64,000 nt of DNA from Aspidapion aeneum. Its lineage: Eukaryota > Arthropoda > Insecta > Coleoptera > Brentidae. The DNA is taken from positions 111,219,314 to 111,283,313 of the forward strand of contig OY755042.1 of NCBI GenBank assembly GCA_963576565.1, read 5' to 3'. A model generated the notes under the pieces. The model saw nothing but the letters and a program-made list of their open reading frames with translations. It ran no database searches and had not been told where the DNA came from. This document shows, piece by piece, positions 1 to 64,000 of this stretch; within the stretch, counting starts at the first letter, position 1; each line of letters starts with the position of its first letter. The position numbers and the translations under genes were made by a program.

Positions 1-440
1 TCTTCAAACACTCAACAAAAAATTCTGTAACTTAAGAGAACCCGCAATGTTTATATGAATTTTATCTATATGTGAATTAAAGCCATCAAACTCAGCTGAT
101 TTGAATTCTAAATATAGTTTTGGATTAAATTTAATATTAATGAGGCTGTTTTTGATTAATACCTGTTCACACTGATAATTAATCCATGAATTGTTTCATG
201 GAGTACTTCATGAATTTATTCAAGGCCATTTTTGTGACCATGTAGTGTAACTGACATCTTTCTGTGAATTTATATTAGAAGACAGTTGACAGTTGATTTG
301 TTACTGGCAGTAATTTGCTTAAAATTTTCCCAATTCAAAAATTTTGGTGTTGATTAAAATAAACTAATTTTTCTGCTTTTTTATTGTAGAAAAGAAAACT
401 GTTTAACACTCTATTGACAGTTTCTCTTGTATTGTTTGAA
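1..440. other. AT-rich sequence, nothing recognised
   Basis: No coding frame, conserved motif or repeat boundary is visible here. It is presumably intronic or intergenic sequence upstream of the E75B promoter. Confidence 0.4.
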
Positions 441-454
441 AATTTGACTTCAAA

Positions 455-1060
455 CAGCAGCATTCTTTTCACCATTGTTTTATATATGTTAAATTTTACA
501 TTCTTTTTTATTTCTCAGTTCCATAAAATACTGTTAAGACATACAATAATCTTTTTGGCTTTTACTATTCTTTTTTCCAGTTCTTTACAGTCTGTTCCTG
601 TCGCTTGATTCGTTTCCAATACATAAGTACTGTGTCTTGTCCACGTTCACTTCTAACCCCCACTTTTGGTATTCTTCCGTTAACTTTCTCATCATATACT
701 CCATGTCTACTTTATCAGTACTTGGTCGTCATCAAACTGTAATTTGTATATGGTAAATCGGTCGTTAAGTTGTATTCCCATGACTTGTAAAAGTTGGATA
801 AATACAACATCCCTGTCTTCAGCCTTTCGTGACCAGGAATTCTTTTGAAAGTCGATTTCCAATTTTAATTTTAGATTTTGACCCTTGGTTTAGTTCTTTT
901 ATCGGTTTTATGTATATATGGTTGATATTAGTTTGCTCTAACACTGCCCATAATTTATCTACTGGAACGGTATCATATGCTTCTTGTAGATCCACAAAGG
1001 CAACATGAGTCTCTATATTTCTCACTCCTTTTCTCAATTACTTGTTTACATCACTACATG
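455..1060 (-). pseudogene. LINE family A reverse-transcriptase fragment
   Basis: The minus strand encodes broken pieces of a non-LTR retrotransposon reverse transcriptase. The best piece is about 819-1037, with the motif-A-like stretch FVDLQEAYDTV (catalytic Asp in the F-x-D-x-x-x-A-Y-D context). Sequence nearer the left end matches the C-terminal part of the better copy at 37925-38960. Frameshifts, a lost initiator and missing fingers and palm blocks show it is dead. The clade cannot be fixed from this much sequence. Confidence 0.75.
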
Positions 1061-1089
1061 AAAAAAATCCAGCCAACTTTATATGCCTC

Positions 1090-3180
1090 TATTGTTTCTC
1101 GGGAGAGAATAATTGATAACAGGCAACTCAAAGTTTGGAGGTTAGAATAAAGATGAGGCTCTTTTATACATATTAGATAGCTCTGTGTTTAACAATGTCT
1201 CTGTGTCCTACTGTGCGTTGGACAAACACAAAAACTATTTTGGGTCCGCTTGGGACCACTTTTACTCTTATTGTATTTATTATTTAATATTATGCGTGTG
1301 CGTGTGGTAAGATACGCACAAGGTGTGCCGCAGGGTACCTATTCATAGCCGAGGCATTTGTTTCATCATCGGAGGAAAGTGTTTTAATGGTAATAGGATC
1401 TTTAGAATTCAAAATGTTTTTAGTAATTTAATACTTTGATTCTTGAATATTGATTAATAGTGTATAGGGGTTTTTAAGACGTGTAGAGCCAAAATTTAAT
1501 GGTTTTTGATTATTTTGTTCTATTTTAATGGTATTAACAAATGTTTTGACATGGCAGGTGTCTAAAAAACTCCAATTTTTGACAAATTATAGTTTCGCTA
1601 ATGGTTTTTTTAACAGAGCTCCTATTTCCTACTATTATTGACCATTAAATTTACCTGATCAGGTTGAAAGTCTAAAATTAAAATTTTTGGCGAAATAAAA
1701 AGCCTTTTAGACCCTTGTTTTTCTGCTGACGACCTCCAAAAGTGAGGTACGAAAGAAAAAAACAGCCTTTTCAAATGAAGGGTAGTTTTTCAGTGTCTAG
1801 CAGCTGAACGCTGAAATTTTGCCATATCATTTCTACCTGTTCAGTCAATAATAACCCCTTTTAGGTTTGCTATTGTGTCCAATCTAAAATTGTAGTTTTT
1901 TATGTGAAATTTGAAAAAAAAACTAAAATCCTTTCCTTTTGTTTGCACTCCAAAAATGAGGTCGTTTTTAAGGGTTGAAAGAGTTTTTTTCGCGACAGCA
2001 TCCCTCGCTTTTAGATTAAAAAAGTTTTTTTGCTGGGATTAATTCTTGATATCGGATTTCTGTCTGAAAAGGGTTTTATATGAGAGGGATTTTTTTTTAG
2101 AAAAGGGGTTGGTGAACTAACAAAAAAATGGGGTTTTGATGGGAAAAAATAATTCGAAACCATTCTTACAAAAAATCGAAAAAAGTATGGGAACGTTTTA
2201 GAAATTAGGTTAAGTAGATCTGTTTTTTGACTCATTTATTTTAATCGTTTTTTTTTGCTTCAAGCACTAGCTGTCCTAACAGAACCTTTAAGGACTAAAT
2301 TAAACATGAAAGTAACGCATTACCTTGTATTACTCCTTTAGTTACACAAAATAGACACTTATTGGAATAAAACCTGATCTTGTTTTAAAATCGACCGTAT
2401 TGCGACAGATTTGCATATAAAAAACAGCTGCTTTCTTTTAAAATTTGACATTTGAGTATGTAAGAACCGGATTTATTAGTGTCGGTATTTATTAAATGAA
2501 ACATTCACAGGTGAAATAACTGCAAAGATTTGGTTCACCCTAATGTGCAATATGATAGTAAGCATTTCTCAGTGAGTTTCATCTTATATATATTCAAATT
2601 AACTTTAGAAATAAAGAAAAACCACTTAAAAAATTTGTAAGAAAATGTCATTTTTTGGAAATTTATATTTATATTCCGTGCAGTCGTAGGATTCCCGTTA
2701 AACATAGTCTTAAATTGTAGTACGACCCCTGAGGGGTGGTTTAAATTTCGAAAAACAATATTGATAAAAACACTTATATACAAAATATTTCAAAGCTAAA
2801 TAATATATAAATAACTTAAAACTATATCTGTTAATACCTTATACCTTATTAACTACGTATCAATATTTAAATATTGTAAAAAGCACAAGATATATTAGAA
2901 TCCGTTTTCAATTACACTTCCACTAAAACAATTGAACATCGGTTTAATCATTAATATAGCGGACAGCTGACACTGACTTACACCGTTTTTATTTGACATA
3001 TCCTAGTGACGTTTGGAGGTTCAAATATGGCTGCCATTTTTAAACCAAAATATTATATTCTTTTTATTTATTTCTAACCTTTGTGTGAAAATAATATCTT
3101 TGTTACAACGAAAAAAGATGACCCATATCGCAAGGTATTTCTGAACAATTTATATAAATATTAAAAACTATTGCATTTAT
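1090..3180. other. AT-rich non-coding stretch
   Basis: Homopolymer-rich sequence with no open frame of convincing composition. Runs of T/A and short direct repeats are present. I see no gene. Confidence 0.4.
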
Positions 3181-3189
3181 GGGAAAAAT

Positions 3190-3657
3190 AAGTTAAACCT
3201 TCAACCAAACTCTGGACTTGTAGACCCTATTATATTTTGGGGTAACTCAACAGAGGCACTAAAAATACAAAAAAAATGCATCAGGGTACTGCTGAATCTA
3301 AAGAACACAGATAGTTGTAAACAAAATTTTATAAAGTTAGAAATCCACACAGTCTTTAATTTATATATACTGGAATGTGTAAACTTTGTCACAAAAAACT
3401 ATGATCTCTTTGAGAAAAAACAAACTTCTCATTCATACAATACCAGATTTAAAGACAACCTTAAAGCTGAAAAAGCTAACTATAGTTACATTCAAAAAAA
3501 TATTTCTCACAATATCCTAAAAATTTGGAATACCCTTCCACTAACTGTAAGAGAACTTCCACCTAGACAAATTCAAAACAAAATAAAAAACTTTCTTAAA
3601 ATGAGGGCCTATTATAGCTTAGATGATTTTTTTAGAGATGACAAAAGATTAATGTAG
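3190..3657 (+). pseudogene. LINE family E (CR1/L2-like) C-terminal fragment
   Basis: One frame is open without interruption for about 155 codons, ending in TAG at 3655-3657. It has no early ATG. The peptide contains PIIFWGNST, then HTVFNLYILECV, SYNTRF and IWNTLPLTVREL near the end. This is the pattern of the post-RT C-terminus of CR1/L2/Jockey-group LINEs (a W-G-N/S block, then N-TR-F, then W-N-x-LP). It is a 5'-truncated copy. A 3' tail of ATTCT pentamers follows at 3867-3893, as is usual for LINE 3' ends. A second member of the family is at 61680-62340. Confidence 0.75.
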
Positions 3658-3866
3658 AAAATCTGTGATAAATATCTAAGCTAATTCTGTTTTCCTTTTA
3701 ATGTGTTAAGAGCTGTAGCTGCCTACTTATTACTTTTAAAATTTTTAAATGTACCTATTATAAAATGTTGACGTGCAATCTTGTATATTGTAAACTTTTT
3801 ATAAATGACGAGTTCTACACCTTATAGGTATACATATTATGTAAAATGAGAACGAAAAATAAAATT

Positions 3867-3893
3867 CTATTCTATTCTATTCTATTCTATTTA
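3867..3893 (+). repeat. (ATTCT)n pentamer tail of LINE
   Basis: About five tandem ATTCT units sit about 210 bp after the LINE stop codon and after an AATAAA-like stretch. This position suggests the 3' terminus of the LINE copy rather than an independent microsatellite. Confidence 0.65.
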
Positions 3894-4681
3894 GTAAATA
3901 CTGGGGTTAAAGCAATGAACTTTTAAACAAGTTCATTGGGTTAAAGAGTAAATAAAGTTTTTTGTTTATGCTTTTTTTAATATAGGTCAGAAAAATTTGT
4001 GTTTTAATACAATTTTCCTCTACATGTTAATGGTAGAAAAAAACGCCGCGTGGCGCCGTTTAGAATACATAATAACAAAAAGTCAATAACCCCATTTACT
4101 GGAACTGTTGTATCCGTATTTTTATGACACATTATAAAAATTTCACGTAATATAAACATCTAAAGCGGTACTTCCACGTGTTTACTATATTTCTATGTCG
4201 ATGACATTCAAATGGCTTTATTCTTTTCATAGAAAAACCGTTAAAAAATACACATTAACAGATATATTTTTTTACCTATTTTTACCTAAAAATAGTTTTG
4301 AGTAAGTCTTTTCCATAGTGTCAAATATTCACAATAAAATTAACGTTTTTTGTACATTTTTAAAAACACAACATTTTTTAAAAAATAGAAGATTTTAATT
4401 TTTTTTAGTGTTGAAAAAAATTTATTATTAATTTCACAGTGTAACAGTAAAAAAAATGTTTGCTCATTTTAATATTCAGTCTTTTGTAAGTAAAAAGATT
4501 CAACACTTTACCCAGAGATGGCGCGAGGTATTCGAAATCACAATTAAACGAGCAAAATATCTGAGAGCCGCGTTGTCGAGTTGTTGACCTTAAAAATCTT
4601 TAAAATTAAATCGGGTTTTATTTATCGTGAGTAAAGGCATGAAATGGTTACCCGACGATATTTTTTTTGTGTTTGTAGACG

Positions 4682-5043
4682 ACTGATTTATTTTACTCCG
4701 GTATTTAGTTTTTTCTTTAATTTAATTAATATTTTTTCTTTATTTTGAAAAATAAATATAATTATCTAAACTAAAAAAATGCTTACCACTGATTTATTTT
4801 ATTCCGGTATTTAGTTTTTTCTTAAATTTATTGATTTATGTTTAAAAAATGTTCATAGTATTTTTTTTTAATTTTGAAAAATTAATATAATTATCTAAGC
4901 TAAAAATGCTCACCACTGATTTATTTTATTCCGGTATTAAGTTTTTTTCTTAAATTTATTGAATTATTTTGTAAAATTTCTCATAGTTTTTTTTTAATTT
5001 TCAAAAATAAATAAATATAACTATTTAAACTAAAAATGCTCCA
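4682..5043 (+). repeat. Three tandem units of about 120 bp
   Basis: Each unit begins with CTGATTTATTTTA(C/T)TCCGG, continues through a T-rich block and ends in an AAATATAATTATCTAA-like stretch. Unit starts are near 4682, 4791 and 4914. The units differ by scattered substitutions and small gaps, so the duplication is not recent. Confidence 0.75.
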
Positions 5044-8000
5044 AAAAGATTGAAGAACCCCTATTAATTTTGTTTTAATAATGTATTTAAAATAAAATTC
5101 GTTGTACAATTTAGTTTTAGAAAACCGCTCTCACAAAGATAAAGAAATATTAAAAATTAATTATAAAAAAAATAAATCATGTAATGTTACAAGTACGGAT
5201 ATTTCAAAAAAAATATTTGTTTTATTTATTTAAAATTTTAAAAATGCACTTAACATTTCATCTTATTTAATTTTTGTACTTTGTATCATTGTACTTTCGA
5301 AAAATATTTAGACTATAGGAATTTTCGCAAGACGCGGCAACGCTGCAACAGATGCGGGTGAATGACCCAACATGTACTTCGCAATAAAAAATCCGACAGA
5401 GTAGACCGGCGGCGTCAACGTACGTATGAGGTAACGGTAACTGTTAACGATTCATATACTGGCGTACTTTCATGATTGTTCAAGATATAGTTTAAATATT
5501 TTAAACTCTAAATAAAACAACCACAAATATTCTTTCGACAATACCTCTTCCCTTTCGGAGCCAATAGCCATGATGATAGACAACCCCTCTGAAGTCTTTT
5601 TGAAATTATTAATATTTATAAAAAAGGTTTGAGAACTAAGAATATAAAATTTTAAAATAGACACCATTTTAATTCCGCCATATTCGATTTTTTAATAAAA
5701 TCTTCCACTTCATCATCTACGTACCTGCCAAAAACAGTAAGGATTAAAAAATAAAACTTTTTTTCTTTTTATTTTCCTTTATAAGTTGGTTTAAAAAAAA
5801 TAAAGATCTCTCTCTGTATTTGGACCACAAAGAAATCCTTATCCTTTATAAAATGCTTATTCGAGCAATTTCTTTGAAACCTGTGTTCCAGAAAACTCTT
5901 AACCTGAATTTTGGCTCTATTTTCATGTCACGTTAAAAGTCTTTCTCCGCTAAATCGGACGAGTTCATCGACCCCGCTGTTCGTTGTTGGAGTAAGGAGA
6001 CCCAATTAACTAGCCCCTTCGGAGAAGCGTGATACTCCAATTTTGATTTATTTATTCGAGATTGCGAGAAATGTTATATATGTTGAGATATTTCCTCTAT
6101 CGTAACCCGATCTAAGCATAATCCATCAATTGCATCGATTGCTAAAAATAAAGATTTTATGTTCTGATTGCAACAAGAAAGGACACTGGTAGTGCCCAGG
6201 AATTACGTGTGTGTTTCCCTAATCACTAATCGATTTAAACAAATCTTAGTTGGTTTTGGTAGAGATCGAAGTGATAGAGAAATAAAAGTAGGAGTTTTTT
6301 TAAGGATGACATCATCATTTTGTAAATTTGTTCTATCGTTTTTATTGTCAAAGAAATATCGGTAAAGTTGGCTGATTTTAGTTGAGATATTGGTAAAACT
6401 GCCCGCTTTTGTAAGATCGCGTTACATAAGTGGCGACAATACCTCCTAGGTTTATCTAGACAGTTTGATCTTTAGTTGTTTTTGTCACGTTTTGTAAAGA
6501 GATATTTTTATCCTCCACAAAACTGTTGTTCTTGTTAGAAAATCAGCCTGTGAGCACGAAAATCTTATTAATGGAAAGAAGGTTGTTAAATTATATTTTC
6601 ACTATAAAAAAAAGAGGTTGTTAGTTTATACTTAGATACACACGATTGTCTCATAAGTCAAGTTGTGTGTGTTAGAATTCTTTAGTGCAAAAGTGCAAGA
6701 TATGTTTGAAATTCCAGATGATGATCCAGATGACAATTTACTTACAATTCATTACCTTTATTATAGCTAACGATCAAAATATTTTTCACAATTCTTGGAG
6801 CTGTCACAAACTTACAAATTGTACGATTTAAACTACAAAATTAAACATAATGAACCCATTATTTGTCATCTCAAAATTTTCGATCGTGTGTGACGAAACA
6901 ACGCAAGGCAGCGGCGATTCGATTCTGAGAAGCGTCAAAAATTAGAGCAGGCACTCATTTCGAACCACGAAAATAATATAATAAAAGGTGAATGACACAA
7001 ATTAAGTTCATCAACAAAAAAAAACGAGCTGATTTGAGAAAAACATGACTGTATGCGACCTGGATTAAGATTTGAAAAATATTTACGATGTATAGTTGGG
7101 AATTACACAAAAATCACACGTGGAAAACAATTAATGACTCAATGAAATTCTTGTAGTGTCAATAATCCAAAAACAAAAAATAACTCCACAATACTTGGTA
7201 ATATTGACAAATTATTTGTTGAAAACCATTCAAGTAATGGCGCTAACAAAGTTCTAAACAATAGAAACAGTTTTGATTCAAAAATCAAGATAAACCCACC
7301 TATCCACGAGTAGTTAGTAACAATATTTATTTTAATTGTGTGGGTAGTTTCTAGCTACCCAAAAGAAAATGATAAAATAGGTACATACGAGTATTTATCC
7401 ATTGGAATAACTTGTGATAATTTTTCGGCAAGTACTTTAATTGTAAGTTTCAAAATTATCAAATTAAATTTGAACAATGAAATCTTTTTCAAAGAATATT
7501 ATGGTAAAGTTTGGTTAGCGTTGTATTTCTAAATGCACTGATTTAGTATTGTGTATGAACCATCGAAAATAAACCTGTAATTTGACAAACATAAAATTCT
7601 AACACAGGTCATTGATTTCAACGTAAGATCTCGTTCGCGCTTAAAGCAAAAAAATTAACAGCGCACGCGCCGGGATTGCAACGTGTGTTCGAGAGTTCAG
7701 TGAACTGCGCGCCACAGTCTCGTATTTCCCATGGTGTACACGTAATTCAAAAGTTCAAAAATTAGACCGACCTGAATTTGATTATAATAATTTTTATCTA
7801 GATCTAATCTAAGTTCGGTACTGGTTTTCAGTTTCTTAACTTGTTTGTTTTCAGAAAAATCGCCTTGTTTAAGTGGAGACATTTGGAAACTGGTTTAGAT
7901 TTTATTTTTCGAAGGCTTATATGGCCTCATTAGATCTTGCTTATATGAATGCCTTTGTTATTTGTTTATTTTTTTTGTTTCGAAGCTTCGAATTTATGCA

Positions 8001-8920
8001 TTTGTTTCTTTAGTATTTTTTTAGTTAGAATATTTAGGTTTTTTATTAGTTAAAACATTTTATTTCACCAAAGCTTTGATTTCGCGTCATTCTCAATAGT
8101 AATTTGTGATAAACCATTTCCTATCTTTTCTTTTTCTGTCTCATTTGGCCCAGTTTCTTGTTCGGTCTTAGTGTGTATTGTTTTTTCAATGTTTTTTGTA
8201 TTGAATGATAAAAGTTCAAACCGCAGTTCATTTGTCTCGGTTCATTGTTGTTGACTGTTTTCTTTGTTTGAGTTGACCACAGTACACCATAGATACTGTT
8301 TTGGTCCATTGACCCGATTTACATAAAATTTGTTTGCATGTTTTTCTGTTGTTTGGCTATGGAAATGTTTTATCATCAACTGAAACCATTTGACCGATAC
8401 TAAGAATCGCAGACTTTATAAAATTTTAAAATACATCTTGTAATGATGAACCACAATATTTTATTGAGAATGGATTTACTTTGTTCTGAATTCTGAAGAG
8501 TGTAGTATTTTAAGAAAAAAATACTTATCCAAAAGAAAACTTTGATCATTATTTTTTTTAGCTTTATTTAAGCGGTCATCGACCTTTTCACATTCGGAAT
8601 ATTGCTATTTTCGTCGTCTAACGTTATTTTTTAATCAGCAAAACCTAGTTTGGTTTTATTGTTATTTACACGAGCAGTAAAAAATGAGGCAGTATCATTG
8701 CCCTCAGTAATTTTGTTTATACATAAGTATTTAAAACGCAAGTATATTTTGTAATCCTATCGTTATGTATCATATCTAGCGCAAATGTTTCATAAATTGA
8801 TTGATTTGCTATACATACATGCATATTATTTTTATACTCTAGCATATACACATACCAAACCATATGAGTTTGCTGCATTTTGTTCTTTTTATCTTCATAT
8901 CGAATGCGCGTATTGCCACA
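5044..8920. other. Non-coding region with GC-richer islands and EcRE-like sites
   Basis: No gene is recognised. Two islands (about 5320-5460 and 5940-6060) are richer in GC than their surroundings. They hold near-consensus EcRE palindromes at 5356-5368 and 5962-5974 (12 of 13 positions each). The remainder is AT-rich. Short open frames here have no family resemblance. Confidence 0.4.
5962..5974 (+). promoter_or_regulatory. Near-consensus EcRE (IR-1)
   Basis: The site reads AGTTCATCGACCC, matching 12 of 13 positions of RGKTCANTGAMCY; the one mismatch is C for T at position 8. The same core, with similar flanks, recurs in the array upstream of E75B and at 27893. Binding by EcR/USP is inference. 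Confidence 0.35.
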
Positions 8921-8929
8921 TTACTCATG

Positions 8930-9068
8930 GGCGCACAAAGGGGGGGCTGGGGCACCCCAAACTTAATTTTTTTTAGATATTTTCCACATATTTCTTGAAT
9001 CAAAAGATAAAATAGCATAAAATATGACATCATGAGCCCCCCTTAAGACATATTGCCGAGTGCGCCAC
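8930..9068 (+). mobile_element. Small hAT-type MITE, degraded copy
   Basis: It shares the GATATTTTCCACAT and ATAAAATAGCATAAAATA core and the GCGCCACTG right end with the intact copy at 52516-52669. Left and right ends are G-rich and C-rich respectively. The left terminus has drifted and no exact target duplication is left. Confidence 0.6.
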
Positions 9069-9069
9069 T

Positions 9070-9830
9070 GTTACATTGGGTTAGGTTAAGAATTGGTTCA
9101 ACAGTCATGCCATTCGATTTACTATGCGATTCGCAGTTCATGTCAGCGTCGGACCAGTACTATAGGGCTTACCGGGCAGACCTTTGCCCTGTTTTAGTAG
9201 CATTTTTTGAATTGCAATCTTTCTAAGGGTTCTTTTTTCAAAATAGCACAACTTTCCATTTGATTTAAAATAATAATGTCACTTGATGTTGAATCTTGAT
9301 ATGATTTATTTTTTAAATTTCCTTGTGTTTTATACTTTTTACTATTTTATGGTTCTCTAGGTTGTAGACATATTGGTGCGTTAATTGAATGATTGTTTTA
9401 AGGGTTAGGTCTATCAGTCATTTGCCCGGTTGCCCGACGGGTTGATCCGACGCTGCTGCTCAGAATTTCTTATTATTCAATCGATTGCAGTTTCACGGCC
9501 TTACGAAATAAACAAAAGAATGTTATAGCAGTGCATTGACACCACCACAGCCTACTATGATACCTACTACTGCGACTGCTGCAACTGTATGCGGAGCGCG
9601 AGCGCTACCTAATTCTTTCAGTTCACTAAAATGGTGACGTAACATTTTTATATTGGCATGACGTACTACGCCATATGCATCGCTTAACTGCAGTTTATTC
9701 TGAATTAATTTTTTTTTTCAAATTATATGCCGTTTGTTAAGTTAACTTATAGAGAGATACAATTTAGAAATACAAGTAGGTACCTACTATTCCAACATAA
9801 GAATAATCATAAGAAAGTTCTCATTACTAT
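9070..9830. other. Non-coding, nothing recognised
   Basis: No open frame or boundary of a known element is visible. Confidence 0.35.
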
Positions 9831-9839
9831 TACTTTCAA

Positions 9840-10870
9840 CTCTTTGTCCAGTTGAGAGTGCTCCTGAGAGTTTCTGAGAATTAGCTCTTATGGTAGTGGC
9901 TCTTCCTCTATTCCATAACTTCCTTAAAACACTGTCGTAATTTGAATTCGATTGAAAGTTCGTAAGTTGGTCTCCGAGATGTCAATTGGCGAGGAGGTCT
10001 TCACTTCCACACTCTCTGAAAGCCGGTCAAAACTCTCAGACAGTTATATTCTCTAAAAGAAATCAGCACCTCTTTTAAATGGACACGTAGTCTAACTTTA
10101 TTATGTTTGATAATAAGTACACATATCAGTTCAGCTTAACCTACTGAGTGTTTAAAATTTAATATGTATTTAATAATTATTACGATTTCTCAAAATTTTA
10201 CCTCATTAAAATTATCGTCTCTGACGCGGGCAGTGACCCAAATTTTTATTTGTGACTCAACTCTGATGAGAGCCTCGTGTGTGGAATTGTTGGAATTTTT
10301 TTCCGTCGTGCTGCATACTCTAAAAACAAGTTTGCTCAATCCGATTAATATTTCAATTATTAGCAATAAAATTTTCGGAGATTTGAATTATGTAAATGTA
10401 AATAAAATAACATAACTTTGGTTTGTATCAAAGACAGATGATAAGTTTCTTCTGTCCATGTTTATATACAATTTTAAAAAGTAATGTTTTTAAATAAAAG
10501 TTTTTTATTGCAATTCTAATTAAAAGAAGACTTTGATCTATACTAAAATATCTACGGTGCAATTTTTTCTGATGAAGTACCAGACCAGACTCAGTGCAGG
10601 CATTAAAAACCACCCTTAGTTTGGGGGTTTTTCTTAAAAATCGAGGTGCCGGTCACTTTATTTTTTTATCTCCCTAGGAAGAGTCTCCATTTGAGAGAAA
10701 CACTTTTAAAAACTGCTCTCTAGAGTATTATTCGCAACTGAACACATTTTAGAGAGTAATTGTCAGACAGCTCTGAACTTTCAATCGATTGAGGTCGGTG
10801 AGGCAGTGATTGAGCTACTACAATGCGAATTTTCTCTCAGAATCCCTCACGTATTGAACATTTGTTTTCG
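9840..10870. repeat. Dispersed repeat family R1, copy
   Basis: This region carries blocks seen again at 12530-12900 and 16500-17480: a TTTGGGGGTTTTTCTTAAAA block at about 10620, a GCCGGTCACTTT block, a CCATTTGAGAGAAA block and an AATCGATTG block. The order of blocks is preserved between copies. It has no coding content; it may be a non-autonomous element or degraded satellite. Confidence 0.5.
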
Positions 10871-10879
10871 ACTTTTCTA

Positions 10880-12035
10880 CGATTTCGACAAAACTACGTT
10901 TCACGCGTTTAGTTTCCGAATATATTATTTTTGACATTTTTACGGATCTACGTATACGTATACGTTTCGCTTGAATTGCTTATTTCTCTTTTATGTTTCG
11001 ATTTTTTATTTTTCGACTTTTTACGGTTTGGCCTTATGAACCGATTTTCGTTGTCAAGATTTTAAGGCTTTAAAAATTCTCTGATATCTTCATTACTGTC
11101 GTCATCAATCCTATCTTTGGCATTAGGTTCTTCTTCATGCCAATAAATTTCCTTAAAATCTTCAACATTGTTGAAAATAAATGTTATTTCATTTGGTTTG
11201 GATTATTTATAAAGAGGTCCCAAAATTTTCGAGTCACATTCCAAAGTTTTCCATTTGAATAGAAATATTTCCAACGGAAATATAGGAAATATTTCCATTT
11301 ACACAACTGTTATTGCGTAACGCGTGCCTACGAAGAAAAACGCGTTAAAGAGGCCGAGCATTCTAGAAATAAATTCGGTTCGAAACGGCCGGCTCGAAAG
11401 CACCTCGGGTCGCTGCACTGTGCTGACCTTAGGCCGTGTGGGTGCCGCCACGGCGCGGCGGGCGCGAGAAACGCAACGGTGCATTTCTAGAGTGCACTGA
11501 ACTGACCACCGCAATAATCTTCCAAACTCGGACATCATCGCGCTAGGCATATTCAATTAGGTCATTCAATACGATCGAAAAACAATCACTTTACATACGA
11601 AGTAATCGCCACATGAATTTTATTACTCTGGTAATTGCCAAAAGTTTCAAAACCAATCAGAGCCGTTTTCAAGCGAATTACTAGTAAATACCTCTGGTTA
11701 TCCCTTGGTTGACATTTAAAATCAGCTGTCTAGGCCCTTAGCCTATTACCACAGAAACACCGCTTGAATAGTTTTTTTTATAACCGGTTATTGTTTGTTG
11801 TTGCTTTTTTTATAATGTTTTTTTTTTTTAAATAATATTTCGTGTATCAAAGTCTACATTGAAAAAATTAGAGGAAGCCAAAGGTTGATATAATGGAAAA
11901 ATTTTGGCCAAGACAATATAGAGGAGGCAATCTCTTTCTACAATTTTCTTTCACAATTGAGGCACACACGATAAATTCCACTCATTGCAAAAACTCACGC
12001 AAAAAGAAATAAAACAAATGATTAAAAAATTAATC
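10880..12035. other. Non-coding, with a GC-rich patch at about 11310-11520
   Basis: The patch is CpG-rich and contrasts with AT-rich flanks. No splice-bounded frame with recognisable protein was found, so I leave it unassigned; a promoter, an unknown exon or the remnant of a GC-rich repeat are all possible. Confidence 0.3.
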
Positions 12036-12042
12036 AAATAAA

Positions 12043-12280
12043 GCCAGGCTATAATAGTGCCAGTCACAATTTTGACACCATCACATTGTAATATCAGCTG
12101 TGATCTTTCAACACACGGCCTTTGTTTACTATATGAACCGGAATAAATAGTGCCTTTTCTTAATTGAAAATAAACGACGAAAGTTTTAAATTCGACTTTG
12201 GTATGCCAATTTTAAAGGATCAACTGTCAGTTTTTAATGTGAATGTGTCAAAATAGTGCCTGGGACAATTATAGCCTGGC
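12043..12280. mobile_element. MITE with about 37-bp imperfect terminal inverted repeats
   Basis: The left end GCCAGGCTATAATAGTGCC is the inverse of the right end, which reads GGGACAATTATAGCCTGGC. The match continues inward to a TTTTGACA block on both sides. There is no transposase frame. Target duplications are unclear, so the superfamily is not assigned. Confidence 0.65.
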
Positions 12281-12529
12281 TGTATTTCAATAATTCTCTA
12301 TTGTGAGGTTAGAAAAACCAATAGCCTTCCTCAAAAGTGTGGTAATTACCAGTAATAAACGATTACGTACAAAGGGCTCATTCATGACGTCACTCTTCAA
12401 GGAGTGGTATTTACCAAGGCCGCTTAAACGCCTTTGGTGAATACTAGTAATTACTAGCTATTCGCTTGAAAACGAAGCTAGATTTACAATCAATTTAGGT
12501 GTCCCAAAGTCGATATTTTGTTGGGGTCT

Positions 12530-13160
12530 TTCAGGTATTTCTAACGATCCACATAAAATTAATCGCAGAAGATTTATCTCTCTTTCGATAATAATTTGTA
12601 CTCTCGTGAGGGATTCTGAGAGAAGATTCGAAGCTCTCTCTTTGCTTCAAGACCCCCGCTATAGCACTGTTGCCATTCGAAATCGATTGAAGGTTCAAAT
12701 CTGTCACACAATTACTCTCTAAAATGTGTCCAGTTGCGAATAATACTCTTGACAGCAGTTTTCTTTTCAAGTATTTCTCTTAAATGAAGACCCACTCTAA
12801 GAAGGAAAGCAAAAAAAGTGACCGGCACCTCGAACCTCGATTTTTAAGAAAAAACAATCAAACTACGGGTGGTTTTTAATGCCTCTATTGACTCTGGTAG
12901 CAACTTAATCAGAAAAAAATTGGACCTTAGATATTTTAGTAGGACACATGAATTTTATTCATGTGGTAATTGCCATTGCCAAGTTTTTGGCCTAACTAGG
13001 TGTCCCCAAGTCGATGTTTTGTTGGGGTTTTTCAGGTATTTCTAAGGATCCACATAAAATTAATCTCAGAAAATTTCTCTCTTTACCGATAATTTGCACT
13101 TTTGTGAGGGATTCTGAGAGATTTGCAAAGTTAGGTTTGGATAGGCCTTTATAGGTGAAG
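12530..13160. repeat. Dispersed repeat family R1, inverted copies
   Basis: Blocks of the 9840-10870 repeat return in inverse orientation, including the complement of the GTTTGGGGGTTTTT block (here TCAAACTACGGGTGG) near 12858. A direct local duplication is also seen: GTGTCCCAAAGTCGATATTT at about 12499 and GTGTCCCCAAGTCGATGTTT at about 13000. Confidence 0.5.
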
Positions 13161-13389
13161 CTAGTATCATGTAACAGTACACTTGGCAACATGGGGAGTT
13201 TTCGATTCGACCTTTTTACCGTTCGATATTTTTACGTTTCGTTATTAAGAATTTGACCCCACATTTGTATTTTTTTGATGTTTAATTCTTCATTTATGTT
13301 TAGGTATAAGCGTTTAGTTTTTCTTGATATTTTTTTAATAATAAAGACTTAATTAGTTTTGTCAAATTTTCTTTTTTACCTTCCTAGCC

Positions 13390-13507
13390 CCCGCAGCAAT
13401 GGCTAGAGAAGGTACCTATTATTTTCGACGATTTTTTTTTTCAGATAACGTTGAAAATGTGTTATTTGGGTGTATTTTGGTTGATACCAATATCATCGTG
13501 ATGTCTC

Positions 13508-13538
<31 letters not shown>

Positions 13539-13720
13539 GTGTGTCTATGTCTGTCCGTAACACGATAGCTCCTAAGCCGCTGAACCGATTTTGAAAGAAA
13601 ATTTAGATAAAATAGTGTTCGAAACTCTAACGAGCTGATTAGATTTTGGTCAAAATCCATCAATGCTAATGACAGTTTTTTTACAATTTAAAAATTAAAA
13701 AAATGCTAACTTTTTAACGG
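13390..13720 (+). repeat. Interspersed repeat carrying a (GT)n microsatellite
   Basis: It starts with CCTTCCTAGCCCCCGCAGC and contains GT dinucleotides at about 13505-13550. It continues with ACGATAGCTCCTAAGCCGCT and a CATCAATGCTAATGACAG block. An inverse copy lies at about 32360-32750 and a partial one at 23160-23282. The recurrence of the same flanks around the microsatellite shows it moves as one unit. Confidence 0.65.
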
Positions 13721-13724
13721 AGGA

Positions 13725-14760
13725 TTTCGGAGTATAGTAGACTACATTACATTCAGTAATCAATATTTTATAACCAAAAACCTTGTAGGAGCTTTAGTTT
13801 CTAAGATATTTAAAAAAACTGTTTTTAAGGCTGATATATCATGGCTTCACTTGAAGTGTGCTATTAGGCTATTTATTTTAATTTGATTCCAATATTTCCA
13901 TATATTTTCAGAAAATATTATTAAAAATAAATTTCCGGAAATTCTTCACTCACTTTTGATCAGCGTGCTAATTCACTAAACCACAGAGGGTGCTTTCTAT
14001 ACAGTATAAGGATGCCGCTGACTTTTAACTCACCCTGTATTAAAATAAAAATGTTCTTGTGTCTAATTATTTGATTACCCCAAACAATCATTAATTTATT
14101 AAATATTAAGATAACAAGATGAAGGTTGGTTCAAAGTTAGCGCGGAAAAAAAATTAACACAAGGCAAGGTAACATCCTTACATTTTTAATTGGACTAAGG
14201 ACGCATTCAAGATTTTTTTTTAATCGGGGACTAAGGACAACTGACATTATAAAGATAACAATGGGAAAATAAATTATGTTAACTTGAAAAAAATAAGTAT
14301 GATATCTATTAAGTAATAATATAGGCAAGGTGGTTTTATGCTAACAAACAATTTAAATTTGTGTAAGAAAGGAACAGGAACAAAACAAATAAAAGTACTA
14401 AAAAATGAACAATACTTTTCTTCACCAAACCTTAAAAACGAAGAAAAAAAAGCAATTAGAAACGAATAAAAATGTACTGACAAACACGGTTTCACACATA
14501 AAGTCGCAATTTTTTTTTATGAGACCATCCCCCTTTTATTTTGTCGTTTACACCTAGTCTACCGTATTAATTCAAAAGGGCGTATCTGATTTGACAAAAT
14601 TTTAGGTAAGAACTAGTTATATTATTAACTCGGAACCGTTATTAACTATATCAAAATACATCAATCATCAGATAAACTAACATAAAATTAAGTTCAGAAG
14701 CATATCAAAGAGGTCTATATTAAAAACCAAACTATCAATAAATTGGCTGTATAGAAATTA
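13725..14760. other. AT-rich non-coding
   Basis: No recognisable gene or element. Long A and T runs account for the short open frames. Confidence 0.35.
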
Positions 14761-14763
14761 AGT

Positions 14764-14911
14764 ACAGTACCTCTCTATCACTCGAACCTTTTAAGTGGTC
14801 CCTGCCCTTTTTATATGTATTTTCACCCCTTTAATTCGAATTTCTATAACTCGAACTCTCCATAACTCGAACTGTTTTGGTTGTCCCTTTGAGTTCGAGT
14901 TATAGAGGTTC
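14764..14911. mobile_element. Small pogo-like MITE
   Basis: The left end (CAGTACCTCTCTAT, then ACTCGAAC) is the inverse of the right end (GTTCGAGTTATAGAGGTTCA). The CAGT-rCCTCT ends resemble Tigger/pogo elements. A TA lies on the left; the right flank is less clear. It has no coding capacity. Confidence 0.55.
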
Positions 14912-14929
14912 ACTTCTTTTTTAAGTTGC

Positions 14930-16490
14930 AAAAGACACATATGTAGCGGAAAGGAATAAAAAAATAAAAAAAATTGATACCGGTCTTAATGCTCGGTTTA
15001 CTGTGCGAAATGATTTCCGATATTTTTGGGCGCCATTTTTGCATTTGAGCATTGCGTAAGCACTCCTCTTGAATGAACCTTCCTTGGTGCCAAATTGTCA
15101 AAAGTACGTCAGATCTAGGGAAATTTGCGTGCACGAAAACGAGTGTACTTTACCTAAAAAGCCGCGGATGATGATATGATGGAGATAACATCGTTTCAGA
15201 GGCAAAATACAAGTCATATTGAAGAAAACATTACTAAAAACCCAAGAATCTCAATCTGGGGCTTTCCCCAAAACGTTTCCGGCTCAAAATAAGTAATTGC
15301 GTGGAAGGTGAATGTATCGCTACGAAGCTACGGTCGATGAACCTCGTAATTCAAACCAACAAACAACATCGCGAAGAATCCACAAGTCGACCTGATGACG
15401 TATCCGCGATAGTACACGTAGAACTCACGGTGACGTCAGTTTTCGTAGAATAAGCTTGAAGGAACCAGAAGCTTAATGCACCGTATACATTTTTTTTTGG
15501 AAAAATTATTAGACCTTATAAAATTAGTAAAGAATATGTCTTCATTGTTTTAGGATTCTCCAGATCATATTTTGACCTATAACATGTTTGGAATCTAAAA
15601 AAATCATTAAATCATTTCAGCTTTCTGAAAGCACTTGATGATGATGATGATGACTTTTTAAATTCAAAAAATCCTAAAGCAATAAAGACATAATTTTTGT
15701 TTAATAATTTTAAAAGTCTACTTTGATTAAAAACGATTTTTCCCAAAAACTGTAAATTAACAAAGTTCAAAATCTAGGAAACAAAAGTGGCAGAAAATTT
15801 ATAAAATTTAATAAAACTTCAGCTAGGATAAAAAAAATCTTGTTTTTTGAAACCCCAGTTCTTTGAGATGTATATTTTTTGTGAAGAATATCTAGAAAAA
15901 ATAGCAAAATAAATGATACGTCCAACGGGTTCACATGCTAGGATAGGAAATTTCAGAGCTTTAATTTTTTTTTTCAAAAATATTAACGCTGATAGATACA
16001 AAAATATTGCGCCAAAAACAATTTTTAAAAAGTATTCAGGAGTGTCAGTCCTATAATAAAAAGAACTTCAAAGCTCCACACAAGTTTCAGAAAATATTGT
16101 TAATTTTTTTTTATAAGGCTGTTGTTCTTGGTAAACTGGGACCTATATTTCGGAGCCTTATAACACAGATTAGAAGAACTATCGTAGCAGAAAAAGAGTT
16201 CTTTGACCGGTCAAAATTTCTATCGCTACTCTTTGCCTTTCTTTAAGTGTGTGTTGACTCCTGCAATCGATCCACGTACTTCGTGAATAAAATATGACTT
16301 GTAAGGTTTAATGTCCATTTTAATAATATTGTAATTTTAACAAAATATGATACTAATTTGAACTTTGTAAAAACATTTTTGTCAACTTTTTTTTAATATG
16401 TTTTTTCTTAAATATCCATTACAAAAGGGGGAAGGTGTGTCAAAAATCTTGTGCACTAAAAAACTTTTAATAAATTGGTTAAAAACTTAC
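14930..16490. other. Non-coding, nothing firmly recognised
   Basis: A near-consensus EcRE on the minus strand lies at 15331-15343 (GGTTCATCGACCG, 11 of 13 positions). No coding sequence or element boundary is supported. Confidence 0.3.
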
Positions 16491-16499
16491 ATTTCTTAA

Positions 16500-17480
16500 A
16501 AACAATTATTTATGATCTATACTAAAATATGTACGCTGTAATTTTCTGATTAATAGAGCCAGTAGATGCATTAAAAATCGAGGCTCGGCTGACGGTCGCT
16601 TTTTTTATGTTTCCTAAAAAAACATTTAACTTAAGGGTTAGACTGAAACCGGAAAATAAAAAAAAATACATTTCAAACAATAGTTTTTCATCTAGTAACT
16701 GTCAATTACTTTCATAAAATCAGACTTTGATCTAAACTAAAATGTGTACGGTGCAATATTTTCTGATTAAGTTGCTACACTCACGTAACTCAATATCAAA
16801 GAGTCAGGACAGGCATCAAAAACCACCCGTAGTTTGGGGGTTTTTCTTAAAAATTTGAAGTTTGGGTTGGCAGTCACTTTTTTTTTATCTGTCTGTTACT
16901 CTCCTAAAATCAGACTTTAATCTATACTAGAATATGTACGGTGCGTTATTTTATGATTAGGTTGCTATAATTATGTAATGCAGTACCATAGAGACAGCAC
17001 TGGTATTAAAAACTGCCCGTAGTTTGGGGGTTTTTCTTAAAAATCGATGTTTGGGTTGACTTTTTTTCTCTCTCCCCTGAAAACTGCTCTCAAGACTATT
17101 TTTCACAAATACACACAATTTAGTCAGTAACTGTCAGACAGTAATTTATAAATGTTCCCTAAAAAAACTTTTAATTTAAGGGTTAAATTGAAATCGAGAA
17201 ATAAAAAACTTCCATTTCTGAAAACAGTTCTTCATTTAGTAACTGCCAATTACTCTCTTAAAATCAGACTTCGATTTCTACCAGAATATGTATGGTGCAA
17301 TTTTTTTTGTTGTAATCGTGTAACTCAGTACAATAGAACCAGCCCTCACATCAAAAACCACCCGTAGTTTGGGGGTTTTTCTTAAAAATCGGGTTGACAG
17401 TCACTTTTTTTTCCTCCCCCCTATGATACGTGTCCATTTGAGAGAATTACTTTTGAAAACTGCTCTCGGAGAGCAACTTT
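16500..17480 (+). repeat. Tandem-like array of repeat family R1
   Basis: The AGTTTGGGGGTTTTTCTTAA block returns at about 16830, 17020 and 17363, each preceded by a TGTACGGTGCAAT-type block and followed by a CACTTTTTTT run. Spacing is roughly 190-340 bp, so this is a locally amplified form of the repeat scattered at 9840 and 12530. Confidence 0.6.
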
Positions 17481-17484
17481 TGAA

Positions 17485-18135
17485 CTTCCAATCGATTGCG
17501 ACAGTGCCATAGATAGGTGTCAAGTCGTGTGCAGAGAGAGAGCTACAGTAAGTCATAGGAAAGCACACATTTACGATAGTATACTCTCCAATGAAGGAAG
17601 AATTGAACTTTCCTGCACTTTTTCTCTTCTGAAAACGAACCCTAAGAGAAAAAATCTCGAGATTAGCTCTTGATAGAGTATTTCTTTCTCTCAAATGACA
17701 CGCAGCCTTAGTGAGGTACGTGAACGGGCCACAGCGGCATAAGTTTCGCGAACTCACCGAGTTCAACGCCCTCGCTTGAAGCCAGCTCGCTTAACTTCTA
17801 TAGCGATCGCTAGCGTCACGTCAAATAATCCGCTACTATTATTATTATTATCAATAACATTTTCTATTATTGCGCCTATTGGTTAATCCGCAAAAATGAG
17901 AGCAAGCGAGAGAGAGATAAAGCGACCCAAGTATTGACACGAGCGAGATCAGTAAAGTTTAGTGTTTATTATAAACACAGTGTTGAAAATTAATCTAATA
18001 AAAGTGGGTTGTCTTTATATTACAGTTAGGGTCAAAAAATTGAAGAATATGTATTAGAAGAATAAAAAATCCTAAGTGTTCGTCAAGGGTGCAGACTTTC
18101 CCTACTGGTTTTTAATATCTACAGTGATCTAAAAC
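17485..18135. other. Non-coding, mixed composition
   Basis: This stretch includes a short (ATT)n run at about 17837-17850 and GAGA-type purine runs near 17900-17925. No gene is recognised. Confidence 0.3.
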
Positions 18136-18140
18136 AGTCT

Positions 18141-18511
18141 ATCATAACAAAAACATTTCATGTAAAAAAAGCCAAGTACGCGAAAATGATATTCCGTCAA
18201 AAGAATTGAGATAAAAGTAAAGCCAAGTTCTCCAATACAAATTTAAAAATAAAAGGTTCTTACTAGTTGGGAAATGTTTCTTTTAAACTTTGCTATTACA
18301 GCCAAACTTCGTTATGTTCAATTTAGCACTGTGCCTCAGAGTCATTTGCAGCCGTAATAGCCAAGTTTAGAAAAACATTTCCAAACTAGTAAGAAACTTT
18401 CATTTTAAAATTAGTATTGGAGAACTTGGCTTTACTTTTTTCTCAATTCTTTTTACGAAATAACATTTTCGTGTACTTGGCTTTTTTTACATGACATGTT
18501 TTTGTTATGAT
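18141..18511. repeat. Long palindrome (terminal module of composite repeat), copy 1
   Basis: The first half starts ATCATAACAAAAACATTTCA; the last half ends with its inverse, TGTTTTTGTTATGAT. Inner blocks such as AGCCAAGTACGCGAAAATG and GTTCTTACTAGTTGGGAAA recur in inverted form around a centre near 18325. Transcribed, it would fold into a hairpin of over 150 bp. Copy 2 is at 59765-60037. Confidence 0.8.
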
Positions 18512-19030
18512 TTCAAAGCTAAGCTCTCTAGCGATCCTGGAAGTGAGCAATGTTACTTTTACATAACTTTAAATTTATACGGGAGGAAAGCAAATTAAAA
18601 TTTTGGGGTTTTTATATTTTTTCTATAGTTTTATCATGTTTTCTATCATTCTGTCAAAACTTAGCTCTCTTTTTTGGAAGTGGGCAATATTACAAGGAGA
18701 GTAAATTAGAATTTTGGGATTTTTTGATTTTTTCCAAGGGTTTGGTCATAATTTCTATCATTCTGCCAAATTTCAGCTTTGTAGCATGTCTGGAAGTACA
18801 GTAGAATTTTGATGATCTATACATGAGTGAGTGGCAATATCGACGTTTTTTGAATTTTTGTAACTACTTTTCTATTTTATGGAAGTCCATGAAACTTGGA
18901 GAAGTTGTTAATTCTATAAAAATCTACGATTGTGCAAAGTTTGAGTTTCGTTGGGCTGAAATGTTTGAAGAAAAGATGTTACAGCAGCGTACGCGAACTG
19001 GGCGAGGCACTGCCGTGCCCCCAGATTTTC
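18512..19030 (-). repeat. Composite repeat body, copy 1 (inverse of 58700-59764)
   Basis: It contains two to three minisatellite units with the GGAAGTGGGCAATATTAC and AGTAAATTAGAATTTTGGG blocks. A unique arm follows with CATGAGTGAGTGGCAAT, TTTCATGGA-type and GGGCGAGGCACTGCCGTGCC blocks. The same blocks appear in reverse order and orientation at 58700-59680. The short open frames inside are periodic artefacts. Confidence 0.7.
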
Positions 19031-19034
19031 ACAA

Positions 19035-19915
19035 ATCAAAAACCAATCCAAAGAATTCAAAAAGAACAAAAATTATAAGAAATCGTAATCACTGTTTAGA
19101 GAAGTAGCAAGCGAGTTTTATATTGCTATGGTTATTTCCAACTTCCGCTAAAAGATAAAACTTTTGAAAGAGTTATAAGGGGTTGTTAACCAAAAAAAAG
19201 AAGCAGTTGAAAATGAAAAGCTGTGGTGTGGGATATATTATTATATTAACTTAATAAGATCTAATCGCGAGAGTGACTCGACTGGTTAGAAATGTTATGG
19301 ACTGTGTTATAGGCGCTTTGCCTCGACCCAGTTGGGTGTCACCGGCCTGGTTTTCGGCTAAGTGTAGTTATTGTTTTGACCTCCTTACTTACCGAAATTC
19401 GATAAACAAAAATTTTTCGTTCCACCGCTGCCTCGATGCTCTCCTTAAAACAATTGAGCAAGATACCTTGTGTCCATTTCTCTTTATATTAATATTAGAC
19501 AATTTTTACTTTTTCAAAAACAACTATATGCGTAACATATAAACAATTTTTTTAAAAATAAAAAAAGAAAAAAAACTTGTGACGTTATTTTTCCTAGAGC
19601 CACAAAAAACTGATAAAAAACAGTGTCGGCGAAAAGCCACAGTTATCAATGAGCAAAAAAAAAGAAAAGTAGAAATAAAATGTTTTAGTCCATCTTTACA
19701 CGGTCTGCTGAAGCAACCGTAACATCTTATACAAGTATGTAATGAAATCAAAATTCTTTACTCACGTCATTTTATATCTAGAGGTATCATTACAAAAATC
19801 ACATTTTCTTTTAACTCTTCAATGCGGAATTACATAAAATATATTTTTAATTTAACTTTGTTTTGTTTGTCATAAGAGAAAACATTAGGGAAACTATGCT
19901 GTCGTTTTAAGCCTT
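19035..19915. other. Non-coding, nothing recognised
   Basis: No family resemblance was found in the short frames here. A weak tRNA-like patch near 19275-19350 was not convincing. Confidence 0.3.
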
Positions 19916-19917
19916 TT

Positions 19918-20233
19918 AAGCTGCGTCCGCACTCTGAACATTTCGACGAACATTGAGCCGCCCAAAGAGCAGAACGGCCACGAGCAGGTCCGCAAGCAAT
20001 TCTGCGAATCCTAGCCATCAGGCGAACGGTTCGCCGAATTCCAAATGCGCGCAATCATATACGTAAGGAATATTACGTATATGGCGCGAATAGGTTCGTA
20101 GGTTTGGGCGGGACATAATGAAACAGCGAATAGACAATTGAATCTTGAAGTAAAAATACTGAGAGCATTTGTGGGAACAGCACAAACGCTCTGTTCAATG
20201 TTCTGCGGAAATGTTCAGGTGTGTACAAAGCCT
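19918..20233. mobile_element. Inverted-repeat element with internal palindrome
   Basis: The ends are imperfect inverted repeats of about 37 bp: the left CTGAACATTTCGACGAACAT mirrors the right ATGTTCTGCGGAAATGTTCA. Inside, at about 20059-20084, a palindrome has 10-bp arms (ATATACGTAA / TTACGTATAT). There is no coding capacity and no clear target duplication. Confidence 0.55.
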
Positions 20234-20289
20234 TTGATAGTACCTTATTGTTAATACATAGTTTTTAATTTATACTTGCCTTGAGTCCA

Positions 20290-20775
20290 AAATCTTTGTA
20301 ACTTATGCTACTACTACTATGTCGGCTTAGAACGTTTTTCTTGGTTGTTCGACACCTATTCTCCACCTCCTTCGATTCTGATAATTATCTTCTGTCAGGT
20401 TTTTTCACTCATTGACCATTTGATTGACTGTTGCCATTCTAGTTTAGGACGCCCTCTTTTTCTGCGCCCTATTGGTTGCCATTATAGAACCTGCTTTGGT
20501 AATCTTTTGTCGTTCATCCGTTGTACATGGCCGTACCATATCAGTTGTCTTTTAGTGATGTCATCCGTTATGTTTCCCTCGATTCCCATTCTTTCTTTTA
20601 TGATCTAATTTCTTATATGATCCGTTCTAGATATTCTCATTGATCTTCTTATTCCATCCATTTTGACACTTTCCATTTTTGTTTTGTACTTTTCTGTTAC
20701 GCGACAAGTCTTTATTCCATACAACAGCGTGCTTTTCACCATTGTTTCATATATGTTAAAATTTTACCGGCTAGG
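20290..20775 (-). pseudogene. LINE family A, C-terminal fragment
   Basis: Read on the minus strand, the region encodes a decayed LINE C-terminus ending in an R-K-R-G-R-P-like block and upstream W-Y-G-H-V-type remnants. The right end (GTTACGCGACAAGTCTTTAT) matches 37935 of the larger family A copy, so the two fragments cover adjacent portions of one element. Confidence 0.6.
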
Positions 20776-20779
20776 TTTG

Positions 20780-21760
20780 GCCCTATCACTTTTATCTCAA
20801 CTTATATTGTTATAAATCGTTTGATATTTTGCGCGTACAGCGTTATAAATCATTACAATTATTAAGTTAATATGTTATTGTTGCTGTTATTATTGTACCG
20901 AACTAAAATGGAATTTTCGATATGCAAAACAAATGAATCTAGGGGTAAAAATAAACATTGGGCAATTTCAATTTTAACTAGATTACCTATGTATGTAATT
21001 TACCAATGTTCATTACGAAGTCAAACCAGTAATTTTAAATAAACTAGACTGAGGTATTATAGGATCAAGTTATTTTATTATTTACATTAATATTGCTAAA
21101 AAGATTTAAAAGACCAGCATATATAGCAAACATAGTAGAAGTTATGGGCAAAATTAATATTCACATACCTTACTGTGGTCCTGTGGTTTTTATTCTAATA
21201 ATATGGGGAATTTTTGAAAACACCGTAATTTCAACAAACTTTTATGTCTTGCTTCTTACAATTCTGTAAAAACATTTTTTTAGCAACTTCTTCTTGACAT
21301 AACACTTTATTTTTGACATTTCTTATTAAAGAACAACAAAATTATTTTTTAAAATGTCAAAAAACAAAATGTTAAATATTTTATTATTTTTGCATAATCA
21401 TTAAATTAAAGTAATTTTCACTTCGGAAAAAGATTTGCAGGTCCGTATTTAAATTAAATTTAATTTAAATTTATTTTCAATGATGTGTCGAAAACTACAC
21501 CTTCTGTCAAAAACTTGACAGCGTCATTTTTTTCCTCAAAATAAGCTGCAAATATGCTTTTAAAGTGCTCAAAAAAGAGCACAGTAAGGCGAAATACGCA
21601 GATCGCTGTCTTAATAACCGAGTTTCTCATTTAATCCCATTTTGATGGGACTAAATCAGAAATGGGACTCGTAGATAGTACTTAATAAAATGTCATTTTA
21701 AAAAATATTCCTTATTTTTGTTTGGCCATACATCATACCCCATTCAGGCCTAATTAGAAG
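20780..21760. other. AT-rich non-coding
   Basis: No gene or element boundary recognised. Confidence 0.35.
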
Positions 21761-21762
21761 AA

Positions 21763-22290
21763 CATCTATCTATCTATTTACCTTCTTCAGTTCATCTTTG
21801 GACATAGGCCTCCCCCAATATCTTCCACTCTTCTCTGGCCGTCGCCGTGTTCATCCCTCTAGTTCCCCCGTGTTTCTTCAAATCGTCCGCCCATCTCATT
21901 TGGGGTCTTCCCCTACTTCTTTTATTTTCCCAAGATCTCCAGTTTACAATACATTTGTTCTATCAATCGTCTTTCTGTCTGATAATATGACCGGCAAGTT
22001 TCCATTTTAATTTTGCTACTTCTCCTCTGACATCCCTTACTTTTGTTTTATTTATTATCCATTCGTTCCTCTTTCTATCTGTCAGTTTTACATGTACCAT
22101 TTGTCTTTCCATTAATCTTTGTGCTTTTGTTACCTTATCCATGTTTGATTTTGTAAGTGCCCAGGTCTGAGATCCATAGGTAAGTACAGGAAGGATACAT
22201 TGGTTATACACTTTCGTTTTGAGGTACTGAGGATATTTTGTATTTTTTAATATGTAGCTTAATTTACCGAATGCTGCCCAGGCCAATCTT
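21763..22290 (-). pseudogene. LINE family B, 3' fragment
   Basis: On the minus strand a 107-codon frame (21963-22286) encodes the post-RT region: FGKLSYILKN, then ILPVLTYGSQTWALTKSNMD, then LTDRKRNEWI and GEVAKLKWKLAGH. The element ends at 21763 with a (TAGATA)n-like tail. Frames break after K-L-A-G-H, so the last part is frameshifted. Related copies lie at 33310-33805, 34500-35640 and 50415-50715. Confidence 0.8.
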
Positions 22291-22299
22291 ACTCGTTAA

Positions 22300-23155
22300 G
22301 AGAACATAGTTTAGTTATATTTTATCCGCCTAATTCAACCTTTTGAAATTTTTTATAAATTAAAACAAAATTATTTTTGCTTTCTAGGTTGGGAAAAAAA
22401 ACTTTTTATTTATATTTCCTTCATTTTTCTTTTATTGTATTCATATTTTTATTAAAAAATTTCATAATACTTTGCTGTTTATCTGTTAAGAGCCCTGTAT
22501 ATGTCTGCTACTGGCGGTGGAAATATGTACATTTTTCCTTTAATTCAATTATTTTGATAATTTTTTCCACTGACAGTTTCTTGGAGAAAGGCTCAGAAAA
22601 AAGAAAATTTAAACAAAAGATAAATTAGTCAATTGCCGCTTGCGACCCACAAACCAATAATAATTTGTGTTTAAAAAGCAATTAAGGTGATCCACCAAAT
22701 TTTTTGAAAAAAATGGAACGATGAACGCGATGAAGGTTACACTTTAAGTAGTCCAGTTTAAGCCGTATCGAATAAATAACAAACAAAAGATATATTGTGT
22801 TGAGCAATGCAAATTTGGACAACAACCATTTTTACACACTGAAGGTTAAATCATTGAATACTGGAATAACAAATGACTACAAATCTCAACAATCATCAAC
22901 TCGAAGTCGTTTCATATTACCACAATATATGTAGATATCTATAGCTAATTTATCTACACTGTGACTGTGATAGTACTCTATTTCTTCAATAAATTTTTCG
23001 ACTTTTAAATTAAGCTTGACTGAAATTAGCGTTTTACCCCAAACATATTGCAACATAAGCATTTTATGTCCAATCTATCCCTTTTTTAACCTTAAAATTG
23101 TTTAAAATAGCCGCCAAAAAACTCTTTATATTATAGGAACATTGTCAGAGCACCG
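22300..23155. other. AT-rich non-coding
   Basis: No gene, array or element boundary was recognised between the LINE fragment and the (GT)n repeat. Confidence 0.35.
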
Positions 23156-23159
23156 TCAT

Positions 23160-23282
23160 CTTAAATTTTCGACTTTTTTTTCTATTCTAGCCATGGCTAG
23201 AAAAGGCATTGTTCGTGTGTGTGTGTGTGTGTCTGTCGGGCCCTCGATAGCTCCGGAACCGCTGGACCAATTTTCATGATAT
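23160..23282 (+). repeat. Partial (GT)n-bearing repeat
   Basis: A GT run near 23213-23231 is followed by CGATAGCTCCGGAACCGCTG. This resembles the repeats at 13390 and 32360. It abuts the first unit of the promoter-proximal array. Confidence 0.6.
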
Positions 23283-23378
23283 GTAAGTTCTAAATCAATG
23301 TAAATAGGACGACTTACATTTTTACTCAAGGAGTGCAATTCTAATTTGAGCTAGTTTTCGTTGGTAGCGCGCGATGCG

Positions 23379-23391
23379 AGTTCATCGACCG
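23379..23391 (+). promoter_or_regulatory. EcRE-like site, array unit 1
   Basis: AGTTCATCGACCG matches the IR-1 EcRE consensus at 11 of 13 positions. Confidence 0.3.
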
Positions 23392-23985
23392 CGCTCTACG
23401 CTTTGTAACGATCTACACGGCTGCTGTTTAAAAGCTCACTAGATCTCAATTTCAGCCAATTAGCGATTTGACAGATAACGTGCATACGTTATCTGCCAAA
23501 AAAATTAAAAAAATATGCAAAAATTAACAACAAAAAACACCAATTCGTCGCCTTGCAAAAAAATATATCGCTCGGTTAGGACAACGGCACACTTCGGCCT
23601 TGGTGACGAAACTAGCTACGTCCTTGTCTTGGGCAATAGCGGATTGAATAAGATCGAGTGAGACAGAATGATTTCGTAAAAACTAAGACTTTATTCAGAG
23701 GATAAATATTTTTTTCCCAGGATACATATGTAACTTACAACAAACGGTATAATGACGTCCATAATTGAGAGCTATTTACAGAAATCGTCAAAAATATATT
23801 TTAATAATAATATCATAAATTTTTTTCTTTTATGTATGTATCTCCAAATTATCTTTTTTATCTCTTTATTGTCTTATACGGACCCCTCTGTAAGTTCTAA
23901 ATCAATGTAAATAGGACTACTTACATTTTTACTCAAGGAGTGCAATTATAATTTGAGCTAGTTTTTGTTGGAAGCGCGCGATGCG

Positions 23986-23998
23986 AGTTCATCGACCG
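23986..23998 (+). promoter_or_regulatory. EcRE-like site, array unit 2
   Basis: Same 13-mer as unit 1, at the same place in the repeat. Confidence 0.3.
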
Positions 23999-24597
23999 CG
24001 CTCTACCCTTTGTAACGATCTCGCAATAATACCCGGCTGCTGTTTAAAAGCTCACTAGATCACAATTTCAGCCAATTAGCGATTTGACAGCTAACGTGCA
24101 TACGTTATCTGCCAAAAAAATTAAAAAAATATGCAAAAATTAACAACAAAAAACACCAATTCGTCGCCTTGCAAAAAAATATATCGCTCGGTTAGGACAA
24201 CGGCACACTTCGGCCTGGGTGACGAAACTAGTTACGTCCTTGTCTTGGGCAATAGCGGATTGAATAAGATCGAGTGAGACAGAATGATTTCGTAAAAACT
24301 AAGACTTTATTCAGAGGATAAATATTTTTTTCCCAGGATACATAACTTACAACAAACGGTATAATGACGTCCATAATTGAGAGCTATTTACAGAAATCGT
24401 CAAAAATATATTTTAATAATAATTTCATACATTTTTTTCTTTTATGTATGTATCTCCAAATTATCTTTTTTATCTCTTTATTGTCTTATACGGACCCCTT
24501 TGTAAGTTCTAAATCAATGTAAATAGGACTACTTACATTTTTACTCAAGGAGTGCAATTATAATTTGAGCTAGTTTTTGTTGGTAGCGCGCGATGCG

Positions 24598-24610
24598 AGT
24601 TCATCGACCG
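24598..24610 (+). promoter_or_regulatory. EcRE-like site, array unit 3
   Basis: Same 13-mer, same place in the repeat. Confidence 0.3.
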
Positions 24611-25234
24611 CGCTCTACACTTTGTAACGATCTCGCAATAATACACGGCTGCTGTTTAAAAGCTCACTAGATCTCAATTTCAGCCAATTAGCGATTTGAC
24701 AGATAACGTGCATACGTTATCTGCCAAAAAATTAAAAAAATATGCAAAAATTAACAACAAAAAACACCAATTCGTCGCCTTGCAAAAAAATATATCGCTC
24801 GGTTAGGACAACGGCACACTTCGGCCTGGGTGACGAAACTAGCTACGTCCTTGTCTTGGGCAATAGCGGATATAATAAGATCGAGTGAGACAGAATGATT
24901 TCGTAAAAACTAAGACTTTATTCAGAGGATAAATATTTTTTTCCCAGGATACATATGTAACTTACAACAAACGGTATAATGACGTCCATAATTGAGAGCT
25001 ATTTACAGAAATCGTCAAAAATATATTTTAATAATAATTTCATAAATTTTTTCTTTTATGTATGTATCTCCAAATTATCTTTTTTATCTCTTTTATTGTC
25101 TTATACGGACTCTTTTATTGTCTTATACGGACCCCTCTGTAAGTTCTAAATCAATGTAAATAGGACTACTTACATTTTTACTCAAGGAGTGCAATTATAA
25201 TTTGAGCTAGTTTTCGTTGGTAGCGCGCGATTTG

Positions 25235-25247
25235 AGTTCATCGACCG
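25235..25247 (+). promoter_or_regulatory. EcRE-like site, array unit 4
   Basis: Same 13-mer, kept although the base pairs just upstream differ from the other units. It lies about 400 bp before the predicted E75B start site, the closest of the four. Confidence 0.35.
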
Positions 25248-25645
25248 CGCTCTACGCTTTGTAACGATCTCGCAATAATACACGGCTGCTGTTTAAAAGC
25301 TCACTAGATCATAATTTCAGCCAATTAGCGATTTGACAGCTAACGTGCGTACGTTATTTGCCAAAAAAATTTAAAAAATATGCAAAAATTAACAACAAAA
25401 AAAACCAACTCGTCGCCTTGCAAAAAAATATATCGCTCGGTTAGGACAACGGCACACTTCGGCCTGGGTGACGAAACTAGCTGCGTCCTTGTCTTGGGCA
25501 ATAGCGGATTGAATAAGATCGAGTGAGACGGAATGACTCTCACTTTCACGCGCTGAACTGGCCTCGCAGGAGCTTATACTTCGGCGGGTCTTCGACCGAA
25601 AACTGGGTCAAATGTTCAACTGCTTGGCGAACTGGCATCGCGAGC

Positions 25646-25680
25646 TCAGTTCTACGTTGATTGTGTTAACGTTCAGACGT
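25646..25680 (+). promoter_or_regulatory. E75: E75B core promoter (Inr + DPE)
   Basis: TCAGTT at 25646-25651 matches the arthropod initiator TCAKTY, placing +1 at A25648. AGACG at 25675-25679 matches the DPE consensus RGWYV and sits exactly at +28 to +32; the extended form AGACGTG is the classic strong DPE. I see no good TATA box at -30, which fits a DPE-type promoter. The 5' leader to the first ATG would be 167 nt. The start site itself is inferred. Confidence 0.75.
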
Positions 25681-25814
25681 GACTTAATACTTTGTTACCA
25701 AAAAATCGTGTGTATCTAGTATTTACTTCAGTGCTATACTTCAAGACACGAATAATATATTATGTCACAGTGATTATAAATTAAAATTAGTTCAATTCGT
25801 TAGTTCAATCAATA

Positions 25815-26127
25815 ATGATGGCTGTGCTAAATTGTACCGAGTCCTTAGTGTCGCAAAACCAACAACCACAAACACCAAAAGACGTTATAAACGACACCAC
25901 CACTGATGAAAGCGGGTGTTCCTCAGGGAACAGTTCGGGGTGCGAAAGTAGTGACGATTGCTCAAATAAAGATTGTCCACAGGGTTTCTTCAGAAGAAGC
26001 ATCCAACAAAAGATCCAGTACCGACCATGCACCAAGAACCAACAATGCTCGATTCTAAGGATCAACAGGAACAGATGTCAATACTGCAGGCTCAAAAAAT
26101 GCATCGCCGTCGGAATGTCCAGAGATG
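25815..26127 (+). CDS. E75: E75B-specific first coding exon with second zinc finger
   Basis: Start of nuclear receptor isoform E75B. Residues 1-56 are isoform-specific: Ser/Asp-rich, ending in a Cys-rich stretch ([20 protein letters not shown]). Residues 57-104 are the second zinc finger of the E75 DNA-binding domain, beginning GFFRRS. Its zinc ligands are C72, C78, C88 and C91 (C-x5-C-x9-C-x2-C), followed by the GMSRD end. The first zinc finger with the P-box is absent. In known insects E75B lacks this finger, does not bind DNA well by itself, and acts as a nuclear corepressor partner of HR3. A good acceptor (TGTCCACAG) lies inside the exon at 25974-25982. It opens exactly at GFFRRS in phase 0, so A/C-type transcripts can use the same sequence as their zinc-finger-2 exon. 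Donor G|GTGAGTAA at 26128, phase 1. ATG 25815 is followed at once by a second ATG; either could initiate. Confidence 0.93.
25974..25984 (+). promoter_or_regulatory. E75: Internal alternative splice acceptor
   Basis: TGTCCACAG/GG places a 3' splice site at the conserved nuclear-receptor exon junction between the two zinc fingers (K/GFFRR). B transcripts read through it as coding sequence (CPQGFF). Transcripts from an upstream promoter carrying zinc finger 1 would splice here. The polypyrimidine tract is poor, which may help B transcripts retain the region. Confidence 0.75.
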
Positions 26128-26184
26128 GTGAGTAACAAAATTACTTTTTAAAACCAAAAAATGTGGCAGGTTTTGGGTCACTTC

Positions 26185-26197
26185 AGGTCAATGACCT
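26185..26197 (+). promoter_or_regulatory. Perfect palindromic EcRE (IR-1), with adjacent DR-4 half site
   Basis: AGGTCAATGACCT fits RGKTCANTGAMCY at all 13 positions and is the idealised palindromic EcR/USP site. A further half site GGGTCA at 26175-26180 forms a direct repeat with 4-bp spacing (GGGTCA-cttc-AGGTCA), another arrangement EcR/USP can use. It lies 58 bp inside the E75B intron, about 540 bp from +1. Confidence 0.75.
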
Positions 26198-26462
26198 CCC
26201 AAGACAACAAACGAAAATAAGTCCTAACTAAATTAAATTAAACAATACCGAAATAATTTTATCTATTGCTGATTTGTTCAATTTGAATTTTCAAAATAAA
26301 GCAGGATAATAAAAAATAATAATTTTTAGAATCAAACTTCAAACTATTTTTTTTTAATCTACAAAATTGTAACATTATTTATTTTTATAAACAGTTTTTC
26401 CTTAATTTTCTATAAACATTTTTTGTAACATATCCTTGTAACTTCTTCTTGAATTGTATAGG

Positions 26463-26475
26463 AGTTCAATGACCT
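26463..26475 (+). promoter_or_regulatory. Perfect EcRE (IR-1)
   Basis: AGTTCAATGACCT fits the EcRE consensus at every position. Confidence 0.7.
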
Positions 26476-26678
26476 CCTAGGTAGAGTTACCTTTCTACTA
26501 GAAATAGTACTATAACAGTACTGTTAATAATTACTTGAATAAATAATAGGACAAGCTTTTTTTCGTTAATAGTACCGATTTTTAAATATTTACCATTAGC
26601 AAATGATGTATTTAATAAATAATATTCTTTTATCAATAAATTAATTAAAAATCTAATTCAAAAATTTGATTGGGATTT

Positions 26679-26689
26679 AATTTGGGTCA
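26679..26689 (+). promoter_or_regulatory. ROR/HR3/E75 monomer site
   Basis: AATTTGGGTCA fits WAWNTRGGTCA, the A/T-extended half site bound by the HR3 (ROR) and E75 (Rev-erb) pair. It is 13 bp upstream of the next EcRE. About one chance match is expected per window of this size, so the support is mainly positional. Confidence 0.45.
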
Positions 26690-26702
26690 TTCCAGGGCCT
26701 CG

Positions 26703-26715
26703 AGTTCATTGACCT
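26703..26715 (+). promoter_or_regulatory. Perfect EcRE (IR-1)
   Basis: AGTTCATTGACCT fits the EcRE consensus at every position. It is the consensus version of the AGTTCATCGACC core in the upstream array. Confidence 0.7.
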
Positions 26716-27002
26716 TTTAGGAAGCCTATGAATAAATAAGGTCGTCAACATATATCACCATACAATCTTTTATATTTAATTTTGTTTTTAATTTGATCTA
26801 ATTCTTTTATCATTAACGTTTAATTTTTTTAAACCGAATATTTACTTTTTAAATAAAGTTATTAATAAGTGCGCAAGGTTATTCAACTTTGTCAAAAATT
26901 TTATCATTTTTCAGTCTAAGATTTTTTTTGTGTTGCTGTTGTTATTTACGCAAATGTCAATCCGTGATATAATTATTCGTTGTTGTTAAAAATATACTTG
27001 AA

Positions 27003-27013
27003 AATTTAGGTCA
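27003..27013 (+). promoter_or_regulatory. ROR/HR3/E75 monomer site
   Basis: AATTTAGGTCA is a full match to WAWNTRGGTCA, 287 bp beyond the third EcRE. E75 and HR3 compete for such sites, so it could serve feedback on E75 itself; this is inference. Confidence 0.45.
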
Positions 27014-27719
27014 CTGTGGTGCTAGTTCGTTCACCTCACATTTAAAAAATCCTTGAGTCAATTACAACAAAATTTTGAAAGTTTTCGACCTTCAACAACG
27101 CTGCTTGATATTGCAGTAATACATATTCATTTATATTTTTCGTTGTTTATTATTATCTACCCGCCTACCTACTTCAACGATGGATGATGTATTAGTTGAC
27201 TTGAGCAAGTATACTTTATTTGTTGAAAAATTTTTATGTTGTATAACAATCTTTATTGGGGACATCTTTAATTGTTATTAGTCATCATGTTCTTGTTCCA
27301 ATTTTTATAGAATATCATCTATAAACCTATGAGTAGTAAGGCTTTTTCAATCTTTTATTTAATATATTTAATTCAATAATTTTAAAAAGTTTATGTCAAT
27401 ATTTCATGACGTTAATTTAATTAATCATTTTCAGAATAATTAGTTTACCCTTTTCGCTTTTGTCTTTCATTAATTAAAATTGATGTATATTCTCTTCGAA
27501 ATTAAGCCCGGGAAATTTCCAAATTACTGACAGCTCATTTATTTGGGCACAAAAATCAACCTGTAGGGCTGAGGGGTAAAATATAGGTCGTCCAGGTCCC
27601 GGGGTGAATGACCGTTCTAGGTCGTCGTTCGCAAAACTCTGAAAATTACCAAAACTGAGCGAACTTCGTATTAAATCTACATACAAAGGTATATCCACCA
27701 AAAGAAAATATAATCTACC

Positions 27720-28100
27720 AAAGTTGAGCGACCTTAGGGCTCGTAAAGTATCTCAACAGTAGATCACATCGCTTTAACCGCAGTGATACATCAAACTTGA
27801 GCGACGGTGTCGTATGAATAGTGTGGAGCGGTTGTTCGCATCGCTGAACGCGCGCTGACGCAAAGCCCGATCGAGAAAGTTCAACGCGGGCGAGTTCATC
27901 GACCCCTTGCTCGCTTAATCGTAGTAGGTCATTGCAAACCCCGCGCTTTATTTTAATAACTACTACTGACTTCTCAGATATCTACCAGCGGTCATACTCG
28001 AAAGTTTTACACGCCCGTTACTCGCTCACAGGTCGACCAAATAAACATCCATATATGGTGAAAGTGTCGCTGGTGTGGCGCCTTCACCAAATTCGCAAAA
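27720..28100. other. CpG-rich island in E75B intron
   Basis: This CpG-rich stretch contains a 12-of-13 EcRE (AGTTCATCGACCC at 27893-27905). Its flanks resemble those of the array sites and of 5962. No exon is evident. It may be an enhancer or a further minor promoter. Confidence 0.35.
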
Positions 28101-28200
28101 TATAATTTATTTTTAGATATTTCTAGCATGGAGGGCTATTACAGCGATCGTCAAAAACAAATTTTTATTTCCCCCCAAAACAAGTTATTTCGGTAAACGA

Positions 28201-28703
28201 TAGAGGTATTGAAAAAGTAACTATTCGTTATTCGAGTACTCGACAAATAACGGAGTAACGAATACCGATCCGAAAATTAATTGATTACTTTTGTTACTTT
28301 GATTACTTTGATTCGTTCGATTATTTTAGTATTCAGTAATCACTAGAAAGTCGGTAACTATGATAACCTAAGTAACTAACTAAATATTTTTTAAGTTCTC
28401 ATCTAAGATTGTTATTTTTGTCTCTATTTTTATTTACTTTTAGATTCTAAGTATGTATTTCTTTGTATGTAAGGCATTAGATTTTTAAAACACAAAGAAC
28501 AGTTCCTACGTAATTCCTACCTTTATTTTTTTATTATTAGCCAGCATTTTGAAAATTTCAATTGAATATTTCCATAATATCAACAACAAAAATATAGTAT
28601 GATTGAATTGAATACAGTTACAGTAATCAAAGTAACGATAGGAACGAATATATAAAATGATTGTAGTCGAGTAAAGAAAAAGTAGCGAAAATCAACACCT
28701 CTA
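28201..28703. mobile_element. hAT-like non-autonomous element, copy 1
   Basis: The element is 503 bp and bounded by TAGAGGTATTGAAAAAGTAA and the inverse end ATCAACACCTCTA. A perfect 8-bp target duplication, GTAAACGA, flanks it at 28193-28200 and 28704-28711. TAGAG ends and an 8-bp duplication are hAT hallmarks. There is no transposase. It is family-related to 30221-30889. Confidence 0.9.
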
Positions 28704-28711
28704 GTAAACGA

Positions 28712-30212
28712 GGGCTAAATATTTGTGCCTGTCTGTCTAAACATGATAACTCAAAAACCGATTTTAACCAAATTTTGCACAAAAATTTCGTGGTACCCGT
28801 GAATTAGAGGATGCAATTTTGGTGAGGGTGGAGGGCTGCAAGGTTGTAGTAGGGGTTCAAATATTCCTTCTGTCCATGGTTAGATTAAGTTTTTGAGATA
28901 ATGAAATTTAAAAAGACATCATATCTTACGAACCACATCAGCTACCGAAACGCAGTTTGCAAATTTAGATATATTTTTAACAATATTTGTGATAGGGGCA
29001 AAGTTAGCCAGTAGTTAAAAAATTTGACTGGGATCAAGGACCAGAATTTTTTTTTAAATCTATCTTAAATAACTTAACTGTAAATTGCTTTATGGGCAAA
29101 AAATATTTAATAAAAAAATCAAGAACTTTTAAAGAACAGTTTAATAAGTAAAAAAAATTGTTATACAACAAAAAATATCAAACAAGTTTCGTGGGTAATC
29201 GGATGAAAACGAGTTTTTGCTTCTCTCATATTTTTTCGTGAATAGCTTAAAAGCTTAAACTCACGGGGCTCCAAGATCTAATGGACACCTAATAAGTGTT
29301 GACAGTTAACTGTTTCGTCCTTATAGGACTCCTCAGAACATTGCTTGGTCAATGTGACACCCTTGCGGAGTTAATTAGACGGTTTTGTCTCTAATCCTAT
29401 GTAAATAGTGAGAAAACTCTGGCAAGAAGCGCCATCTACCGAGATACGAAAGAAACTTGAACAAGAGCAGGCGAAAATAAACTGCTATACATATCGATCA
29501 ATGAAAAGATCGATTACAAATAAAAAGAAACAAACCATCCGTGATCTACGACAGATCTTCTGCCTTTCAGGCCAGATCAACGTTGATTGCGTTTTTTTCC
29601 CGCCATCAGACACGTGAGCGTCAATCAGCGGAAATTTTAAGACAAATATTACTAAAAAACGTGAAATTTTGTACCCGTCAATTTCACGTTTGTTAACAAA
29701 AAATATTTTGACTAGGCCTTCCGAAATGCATCCAATAAAGAATGCAAAATATGGGAGTGGACGTGGGGGGAGGGCAAGAATTCAAAACTTAATCGTTAAT
29801 TTCTACCTACTGGACAGCAAATCATATTCAGTACCTATTGTGATATAAATATAAATAAATATTTATAGTAAGCCAGTTTAAATGATGGTTGAAAGTGTTA
29901 AAAGTAGGCCGACGAACTCGAGGCTCGCGGGTTCGAGTTCACACGTACAGAAGTCGACGGCCTCAACCAACTTTTCGAATCGATGCAGTAGGCATTTACC
30001 GCCACAGCCAGCGTTGATGATGGTGTGGTAATTGTTTGCTAACAACCAACCAATGACGTTAAAGTTCTGGGTGTATTTTGGTCAGAGATTCTAGAACGAC
30101 TAGAGATTGGATTCAGTGTTACCAGACTTGAAGGATTTCCTTAAATATGAAGGGTTTTGATCTAATATTTTGACTATTACAGGACTGAAGGTTTTTATCC
30201 GGATTTGAAGCA
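28712..30212. other. Intronic non-coding sequence
   Basis: A block near 29270-29335 (CCAAGATCTAATGGACACC, then TCCTTATAGGACTC) recurs in variant form at about 31848-31915, so part of this is an interspersed repeat. The frame at 29408-29617 matches no family I recognise. Confidence 0.35.
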
Positions 30213-30220
30213 TTTTGAGG

Positions 30221-30889
30221 TAGAGGTGTTAAAAAAGTAACTATTTGTTACTTGAGTACTCGTTACTCCACAAATAACGGAGTAACGAATACCGATCCGA
30301 AAATTAAATGATTACTTTCGTTACTTTGATTCCTTCGATTATTTTAGTATTCGGTAATCAGTTAATCCAAAATCAGGGAGTAACTATGAAAACTTTCTAA
30401 CGCAACTAACGTAACTAACGCATTTAAATTGAATTTGTAAAAGGTAACAATAATCCTTTTTTTACATTACAACCAAGATTTATAAATTATTTTAAGATAT
30501 GTTTTTACAATATGTTGTATCTACAATCTACAAATTATACAGAATGTCTAAACTTATTGTATATTTTTTGAGTTCTTATCTAAGATTGTTAATTTTGCCT
30601 CTATTTTTATTTACAATTAGATTTCAAGTATGTATTTCTTTGTATGTAAGGCAATAGATTTTTAAAACAAAGTTGTACACAGAACAGTTCCTACGTAATG
30701 CCTACCTTTATTTCTTTAATTTTTGCCCGCATTTTAAAAATTTCAATTAAATATTTCTATAATATCAACAACAAAAATATACCTACAATAATCAAAGTAA
30801 CGATAGTAACGAATATATAAAATGATTACTTGGTAGTCGAGTAACGATTAGTAACGTGTATTCAAAAGTAACGAAAATCAACACCTCTA
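30221..30889. mobile_element. hAT-like non-autonomous element, copy 2
   Basis: The element is 669 bp with TAGAGGTGTT at the left and AACACCTCTA at the right. The perfect 8-bp target duplication TTTTGAGG is at 30213-30220 and 30890-30897. It shares CGGAGTAACGAATACCGATC and other internal blocks with copy 1 but is longer, so copy 1 carries internal deletions or this one insertions. Confidence 0.9.
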
Positions 30890-30899
30890 TTTTGAGGCA

Positions 30900-32350
30900 G
30901 TTAGTTTTTTTTGCAAAGATTCCAATAATTCTAGTAATACTTTATTTTTAATTTTGGTTTTTATAATTTATGATTCGAGTTATACATATTTTATTTGTTT
31001 GGTTATTTCTTCTATATTTATAGGTGAAGGAAAGTCGTCAAAAAAAGTCTGGCAGCACTGATTGGATTTCACAAATAACCAAAATAAAAAAAATGGGTGG
31101 AGGCCGAAATAGGCACTGGAGTAGAAGGGCACACAATTCGTTAATCCACCGAAGCAATCTTGCAATACTTTAATTTTATGCCAGTTGTTTTTATTTTTGT
31201 TGTGTTCTTGTTCTTGTAAAAAAAATTGACTTTCCCCACTCTAATAGAAAAATTAATTTTTTAAGAGCTTGAGCAGTTTTTAGCAGTTGGATTTTTTCCT
31301 GAATTTAATTAAAAATGCTGGCAAAATCACAATATAACAAAAACAGGGGTTGACAAGCACTTGAAATTTCCAAACCAGAGAACAAAATGTCAAACTTAAA
31401 ACAAGAACCGGATGGCTGCCATTTTAAATTTATAATATAAATAAAGTATTATTTTATTTTATATTTGGTAAAATATTTTAAAATTATCTTATAACTTAAT
31501 GATGATTTTATAATGATATCGCTTAATATATTATGTAATGTAAAAAAAAATCAACAAAACAAATTGGCACAAGTGGGGTACATTTAAAAAAATAGTTTAT
31601 GAGACTAGATATTTTCTTAGAGGTCTGTCCATAACAAATATTTATCAAAATCATTGCCTTTGAAAAATATAAATAATTGTTTCGTGGATTTTGCTTTCTT
31701 AAATATGTTTCAAAAATACCTCTTTCTTAAAAGTTTTAAAAAATCAGGAAATTGAAAGCTCTATTGAAAGTTTCCTTGGCTAATGGGCAAATTAATTTAC
31801 TTTCTCTTGCATTTTTGCCATGGGTTGCAAGTGCTTTTCACCCACGGGGTCCCAAGATCTAATATAGAATCCAAAAAGTGTTGAAACTTCCATTGTTTTG
31901 TCCTAGAGGGACTCATTAGATCATCTTTTGGTTTTGACTTTAAAGAGATTATCTATGTGAAAAAAGTTTCGTAAAAAATAAAAGAGAATAAATTTGGAAA
32001 TCTTAGGTTCAATGTTCGCCGTAAAAAACTTTTACTTTTCGCCTTGGAGAAAGCAAGTCATCAGTTAATTAAGCATTCGGAAATTTCTTTTAAAAACATT
32101 TCCAAACATTGAACTTATAGTAAACCACATGTAGATCAAAGACTACAGTGTAAACTTACTTTACGTCATCAATATTACTAAATTAAAATGTCTTTAAAAG
32201 TTGTAGTTTACACAGTTTTTAAATCATCAGATTAAATCAATTGTAAACGTAGGAAAAATGTATACAAATTATTTATAATCACCTACACATTTTACAAATT
32301 TCGATTTTTAAAACCTTTTAAAAAATTTTACAGAAAAATAAATGGATCCA
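30900..32350. other. Intronic AT-rich sequence
   Basis: Apart from the repeat block at about 31848-31915, nothing is recognised. Confidence 0.35.
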
Positions 32351-32359
32351 AGATGGAGT

Positions 32360-32750
32360 TAACACCTTCCTAGCCCTCACACTCCAAGTTTACTCCACAC
32401 TCCAAGTGAACCGAACCGCATATTGATGCGATGCTCCTTTATGAAATTTATCAGATTTTTTTCACATATGTCAAAAAACTGTTATTAGCATCAATGGATT
32501 TTGACTAAAATTTAATGAGCTCTTTACAGTATTCAACTGAAAATGTAATGAAAATCGGTTCAGCGGTTTAGGAGCTATCGTGTTACGGACGTACACACAC
32601 GGACAGACGTCATCGTCACGGCGGTATTGCTAAGATTGGTCAAAGTACACTCAAATAACACATTTTCGGCGTTCTCCTTAAAAAAAAAAATCCTCAAAAA
32701 GAATACCTTCTCTTGTCATTGCTGCGCGAGCTAGGAACGTAAAAATACCT
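32360..32750 (-). repeat. Interspersed repeat, inverse of 13390-13720
   Basis: It contains the inverse of the GATAGCTCCTAAGCCGCTGA block (here CAGCGGTTTAGGAGCTATCG) and a short ACACACAC-like remnant where the other copy has (GT)n. It ends near AGGAACG, the inverse of the other copy's start. Confidence 0.6.
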
Positions 32751-33309
32751 GTGTAATGTATTCTTAAATTAAAATTCTCGTTAAAGTGTCATTGTGCCTT
32801 TGTCCTACATTTTGCACTTTCGCTAATGCATCTCTTTCTCCACAAAATAATGCCGTGTCGATTGCGTAAAATATAACAGCGATGAATTTGGAAATCTAAG
32901 CCACGATTCAGGGCCGACTCTAGAACATTGGCAACCGGCATTTGCCAATTAAAATTAATTTTCACATTATTTCTCTAATTATTAAATATTTTTTATGGCG
33001 GTTACACTCATGGGATTTACAAAGATATAGCCAAAATTAAAATACCCAATAGTAGAGACTTATTGGCAAATTTAAATTAGGACTAGCAGTACTACGGAAA
33101 CAACTTTATTGAAATAGTGGTAGACCCCACTTTTCAATGTTTAATGATTAGGTTGGGGTTGTTTTTTACGTTATGCCGTTTATTTTTCTTTTAGTCATAT
33201 TTTTAACAGATTAATAAAAATAGAAATAGACAAATCATTAAACTAAAAAAAGAAAACCAAACAGATGAAATCAAGAGACGAGTAATATTTTCCTGGGCAT
33301 TCGTTAAAT

Positions 33310-33805
33310 TAAGCTACATATTAAGAAATAAAAAATATTCTTAGTGCCTCAAACCGAAAGTGTATAACCAATGTATCCTTCCTGTAATTACCTATGGATT
33401 CCAGACCTGTACACTTACAAAATCAAACATGGATAAGGTAACAAAAGCCCAAAGATCAATGGAAAGATAAATCTTACATGTAAAGCTAACAGATAGAAAA
33501 AGAAATGAATGGATAAGAATTAAAACAAAAGTAAGAGATGTCAGAGGAGAAGTAGCAAAATTAAAATGGAAATTTGCCGGTCATAATACCAGACAGAAAG
33601 ACGATCGATGGAACCAATGTATTGTAAGCTGGAGACCTTGGGAAAATAAAAGAAATAGGGGAAGACCCCAATTGAGATGGGCGGACGATTTGAAGAAACA
33701 CGGGGGAACTGAATGGACAAGAAATACGGCGACTTACAGAGAAGATATTGGGGGAGGCCTATGTCTTAAGATGAACTGAAGAAGGGTAAATAAATAGATA
33801 GATAT
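33310..33805 (+). pseudogene. LINE family B, 3' fragment
   Basis: Parallel to 21763-22290 but on the plus strand: a KLSYILRN-like start, CNQCILPVITYG-type block, then DRKRNEW and an EVAKLKWKFAGH block. It ends in a (TAGATA)-type tail at 33790-33805. Stops and frameshifts throughout. Confidence 0.75.
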
Positions 33806-33844
33806 AGAATAAAAATAGAAGATGATTGATATAGAACATAGGTA

Positions 33845-34046
33845 AAGTGTCTCCATTTGAAAATATAAGTGGCTGGCGAGCTAAGCACGGCGCTTTGGAG
33901 CTAAACCTTAGCAACCCAGCATTCGTTTTATGCATGGGGTTTGCCTTAAGTCCCGACTGGTACCATTACAGCAACTGCAACGTTGTCAAAGTAGGACTTT
34001 GGTAACAACGCGCACTCTCTAGTTGCATTTTTAAATGGAGATACTG
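33845..34046. mobile_element. Tc1/mariner-type MITE
   Basis: The element is 202 bp flanked by TA on both sides (33843-33844, 34047-34048). The ends AAGTGTCTCCATTTGAAAAT and, inverted, CAGTATCTCCATTTAAAAAT are about 25-bp terminal inverted repeats. No coding capacity. Confidence 0.7.
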
Positions 34047-34499
34047 TACTTATTATAATAGGCCCTTTTCCGCTGTGTTGTGTTGCTCTTGTTAGGAGTT
34101 ATCGGTATAAGCATAATTGATAGCAAACAAACAGTTTTAGGGTTTTTTTAACTTCGCTGAGGCTGCCAAATACCTAGATTCAGCCCTGAATGTACAAATA
34201 GAAGCTATTGACCGCCAAACAACAAAAATAACTTTTACTCACGCGTGAAACTGGCACAGAGAAAGTAAAATAATTTCACCGCCGCGCACTGCTGGCGAAG
34301 AATGAAAGTTTTTCGTTTGGGTTCAACATTTCTTTATTTCTTTTGCGACCCGATCATCAGCCCCGTTACCGGACATCATGCGAATGGAAAGTTGCGTTAT
34401 TTCGTAATGCAACAACGCAAATGCAACCTTTTCTCGACTTATTTTTCTCTACTTACAAGAGAAATTTTACAATCCACCACTTTAAGACAAGAAGTATAA

Positions 34500-35640
34500 T
34501 TGCTGCAATGACAAAAGGGATCTTAGCTCAAACAATAACAAAAATATTAGTAACTCAGTGGCCTCAGAAGCGGTTTTAATAATACAAGAACACAACATTC
34601 CACTATATATTCCATTTATAGACTTTGAAAAAGGTTTCGATAGCATTGAGCACTGGACAGTAAAAGCATCTTTAATTAATGGCCGAATAGATCACAGATA
34701 CACAGATTTATTAGCCAATATATATAGCGAAGCAACAACATCAATCAAAATCCTCGAAGGAACCAAGCTAATCATCGTAAGAAAAGGTGTCAGACAGGGA
34801 GACACAATATCCCCTAAACTATTTAACCAGGCCCTAGAAGATGTTTTTAAAAACTTAGATTGGGAAGAAATAGGCATCAAAATAAACGGACAATACTTGA
34901 ACCACCTAAGATATGCTGACGATATCGCCTTAATAAAAGATAAGAAAGAAGAACTGATCAAAATGCTGAAATAGCAGGATACAGCAGCTAAAAATATAGG
35001 CTTAAGTGTGAACTACGCTAAAACTAAAATCATAACAAACACAGATGAAGATATCACTGCCAGAATAAATCAAGAAAAAATAGAACAAGTACAGGAAAAT
35101 CTTTGACAAAAAGAGGACCAAACCGCTGACCAAGTGGCAGCATTCGGTAAATTAGGCTACATATTAAAAAATAAAAAATATCGTCAGCACCTCAAAACGA
35201 AAGTGTATAACCAATGTATCCTTCCTGTACTTACCTATGGATCCCAGACCTGGACTCTTGCAAAATAAAACATGGATAAGGTAACAAAAGCTCAGAGATC
35301 AATGGAAAGACAAATGTTCCTGTAAAACTAACAGATAGAAAAAGGAATGAATGTATAAGAAATAAAACAAACGAGATGTCAGAGACCTCTCCTCAAAATT
35401 AAAATGGAAATTTCGCCGGTCATAATATCAAACAGAAAAATGATCGATGGAATAAATGTATTGTAAAGTGGAGACCTCGGGAAAATAAAAGAAGTAAGGG
35501 AAGACCCCAAATGAGAAGGCGGACGATTTGAAGAAAGACGGGAACTATAGATGAATGAATGCACATGGCGACAGACAGAGAAGAGTGAAAGATATTGAGG
35601 GAGGCCTATGTTTAAAGATGGATTTAAGAAGGATAAAAAT
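34500..35640 (+). pseudogene. LINE family B reverse-transcriptase copy
   Basis: The best RT remnant of the window. A 138-codon frame (34558-34974) holds motif A (PFIDFEKGFDS), motif B (KGVRQGDTISPKLF) and motif C (LRYADDIAL, the YADD catalytic pair). Downstream, frameshifted pieces continue to the FGKLGYILKN and VYNQCILPVLTYGSQTW blocks near 35140-35260, and to the terminal GG(A)GGCCTATG block near 35600. Fingers, endonuclease and ORF1 are missing: 5' truncated and dead. Confidence 0.85.
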
Positions 35641-35644
35641 ATAG

Positions 35645-36770
35645 AATATGTAGTTAGAATGGTAATGTCAAACGCATGATGTTCCCATTCTTTTTTATTT
35701 TGGTTGGTTGTGAAATTAAATCTCTAACAATTGTTCTAGAATGTCTGCTTAGCGATGATGTGTAGCTAACGCTCTCTAGCTTCAAAACACATGAACTAAG
35801 CTTGATGACGTGCGCCCAACTGAAACTCAAATCACCCCTATTGATCCATATAAATTGAGGCCTCAAAAGGTTTAAACTTACTCCAAAGAGTTTCAGATCG
35901 ATACTAAATACTGTTGTCTCTGTTTGATACATGAGAGTTGTTTTGTTCCGAGAAAGTTTGATTTCGTCGGATTGAGAAGTTGAAGTTAAATTATTAAAAT
36001 GGGGAAGTTTTGCTTTGTATACTTGTTGTTTGTTAGATGTCGCTTGTTATTCTAAGTTTCTAAATTATTGTTTTTGTTTAAAGGTTGTTCATAATCATAA
36101 TACACGATTAAATACTTAGTTTAATCATGTATTTTAACACGACTAATAGAATGAGGAAATACACTAGTATTATTTGTGTTATTGAGACTCGATATAGATA
36201 GTTAATGCGTCATTTTTAATGCACACATGTAAAAATTTTCCTTGAAATGCCCTTCCTCGAGCAGTTAAAAAATATGAAAATCTACGATTATTATTTGTTC
36301 CCCCAAGGTCTGCGACTATTTATTTTAAACAAGGCTCCAAGGTTTTTAATCGTTGACGGACATTTTAGTTTTTAAATTGAGAAATTTTTCCGCGTATTCA
36401 TGAAAATAAATAAGTACTTGAAGCAAACAAATATGTTTAGATAACTTTGTCCGAGAACCGTCTAACGCGTCATTGAATTTTTTTATAATTAGATCATTTT
36501 ATCCTAGCAAAACAAATTTATGGATAATAAATTTTTTTTAAAAAAATTTGGCACTAGGTACTTAAATAATTATTTCGAGGTCAATGAACCTGTGATAAAA
36601 ATAAATTTTTGTTTTGATGAAATTTAAGAAACTTGTTTTTGACTTTTTAACCCTGATAGATAAACGCAGAAAAAAATTAATGCACAAAAAATTTAGCACA
36701 CAAAATTACACCTTGATTCTCGTGCAATAATTTCAAATAATGGTAGTAAATTAAAAAAACAACAAAAAAA
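35645..36770. other. Intronic sequence with one EcRE
   Basis: No gene recognised. The minus-strand frame at 35654-35932 has no family resemblance I can name. A perfect EcRE lies at 36578-36590. Confidence 0.35.
36578..36590 (+). promoter_or_regulatory. Perfect EcRE (IR-1)
   Basis: AGGTCAATGAACC matches RGKTCANTGAMCY at all 13 positions. It lies about 3 kb upstream of the E75D exon, just before the pogo-like insertion. Confidence 0.6.
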
Positions 36771-36777
36771 CATGATA

Positions 36778-37292
36778 CAGTGAAACCTCTCCTCTATTAA
36801 CCGGACACTTCCTTTAGGCGGACAAATTTGTTGGAACTAAGCTTTTCCCTATTTCCTTACTTGTAAAATTCACTCCTATAACCGGACATTCCAATAACCA
36901 GACGCGGACAATTTTTTTGGTTAAAAAAATCTAAATCCTCCCTTAACCGGACGCGAACCTCTGACAACGGGACGGAACGCTGCACGACACTCTGCAGCCG
37001 GGGAATCACCTCTTTCCGTTTTAAAGCGGAGACTAAATACTTTTTTTGAAATGTCGCCTAGTAAAAAACTTCTTAGTTTTCGTGAAAAAATGGAAGTTGT
37101 TACCGTTTCGGAGAAGGAACATCTATCAGCGCGAAAGATCGTTGAAAAATTTAATATCGGAAAAAATCAAGCTGCGGAAATTGTTAATAAATATATATTA
37201 AAATTTCGCAGTTCCCTCTTATAAGCGGACACCTCCAATAAGCGGACAAAATCGACGAAACCGTGAGTGTCCGCTTATAGGAGGTTTCACTG
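36778..37292 (+). mobile_element. Pogo/Tigger-like non-autonomous element
   Basis: The element is 515 bp flanked by TA, with CAGTGAAACCTC ends (inverse GAGGTTTCACTG at the right). CCGGACA and GCGGACA motifs repeat near both ends. It retains the start of a transposase (37051-37224, 57 codons). This resembles the CENP-B/jerky N-terminal helix-turn-helix: a FREKMEVV start, HLSARKIVEKFNIGKNQA recognition region, then a stop near the right end. The rest of the transposase is deleted. A second, split copy is at 57976-61568. Confidence 0.88.
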
Positions 37293-37416
37293 TAAACTGT
37301 AAATAACTGTAATAAGTTAAAATTTGAATTTGTTGCTAAGAAACTAAATACCAAACAGGTCAAAACAATCGGTATTGATAAAAATAAAAGTAAAAATGTT
37401 GGTAAAACTACCACAG

Positions 37417-37429
37417 GTGTCAGTGACCT
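37417..37429 (+). promoter_or_regulatory. Near-consensus EcRE
   Basis: GTGTCAGTGACCT matches at 12 of 13 positions (position 2 differs). It lies about 2.1 kb upstream of the E75D coding exon. Confidence 0.35.
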
Positions 37430-37924
37430 CCAAACTATCAATTAAGAAAAAGTAACGGTTAGAATGGTTAATTATTCCGCAACTCCTGCTGCCGCAGCGA
37501 TAGGAGCGTGCGAGAAAGTAAGCGAAATGATCCGAGAAGAATCTACTGCCGGAAAAAGAAAAGAAATAAACGAACAGGCTATTGCTGATGACGAAAGATT
37601 AGTTCTTCAATTCAACAGGGTGATTCTACCATCCAATTCAATAAAAACAAATGATCAAAACAAATTTTAGTGTTTAGTTCCATATAAACAGATCTGACAT
37701 TCAAACTTCAAGAAAAATATTTTTTACGTGAGAAGCAAACTTTAGCTAAAAAATTTTATGAAATTCTGTAAGCATAAAAGTAATGCCGTTTATTTTTAAA
37801 AAAATGTATGCTTTACATATTATTTTATTTAAAATGAGAGTAACGGGTTACCCCTTACAGTAGTTTTTATTTTTTTTAGCGAAAATTTGTTTTTTGCCTT
37901 AAAGATACGCACTTAAAATCTTAC

Positions 37925-38965
37925 GTATTTTTCTGTTACGCGACAAGTCTCTATTCCATACAACAGTTTGCTGTTCACCATTGTTTCATATATGTTAAAT
38001 TTTATATTCTTTTTTATCTCTTTGCTCCATAAAATATTGTTAAGACATCCAATAACCCCTTTTTTACTTTTACTATTCTTTTTTCCAGTTCTTTACAGTC
38101 TGTTCCTGTCTTACTAAATGTGACACCCAAGTATACATACTCATTGCATGGAGATATTACTTGTCCATTGTCTAGTTCTAACTCACTAGATTCGTTTCCA
38201 ATACATAAGTACTGTATCTTGTCCACGTTTACTGTAATTCCCCACTATTGGTATTCTTCCATTAACGTTCTCATCATATATTCCATGTCTTCTTTATCAT
38301 TAGCTACAGTTACTTGGTCGTCAGCAAACTGTAGTGTGTATATGGTAAATCGGTCGTTAAGTTGTATTCCCATGCCGTGCACCTTATGTTTCCAGTTTCT
38401 TAGAGCTACTGCGATATATATTTTTAAAAGAGTTGGAGAGATACAACATCCTGTCTTAAGCCTTTTGTTACCAGGAATTCTTTTGAATGTGGATTTCCAA
38501 TTTTAATTTTAGATTTTGACGCTTTTTATAGTTCTTTTATCGCTTTTATGTATGTATGATTGATACTAGTCTGCTCTAACACTGTCCATAATTTTTCTAC
38601 AAAAACGGTATCATATGCTTTTTGTAGGTCCACAAAGGTAACATGAGTCTCTATATTTCTGGCGCTCCTTTTCTGAATTACTTGTTTAAGACAAAAAACA
38701 TTATCACTACAAGATCTGCCTGCACGAAACCCACTTTGCTCTTCTTCTTCTTCATGAAAATCATCATCTATTAGATCTCTAAGAATCCTACCGTACAATC
38801 TACTTAGAGTACTGGTTATTGAAATTCCTCTGTAATTGTTGCAATCCAGCTTGTTTCCTTTTTTATGTATTGAGGATATGAATGCAATTTTCCAATCATC
38901 ATGACTGGAAATTAGTGTGTGAATATTATCTGCAAAATAAGAAACTAGCAATTACATTATTTAAA
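37925..38965 (-). pseudogene. LINE family A reverse-transcriptase copy
   Basis: Minus-strand frames 38526-38951 and 38014-38226 cover RT fingers and palm. They show DWKIAFISSIHKKGNKLDC, NYRGISITSTLSRLYGRILR, EEQSGFRAGRSC and FVDLQKAYDTV (motif A). After a gap comes the thumb region EYVYLGVTFSKTGTDCKELE. The catalytic D-D motif remnant lies in frameshifted sequence between. Truncated at both ends and interrupted. The intron position suggests it is passive baggage. Confidence 0.85.
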
Positions 38966-39059
38966 CTATATACTGTAAGTTCAGTTGTCAAAACAGAAGA
39001 ATCAACATTTTTTAAGAAAAAATGTTCAAAAAGATATGTGAGTAGTATGTGGTGTAAGG

Positions 39060-39530
39060 TTAGGATCACCCCGTATATGATAATGCGTGGTTAAGCGGGG
39101 CGCGAGGAGAAATCAAGCGCGGTAGCGCGCTCGCGAAACGTTGATCGTAGGCGGCCGCGACCTTGACGCCGTCCTACCTCGAGCTATCGGGCAGTTGAGC
39201 GAGCGTCAGCGCAGAACCGAGCTCAAGTTCAAGGGTGCCGGAGGGGAATACATACAGCACACAGCGTTGTATAGCGAGCGCAACGTTCGAACGAAGCGAA
39301 GGGGGGAAGAGTAGGGGTCTGGCAACGACCGTGGGCGCTCACTGTTCACACAACGCGATAGCTCGTTCGCTCGACAGTTCGCGCCACTAGAACGTAGCCG
39401 CTTGTCGGGAATGCCAGCACGATACGCAAGCAGCCCGGTCGTACATCGCGATTCACCGCGTGTTCAAGACCCGTACGTAGGTGAAAGTGTTGACCGTGTC
39501 ATTGGTAGACGTGATCTAAAGTGTAGTAAA
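39060..39530 (+). promoter_or_regulatory. E75: CpG-rich E75D promoter and 5' leader
   Basis: A sharp shift to CpG-rich sequence begins near 39080 and runs to the E75D coding exon, inside an AT-rich intron. I found no initiator/DPE pair as clear as at E75B. The in-frame ATG at 39402 would add 43 residues of low family resemblance. A(-3) and G(+4) around ATG 39531 favour the shorter start. Confidence 0.6.
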
Positions 39531-39594
39531 ATGGCCGAGGAGTTACCCATACTCAAAGGAATACTTAATGGAGTTGTCAACTATCATAACGCAC
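39531..39594 (+). CDS. E75: E75D-type first coding exon (no DNA-binding domain)
   Basis: It encodes MAEELPILKGILNGVVNYHN, then A plus one base. Donor C|GTACGT at 39595 is phase 1 and fits the common exon, giving NYHNA-P-VRFGRVPKREK. This N-terminus resembles the alternative E75 start of other insects that lack any zinc finger. The product would be 693 residues, with the linker, ligand-binding domain and tail but no DNA contact surface. It could act only through partners such as HR3, or by competing for heme/NO and corepressors. The open frame extends upstream to ATG 39402 without a stop (736 residues if used). Confidence 0.85.
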
Positions 39595-39599
39595 GTACG

Positions 39600-41450
39600 T
39601 AACTTCTTTTAAAAAAAATCAAATAAAAATTTAATTATTTTTTAATATAATAAAAAATATTTTAATTAATTATTAATTAAAGTGGTAAAATTAATTGATT
39701 AATTTAGTAAAATTTTTAACCTCATCAAAAATTACAGTGGTATTTTTTTTAATTTTTAAATATAAGAACTCTGCTAATCAAAGCTTACATTAATTTTAGT
39801 TAAAAAGAAACACAATTTTTTTTTAATTTAAAAAAAAAATTAGCTTTAAATTTGTGTAAATACAGCATCATTAATCAAAAAACTTAAACATTAAAGTTAA
39901 CATTCATTTGAAAAAAAAATCCCATAAAAAAAATCAACCCTTAAATTTTGTACAAGATCATGAATTTAACATACTTGTTAGAAGTCAAAAATTAAAAATT
40001 TTTATTTTAGTTTTTCAAAATAATCTGATTTTTTTCTAAATTTCAAAAAAATCTACCCTCAATTGTGTACGGCCCGGGCCCCCCAAGCCTAATTTTTTTG
40101 TTACTATTTTTGACATATTTCATCAATAAAGAAATAAAATAGCTTAAAATTCGGCGTAATAGAGAGTCGCCCCCCCCCCTTAAGACATATTCCTGGGTGC
40201 GCCACTGTTAAATGTAAAAACCCTGTTATATCTTAAAATTAAAGTTAGGTAATATCAATCTTATAGTTAAAAAAATTCCTATATAAAAATCAGCCCTTAT
40301 ATTGTGTAGTTAATCACTAATTCAACACCCTGTTAAAAGTGAAAAATTAAGGGTAACAAATATTTTATAGTAAAAAAAAAAGTAAAAAAAAATTCCCATA
40401 AAAAAATTTGCTCTTAAATCTGTTAAAACTATAAAAAAAAATTATCATTCATTTTAGTTAAAAAAAATCATAAAACAAAATCATTAAAAAATCATCCCTT
40501 TATTTGTGTATGACAGCACTAACCGAACAACCAAGTCAAAACCTGAAAATTAGAGTTAACAGTAATTTTATGATTTTAATTTAAAAAAAAAGATCTCATA
40601 AAAAAAATCAGCCATAAATTTTTTTCCGGTATCATCATTAATCTGACAACAGTAACAACCCTGTTATAAATCAAACATTTAATTTACATGAGCGAATGGA
40701 CGGGTGGGGGGCTCGAGGGTTCAATCCCCCTAGAAGCTGAAATAAGCTTGTGTAAAAAAAAATTATTTCGTTTTATTGTTTATAAAAAATGGGGCATCAA
40801 TTGTCTGGCAATTTTCTGTTTACGGTACTGTATCTCAGATTTAGTAAAAATTTTGAAAATTCAAAAAGTAATATATTTTTAATAAAAAAATCAGCCCTTA
40901 ATATGTGTACGGCACCATTAATCCAAGCACTTTCGTTGACCTAGAAGACTCTCGTTTAGTATTTCGACTTTCTTCTCAACCGACGTGAAAGCAAAACCCG
41001 ATTTCTTCGGTCGGTCGCCAACATCATTGTCTTCCACTTTCTCCCATTTTTTTTAAAATATCACATCAGCGCGTTTTCGTTTTGGTACAAATAGATCTTT
41101 AACGGTATTGAAATTTAGGATTTCATTTTAATTTAAACTATCCGGATTACTTAGAATAGAATCAAAAATTGATCTAGTTTTCAAATTTTCGATTCATCAG
41201 TCATTCATAATTATTTAAATGAATTCATTTAATGCAAATAGCTTAAACGCTTGTGTAAATTGGAGTAAACTATTCTTGAAACTCACTTGCAAATGCAATG
41301 CTTGTAAACAGCAGCACCATAAACTTCTGCATCTGGCAGCACTAGAAGAAAAATTTTGATAGCCAAGATTTGCTCGAGTTTGTTTTTGCTTGAAATAATA
41401 TCAGCAAGTAATTTTCAAAACATCTTAAATACAGTGTTAAAACGCAAACA
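39600..41450. other. E75D intron, AT-rich with G/C-run repeats
   Basis: Long A/T runs dominate. A degraded copy of the 52516-type hAT MITE lies at about 40070-40208. A GGGTTCAATCCCCC patch near 40717 resembles a tRNA T-arm but lacks the rest of a tRNA. From about 40920 to 41450 the sequence is less monotonous, with no exon recognised. Confidence 0.4.
40070..40208 (+). mobile_element. Small hAT-type MITE, degraded copy
   Basis: G/C-run ends, an AATAAAATAGCTTAAAAT core and the right end GCGCCACTG match the copies at 8930 and 52516. Confidence 0.6.
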
Positions 41451-41514
41451 ACAACTAAAAATTATTTCTGTCAATCGAATAACTTAACTTATAGACTCTT
41501 TTTCCTTGTTACAG

Positions 41515-41756
41515 CTGTCAGATTCGGCAGGGTGCCGAAAAGAGAAAAGGCGCGAATTTTAGCGGCCATGCAGCAAAGTTCCAACTCCAGGAGTATAGAA
41601 AAAGCTGTCGCAGCAGAATTAGACGACGAACAAAGGCTTCTGGCCACTGTGGTGCGAGCACATGTGGACACTTGTGATTTCACCAGGGACAAAGTTGAAC
41701 CCATGCTTCAGAGGGCGAGGGAACAACCATCCTACACGGCGTGCCCTCCTACTTTG
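41515..41756 (+). CDS. E75: E75 common hinge exon
   Basis: This 242-nt exon is shared by B and D (and presumably A/C). It has acceptor TTCCTTGTTACAG (phase 1 in) and donor TTG|GTAAGC (phase 0 out). It encodes the C-terminal extension of the DNA-binding domain (VRFGRVPKREKARILAAMQQ), which in A/C-type isoforms contacts the A/T-rich 5' flank of the response element. The hinge and first helices of the ligand-binding region follow, ending CPPTL. Residues 105-185 of E75B. Basic residues after VRFGR may serve nuclear import. No internal ATG use is needed, since both upstream exons supply starts. Confidence 0.95.
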
Positions 41757-42581
41757 GTAAGCATCAAATTTCAATATCTATAACCACTAAAATCAGAGAG
41801 TGTGATTCAGATAAGTTAGGATCATATGCGTTATTAATAAAAATGACTTAATCAAACAAAAGAATCAGTTGTAGTCTTTAACAAAAAACAAAAAAAAAGC
41901 CTTTGCAAACTGGTGCGTGACTCCGGTTGTGGGGGGCGGGCGTAACAAAAGAACATCAAGTAAGCCAAGTAATAATGTCCAACGGCTTCTCGCATCGAAG
42001 GGCACTGGACGGAAATAGGGCTGAAAAAATTAACCCTGAACAAAGCCTACACGGACTACAAATAGCCAGACTTGTCGACCTTGTTTCGCGGGGGAATAGG
42101 CGGAAACTTCCAAGGTTCTAAGGCTCTCATTGTCTCTGTTAGATTTGATATTTGTGAGAGAGAAATCTAGATGAACAACACAAGGTTACCGCGCACTTGA
42201 ACGAGCCTGGCGATGACACCGGTCGAAACCTAAAAGGTCATTCCGGATTTAATTTATTTGTTTTTCAATTTATCATTATTACAATTATAATAAAATATAT
42301 ACACAGTTTTATGAGAATATATACTGCGAACGGTATGACGCCCTCTTGTCTAACTTTTGAATGGAAAGGACTATCGACTTGGCATTATAGTATTTTTTAA
42401 AAACTATTAGTTATTTAAAATAATTTGTTTATAGAATTATGTTTAAATTCTTTTCTCCCTAAAAAATTCTTGACGGCTCAAAAATTAGAAATAAAGGGAC
42501 TAGTTGCGACAGCGGTGTATATATTGTATATAAGTTTATTTTTAAAAACACAAAACTAAATAAACTTTTCTATTGTTACAG
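41757..42581 (+). other. E75: E75 last intron
   Basis: 825 bp; ends TTCTATTGTTACAG. A GC-richer block at about 41925-42240, with poly-G near its left end, looks like an inserted element but has no identifiable boundaries. Confidence 0.85.
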
Positions 42582-44357
42582 GCTTGTCCGCTGAATCCCA
42601 ATCCGCAGCCATTGACTGGTCAGCAGGAATTACTGCAAGACTTCTCCAAGAGATTCTCTCCAGCCATTCGTGGAGTTGTCGAATTCGCCAAGCGGATTCC
42701 TGGATTTTCGCTTTTGTCGCAGGACGATCAAGTTACCCTGCTGAAAGCTGGAGTTTTCGAAGTGTTGCTCGTGCGTCTCGCATGCATGTTTGACGCGCAA
42801 ACGGCCAGCATGGTCTGTTTGAATGGACAAGTGTTAAAAAGAGACTCAATTCACAATAGTTCTAATGCGCGGTTTCTAATGGACAGTATGTTTGATTTTG
42901 CCGAGAGAATGAATTCGCTTAGGCTATCCGACGCCGAAATCGGTCTGTTCTGCTCGTTAGTGGTGATAGCGGCCGATCGACCCGGTCTAAGAAATGTAGA
43001 ATTAATCGAGAAAATGCATAACAAACTAAAACATGCCCTGCAAATTGTTGTTAGCCAAAACCATCCGAATGCTCATCAGATTCTCGATGAACTGATGAAG
43101 AAAGTACCAGATCTCCGCACTTTAAACACGTTGCACTCTGAGAAATTGCTAGCATTCAAAATGACGGAACAACAACAAATGATGCAACAACAGCATCATA
43201 TGTGGAGCTCAAACTCTGAAGAAGATGGTAGTAGCAAAAGTCCAGCTGCTTCATCATGGTCTTCTTCGTCCGATGTTACAATGGAAGATGCCAAATCTCC
43301 ATTGGGTTCCGTCTCAAGCACAGAATCGATGTGCTCTTCTGAAATGATCTCAAATGATTACCACGTGCCTCACCACGTTAGTTCTAATGCCGCTAGTGCA
43401 CCACTTCTAGCCGCCACTCTTGCAGGTGGTCTATGTCCACACAGACACAGAGCTAACTCTGGCTCTACTTCTTCGGGCGATGACGAACTGGCTGCAACAT
43501 CACACTTGATTCATAACGGGCTCACTATTACTCCAGTTTCTAGGCCGGTACCTAACCATAACAGATTCAGAAAATTAGATTCTCCTAGCGATTCAGGAAT
43601 TGAATCAGGTACCGAAAAAGTAGACAAACCAACCTCTGTCTGCTCTAGCCCTAGATCTTCCGTTGAAGATCATCACATTGTTGAAGATATGCCCGTTCTA
43701 AAGCGTGTGTTGCAAGCCCCACCATTGTATGATACCAATTCATTAATGGACGAAGCTTACAAACCCCACAAGAAGTTTAGAGCTTTGAGAAACAAAGATT
43801 CGGCCGAAGCAGAGTGCACAGTTGTTGTATCTCCACCCCCAGTGCAATCTCAGTTGTTATCGCAATTGACAGCTCCACCCCAAAGCTCATTATCCAGCTC
43901 GCATTCAATGCTGGCCAAGAGCTTGATGGAAGGTCCAAGAATGACCGCTGAGCAAATGAAAAACTCTGAAGTGATTCATAGTTTTATCATGAGAAACGAA
44001 GCTGGGTCGACGCAAAACTCTCCAATGGTGACGGCATCGCCTACTGCTTGCCCTTACAAGAACAGAGACACACAATCACCATGGGCTACAAGTGTGATAA
44101 CCACTACCGGTAGGCAGATGCACACACCGTCACCACAGCCTCAAGAATACGCGAGGCTGTATCTTAAGGCTCAGTCGCCTCATTCGACGTCACCGGCTCC
44201 ACCTCACAGTCCGCACTCGACGTTGTTGTCACCTTCTAGCTTACCAAAAGTCGAGTTGCAAATAGACATAGCGGATTCACAACAACCTTTAAATTTATCT
44301 AAAAAATCACCGTCCCCGTCACCGAGGCCCCTCAAAGTGGTCACTTTAGAGGTGTAG
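42582..44357 (+). CDS. E75: E75 ligand-binding domain and C-terminal tail, last exon
   Basis: 591 codons, stop TAG 44355-44357; residues 186-776 of E75B. The first 200 residues are the heme-binding ligand-binding domain. They include the nuclear-receptor signature FAKRIPGFSLLSQDDQVTLL and the helix-8 to -10 region SDAEIGLFCSLVVIAADRPG. The LLAFKMTE end is where insect E75 and Rev-erb lack an activating helix 12, fitting constitutive repression. The tail is Ser/Pro/Gln-rich: QQQ runs, DSPSDSGIESG (residues 518-528; DSGIES at 522-527 fits the beta-TrCP/Slimb degron), many S-P sites, and PLNLS (754-758) close to the end, like a CtBP-binding motif. Length and order match other insect E75 proteins. 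Reading is clean, with no frameshift. Confidence 0.97.
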   Translation, partial: ACPLNPNPQPLTGQQELLQDFSKRFSPAIRGVVEFAKRIPGFSLLSQDDQVTLLKAGVFEVLLVRLACMFDAQTASMVCLNGQVLKRDSIHNSSNARFLMDSMFDFAERMNSLRLSDAEIGLFCSLVVIAADRPGLRNVELIEKMHNKLKHALQIVVSQNHPNAHQILDELMKKVPDLRTLNTLHSEKLLAFKMTEQQQMMQQQHHMWSSNSEEDGSSKSPAASSWSSSSDVTMEDAKSPLGSVSSTESMCSSEMISNDYHVPHHVSSNAASAPLLAATLAGGLCPHRHRANSGSTSSGDDELAATSHLIHNGLTITPVSRPVPNHNRFRKLDSPSDSGIESGTEKVDKPTSVCSSPRSSVEDHHIVEDMPVLKRVLQAPPLYDTNSLMDEAYKPHKKFRALRNKDSAEAECTVVVSPPPVQSQLLSQLTAPPQSSLSSSHSMLAKSLMEGPRMTAEQMKNSEVIHSFIMRNEAGSTQNSPMVTASPTACPYKNRDTQSPWATSVITTTGRQMHTPSPQPQEYARLYLKAQSPHSTSPAPPHSPHSTLLSPSSLPKVELQIDIADSQQPLNLSKKSPSPSPRPLKVVTLEV

Positions 44358-45990
44358 GCTTGGAGGCGGTCGTGAGCCGCTGGAGATTAGTACAAAGTGG
44401 AGTGCACGTGCGTACCCAAGGACGCTTGATGCCTTGGTTGGACATTCTGGTGCCACTTTAATCGTATTTTAAAACCAAATAATTTATGAAAATTGTTGTA
44501 TATTCATCCTTTCAATATATCTGTCTATATCTCTGTATGTCGATGTGTGAAAACCCAAAATGTTGCGTTGTAGTTCGTAGGTTAGTTCATTGTAAAGTTA
44601 CTTCTTCAAGCCATGGAGGGACAGGCACGTTTATATCTTGTAAATAGAGGACCAAACCCTAATCGTGCCCTGTCCCAATCCGTCTCCTTTTAGGTACAGG
44701 TAGCGATTACATTATTCAAACAATCATTAATTTAAAACTAGTTAAATCTGTAAAAAATTGATATTTATGATTAAAACTTGGCATCAGCACCCGACAAAAT
44801 CCTATATTATAGAACTTTTATTATATTATTATTTGTTAATATTCTATGTGATAAATTTTGATTTGTAGGATATATTTATGATAAGTTTGTGTTACGTATC
44901 TCATCATCCAAGTTTGTATAAAATACCATACGTTCATTCACCTATAAATTCGCATTTGTTTCATATATTTGTATCGCAATCAGACCATATCTTTAACACA
45001 ACTGTTAAATTGTTTCCTAACTTGATAACACCTGATCAGCACCTTGACGTTCACTTCTATTTATTGATTATTTTCGGATGACGTTACTTGACGTGCGCTG
45101 AGGGAAAAGAGATTCTATAATTATCCTCTTTGATTCATGAGCGGATGTCTCTTTCTCTTTCATAGTTTTAGCAAAAGACTATTGCTTGAACATAATTTAA
45201 AAGGAATGTTTGTCCCTCAAGAAAACATATGACTGAAAATAATCAATATCTGCAAAGTGTAAAGAGAGAATTATGTGTTTATATTTACTCTTTACTCTGT
45301 TGACTTAAAGGAGAGTAGAAGTAAGCAATAAAAAAGTGTGGAACAGGTGGTACAATGTTCAGAGTAGAGATTTGTGATTTTGGGAGGTTATGTTCTCTCC
45401 AACAAGTTATTAATTATTATGAATTTGGTGAAAATATAATAAATGGTAGATGGACAGTTGTGTAAAGTGAGGTCTCCATATTTCATTAATTTAGAATAGT
45501 TAGGCGCGTGCGAGGGAATAGACGGTGAGACTGAGGGAGGTTAGCCTCGAAACCCCAACGTACTATGGCCCTAAAAGGGTCAACTCACCGATCGAGGCGC
45601 CCCCATTGTGTTTGTCTCTCGCTCGTTTTATTTAAGGCGTGATCAATTCTGTCCCCAAATCACATACACACACACACACACACAACACACAAAAAAATGA
45701 CATGATAAATATTACTACTTAAAACATTGTAGCAAACAAAACATTGTATTGATATGATTGTTAATATTCTACTATAGTTCTATTAATTTTGTTCATCTGT
45801 TAATTTTGTTGGGACAACTGATTTATTTGATGGTCGTGATTTATACGATTTGGTTGAGATCATCTTAGCAGTGATGTTGTACCCAACAAACATGTTTTGT
45901 CAGTGTAATCTTGTAATTTTGATTTTGTAAAATGGGAGCTTGTTGAGGTCGACAGAATAAACATGTCTTGGTGATTTAAAATAATGAATT
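44358..45990 (+). other. E75: E75 3' untranslated region (probable)
   Basis: AU-rich sequence with many ATTTA-type motifs, as expected for an unstable early-response mRNA. AATAAA signals occur at 45327, 45438 and 45956; the last is followed by TG-rich sequence (TGTCTTGGTGATTT) and lies just before the satellite. A (CA)n run is at about 45664-45690. The real end(s) need transcript data; alternative ends are likely. Confidence 0.6.
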
Positions 45991-45999
45991 TTTACTTCA

Positions 46000-48960
46000 A
46001 AAAAATCCAAAAAACCCTAAAAATGGATCACAAAAACTGACTTTAAATAGCCTCAGTTTTCTTGATTTCATTACTCAAAAATTCAGTATCCTAAAAGCAA
46101 GTATCTATGTCAAGTTTTTTTCTACCAGAAAAATAAGACTTTTTTTTTTCATTTTAAATACCCTTAATATTTTAATGTACATTTAACATATTTATTTGCT
46201 TCTGGGATACAGAAAGAGAATACAAAAATAAATGGAACAATGGTTTAAACCATGTATCCTAATAAAAAAAAGAAAATATTAAAATAACATTAAAAAAAGC
46301 GTATAAAAATATCTAAAAGATTTTTAGCGATCAAAAATCCTAAAAAACTTAAAAAGGGATCACAAAAACTGACTTTAAATAGCCTTAGTTTTCTTGATTC
46401 CATTACTCAATATCTGAATTCTAAAAGCAAAGTATCTATGTTAAGTTTTTTCTTCCAGAAGAAAGGGTTTTTTAATTTTAAATGCCCTTAATATTTTAAT
46501 GTGTATTTAACATATTTATTTGCTTCTGGGATACAGAAGGAGATTACAAAAATAAAAGGAACAATGGTTTAAACCATGTATCCTAACAAAAAAAAAGAAA
46601 ATATAAAGATAACATTAAAAAAAGTGCATAAAAATGTCAAAAAGATTTTTAGCGATCAAAAATCCTAAAAAACTTAAAAAGGGATCACAAAAACTGACTT
46701 TAAATAGCCTTAGTTTTCTTGATTCCATTACTCAATATCTGAATCCTAAAAGCAAAGTATCTATGTTAAGTTTTTTCTACCAGAAGAATAAGGCTTTTTT
46801 TGTTTTAAATGCCCTTAATATTTTAATGTGCATTTAACATATTTATTTGCTTCTGGGATACAGACAGAAAATACAAAAATAAAAGGAACAATGGTTTAAA
46901 CCATGTATCCTAATAAAAAAAAGAAAATATAAAGATAACATTAAAAAAAGTGTACAAAAATATCTAAAAAATTTTTAGTGATCAAAAATCCTAAAAACCT
47001 TAAAAAGAAATCACGAAAACTGAGTTTAAATAGCCTCAGATTTCTTAATTCCATAACTCAATATCTGTATCCTACAAGCAAAGTATCTATGTTAAATTTT
47101 TTCTACCAGAAGACAGGGTTTTTTAATTTTAAATGCCCTTAATATTTTTATGTACATTTAACTTATTTATTTGCTTCTGGGATACAGAAAGAGAATACAA
47201 AAATAAAAGGAACAATGGTTTAAACCATGCATCCTAAATAAAAAAAAGAAAATATAAAGATGACATTAAAAGATGTCTGAAAGATTTTTAGGGATCAAAA
47301 ATCATAAAAACCTTAAAAGGAATCACAAAAACTGACTTTAAATAGCCTCAGATTTCTTGATTCCATAACTCAATATCTGTATCCTACAAGTAAAGTATCT
47401 CTCGATCTATGTTAAGTTTTTTCAACCAGAAGAAAGGGTTTTTTAATTTTAAATGTCCTTATTATTTTAATGTGTATTTAACATATTTATTTGCTTCTGG
47501 GATACAGAAGGAGATTACAAAAATAAAAGGAACAATGGTTTAAACCATGTATCCTAATAAAAAAAAGAAAATATAAAGTTGATATTAAAAAAAGTGCATA
47601 AAAATGTCTAAAAGATTTTTAGTGATCAAAAATCCTAAAAACCTTAAAAAGGGATTACAAAAACTGACTTTAAATAGCCTCAGTTTTCTTGCCTCCATTA
47701 CTTAATATCCGTATCCTACAATCAAAGTATCTATGTTAAGTTTTTTCTACCAGAAGAAAGGCTTTTTTTTATTTTAAATGCCCTTAATATTTTAATGTGC
47801 ATTTAACATATCTATTTGCTTCTGGGATACAGAAAGATAATACAAAAATAAATGAAACAATGGTTTAAACCATGTATCCTAATAAAAAAAAGAAAATATA
47901 AAGATAACATTAAAAAAAGTGCATAAAAATGTCTAAAAGATTTTTAACGATCAAAAATCCTAAAAAACTTAAAAAGGGATCACAAAAACTGACTTTAAAT
48001 AGCCTTAGTTTTCTTGATTCCATTACTCAATATCTGAATCCTAAACGCAAAGAATCTATGTTAAGTTTTTTCTACCAGAAGAAAGGGTTTCTTAATTTTA
48101 AATGCCCTTAATATTTTAATGTGTATTTAACATATTTATTTGCTTCTGGGATACAGAAGGAGATTGCAAAAATAAAAGAAACAATGGTTTAAACCATGTA
48201 TCCTAATTCAAAAAAAAAAATATATAAAGATGACATTAAAAAAAGTGCATAAAAATGTCTAAAAGATTTTTAGTGATCAAAAATCCTAAAAACTTTAAAA
48301 AGAAATCACAAAATCTGACTTTAAATAGCCTCAGATTTCTTGATTCCATAACTCAATATCTGTATCCTACAAGCAAATTATCTATGTTAAGTTTTTTCTA
48401 CCAGAAGAAAGGGTTTTTTAATTTTAAATGCCCTTAATATTTTAATGTGTATTTAACATATTTATTTGCTTCTGGGATACAGAAAGAGAATACAAATATA
48501 AAAGGAACAATGGTTTAAACAATGCATCCTAATAAAAAAAATAAAATATAAAGATGACATTAAAAAAAGTGCATAAAAATGTCTAAAAGATTTTTAGCGA
48601 TCAAAAATCCTAAAAAACTTAAAAAGGGATCACAAAAACTTTAAATAGCCTTAGTTTTCTTGATTTCATTATTCAATATTTGTATCCTACATGGAAAGTC
48701 CCTAGGTATGCTAAGTTTTTTTTCCAGCAGCCTTTATGAGTTTTACCTTGATTTATAGAAACGCTTTTTAAGTTAAAATACCCTTACACTTAACATATTT
48801 ATTTGTTTCTGCGATACAGAAATAATAGGAGAATACCTATGAGACATAAAAGGAACAATGGTTTACTATATTGTAACCTTGTAACCTAATAAAAAAAAAG
48901 AAAATTTAAGGGTACCTACTTATTGACATTAGGAAAAAGTACATAAAATGTCTTAAAAGA
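46000..48960 (+). repeat. Satellite array, about 325-bp unit, about nine copies
   Basis: The landmark GATTTTTAGCGATCAAAAATC recurs every 316-328 bp (46318, 46642, 46967, 47283, 47611, 47938, 48265, 48590). A partial first unit precedes and a decayed last unit follows. Every unit has the 14-bp palindrome ATGGTTTAAACCAT (one mismatch in one unit) and a TGCTTCTGGGATACAGA block. The 60-67-codon frames inside (MSKRFL..., repeated) are periodic by-products and not genes. It begins only about 40 bp after the last E75 polyadenylation signal. Confidence 0.93.
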
Positions 48961-49294
48961 TTCTTTAGTGAAAAAAATAAATAAAAAGTACATCAAGAAT
49001 CAATAAAATAAATTACAAAATATTTAATATATTGGATACATATATACCTGGAAAATTAAGAATAAATATAAGTAAGATTAGTGAAAAAACTATCAAATTA
49101 ATAGACACGCATCAAAAAATGATTCTTTGAATATATTTTTTGTCAAAAAACATTCTGATCTGATCATTGGCAAATTTTTAAATATTTTTTGTTTCATAAA
49201 AGAGCACGTTAGTGAGTTGAACTGTTTATTGCGAATGAAATTCCAATAAGACTGAAATTCGAAGAATTCCCCGCAAACCAAACCGTATCCAAGA

Positions 49295-49440
49295 AAATGT
49301 TTTGGGGGGGGGGCGAGACCCCATGAAGTCGTATTTTATGCTATTTAAGTTTTTTATTCATGTAAAAAAATGAGGCTTGGGGGGCCCGGGCCCAGATCCT
49401 CCCCCCCTGGTTGGGCCTCTGGATTACGACGAATTTTATA
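49295..49440 (-). mobile_element. Small hAT-type MITE, degraded inverse copy
   Basis: Inverse of the 52516-type element: a G run, GTCGTATTTTATGCTATTTA core, then the C-rich and GGGCCCGGGCCC end. No target duplication identified. Confidence 0.55.
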
Positions 49441-49444
49441 TACA

Positions 49445-50085
49445 AGTACTCTACTTTGTGACCTTGCATTGGCAGGTCAGGTCAGAGGGTCTTTCGATGA
49501 AAATGCTTTTCAATAAAATTGTTTGAAAACAATAATTTTAGCAAAATGGAATCTTAAATATTCAAAATATTACGACTGCAAAATAAGAATTTATGATTCT
49601 TTTACAACTTTTTGGATGTCGTTCAATAACGGTGTAATATTTCCGTATTTAAATTATTATGTGTCAAGATTTTTTTTTAAATCAAGGTTATAACATGTGA
49701 AAAATATTTTTTTTCTGAATAACAGGGAACTCGATTTTTTAAAATAAGATTGAACATCTACCTGGGGACCCCCCCATGTGCCCCCATGACATTCAAATAA
49801 AATGTGCAAAATGTTCCGCAGGTAAACAAATTTCGTAAAAAATTGCAGTTTTGCTTTTGCTTCAATAAGTAAATACCAAAGAGGAAGAGGGTGGATCCCC
49901 AACCCCCCTGAATCCGCCGTCACTGCTAATAACAATATAATTTGGTGGTAATCGCCCCTCCCACAATTATGTATGTATAAAATAGTAAGTAGTAAGGTCA
50001 AGAAACAAAAATTAACTAAAACTTAATAAACACAAATAATCTTAATTTTACAAAAGTGACTAAGTCCGTATTCTACTTCCTAATT
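49445..50085. other. Non-coding with G/C runs
   Basis: The 114-codon minus-strand frame at 49657-50001 spans C-runs and ends with a GCCGTCACTG-type hAT terminus near 49915-49932. It is therefore more likely transposon debris than a gene. Confidence 0.35.
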
Positions 50086-50414
50086 AAGTTAAAACAAAAA
50101 GACCTTCAACTAACCGACTCAACTGATTCTGAAAACTTGACTTTTTAATTAAAAGTGAATACTTTTAACCTTTGTAGATATATTTTTACTTTTTATGACT
50201 AATTTTAATTCAAGTTTTATTATTCAATTTTTCTTTTCTTTCTGATTTCCGAAAATATAAAATTTGAAAATTTATACCCTTGATAAAAACACTGCTCTTA
50301 GTTAGATACTTCTCTAGCCTTTATTTTTCATTTTAATTACATTTTTTGTTAAAATACTTCTTAATAATTGTATTATATTACCTTTTTAAATTTACCATTT
50401 TTTTGTGATATCAA

Positions 50415-50715
50415 ATATCTATCTGTCCCTCTTTGGACATAGGGCTTCCCCAATATCTTCAATTCTTCTCTGTCTATTGCCGTGTTCATCCATCTAGCTC
50501 CTGGATGTCTCTTCAAATCGTCCGCCTATCTCATTTGAGGTCTTCCCCTTCTTCTTTTATTTTCTCAAGCATTTTCATCAGTTCTTCTTTCTTATCTGTT
50601 ATTAAGGCAATATCATTAGCATATCTTAGGTGGTTTAAGTATTGTCCGTTTACTTTGATGCCTATTTCTTTCGAATCTAAGTTTTTAAAAACATCTTCTA
50701 GTGCCTGGTTAAATA
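50415..50715 (-). pseudogene. LINE family B fragments within the array
   Basis: At 50420-50570 the minus strand carries the element's 3' terminal block (GGGGAAGCCC-type and a TAGATATT tail). At 50575-50715 it carries the RT motif-C region (L-x-Y-A-N-D-like), collapsed together by internal deletion. Inserted into the 175-bp array. Confidence 0.65.
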
Positions 50716-51159
50716 GTTAAACAAAAATATAAAATATGTTTAAATGCACTAGGATTTTAAAAATGTACCCTTGAAAAAAAATAGACCATACTCACGTAAC
50801 TTTGTAGATATTTCTACTTTTTATGATTCATTTTAATTAAATATTTATTTGAATGCATTGTATTATATTACTTTTTTTAATTTATTTATTTTTTTATTTC
50901 AAAATTATAAAATATTTTTATGCTCTGAAAATAAGTTTAGACCGGCTTTGAAAATGTACCCTTGAATAAACAGTTAACTTTGTCGTTATATCTACTCTTC
51001 ATGAATGATTTCAATTAAATTTTTTATATAAATAAATTGTATTATAATATTTTTTTATTTATCTTTTCTTTCCTTCTGATTTCAAAAATATAAAATAAGT
51101 TTATATTCTCTAAAAAAGGCGCAGACCGGCTTTGAAAATGTTCCACAGACCCTTTCATA

Positions 51160-51610
51160 AGCTTTTTATTAATGTCTGGAAAAATACTTCAAATAATTCT
51201 GTAATCTTATGCTTCTTCAACTAATTAATAGATTTGTTAAAATTGATGTACCAAACGATCATAAACATCAAATTGTTCTTCTTATCAATTCCGAACGATT
51301 ATTGCCCGTCTCACAGAATATCCGTATTTTAAAGCAGAATTGTTTTTTTTAATCAATATGTAGCATACCGTTAGAAAGGTAATCAACTAGAGAAGTTTTT
51401 AAAAGAAAATAAAGTTCTCAAGTGTCGATACTTTTTTAATTTTTAATTTTGAAGTTGATTTTCTTTCAGAAAATCACTAATGTTCTTCAATAAAAAACCT
51501 TTATGTCCCTTTGGTACATAAATTTTAACAAATCTATTATTTAGTTGAAGTAGCATAAGATTAGAGAATTAAAAAAAAAATGGTGCTTTTCCAGACATTA
51601 ATAAAAAGCT
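51160..51610. mobile_element. Foldback element with about 97-bp inverted arms
   Basis: The left arm starts AGCTTTTTATTAATGTCTGG; the right arm ends with its inverse, CCAGACATTAATAAAAAGCT. Inner blocks (CTTATGCT-CTTCAACTAA and AATAGATTTGTTAAAATT) also mirror each other across a centre near 51385. No coding sequence. It interrupts the 175-bp array. Confidence 0.8.
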
Positions 51611-52515
51611 GACGAGGGTTTAAAGGTGGGATTTTGGGTAATTTGAGAAAAAAATTAAAAAATTCATATCTCTTTAGCCGTGCCTCTAAGGACCCAAGTT
51701 CCAAGGTTGAAAAGGTAGCAAATGACCCCAACAATATCCCAAAAAATTTTCACGGTTCATGTGCCAAACACCCTGTATTACCTTTTTAAATTTATATTTT
51801 CTTTCTGATTTCAAAAATATAAAATGGTTTTATGCTAAAAAAATAGGTTTAACGGTTTTAAAAATGGACGCTTAAAAAAAGGATACTAATTATACTCAGT
51901 TAACTATGTAGATATTTCTATCCTTTATGATTCATTTTAATTATTTGTTTTTTAATCCCTTGTTTTTTTACTTATTTAAATGTAATTTTCTTTCTGATTT
52001 TAAAAATATAAAATATGTTTATGCTCTAAAGATAATTTTAGACCGTCTTTGTAAATGTATTTGAAAAAAAGGACTAAACTCACCTAACTTTGTAGATATT
52101 TCTACTCTTCATGACTAATTTTTATAAAAAAATCTATTTGGGTACAGTGTAGTATATTACCTTTTTTAATTCATCTTTTCTTTCTGATTTAAAAAATATA
52201 AAATAGTTTTATACTAAAAAAATAGGCTTAATCCGGCTTTGAAAATGTACCATTGAAAAAAAAATATTGTGGATATTTCTACACTTTTTAAGTTTTTCTT
52301 TTCTTTGTGATTTCAAAAACATACATGTTTAATTAGAGGCAAAAAAATAAAGGTTATTATTAGTATTTTTTCAAAAATTTATCCTCTAAAAATAGCTTTA
52401 GATCTATTTTTAAAATATACCCTGAAAAATAGACCCCAGTTAACTTTATAGATATTTTCACTCTTTATGATTCTTTTCAAATCAATTTTTATTTAAATAT
52501 CTATATTGTATTGTA

Positions 52516-52669
52516 CAGTGGCGTATATACGGGGGGGGGCCTGGGGGGCCGAAGCTAAGATTTTTTTGGATATTTTCCACATTTCATGAATTCAAACATA
52601 AAATAGCATAAAATACAGCCTCATGAGGTCTCGGGCCCACCCCGAAACTTTTTTCTATATACGCCACTG
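52516..52669. mobile_element. Intact 154-bp hAT-type MITE
   Basis: The ends CAGTGGCGTATATA and TATATACGCCACTG are exact inverse copies. The 8-bp target duplication GTATTGTA is at 52508-52515 and 52670-52677. The interior carries the G-run and ATAAAATAGCATAAAATA core that identify the degraded relatives at 8930, 40070 and 49295. Confidence 0.93.
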
Positions 52670-53084
52670 GTATTGTATTATATTAACTTTATAAAGTTAG
52701 CTTTTCTTTCTCATTTCAAAAATATAAAATATGTATATTCTCTAAAAATTGGTTTAGACCGGTTTTAAAAATGTTTTAAAAACGAGACTTTCTATGCTCA
52801 ACTAACTTTGTAGATATTTGTTCTCTTGAAGACTCATTTTAATTAAATTTTTCTCTTAAATACATTTTATTAATATACTTTTTTCAATGTATATTATGGT
52901 TTCAAAAATATAAAATATGTTTATGCCCTTTTAAATAGGCTTAGACCGGCTTTGAAAATGTACCCTTAAAAAAATGGACTATTATACTCACTCCTTATGA
53001 ACCATTTCAATTCTAATTTTTATTTGAATACATGGCATTATAATACATTGTTATGATCTAAAAATAGGCTTAGACTAGCTTTAC

Positions 53085-53949
53085 CAAGGCTAACAAAAAA
53101 TACAGGCCCCGACCCTGAATAAATCAGCTGTTCTCGGGGGGCTGACTTTTACATTGGGTCTTATGGGAGGTCTGATGTTTTTTTCTGATATTTTTAAAAT
53201 GGCACTACAAATTTTTGCGAAATTTTATTTAAATATTCTCAGACACCATTCCGATATTCCACCAAACTTTTGTAAGGATCCAAGATGATTAAAAGGTTAA
53301 AATCTTCAAGATTTAACATTCCTTATTTTGAATTCAAATTACCCGCAATGTTTCGCATGTCAACTGTTAAATTTGACATGCATTTGTCTTTCTCGTCTGT
53401 TTTTGTCATGAGATTTGTGATTTGTGTGTAGTATTGTGAAACTTTTTTGATTTTTTAATAATTTTTTACAATAAAGTTAATTTGGAATCCAAAAAAACCA
53501 GCATTCATCTTTTTAAAACAAAATTACACTACAAAAAATCATTTTTTAATGTTGTGATTTTTGTAAACACATGCAAATAACTATATTAAGTTTTAGAAGT
53601 CTGCCGAGTGCCGAATATAAACAAATAGATATAAGTAATGTGATTACTTTCCACGCAGAAACAAACACATTCGCTTCTGCTTTAAATTTGATTTTTATGT
53701 GAGCTAATGAAGCGGCCCTCAAAAATTAAGGATTACTAAACCTTAAAAAAAATTTCTGCAAGAATGAAGTAAAAACAATCTCAAAACCAACTTTATTTAA
53801 AAAAATCAAATATTCATGAATCGTCATTCCAACTTCAATATTTTAAAGAAAATCAGCTGGGTCGTGACGTGACCATCAAAAAAAAAATCAGCTCTCGATG
53901 TGACGTCAACAAAGTGGATGATCGTGGCCCGTCCGTTTTGATAGCCCTG
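53085..53949. mobile_element. 865-bp element with CARGGCTA ends
   Basis: The left end CAAGGCTAACAAAAAATACA and the inverse of the right end (CAGGGCTATCAAAACGGACG) are imperfect terminal inverted repeats of about 28 bp. GCTTTAC flanks both sides (53078-53084 and 53950-53956). It lies inside a unit of the 175-bp array. An inverse copy enters the window at 63890. It has no transposase; hAT-like ends are suggestive only. Confidence 0.75.
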
Positions 53950-53995
53950 GCTTTACAAATGTACCCTTACAAAAAATATAGACTACAATCAGTTT

Positions 53996-55496
53996 GATGA
54001 TTGATTGATGATTCATATGTGAGTGGGCCTTGCAGCCCTTCCACTGCGACCACCAGTGGGTCTATTGTGGCTCACTTTTGAGTGGTTTCTCACCACTGTA
54101 TGCCTAATCCTCCAAAAAGGCCGGCTTTCAGTTTGGGTGAGACACTGTTCAGATCTTCTGAGTCGATCTGAGGTTTATCGAAAGTATTCTGACGTAAACG
54201 TGCAATAGCCGGACTTTCGCACAGTACATGTCTGACTGTTTCGTCATCCTCCATACAGAGTCTACATTCGGTCTCTTCTGTTAGTCCCATTTTGTGCATG
54301 GGTACTCTCAGTCGACAGTGACCCGTATAAAGACCAGTCACTATACGTATCTTTTGTCTGGTAAGTCCAATAATGTTCCTGGCTCTGTTTCTACAAGGTT
54401 CTTTAATGAACTCTTTAGAGTGAGTCAGTTCTGACATATTTATCCAGTATTGTTGGAAGCTATTCTCCATCCGTTTTAATATGGTTGATTTAGCAGCATT
54501 GTATGATATCCCCAGGGCTGACTCGGGGCCGAAAAATTCTGCAGATGCTTCCCTCGCTGCTAGGTCTGCGGCCTCATTTCCCTCGTGCCCAGAATGCCCT
54601 GGTATCCATACTAATGATATATTGTTAGCACTACCAAGCGCATTCAGCGAATCTTTATAGCTCCTCACGGTTCTCGATGAGACCGTATAGGAATCAAGCG
54701 CTCTTAAGGCTGCTTGACTGTCGGAGAAGATTTCTATTGTCCTGTTTGTCCATTTGTGGTCAGTAATCTACCGGGCACACAGTTCAATGGCTACGAGTTC
54801 GGCCTGAAATATAGTAGCCAATTGGCCGAGACTATGTTTAATCTCGACTTTTTCTTGAATACTAACAACTCCAGATCCAACGCCCGAAGGCCCGTCGGTA
54901 TACCAGAAGCTATCGTTATTTGAAAAATTGGTCCTGTTTTTAACCAGTCCTCCCTCTCCGGGAGAATAATGTTGTGTAGCTTTCTGCTGTACACCGTGTT
55001 GGGCATGACGTCGGATATCATTCCTAGGTTGCATCTAGCTCTTGTTCCCTTATTAGGGCTGTTGATATCACTTTGTTTGCCCTGCCATCCTGGTAGTTGG
55101 CTCTTAGTCTGTATGTTGCTCTTCGTGCCTCCGCCTCTAAGAAAATGTGAAGCGGAGGTAAGTTTAGTAAGCATTCAAGCGCAGTCGAAGGGCAATAGAG
55201 CTCATTGCAACACATATGGCAAGACTGGCTTGTCATTGTAAGCTGGTTAGTTTGGCCCTTGAGGTTCTTTGATGTCCCTTCTCGAACCAGACTATTGCGA
55301 CATACGCAATCATTGGTCTGATGACTGTTATATAAAGCCAATACATTTGTTTGGGGCTAGTGCCCCAGGTTTTTCCGCAAATCCTTTTGCACGTCCATAA
55401 GGACAGTGTGGCTTTGCGGGTTACTTTTTCCATATGGGCATTCCAGGTAATAGTTTTATCTAGAGTGACCCTAGGTATTTCCCCTCTGATCTGATT
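53996..55496 (-). mobile_element. 5'-truncated LINE family C (RNase H-bearing, Jockey/R1/I group)
   Basis: The minus strand encodes, in broken frames: an RT thumb-connection region (55233-55499, ITWNAHMEKVTRKATLSLW and YITVIRPMIAY), an RNase H domain and a C-terminal region. RNase H shows YTDGPSGVGSGV and ATIFQAELVAIELC (about 54770-54990), then VWIPGHSGHEGNEAADLAA (54500-54610). The C-terminal C-x2-C-type block is ECRLCMEDDETVRHVLCESP. The target-site duplication CAATCAGTTT is at 53986-53995 and 55497-55506. The 3' end carries a (TGAT)n-like tail. Frameshifts near 54690 and 55030 and the 5' truncation make it inactive. Confidence 0.92.
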
Positions 55497-55506
55497 CAAT
55501 CAGTTT

Positions 55507-56241
55507 ACTTTGTAAATATTTCCACACCTTATAATTCATTTTAGATACATGAAAACACGTTATATTTGACGTATCGTTGACAGTACCATGACGTGACGGT
55601 ATCGGTACAGCATAAACTAATAATTAGTTTATGGGTACAGTATTAATCGCGCCTAAATCTTCTGAATATGGACGAAAAAAAAAACAATAAAAAAAAATGT
55701 ATTGATGTCCACTTCCTTATTGAAGATACAAGGTCACAGAATTGCGTAATATACCTACAAGCAGATGAAAATTGCCTTGTGCAAATAAAATTTTTATAGC
55801 CGTGAAACAATTTAGTTATGACATGGTTCTATTAATAATAGGGAAGTGACAACATTTTAATGTTTAAGAGTAATTACTTAAATATTCAAAACCAAATTAT
55901 TTATAAAAAGTTTTTGCCTAGATACTCCCAAAGTTCCCTAAATCTAATTTTTCCATATCGAGGGTCTCAGTGCAGTTCCCCCTAAGTGAATTTTTAGAAA
56001 ACTTACCAGGAAAAGCGAAAAATTGCAGTAAACTGACAGCTGATTTTTTTAAAGACTTTTCTAAGAAAAGCATTTGCTTTAGTGTTACAATTTTTTTACG
56101 ACTTCAAGTGATTCTCAATAAATGGCGCCACCTGTCACGATCATAATGATGCCGAAAAGCACAATTCGAAAAAATGTTCACCTACGAGGTACTGACCCTC
56201 TATATCGCAACTCAACTCAGAGCGTCGTTTTTTTTTTGCGT
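55507..56241. other. Array remnant and non-coding sequence
   Basis: The first 60 bp continue the 175-bp array. A palindrome (AAACTAATAATTAGTTT) is at about 55615-55631. Nothing else is recognised. Confidence 0.4.
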
Positions 56242-56378
56242 ATACAGGGCAGTGGCGGCGCGTAAGGTTTAAAAGTGGCGGTTCTGCAAAGTGGGGAACA
56301 AGACAATTTTTAAAAAATCCGGTAAATGGTTCAAATCGTCAGCATCGGAAATAGTCCATTTTTATAGTCACCACCAAA

Positions 56379-56564
56379 CAAGCGCGGATTTGAGGGGGGT
56401 AACGGGGTAATTACCCCCCTAGAAAAAGAAAAATGCACTTTTTCCTAATAAAATAAGGGAAAATAGGAGAATTACCCCCCCCCCTCTAAATAAAAATTAT
56501 ATTACAAAAAAAAATTGTCGACTATTACCCCCCCCCCCTAGATTTTGAACCAGATCCGCGCTTG
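56379..56564. mobile_element. 186-bp MITE nested in the hAT element
   Basis: The ends CAAGCGCGGATTTG and CAGATCCGCGCTTG are inverse with one mismatch. The 8-bp target duplication CCACCAAA is at 56371-56378 and 56565-56572. Poly-C/G tracts lie just inside each end. The ends are unlike the other hAT families here. Confidence 0.9.
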
Positions 56565-56909
56565 CCACCAAATATTAAACAAGGAAAACCAAATAATTTA
56601 TTTTTTACACTGCACCTACAAATCCATTTAAAACGCTTATAAACATCGCGAGAGAATTTTCTTGTATAGTTTTTGCCGCGACTTTTTCCCCCATACATTA
56701 TTTCTAAATATGGTAAGGGAATTAACGTCCTTAAATGGTGTAACGCAAAAATTCGGGATTTTTGATCCCCTCCCCCCCCCCTCGTAACCCATTTTCAAGA
56801 AAAAAACACATGAAAAAACCATTGCGTGTAACGCAAAGCCAACCCCCCCCCCTTGAGAGTTACGTAATTTAAGGATAGGCCCTAAAGGACAACCTTTTTG
56901 TTTGATTTT

Positions 56910-57010
56910 TAACTTTTCGTTGAAAAAAAAGGTAAACTTTTCGTTAAAAAAAGGTAAACTTTTCGTTAAAAAAAAGGTAAACTTTTCGTTCAAAAAAAGG
57001 TATACTTTTA
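56910..57010 (+). repeat. Minisatellite, about 22-bp unit
   Basis: AACTTTTCGTTAAAAAAAGG is repeated four times in a row with one-base variation, flanked by a decayed fifth unit. Confidence 0.85.
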
Positions 57011-58699
57011 AAATCCCGGAAAGTAATGGTTATAATATCGGTAGTTTACAATGTTGTTGTTTTATTAAAATTTTTTGTACCACACACCGCACTTATAAAA
57101 CTAATTATTACAAATCCCTTTGCTCTGGCAAACACTAAAATAAATATTCGTTCATTAAAGTACCGTAATGCCGTAAATTATGTCAACCCTCAACTAGGTA
57201 CAAATTTGCAGTTGCCACTTGTTCATAATATAAACGGGTGACTACCCCGATTTTCTAAAATTTTGCATAGCTGAGACGTCAGTTGAATAGTTCTATCCTT
57301 TTTAATATGTGATACAATCTGTATTCATCCGTCCTTTATTTGGGGGAGTTTGGTTAACAGACCCGGCAAAATCCACGGCGCATCTACACAGCGCAAACCC
57401 GAGAAGAGCCACGCACGGCACCCACCAGAACAGAGAAGAGCCCGAATAGCAACAGGCTTGCCCCACGTACCAATTATACAAATTTTGTAGGCATGTGCCT
57501 TCCTAATTAGTGAGAAAAAAAAGGACCAAGAATTTCTGTACTAAAAAAATATATTACTGAACTCAAAATTAGCTGGTGCTGCAGCCCCGCAGCCCTTATT
57601 GAATAACCGCCACTGATACAGGGTGTTCCAAGTTAAGTGTCCACCAATGCTAACTTTTTTATTATTAAAAATAAAAAAAAGCTTACAATGGTAGAATTTT
57701 AGATGCTCTTTAAGAAACTTAAATAAACAAAAAGTCTAACATCGGTTTTTGTATTTTTCGAGTTTTTTCAAAAACCATAAACAAAAACTAATTGAACTCC
57801 CTGTATTTAAAAATTCTTTCCTATAGATCTTTCAATTTTAAACAAAAATTGCCTTTTGATTTTTTTTCCAAAGTTAAATATACAGAAGATATTTTAAATT
57901 CAAAATTACGTAGGTATTGAAATTATATTTGGTGGAAAAGAGTCTAAAGTTAAGCGTAATTTTGAATTTGGAATACAATGAAATCTCTCCTTGCCGACAC
58001 CTGTATTAAGCGAACACTCCCTTTAGGCGGACCAATTTGTTGGAACCAATCTTTTCCCATTTCTTTACATGTAAAATTAACTCCTATAACCGGACGCGGA
58101 CAATTTTTTTTGGTTAAAAATTCTGAAACCTTCCTTAACCGGACGCGAACCTCTGACAACGGGACGGAGCGCTGCACGATATGGGCATAAATATTATGTA
58201 GCAACAAGGCACTATGCAGCTGGGGAATTGCCTCTTTCCGTTGCGGAGACTAATAAATACTTCTGTCCAGGGGCGCTAGTGCATAAGGGCTGCAGAGCCG
58301 CAGAACCCCCAAAATGTCCACATTTTTTTACTATTTTTCAGCCGCTGCTCTTTTTCTAATATAATTATTTTATTTCTAAAATTATTAGAATAGCAGTATA
58401 TTTTCGGTCCGGTGTTGGTATAGTAGGCCTTCAAATCGCGTACGTGTGTTGACGCAGCCAACGATAAAGTCTTTCTCGTGGGCTGCGGTCAGCGATTATA
58501 AACACACAGGATTGCTTATTTCCATTTAACTAATGTTAGCGTCGCTCAGCGAGACAAACAGTGTCTGCTTACGTCACCAGCGGACCAGTTGCTTTGTTTG
58601 TATTTAGAGTTCGTGTGATTTTAAGGCGTTTTTGACGTTTTTACCTCCGTTTTTTTGCGTTTTTTCATTTATTTGACGGTGTGGTTGACTATTTAGGAG

Positions 58700-59764
58700 G
58701 TAAATCTGAGGGCACAGCCGTGTCTCGCCAAGTTCACGCGCCGTACCATCTTTTCTTGAAACATTACTTGACCTCTAAAACTCTACTTCGGAATGAGCTA
58801 CGAATCTCAAACTTTGCACAGTCGTAGATCTCCATGGAGTTAACAATCCCTTCATGTTTAGTTTCATGGAACTCCCAAAAGTACTGAAGTAGTTACGAAA
58901 TTTCAAAAAACGTCGAAATTGTCACTCACTCATGTATAGATCATCAAAATTCTACTGTACTTCCAGACATGCTATAAAGCTGAAATTTGGCAGACATAAG
59001 TCTGCCAAACCCCTGGAAAAAATCAAAAAACCCCAAAATTCTAATTTACTTCCCTCCCCTATACATGTAAAGTTATGTAAAAGTAATATTGCCCACTTCC
59101 AGAAATGGCAGACTGATAGGAACTATGATAAAACTATAGAAAAAAATTTAAAAACCCCAAAATTATAATTTACTTTCCTCCCCTATAAATGTAAAGTAAT
59201 GTAAAAGTAACATTGCCCACTTCCGGACACGCTAGAGAGCTGAGCTTTGGAAGGCCAATAGTAACTATGATAGAACTATAGAAAAAAAATTAAAACTCCA
59301 AAATTCTAATTTACTTCCCTCCCCTATAAATGTAAAGTTGTGTAAAAGTAACATTGTCCACTTCCAATTTGGAAGGCCTATAGGAACTATGATAAAATTA
59401 TAAAAGAAAATTAAAAAACCCCAAAGTTTAATTAACTTCCCTCCCCTATAAATGTAAAGTTATGTAAATTAGCATTGTCCACTTCCAGAAACGCTAGAAA
59501 GCTGAGCTTTTGAAGAAAACGCTAAGATTTTACTTTACTTTCCTTCCCTATAAATGTAAAGTTATCTAAAATTAACATTGCCTACTTCCAGGAACACTAG
59601 GGAGCTGAGCTTTAGAAGGCTGATAAGAACTATGATAAAACCATAGGAAAATATAAAAAACTCAACATTTTTAATAAGGCATTGCAAAAGTTTTGAACAA
59701 TATCCCGTATATTTTACTACTTTAAAACTTAAATATTATCCAAATCCTTTAAAAAAGCAGTGAA
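58700..59764 (+). repeat. Composite repeat body, copy 2, with minisatellite
   Basis: A unique arm (58700-58960; GAGGGCACAGCCGTGTCTCG, CTCAAACTTTGCACAGTCG) is followed by about five units of 110-150 bp. Landmarks are ACTTCCCTCCCCTATAAATG and TAACATTGCCCACTTCC. It ends at the long palindrome. Copy 1 (18141-19030) is the inverse with fewer units, so unit number varies between copies. Confidence 0.75.
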
Positions 59765-60037
59765 ATCATAACAAAAACATTTCATGTAAAAAAAGCCAGG
59801 TACGCGAAAGTGGTATTCCGTAAAACAAATTGAGATAAAAGTAAAGCCAAGTTCTACAATACAAATTTCAAAATGAATGGTTCTTACTAGTTTGGAAAAG
59901 TTTTTCTAAACTTGGCTATTACGGCTGCAAATGACTCTTAGGAAATTGAACGTAAAGAAGTTTGGCTGGAAATTCTTTTTATGGAAGGCCACTTTCGCGT
60001 ACTTGGCTTTTTTTACATGAAATATTTTTGTTATGAT
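59765..60037. repeat. Long palindrome, copy 2
   Basis: It starts ATCATAACAAAAACATTTCA and ends ATTTTTGTTATGAT. AGCCAGGTACGCGAAAGTGG mirrors CCACTTTCGCGTACTTGGCT. It is about 100 bp shorter than copy 1, the difference being near the centre. Confidence 0.8.
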
Positions 60038-61679
60038 AAACCTTTATAAATGTGAATTAAGTGAATTGATATAAAGAAAGCACATTAAATTTTTGTTGAA
60101 ATAAAAGCTTTGTGTTCCCTCTTTCAGTGTAGAAATATAAATATATATACTGTTATATTATTATATTTATATAAACTTTTAATTTTTTTTTTGATTTTTG
60201 GAACAACTCATAAAACAAACAATGTAAATCATTTGAAAAAAAACTTATGAAAATCTATTGATTTTTAAATTGATTAAACTTTTAAAAAAAATCCTACTTC
60301 TATTCTAAAACTTTCAACTATTTAAAAAACAAACTCCAACATATCGTCTGGTAGGAAAATTGAGCTCTCAGAGCAAACTCTTGATTTATCAAATCATTTG
60401 TTTTGAATAAATGAAATTATTAATTATATTTACTAACACGAATAAAAAATTTGTTTGCAAATAAGCAAGAAAAAAGCGGGAAAAACTCTCGATTGCAATG
60501 TGTATTATATGAAGCGCGCTGAGCATAAGTCCACTAGTGACGTAAGCAAGGCGCCGCCTACCGCTAAAAGATTCGAGCAAATAGGCAATCCTGTGTGTTT
60601 ATAATCGTTGGGCTGCGGTGTGTTGAGTATGACGCCGCGCGCCGTCGCCGAAGGCCGCATTTCACAGTCGGTCAAATGAAGTTATTCGCATTGTTGCGCT
60701 GCTAAATTACAACATAACGTAGCTGGGCGGCTAACGAGATCTGTGCTCGGCTAGGAACCCCTTCCTTCGCTCCGCACCGCACTTGCTCGTGGGTTTAGAT
60801 AGCGAAATCTAGGCAAAAATAGAGCTGCAAAACTTGCAGTTCCAGGATAATTCCGGGCGGGCGGGCTCAACGTTGCGTGTTTGCGGGCGCATTTATTTAT
60901 TTAGAAGACGCCAAACGCATGAGCGGGAGGTTATGGTTGTGTTTGTTGTTTGTTTTTGTATAATTGTGTCACAATGAATGGGGTGGATAATTTAATTAAT
61001 GTAAAAAAATTCTCTCTCTTTACTTAGGAAGAATAACTAAAACTGAAAGAAGAAGCCATTGCCCAATATTTTAATAGAAAAGTGTGGTTCAAGCCGGGAA
61101 AAATCGTATAAAAGGATTTTTCCAAGAGAAATTTTTTACTTTTTATAATAGACACGTGATCTGGAAACTGTAAAAAAATAGCATTTTTTATACCCTATCG
61201 GCAGAACTCACAAACTTTACTGTCACGAGCCGCCACTGCTTCTGTCGTATTTACAACGTATTTTATTCGGCGGGACTGCTGTGTTTTATTTGTATTGTTC
61301 AGTTGGGTAGTAATAGATCTCTTTGAAATGGCGCCTAGTAAATAACTTCTTAGTTTACGTGAAGAAATGGAAGTTGTTAACGTTTCGGACAGGGAACATC
61401 TATCAGCACGAAAGATCACTCAAAAATTTAATATCAGAGAAACTCAAGCAGTGGAAATTGTTAATAAATATATATTAAAATTTCGCAGTAATCTCTCATA
61501 AGCGGACACCTCCAATAAGCGGACAAAGTCGACGAAACCGTGAGTGTCCGCTTATAGGAGGTTTAACGTATTTGGTCTAACGTGACAATATTCTGTGCCT
61601 TTGTTCGTTAGTCAGAGAAAAATTCTTAGTTGTACTTCTAATAACATAATTACCAAATTATGATCGTCTTTTAGTAAAT

Positions 61680-62340
61680 AATGGAACAATAAATTCTACA
61701 GATTCTGTTAAATACTTAGGAGTCCACATTGACAAACATTTAAAATGGAATATCCGCGTAAAAAAAGTCACAAACACTATAAGAATAATGCTATTTAGAT
61801 TTAAATATCTTAGGCAAATTTTAAACATAAACCATCTTCAAACACTCTACTATGGCTTAGTCGAAAGTAGACTACAGTACGGCATCTTGGCATGAGGGGG
61901 CGTATATGATTCACATCTAAAAAAACTAAATATTACACAAAAAGCTATTTTAAAAACCATGTATTTTATACATTTTCTATATCCTACAAATCGATTATTC
62001 CAAGAATCAAAAGTATTGGATATGAGACAAATTTATTACTATCACTTGAGCTTATTTTGCTTTAAAAATAGGAGTAATTTAAAATTACACTCGCATGAAA
62101 AAAATCTACCACTCAGTACAACATAGAAGAGCAAAAAGCTTTCAAAAATATAGGTGAGAGATATCACATGTATTTATTTCCAAAAGTCTTTAATCACTTT
62201 CCAACATCACTTTCCAACAGAGTTAAAAAAATCTGTACTACAAAATACAGTTAATTTAAAATCGTTTAAAACATTACTGAAAACACGATTCTTTATGCTT
62301 TCTAGGGAAGAAATCAATAAAATAATAAATCTTTGATATA
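61680..62340 (+). pseudogene. LINE family E, C-terminal fragment
   Basis: Reading from 61700: SVKYLGVHIDKHLKWN, LQTLYYGLVESRLQYGILA, then a stop where the family has W, then KAILKTMYF and, after a frameshift, FPTSLSNRVKKS and LKSFKTLLKTRF to the end near 62336. This is the CR1/Jockey-group thumb and C-terminus; it covers the part upstream of, and overlapping, the 3190-3657 fragment. Inactive. Confidence 0.75.
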
Positions 62341-62409
62341 ATAAATAATTATAATTAACCTTTACAAAAAATATTTTGTGCATGTATCAATAAAGTAAAC
62401 TATTAACTG

Positions 62410-63760
62410 TTTTTTTTTTATAAACTTTTCTTTATTAAGTATCAAATTTTAACTTAATTAATATCACAGATTGAATTTATGCTAAATTATCGCTAATATA
62501 TTTTGTTTGTTAAACTAAAATCTGTATATATTTTTCGACAGCATGTGCACTTTTTTGCTTTTTATCAGTTTTAGTCTTTGTTCTTTCAACATATCAATGA
62601 AACTATTTATGTCGCGTTTTTTTTCGTCCAAGTTGTAAAATATTAAAGCACCTATATAAAACTGCCACACATTTTGGTCTTTTTTATTAGCTAAACTGAC
62701 TTGTAACATTTCACTACACTGTGATATTATTTCTACATTTTTTTCGAATGAACGATTTACTACGTTTTTTACCCAATTCCATATATGAGAATTATTTCCA
62801 CAACTTTTTATACGGTGCATAAGGGTATCAATGGAGTGACATGGGCTACACATGTCATTTTGGGTCATTCCATGCCTTTTTGTTTTCTCCGCCACTGGAA
62901 TAATTTCATTAATAGCCTTATACACCGTACTTCGCCACTTTGAAGGCAGCACGGGATTGGATATAGAAGTCCAGATTTTTCCCCAATCCATTTTTCCTCT
63001 ATATAGGGTTTGACATATATTTTATCAATAATGTCTTCGTAAATAAGTTTTGTGCTTACTTTATCATTTTTATTCAAAGTAATATTGAGCTTTTCCATTT
63101 GGACTTTTATCTTTTTAAAAACGGTATTTCTCTGAACGCTGTTTTTAAAAATGGAACTGACCTGTGATTTAAACCATATTTTCTCATTATTATCATTCCA
63201 AGATATTAACTGTGTTTTAAAAAAAAGAGCTAAAGCTTTGTATTCTATGTTAATTAAATTTAAACCCCCTTTTTTAATTTTTGTCTCTAGTTGTGGTCTT
63301 TTAACTCTATAAAGACAACCACCCCAAATATACTTTCCTGTTAAAAGAACAATTTTCTGACTGTATTTTTTAGGCATGGGTAAAATTTGTGACAAATACC
63401 AGACTTTTGACAGATGTATATATTTACAAGCCAAACTCTTCTTATTAAGTCCAAGTTTCTAGGTATGTTGGATATCAGTATTCCTTGAATATTTTTAGTA
63501 ATTACTTCCCAATTAATATCTACCATTTTTGCAAAGCTCTGTGTTACCATCATGCCAAGGATTTTTGTTTCTTGTTTTATTGGGAAATTACCTATGTGTG
63601 TGCTATTATGTAACCACGATCCTAAAAGTATAATATTTGATTTTTCGTAATTAATTTTAGCGTTTGAACCCTTTTCAAAAATATCAATTAAATTATCAAT
63701 TTTGTTAAGGTCCTCGTAAGAATTACAGAAACAAACTACGTCATCCGCTAATGCCGAAGT
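62410..63760 (-). mobile_element. 5'-truncated LINE family D (L1/Tx1-like) RT C-terminus
   Basis: The minus strand opens at about 63760 with ALADDVVCF (motif C, LADD). It continues through FEKGSNAKINYEKSNIILLG, the thumb KILGMMV and SNIPRNLDLIRRVW. Frames 63434-62865 (KGGLNLINIEYKALALFF) and 62991-62515 (MCSPCHSIDTLMHRIKSC, H/C-rich C-terminus) follow. The K-G-G-L-N-L block and H-x3-C end are typical of L1/Tx1-type proteins. Two frameshifts separate the pieces, and a T-run at about 62411 (poly-A on the minus strand) marks the 3' end. Truncated just upstream of motif C. Confidence 0.85.
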
Positions 63761-63889
63761 TTTTATTTATTATAATTAGTAAAAAAATTAAAATATTGGT
63801 GTTAAACTGAACTAAAATTTTGTGTTAAGTGTTCACAAAATAATATATTAAATTAGTGTGATTTATCATATTAGATTTGCTTGTGTAAC

Positions 63890-64000
63890 CAGGGCTATCA
63901 AAACGGACGGGCCACGATCCTCCTTTTTGTTGACGTCACATCCGGGGCTGATTTTTTTTTTGATGGTCACGTTACGACACAGCTGATTGTCTTTAAAATA
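63890..64000. mobile_element. Inverse copy of the 53085-type element, cut by window end
   Basis: It starts CAGGGCTATCAAAACGGACG and follows the inverse of 53840-53949 (GACGTCACATC, TGATGGTCACGT, CAGCTGATT) to the last base. The rest lies outside the window. Confidence 0.8.

What the first reader, a model, noticed from the sequence alone, without database searches (positions are those of the whole stretch)
26185..26715. Cluster of three perfect ecdysone response elements at the start of the E75B intron
AGGTCAATGACCT (26185), AGTTCAATGACCT (26463) and AGTTCATTGACCT (26703) each fit RGKTCANTGAMCY at all 13 positions. With equal base frequencies the motif is expected about 0.06 times in 64 kb; here it occurs three times in 531 bp, plus once at 36578. 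E75 is a classic primary ecdysone target, so an intronic EcR/USP enhancer next to the B promoter is the natural reading. The sequence match is seen directly; activity is inferred.
Basis: partly seen in the sequence, partly recalled or inferred. Interest (0 to 1): 0.85.

Follow-up and report, generated by a model that had tools for sequence, protein, structure and literature searches.

The report
Ecdysone-receptor site cluster in beetle E75
Just downstream of the predicted start of a beetle's moulting-hormone response gene E75B lies a tight cluster of sites that fit the moulting-hormone receptor's known target sequence, far more than chance would give, so it is very probably a hormone-responsive switch of a known kind, with a few unusual extras.

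Summary
In detail: all three 13-mers fit RGKTCANTGAMCY exactly. Chance gives 0.037 per window by composition or 0.069 by the genome-wide rate (1378 places in 1.286 Gb). Of 720 permuted palindromes this one ranks first, and of inverted spacers 0-8 only spacer 1 occurs. All 5 perfect sites found in 264 kb lie at 7694-36590. The cluster is not a detectable repeat.

The gene is a beetle E75. One Inr+DPE pair in the window predicts an E75B start near 25648, so the sites lie at +537 to +1067.

Beyond the finding: (1) ROR/Rev-erb-type half-sites sit beside two of the three sites. (2) A variant, GAGTTCATCGACC, occurs 10 times in the genome, 6 of them here, in three unrelated contexts. (3) Four of those six lie in a tandem array just upstream of the E75B start.

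Best reading: an EcR/USP enhancer of E75B, ordinary in kind. Binding, hormone response and conservation could not be tested.

The parts
26185..26197 (.). Perfect IR1 EcRE, site 1 (AGGTCAATGACCT, full palindrome)
   Evidence: 13 of 13 positions; one of 27 AGGTCANTGACCT in the genome; predicted +537 from the E75B start
26463..26475 (.). Perfect IR1 EcRE, site 2 (AGTTCAATGACCT)
   Evidence: 13 of 13 positions; predicted +815
26703..26715 (.). Perfect IR1 EcRE, site 3 (AGTTCATTGACCT)
   Evidence: 13 of 13 positions; predicted +1055
26171..26180 (+). ROR/Rev-erb-type half-site TTTTGGGTCA (loose form) before site 1
   Evidence: fits WWNTRGGTCA, not strict AWNTRGGTCA
26680..26689 (+). ROR/Rev-erb-type half-site ATTTGGGTCA before site 3
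   Evidence: fits strict AWNTRGGTCA; consensus recalled
27004..27034 (+). ROR/Rev-erb-type half-site ATTTAGGTCA followed by a degenerate IR1, AGTTCGTTCACCT (27023 on), two mismatches
   Evidence: half-site fits strict form; the degenerate IR1 was picked by eye after the fact
27892..27931 (+). Variant IR1 GAGTTCATCGACC(C) at 27892 with half-site TAGTAGGTCA (loose form) at 27922
5961..5974 (+). Variant IR1 GAGTTCATCGACC(C) in the upstream intron
7694..7706 (.).
36578..36590 (.). Perfect IR1 AGGTCAATGAACC in the same intron as the cluster
23282..25536 (+). Tandem array: three copies of a ~610-bp unit and one partial copy (23282-23883, 23889-24495, 24501-25110, 25138-25536), each with GAGTTCATCGACC (23378, 23985, 24597, 25234)
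   Evidence: 96-97% identity to copy 3; no other match of the unit longer than about 150 bases among scored candidates
25646..25680 (+). Predicted E75B core promoter: Inr TCAGTT (A+1 at 25648) with DPE AGACGT at +28
   Evidence: the only Inr+DPE pair among 199 Inr-like sites on both strands; consensi recalled; start site not measured
25601..25610 (+). ROR/Rev-erb-type half-site AACTGGGTCA at -47 from the predicted start
   Evidence: fits strict AWNTRGGTCA
25815..26127 (+). E75B coding exon: B-specific start fused to zinc finger 2
41515..41756 (+). E75 coding exon
42582..44357 (+). E75 last coding exon, ligand-binding domain and C-terminus

Best explanation
The cluster at 26185-26715 is a set of genuine ecdysone response elements forming an intronic enhancer of E75, chiefly of the E75B promoter that lies about 0.5-1.1 kb upstream. 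When 20-hydroxyecdysone rises, EcR/USP bound to the IR1 sites recruits coactivators and drives E75B transcription. Shown here: the sites, their enrichment, the absence of a detectable second copy, the gene, and a predicted start. Inferred: EcR/USP binding, hormone response, and E75B as main target. Inferred with less confidence: the neighbouring ROR/Rev-erb-type half-sites let HR3 or the two-finger E75 isoforms adjust or end the response.
For: Exact fit to the canonical consensus at three sites in 531 bp. First of 720 permuted palindromes, and only spacer 1 of 0-8 occurs. Five in 64 kb where the genome-wide rate gives 0.069. All 5 perfect sites of 264 kb lie at 7694-36590; one-mismatch sites 11 in the window against 4 in 200 kb of flanks. 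Each of the three sites lies in a GC island (0.38-0.47) between spacers of 0.18-0.22, and the 45 flanking bases without the motif are still 0.38-0.44. Gene is E75. Printed precedent: 20E-responsive, EcR-bound E75B enhancers in silkworm (PMC9502983, passages), a Bombyx E75-A EcRE bound by EcR/USP (PMC3498158, passages), 20E-responsive upstream E75 fragment in Tribolium (PMC11068786, passages), multiple EcREs in Drosophila E75A (PMC4553631, passage).
Against: No binding, expression or conservation data. A consensus fit alone is a poor predictor in this genome: 670 of the 1378 fits are one word, GGTTCAATGACCT, and the three copies compared share flanking sequence; another frequent fit lies inside a retroelement reading frame. 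AGGTCANTGACCT is no more than slightly commoner (27) than its reversed control (20) genome-wide. No listed AGTTCANTGACCT (first 100 of 195) or AGGTCANTGACCT place lies within 200 kb of another nuclear-receptor DNA-binding exon, so such sites do not visibly mark the other receptor genes, though the first list was cut. In silkworm 52.65% of EcR peaks held an EcRE motif, so motif and binding are only partly coupled (PMC6109983, abstract and passage).
Confidence: 0.78

Rival explanations
1. The sites are chiefly read by other nuclear receptors (HR3, two-finger E75 isoforms or others that bind AGGTCA half-sites), so the cluster is a feedback element of the HR3/E75 circuit and not a direct ecdysone switch.
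For: Five WWNTRGGTCA in 25500-28000, all +, where 1000 shuffles give mean 0.167 and maximum 2; three fit the strict form. It is the densest 2.5 kb of 264 kb. HR3 acts on RORE-linked genes and E75 isoforms repress it (PMC4499807, passage).
Against: Only spacer-1 inverted repeats are enriched, which points to an EcR/USP-type dimer. Site 2 has no such half-site within 200 bp, nor do the other eight IR1 and variant sites outside 26185-27893. The half-site pattern was chosen after I had seen the companions.
Confidence: 0.1
2. The sites bind EcR/USP but serve other E75 isoforms or silence rather than activate, the intron being shared.
For: The intron follows the finger 2 exon used by two-finger isoforms; the finger 1 exon lies about 30 kb upstream. 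In silkworm two E75B enhancer regions lose activity with 20E (PMC9502983, passage).
Against: The cluster is about 1 kb from the predicted E75B start and about 30 kb from finger 1.
Confidence: 0.07
3. The cluster was brought in by a mobile element or repeat and has no regulatory role.
For: Many genome-wide consensus fits are repeat-borne. Site 3 has a GGTCA 13 bases before its IR1, as does a gypsy-like element, though the 13 letters between agree at only 4.
Against: The 973-bp stretch finds no other copy; its one other match is 60 bp at 81% and holds no site (the search skips very common words). Four element copies give no match to the window at E 1e-5.
Confidence: 0.03
4. Chance.
For: The motif was picked by a reader who knew the gene.
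Against: the 720-pattern control allows for choice among motifs of the same make-up.
Confidence: 0.02

Closest known systems
Canonical IR1 ecdysone response element of Drosophila, RGKTCANTGAMCY (as quoted in PMC3498158, passage)
   Same: All three sites and two more in the window fit 13 of 13 positions
   Different: Not shown to bind EcR/USP; clustered in an intron of a beetle gene
20E-responsive E75B enhancers of silkworm (PMC9502983, passages)
   Same: Same gene and isoform; EcR bound; EcREs present; noncoding regions including introns
   Different: Other insect order; sequences not compared here
Bombyx EcREs of EcR-B1, E75-A and HR3-B, KCRGGTCWWCGMWC (PMC3498158, passages)
   Same: CG in place of TG in the second half, as in the beetle variant GAGTTCATCGACC; RGGTCWWCGMWC agrees at 10 of 12 positions (my comparison)
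   Different: The full 14-mer has no match in the window; the authors report no similar motif outside Lepidoptera
Upstream E75 EcRE fragment of Tribolium (PMC11068786, passages)
   Same: Beetle E75, 20E-responsive in TcA cells
   Different: Upstream fragment predicted with the Bombyx consensus; sequence not seen
Multiple EcREs over 30 kb upstream of Drosophila E75A (review PMC4553631, passage; the original, Bernardo 2009, not seen)
   Same: Many EcREs spread over one E75 gene
   Different: There upstream of E75A, here around E75B
[quoted passage not shown] described in PMC10712084, passages; the form AWNTRGGTCA is recalled)
   Same: Five loose and three strict fits near the E75B start, in the insect Rev-erb-family gene
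   Different: Several are GGGTCA; binding not shown

Membership tests
Ecdysone response element (IR1) | Fit to RGKTCANTGAMCY | tested here: met
   13 of 13 positions at three sites
Ecdysone response element (IR1) | Enrichment over chance with spacer 1 | tested here: met
Ecdysone response element (IR1) | Lies in an ecdysone-induced gene | tested here: met
   E75 by homology; induction in this species not measured
Ecdysone response element (IR1) | Bound by EcR/USP | not testable with these tools
   needs ChIP, CUT&RUN or gel shift
Ecdysone response element (IR1) | Confers 20E response | not testable with these tools
   needs a reporter
Ecdysone response element (IR1) | Conserved among related beetles | not tested
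   no related beetle DNA was reachable; the genome has no relatives in the collection
Bombyx-type EcRE (for GAGTTCATCGACC) | Full KCRGGTCWWCGMWC | tested here: not met
   no match in the window; so the variant is not filed under it
ROR/Rev-erb response element | AWNTRGGTCA (recalled) | tested here: inconclusive
   3 of 5 half-sites in 25500-28000 fit strictly, 2 loosely
ROR/Rev-erb response element | Bound by HR3 or E75 | not testable with these tools
   needs a binding assay

The most novel reading that the evidence does not exclude
In this beetle E75 carries a gene-specific regulatory code: canonical EcREs paired with ROR/Rev-erb half-sites, so that hormone input and HR3/E75 feedback meet on one intronic module, plus a private EcRE variant, GAGTTCATCGACC, found in three unrelated E75 contexts and at only four other places in 1.286 Gb, and amplified to four copies in tandem just upstream of the E75B start, which may raise its hormone sensitivity.
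Probability: 0.25. Interest if true: 0.7.

Novelty: new member of a known kind. Interest (0 to 1): 0.5.

Why it matters
EcREs of early ecdysone genes are hard to find by sequence alone (so stated in PMC3498158, passage). A dense cluster next to a predicted start gives a ready reporter target in beetles. If the variant motif and its tandem amplification work, one could test how binding-site dosage sets hormone sensitivity, and whether a CG-type EcRE like that of Lepidoptera also acts in beetles.

Tried and rejected
Repeat origin of the cluster: no second copy found. Low-stringency alignments of 26128-28100 to four gypsy-like and three repeat loci gave many weak, AT-rich matches (best E 1.7e-8, to L002, at cluster bases 1216-1368, outside the three sites); treated as uninformative.

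Island-to-island alignment with masked cores is flawed: masked letters matched each other. Only its unmasked pairs (site 1 with 4, site 3 with 4) say anything; nothing rests on it.

FTZ-F1 sites YCAAGGYCR: four in the window, none between 23604 and 39157; CACGTG: none in 22000-29000; one CACGCG at 25547; Bombyx 14-mer: none in the window; the looser RGKTCWWCGM has 12 matches, six of them the variant sites.

Other nuclear-receptor genes: 23 exon positions typed from the 34 matches were compared with the first 100 of 195 AGTTCANTGACCT (contigs C1 to part of C4 only) and 26 AGGTCANTGACCT outside E75: none within 200 kb; nearest 220 and 271 kb. In the same lists the closest pair is 3.9 kb apart (105 gaps).

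Genome-wide GGTCA-N0-25-IR1: 179 places, reversed control 14; 59 of the 100 listed rows are one identical 31-mer by my hand count, and many others one further word family, so the count says little about composite elements.

Genome-wide count of RGKTCANCGAMCY: not completed.

Printed precedent: nine library searches listed no paper that I recognised, from title and abstract start, as reporting an intronic E75B EcRE cluster in a beetle; no held paper contains RORE, EcRE and E75 together. The library lacks most subscription journals.

Full report
Observation. With one mismatch allowed there are 11 matches against a shuffle mean of 1.30, largest 6 of 100 shuffles.

Chance. The expectation for 64 kb is 0.037 from composition and 0.028-0.039 under Markov models. 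The whole genome (1,286,157,303 bases, 149 contigs) holds 1378 places, reversed control 359: 0.069 per 64 kb, five or more P about 1.2e-8. GGTTCAATGACCT alone makes up 670 of the 1378, reversed control 7. The three copies that I compared share 124-204 aligned bases at 77-86%, so much of the background is probably repeat-borne; without that word the expectation is 0.035. Of 720 patterns made by permuting the half-site, RGKTCANTGAMCY ranks first with 5 hits (mean 0.047). Two of the 720 reach three hits in 600 bp, the second being a near relative that counts the same sites. Inverted spacers 0 and 2-8 give none. In 264 kb around the gene the 5 perfect sites lie at 7694-36590, and the 200 kb of flanks hold none. 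With one mismatch it is 11 in the window against 4 in the flanks. Against: AGGTCANTGACCT has 27 places in the genome against 20 for its reversed control, so that palindrome is hardly enriched overall.

Gene. Spliced from three exons the protein has 776 residues and matches beetle E75; the best hit is 87% identical over 95% (Cylas formicarius), and 1765 of 7989 scored candidates pass E 0.001. Its start MMAVLN and single finger recur in Callosobruchus analis, Acanthoscelides obtectus and Henosepilachna (three of the five proteins fetched; the other two are two-finger forms), so this is the E75B form. A first-finger exon of the E75A kind lies at window position -3698, about 30 kb before finger 2. 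The finger 2 exon is fused to the B-specific start, so the intron after it is probably shared by all isoforms (inference). One Inr+DPE pair among 199 Inr-like sites predicts the E75B start near 25648 (consensi recalled). The three sites are then at +537, +815 and +1055.

Nature of the cluster. The stretch 26128-27100 finds no second copy; its one other match is 60 bp at 81%, outside the sites (that search skips very common words). Each site lies in a GC island (0.38-0.47) while the spacers are 0.18-0.22; the 45 flanking bases without the motif are 0.38-0.44. Selection on short islands in decaying intron DNA would leave such a picture, but it does not replace a comparison of species.

Half-sites beside the EcREs. 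WWNTRGGTCA, a loose form of the ROR/Rev-erb element, occurs 12 times in the window on both strands, 5 of them in 25500-28000, all +. Shuffles of that stretch give mean 0.167, and 0 of 1000 reach 5; the strict form occurs 3 times, and 0 of 1000 reach 3. It is the densest 2.5 kb of 264 kb, which holds 30 in all. Of the 11 perfect and variant sites checked, three (26185, 26703, 27893) have one within 15-28 bp centre to centre; the other eight, site 2 (26463) among them, have none within 200 bp. A degenerate IR1 at 27022 also has one, but it was picked for that reason. About 1.5% of the window lies within 40 bp of such a half-site. The pattern was chosen after I saw the companions, so these figures overstate the case. 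Genome-wide, 179 places have GGTCA within 25 bases before an IR1; most of the 100 rows listed belong to two word families, one of them in the reading frame of a gypsy-like element.

A variant site. A search for 12-14-mers (G+C at least 40%) that recur in three or more unrelated contexts of the window returns, besides CA repeats, one family around CTCAGAATCCCTCA and one around CGAGTTCATCGACC. GAGTTCATCGACC occurs 10 times in the genome (reversed control 3), 6 in this window, all +. Of the four others one is in frame in a reverse-transcriptase-like reading frame (L013), one in a coding-like frame reading EFIDLL (L014), and two lie amid or beside retroelement-like reading frames (L021, L022) (names are my reading of the translations). 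In the window the contexts are 5961, 27892 and the tandem array. Bombyx EcREs that bind EcR/USP also carry CG at this place (PMC3498158, passages), but the full Bombyx consensus is not met. The variant was found in the data and then counted, so its rarity is partly selected.

The array. Three copies and one partial copy of a ~610-bp unit, 96-97% identical to copy 3, fill 23282-25536 and end 112 bp before the predicted start. Outside the array the unit's matches (53 of 57; 40 of 173 candidates scored) cover about 150 bases or less, all in unit positions 416-563, which is a dispersed repeat. So a promoter-proximal segment was amplified, probably recently. Whether it matters to the hormone response is unknown.

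Mechanism. Most likely EcR/USP sits on the IR1 sites and, with 20E, activates E75B (confidence 0.78). A part for HR3 or E75 through the half-sites is plausible. Single-finger E75B is stated to be incapable of binding DNA in Bombyx (PMC4499807, passage), so feedback would come from two-finger isoforms or by protein contact.

Known or new. EcREs in E75 genes are known from Drosophila, Bombyx and Tribolium. This is a new member of a known kind. The variant motif, the half-site pairing and the array are unusual, but their function is untested. All papers cited were seen as passages, not whole.

Noticed in passing
window 23282-25536: Tandem array of a ~610-bp unit, three copies and a partial one, ending 112 bp before the predicted E75B start; each copy holds GAGTTCATCGACC.
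   Followed up: partly
L002-L004 and genome-wide: GGTTCAATGACCT, a perfect fit to the EcRE consensus, occurs 670 times in the genome (reversed control 7); three copies share flanks, so a dispersed repeat probably spreads it.
   Followed up: partly
L045-L048: A perfect EcRE fit (AGTTCAATGACCT) lies inside a reverse-transcriptase-like reading frame of a gypsy-like element, 90-98% identical between four copies; probably a coding coincidence.
   Followed up: partly
window 46001-48699: Tandem array with a 325-bp unit, 8.3 copies, downstream of the last E75 exon.
   Followed up: no
window 10836, 12607, 13105: CTCAGAATCCCTCA recurs in three contexts, on both strands, in the upstream intron; not identified.
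   Followed up: no
window 34486-34974, 38526-38951, 54090-54767, 62515-63766: Reverse-transcriptase- or RNase-H-like reading frames of retrotransposon remnants in and beside the gene (named by eye).
   Followed up: no
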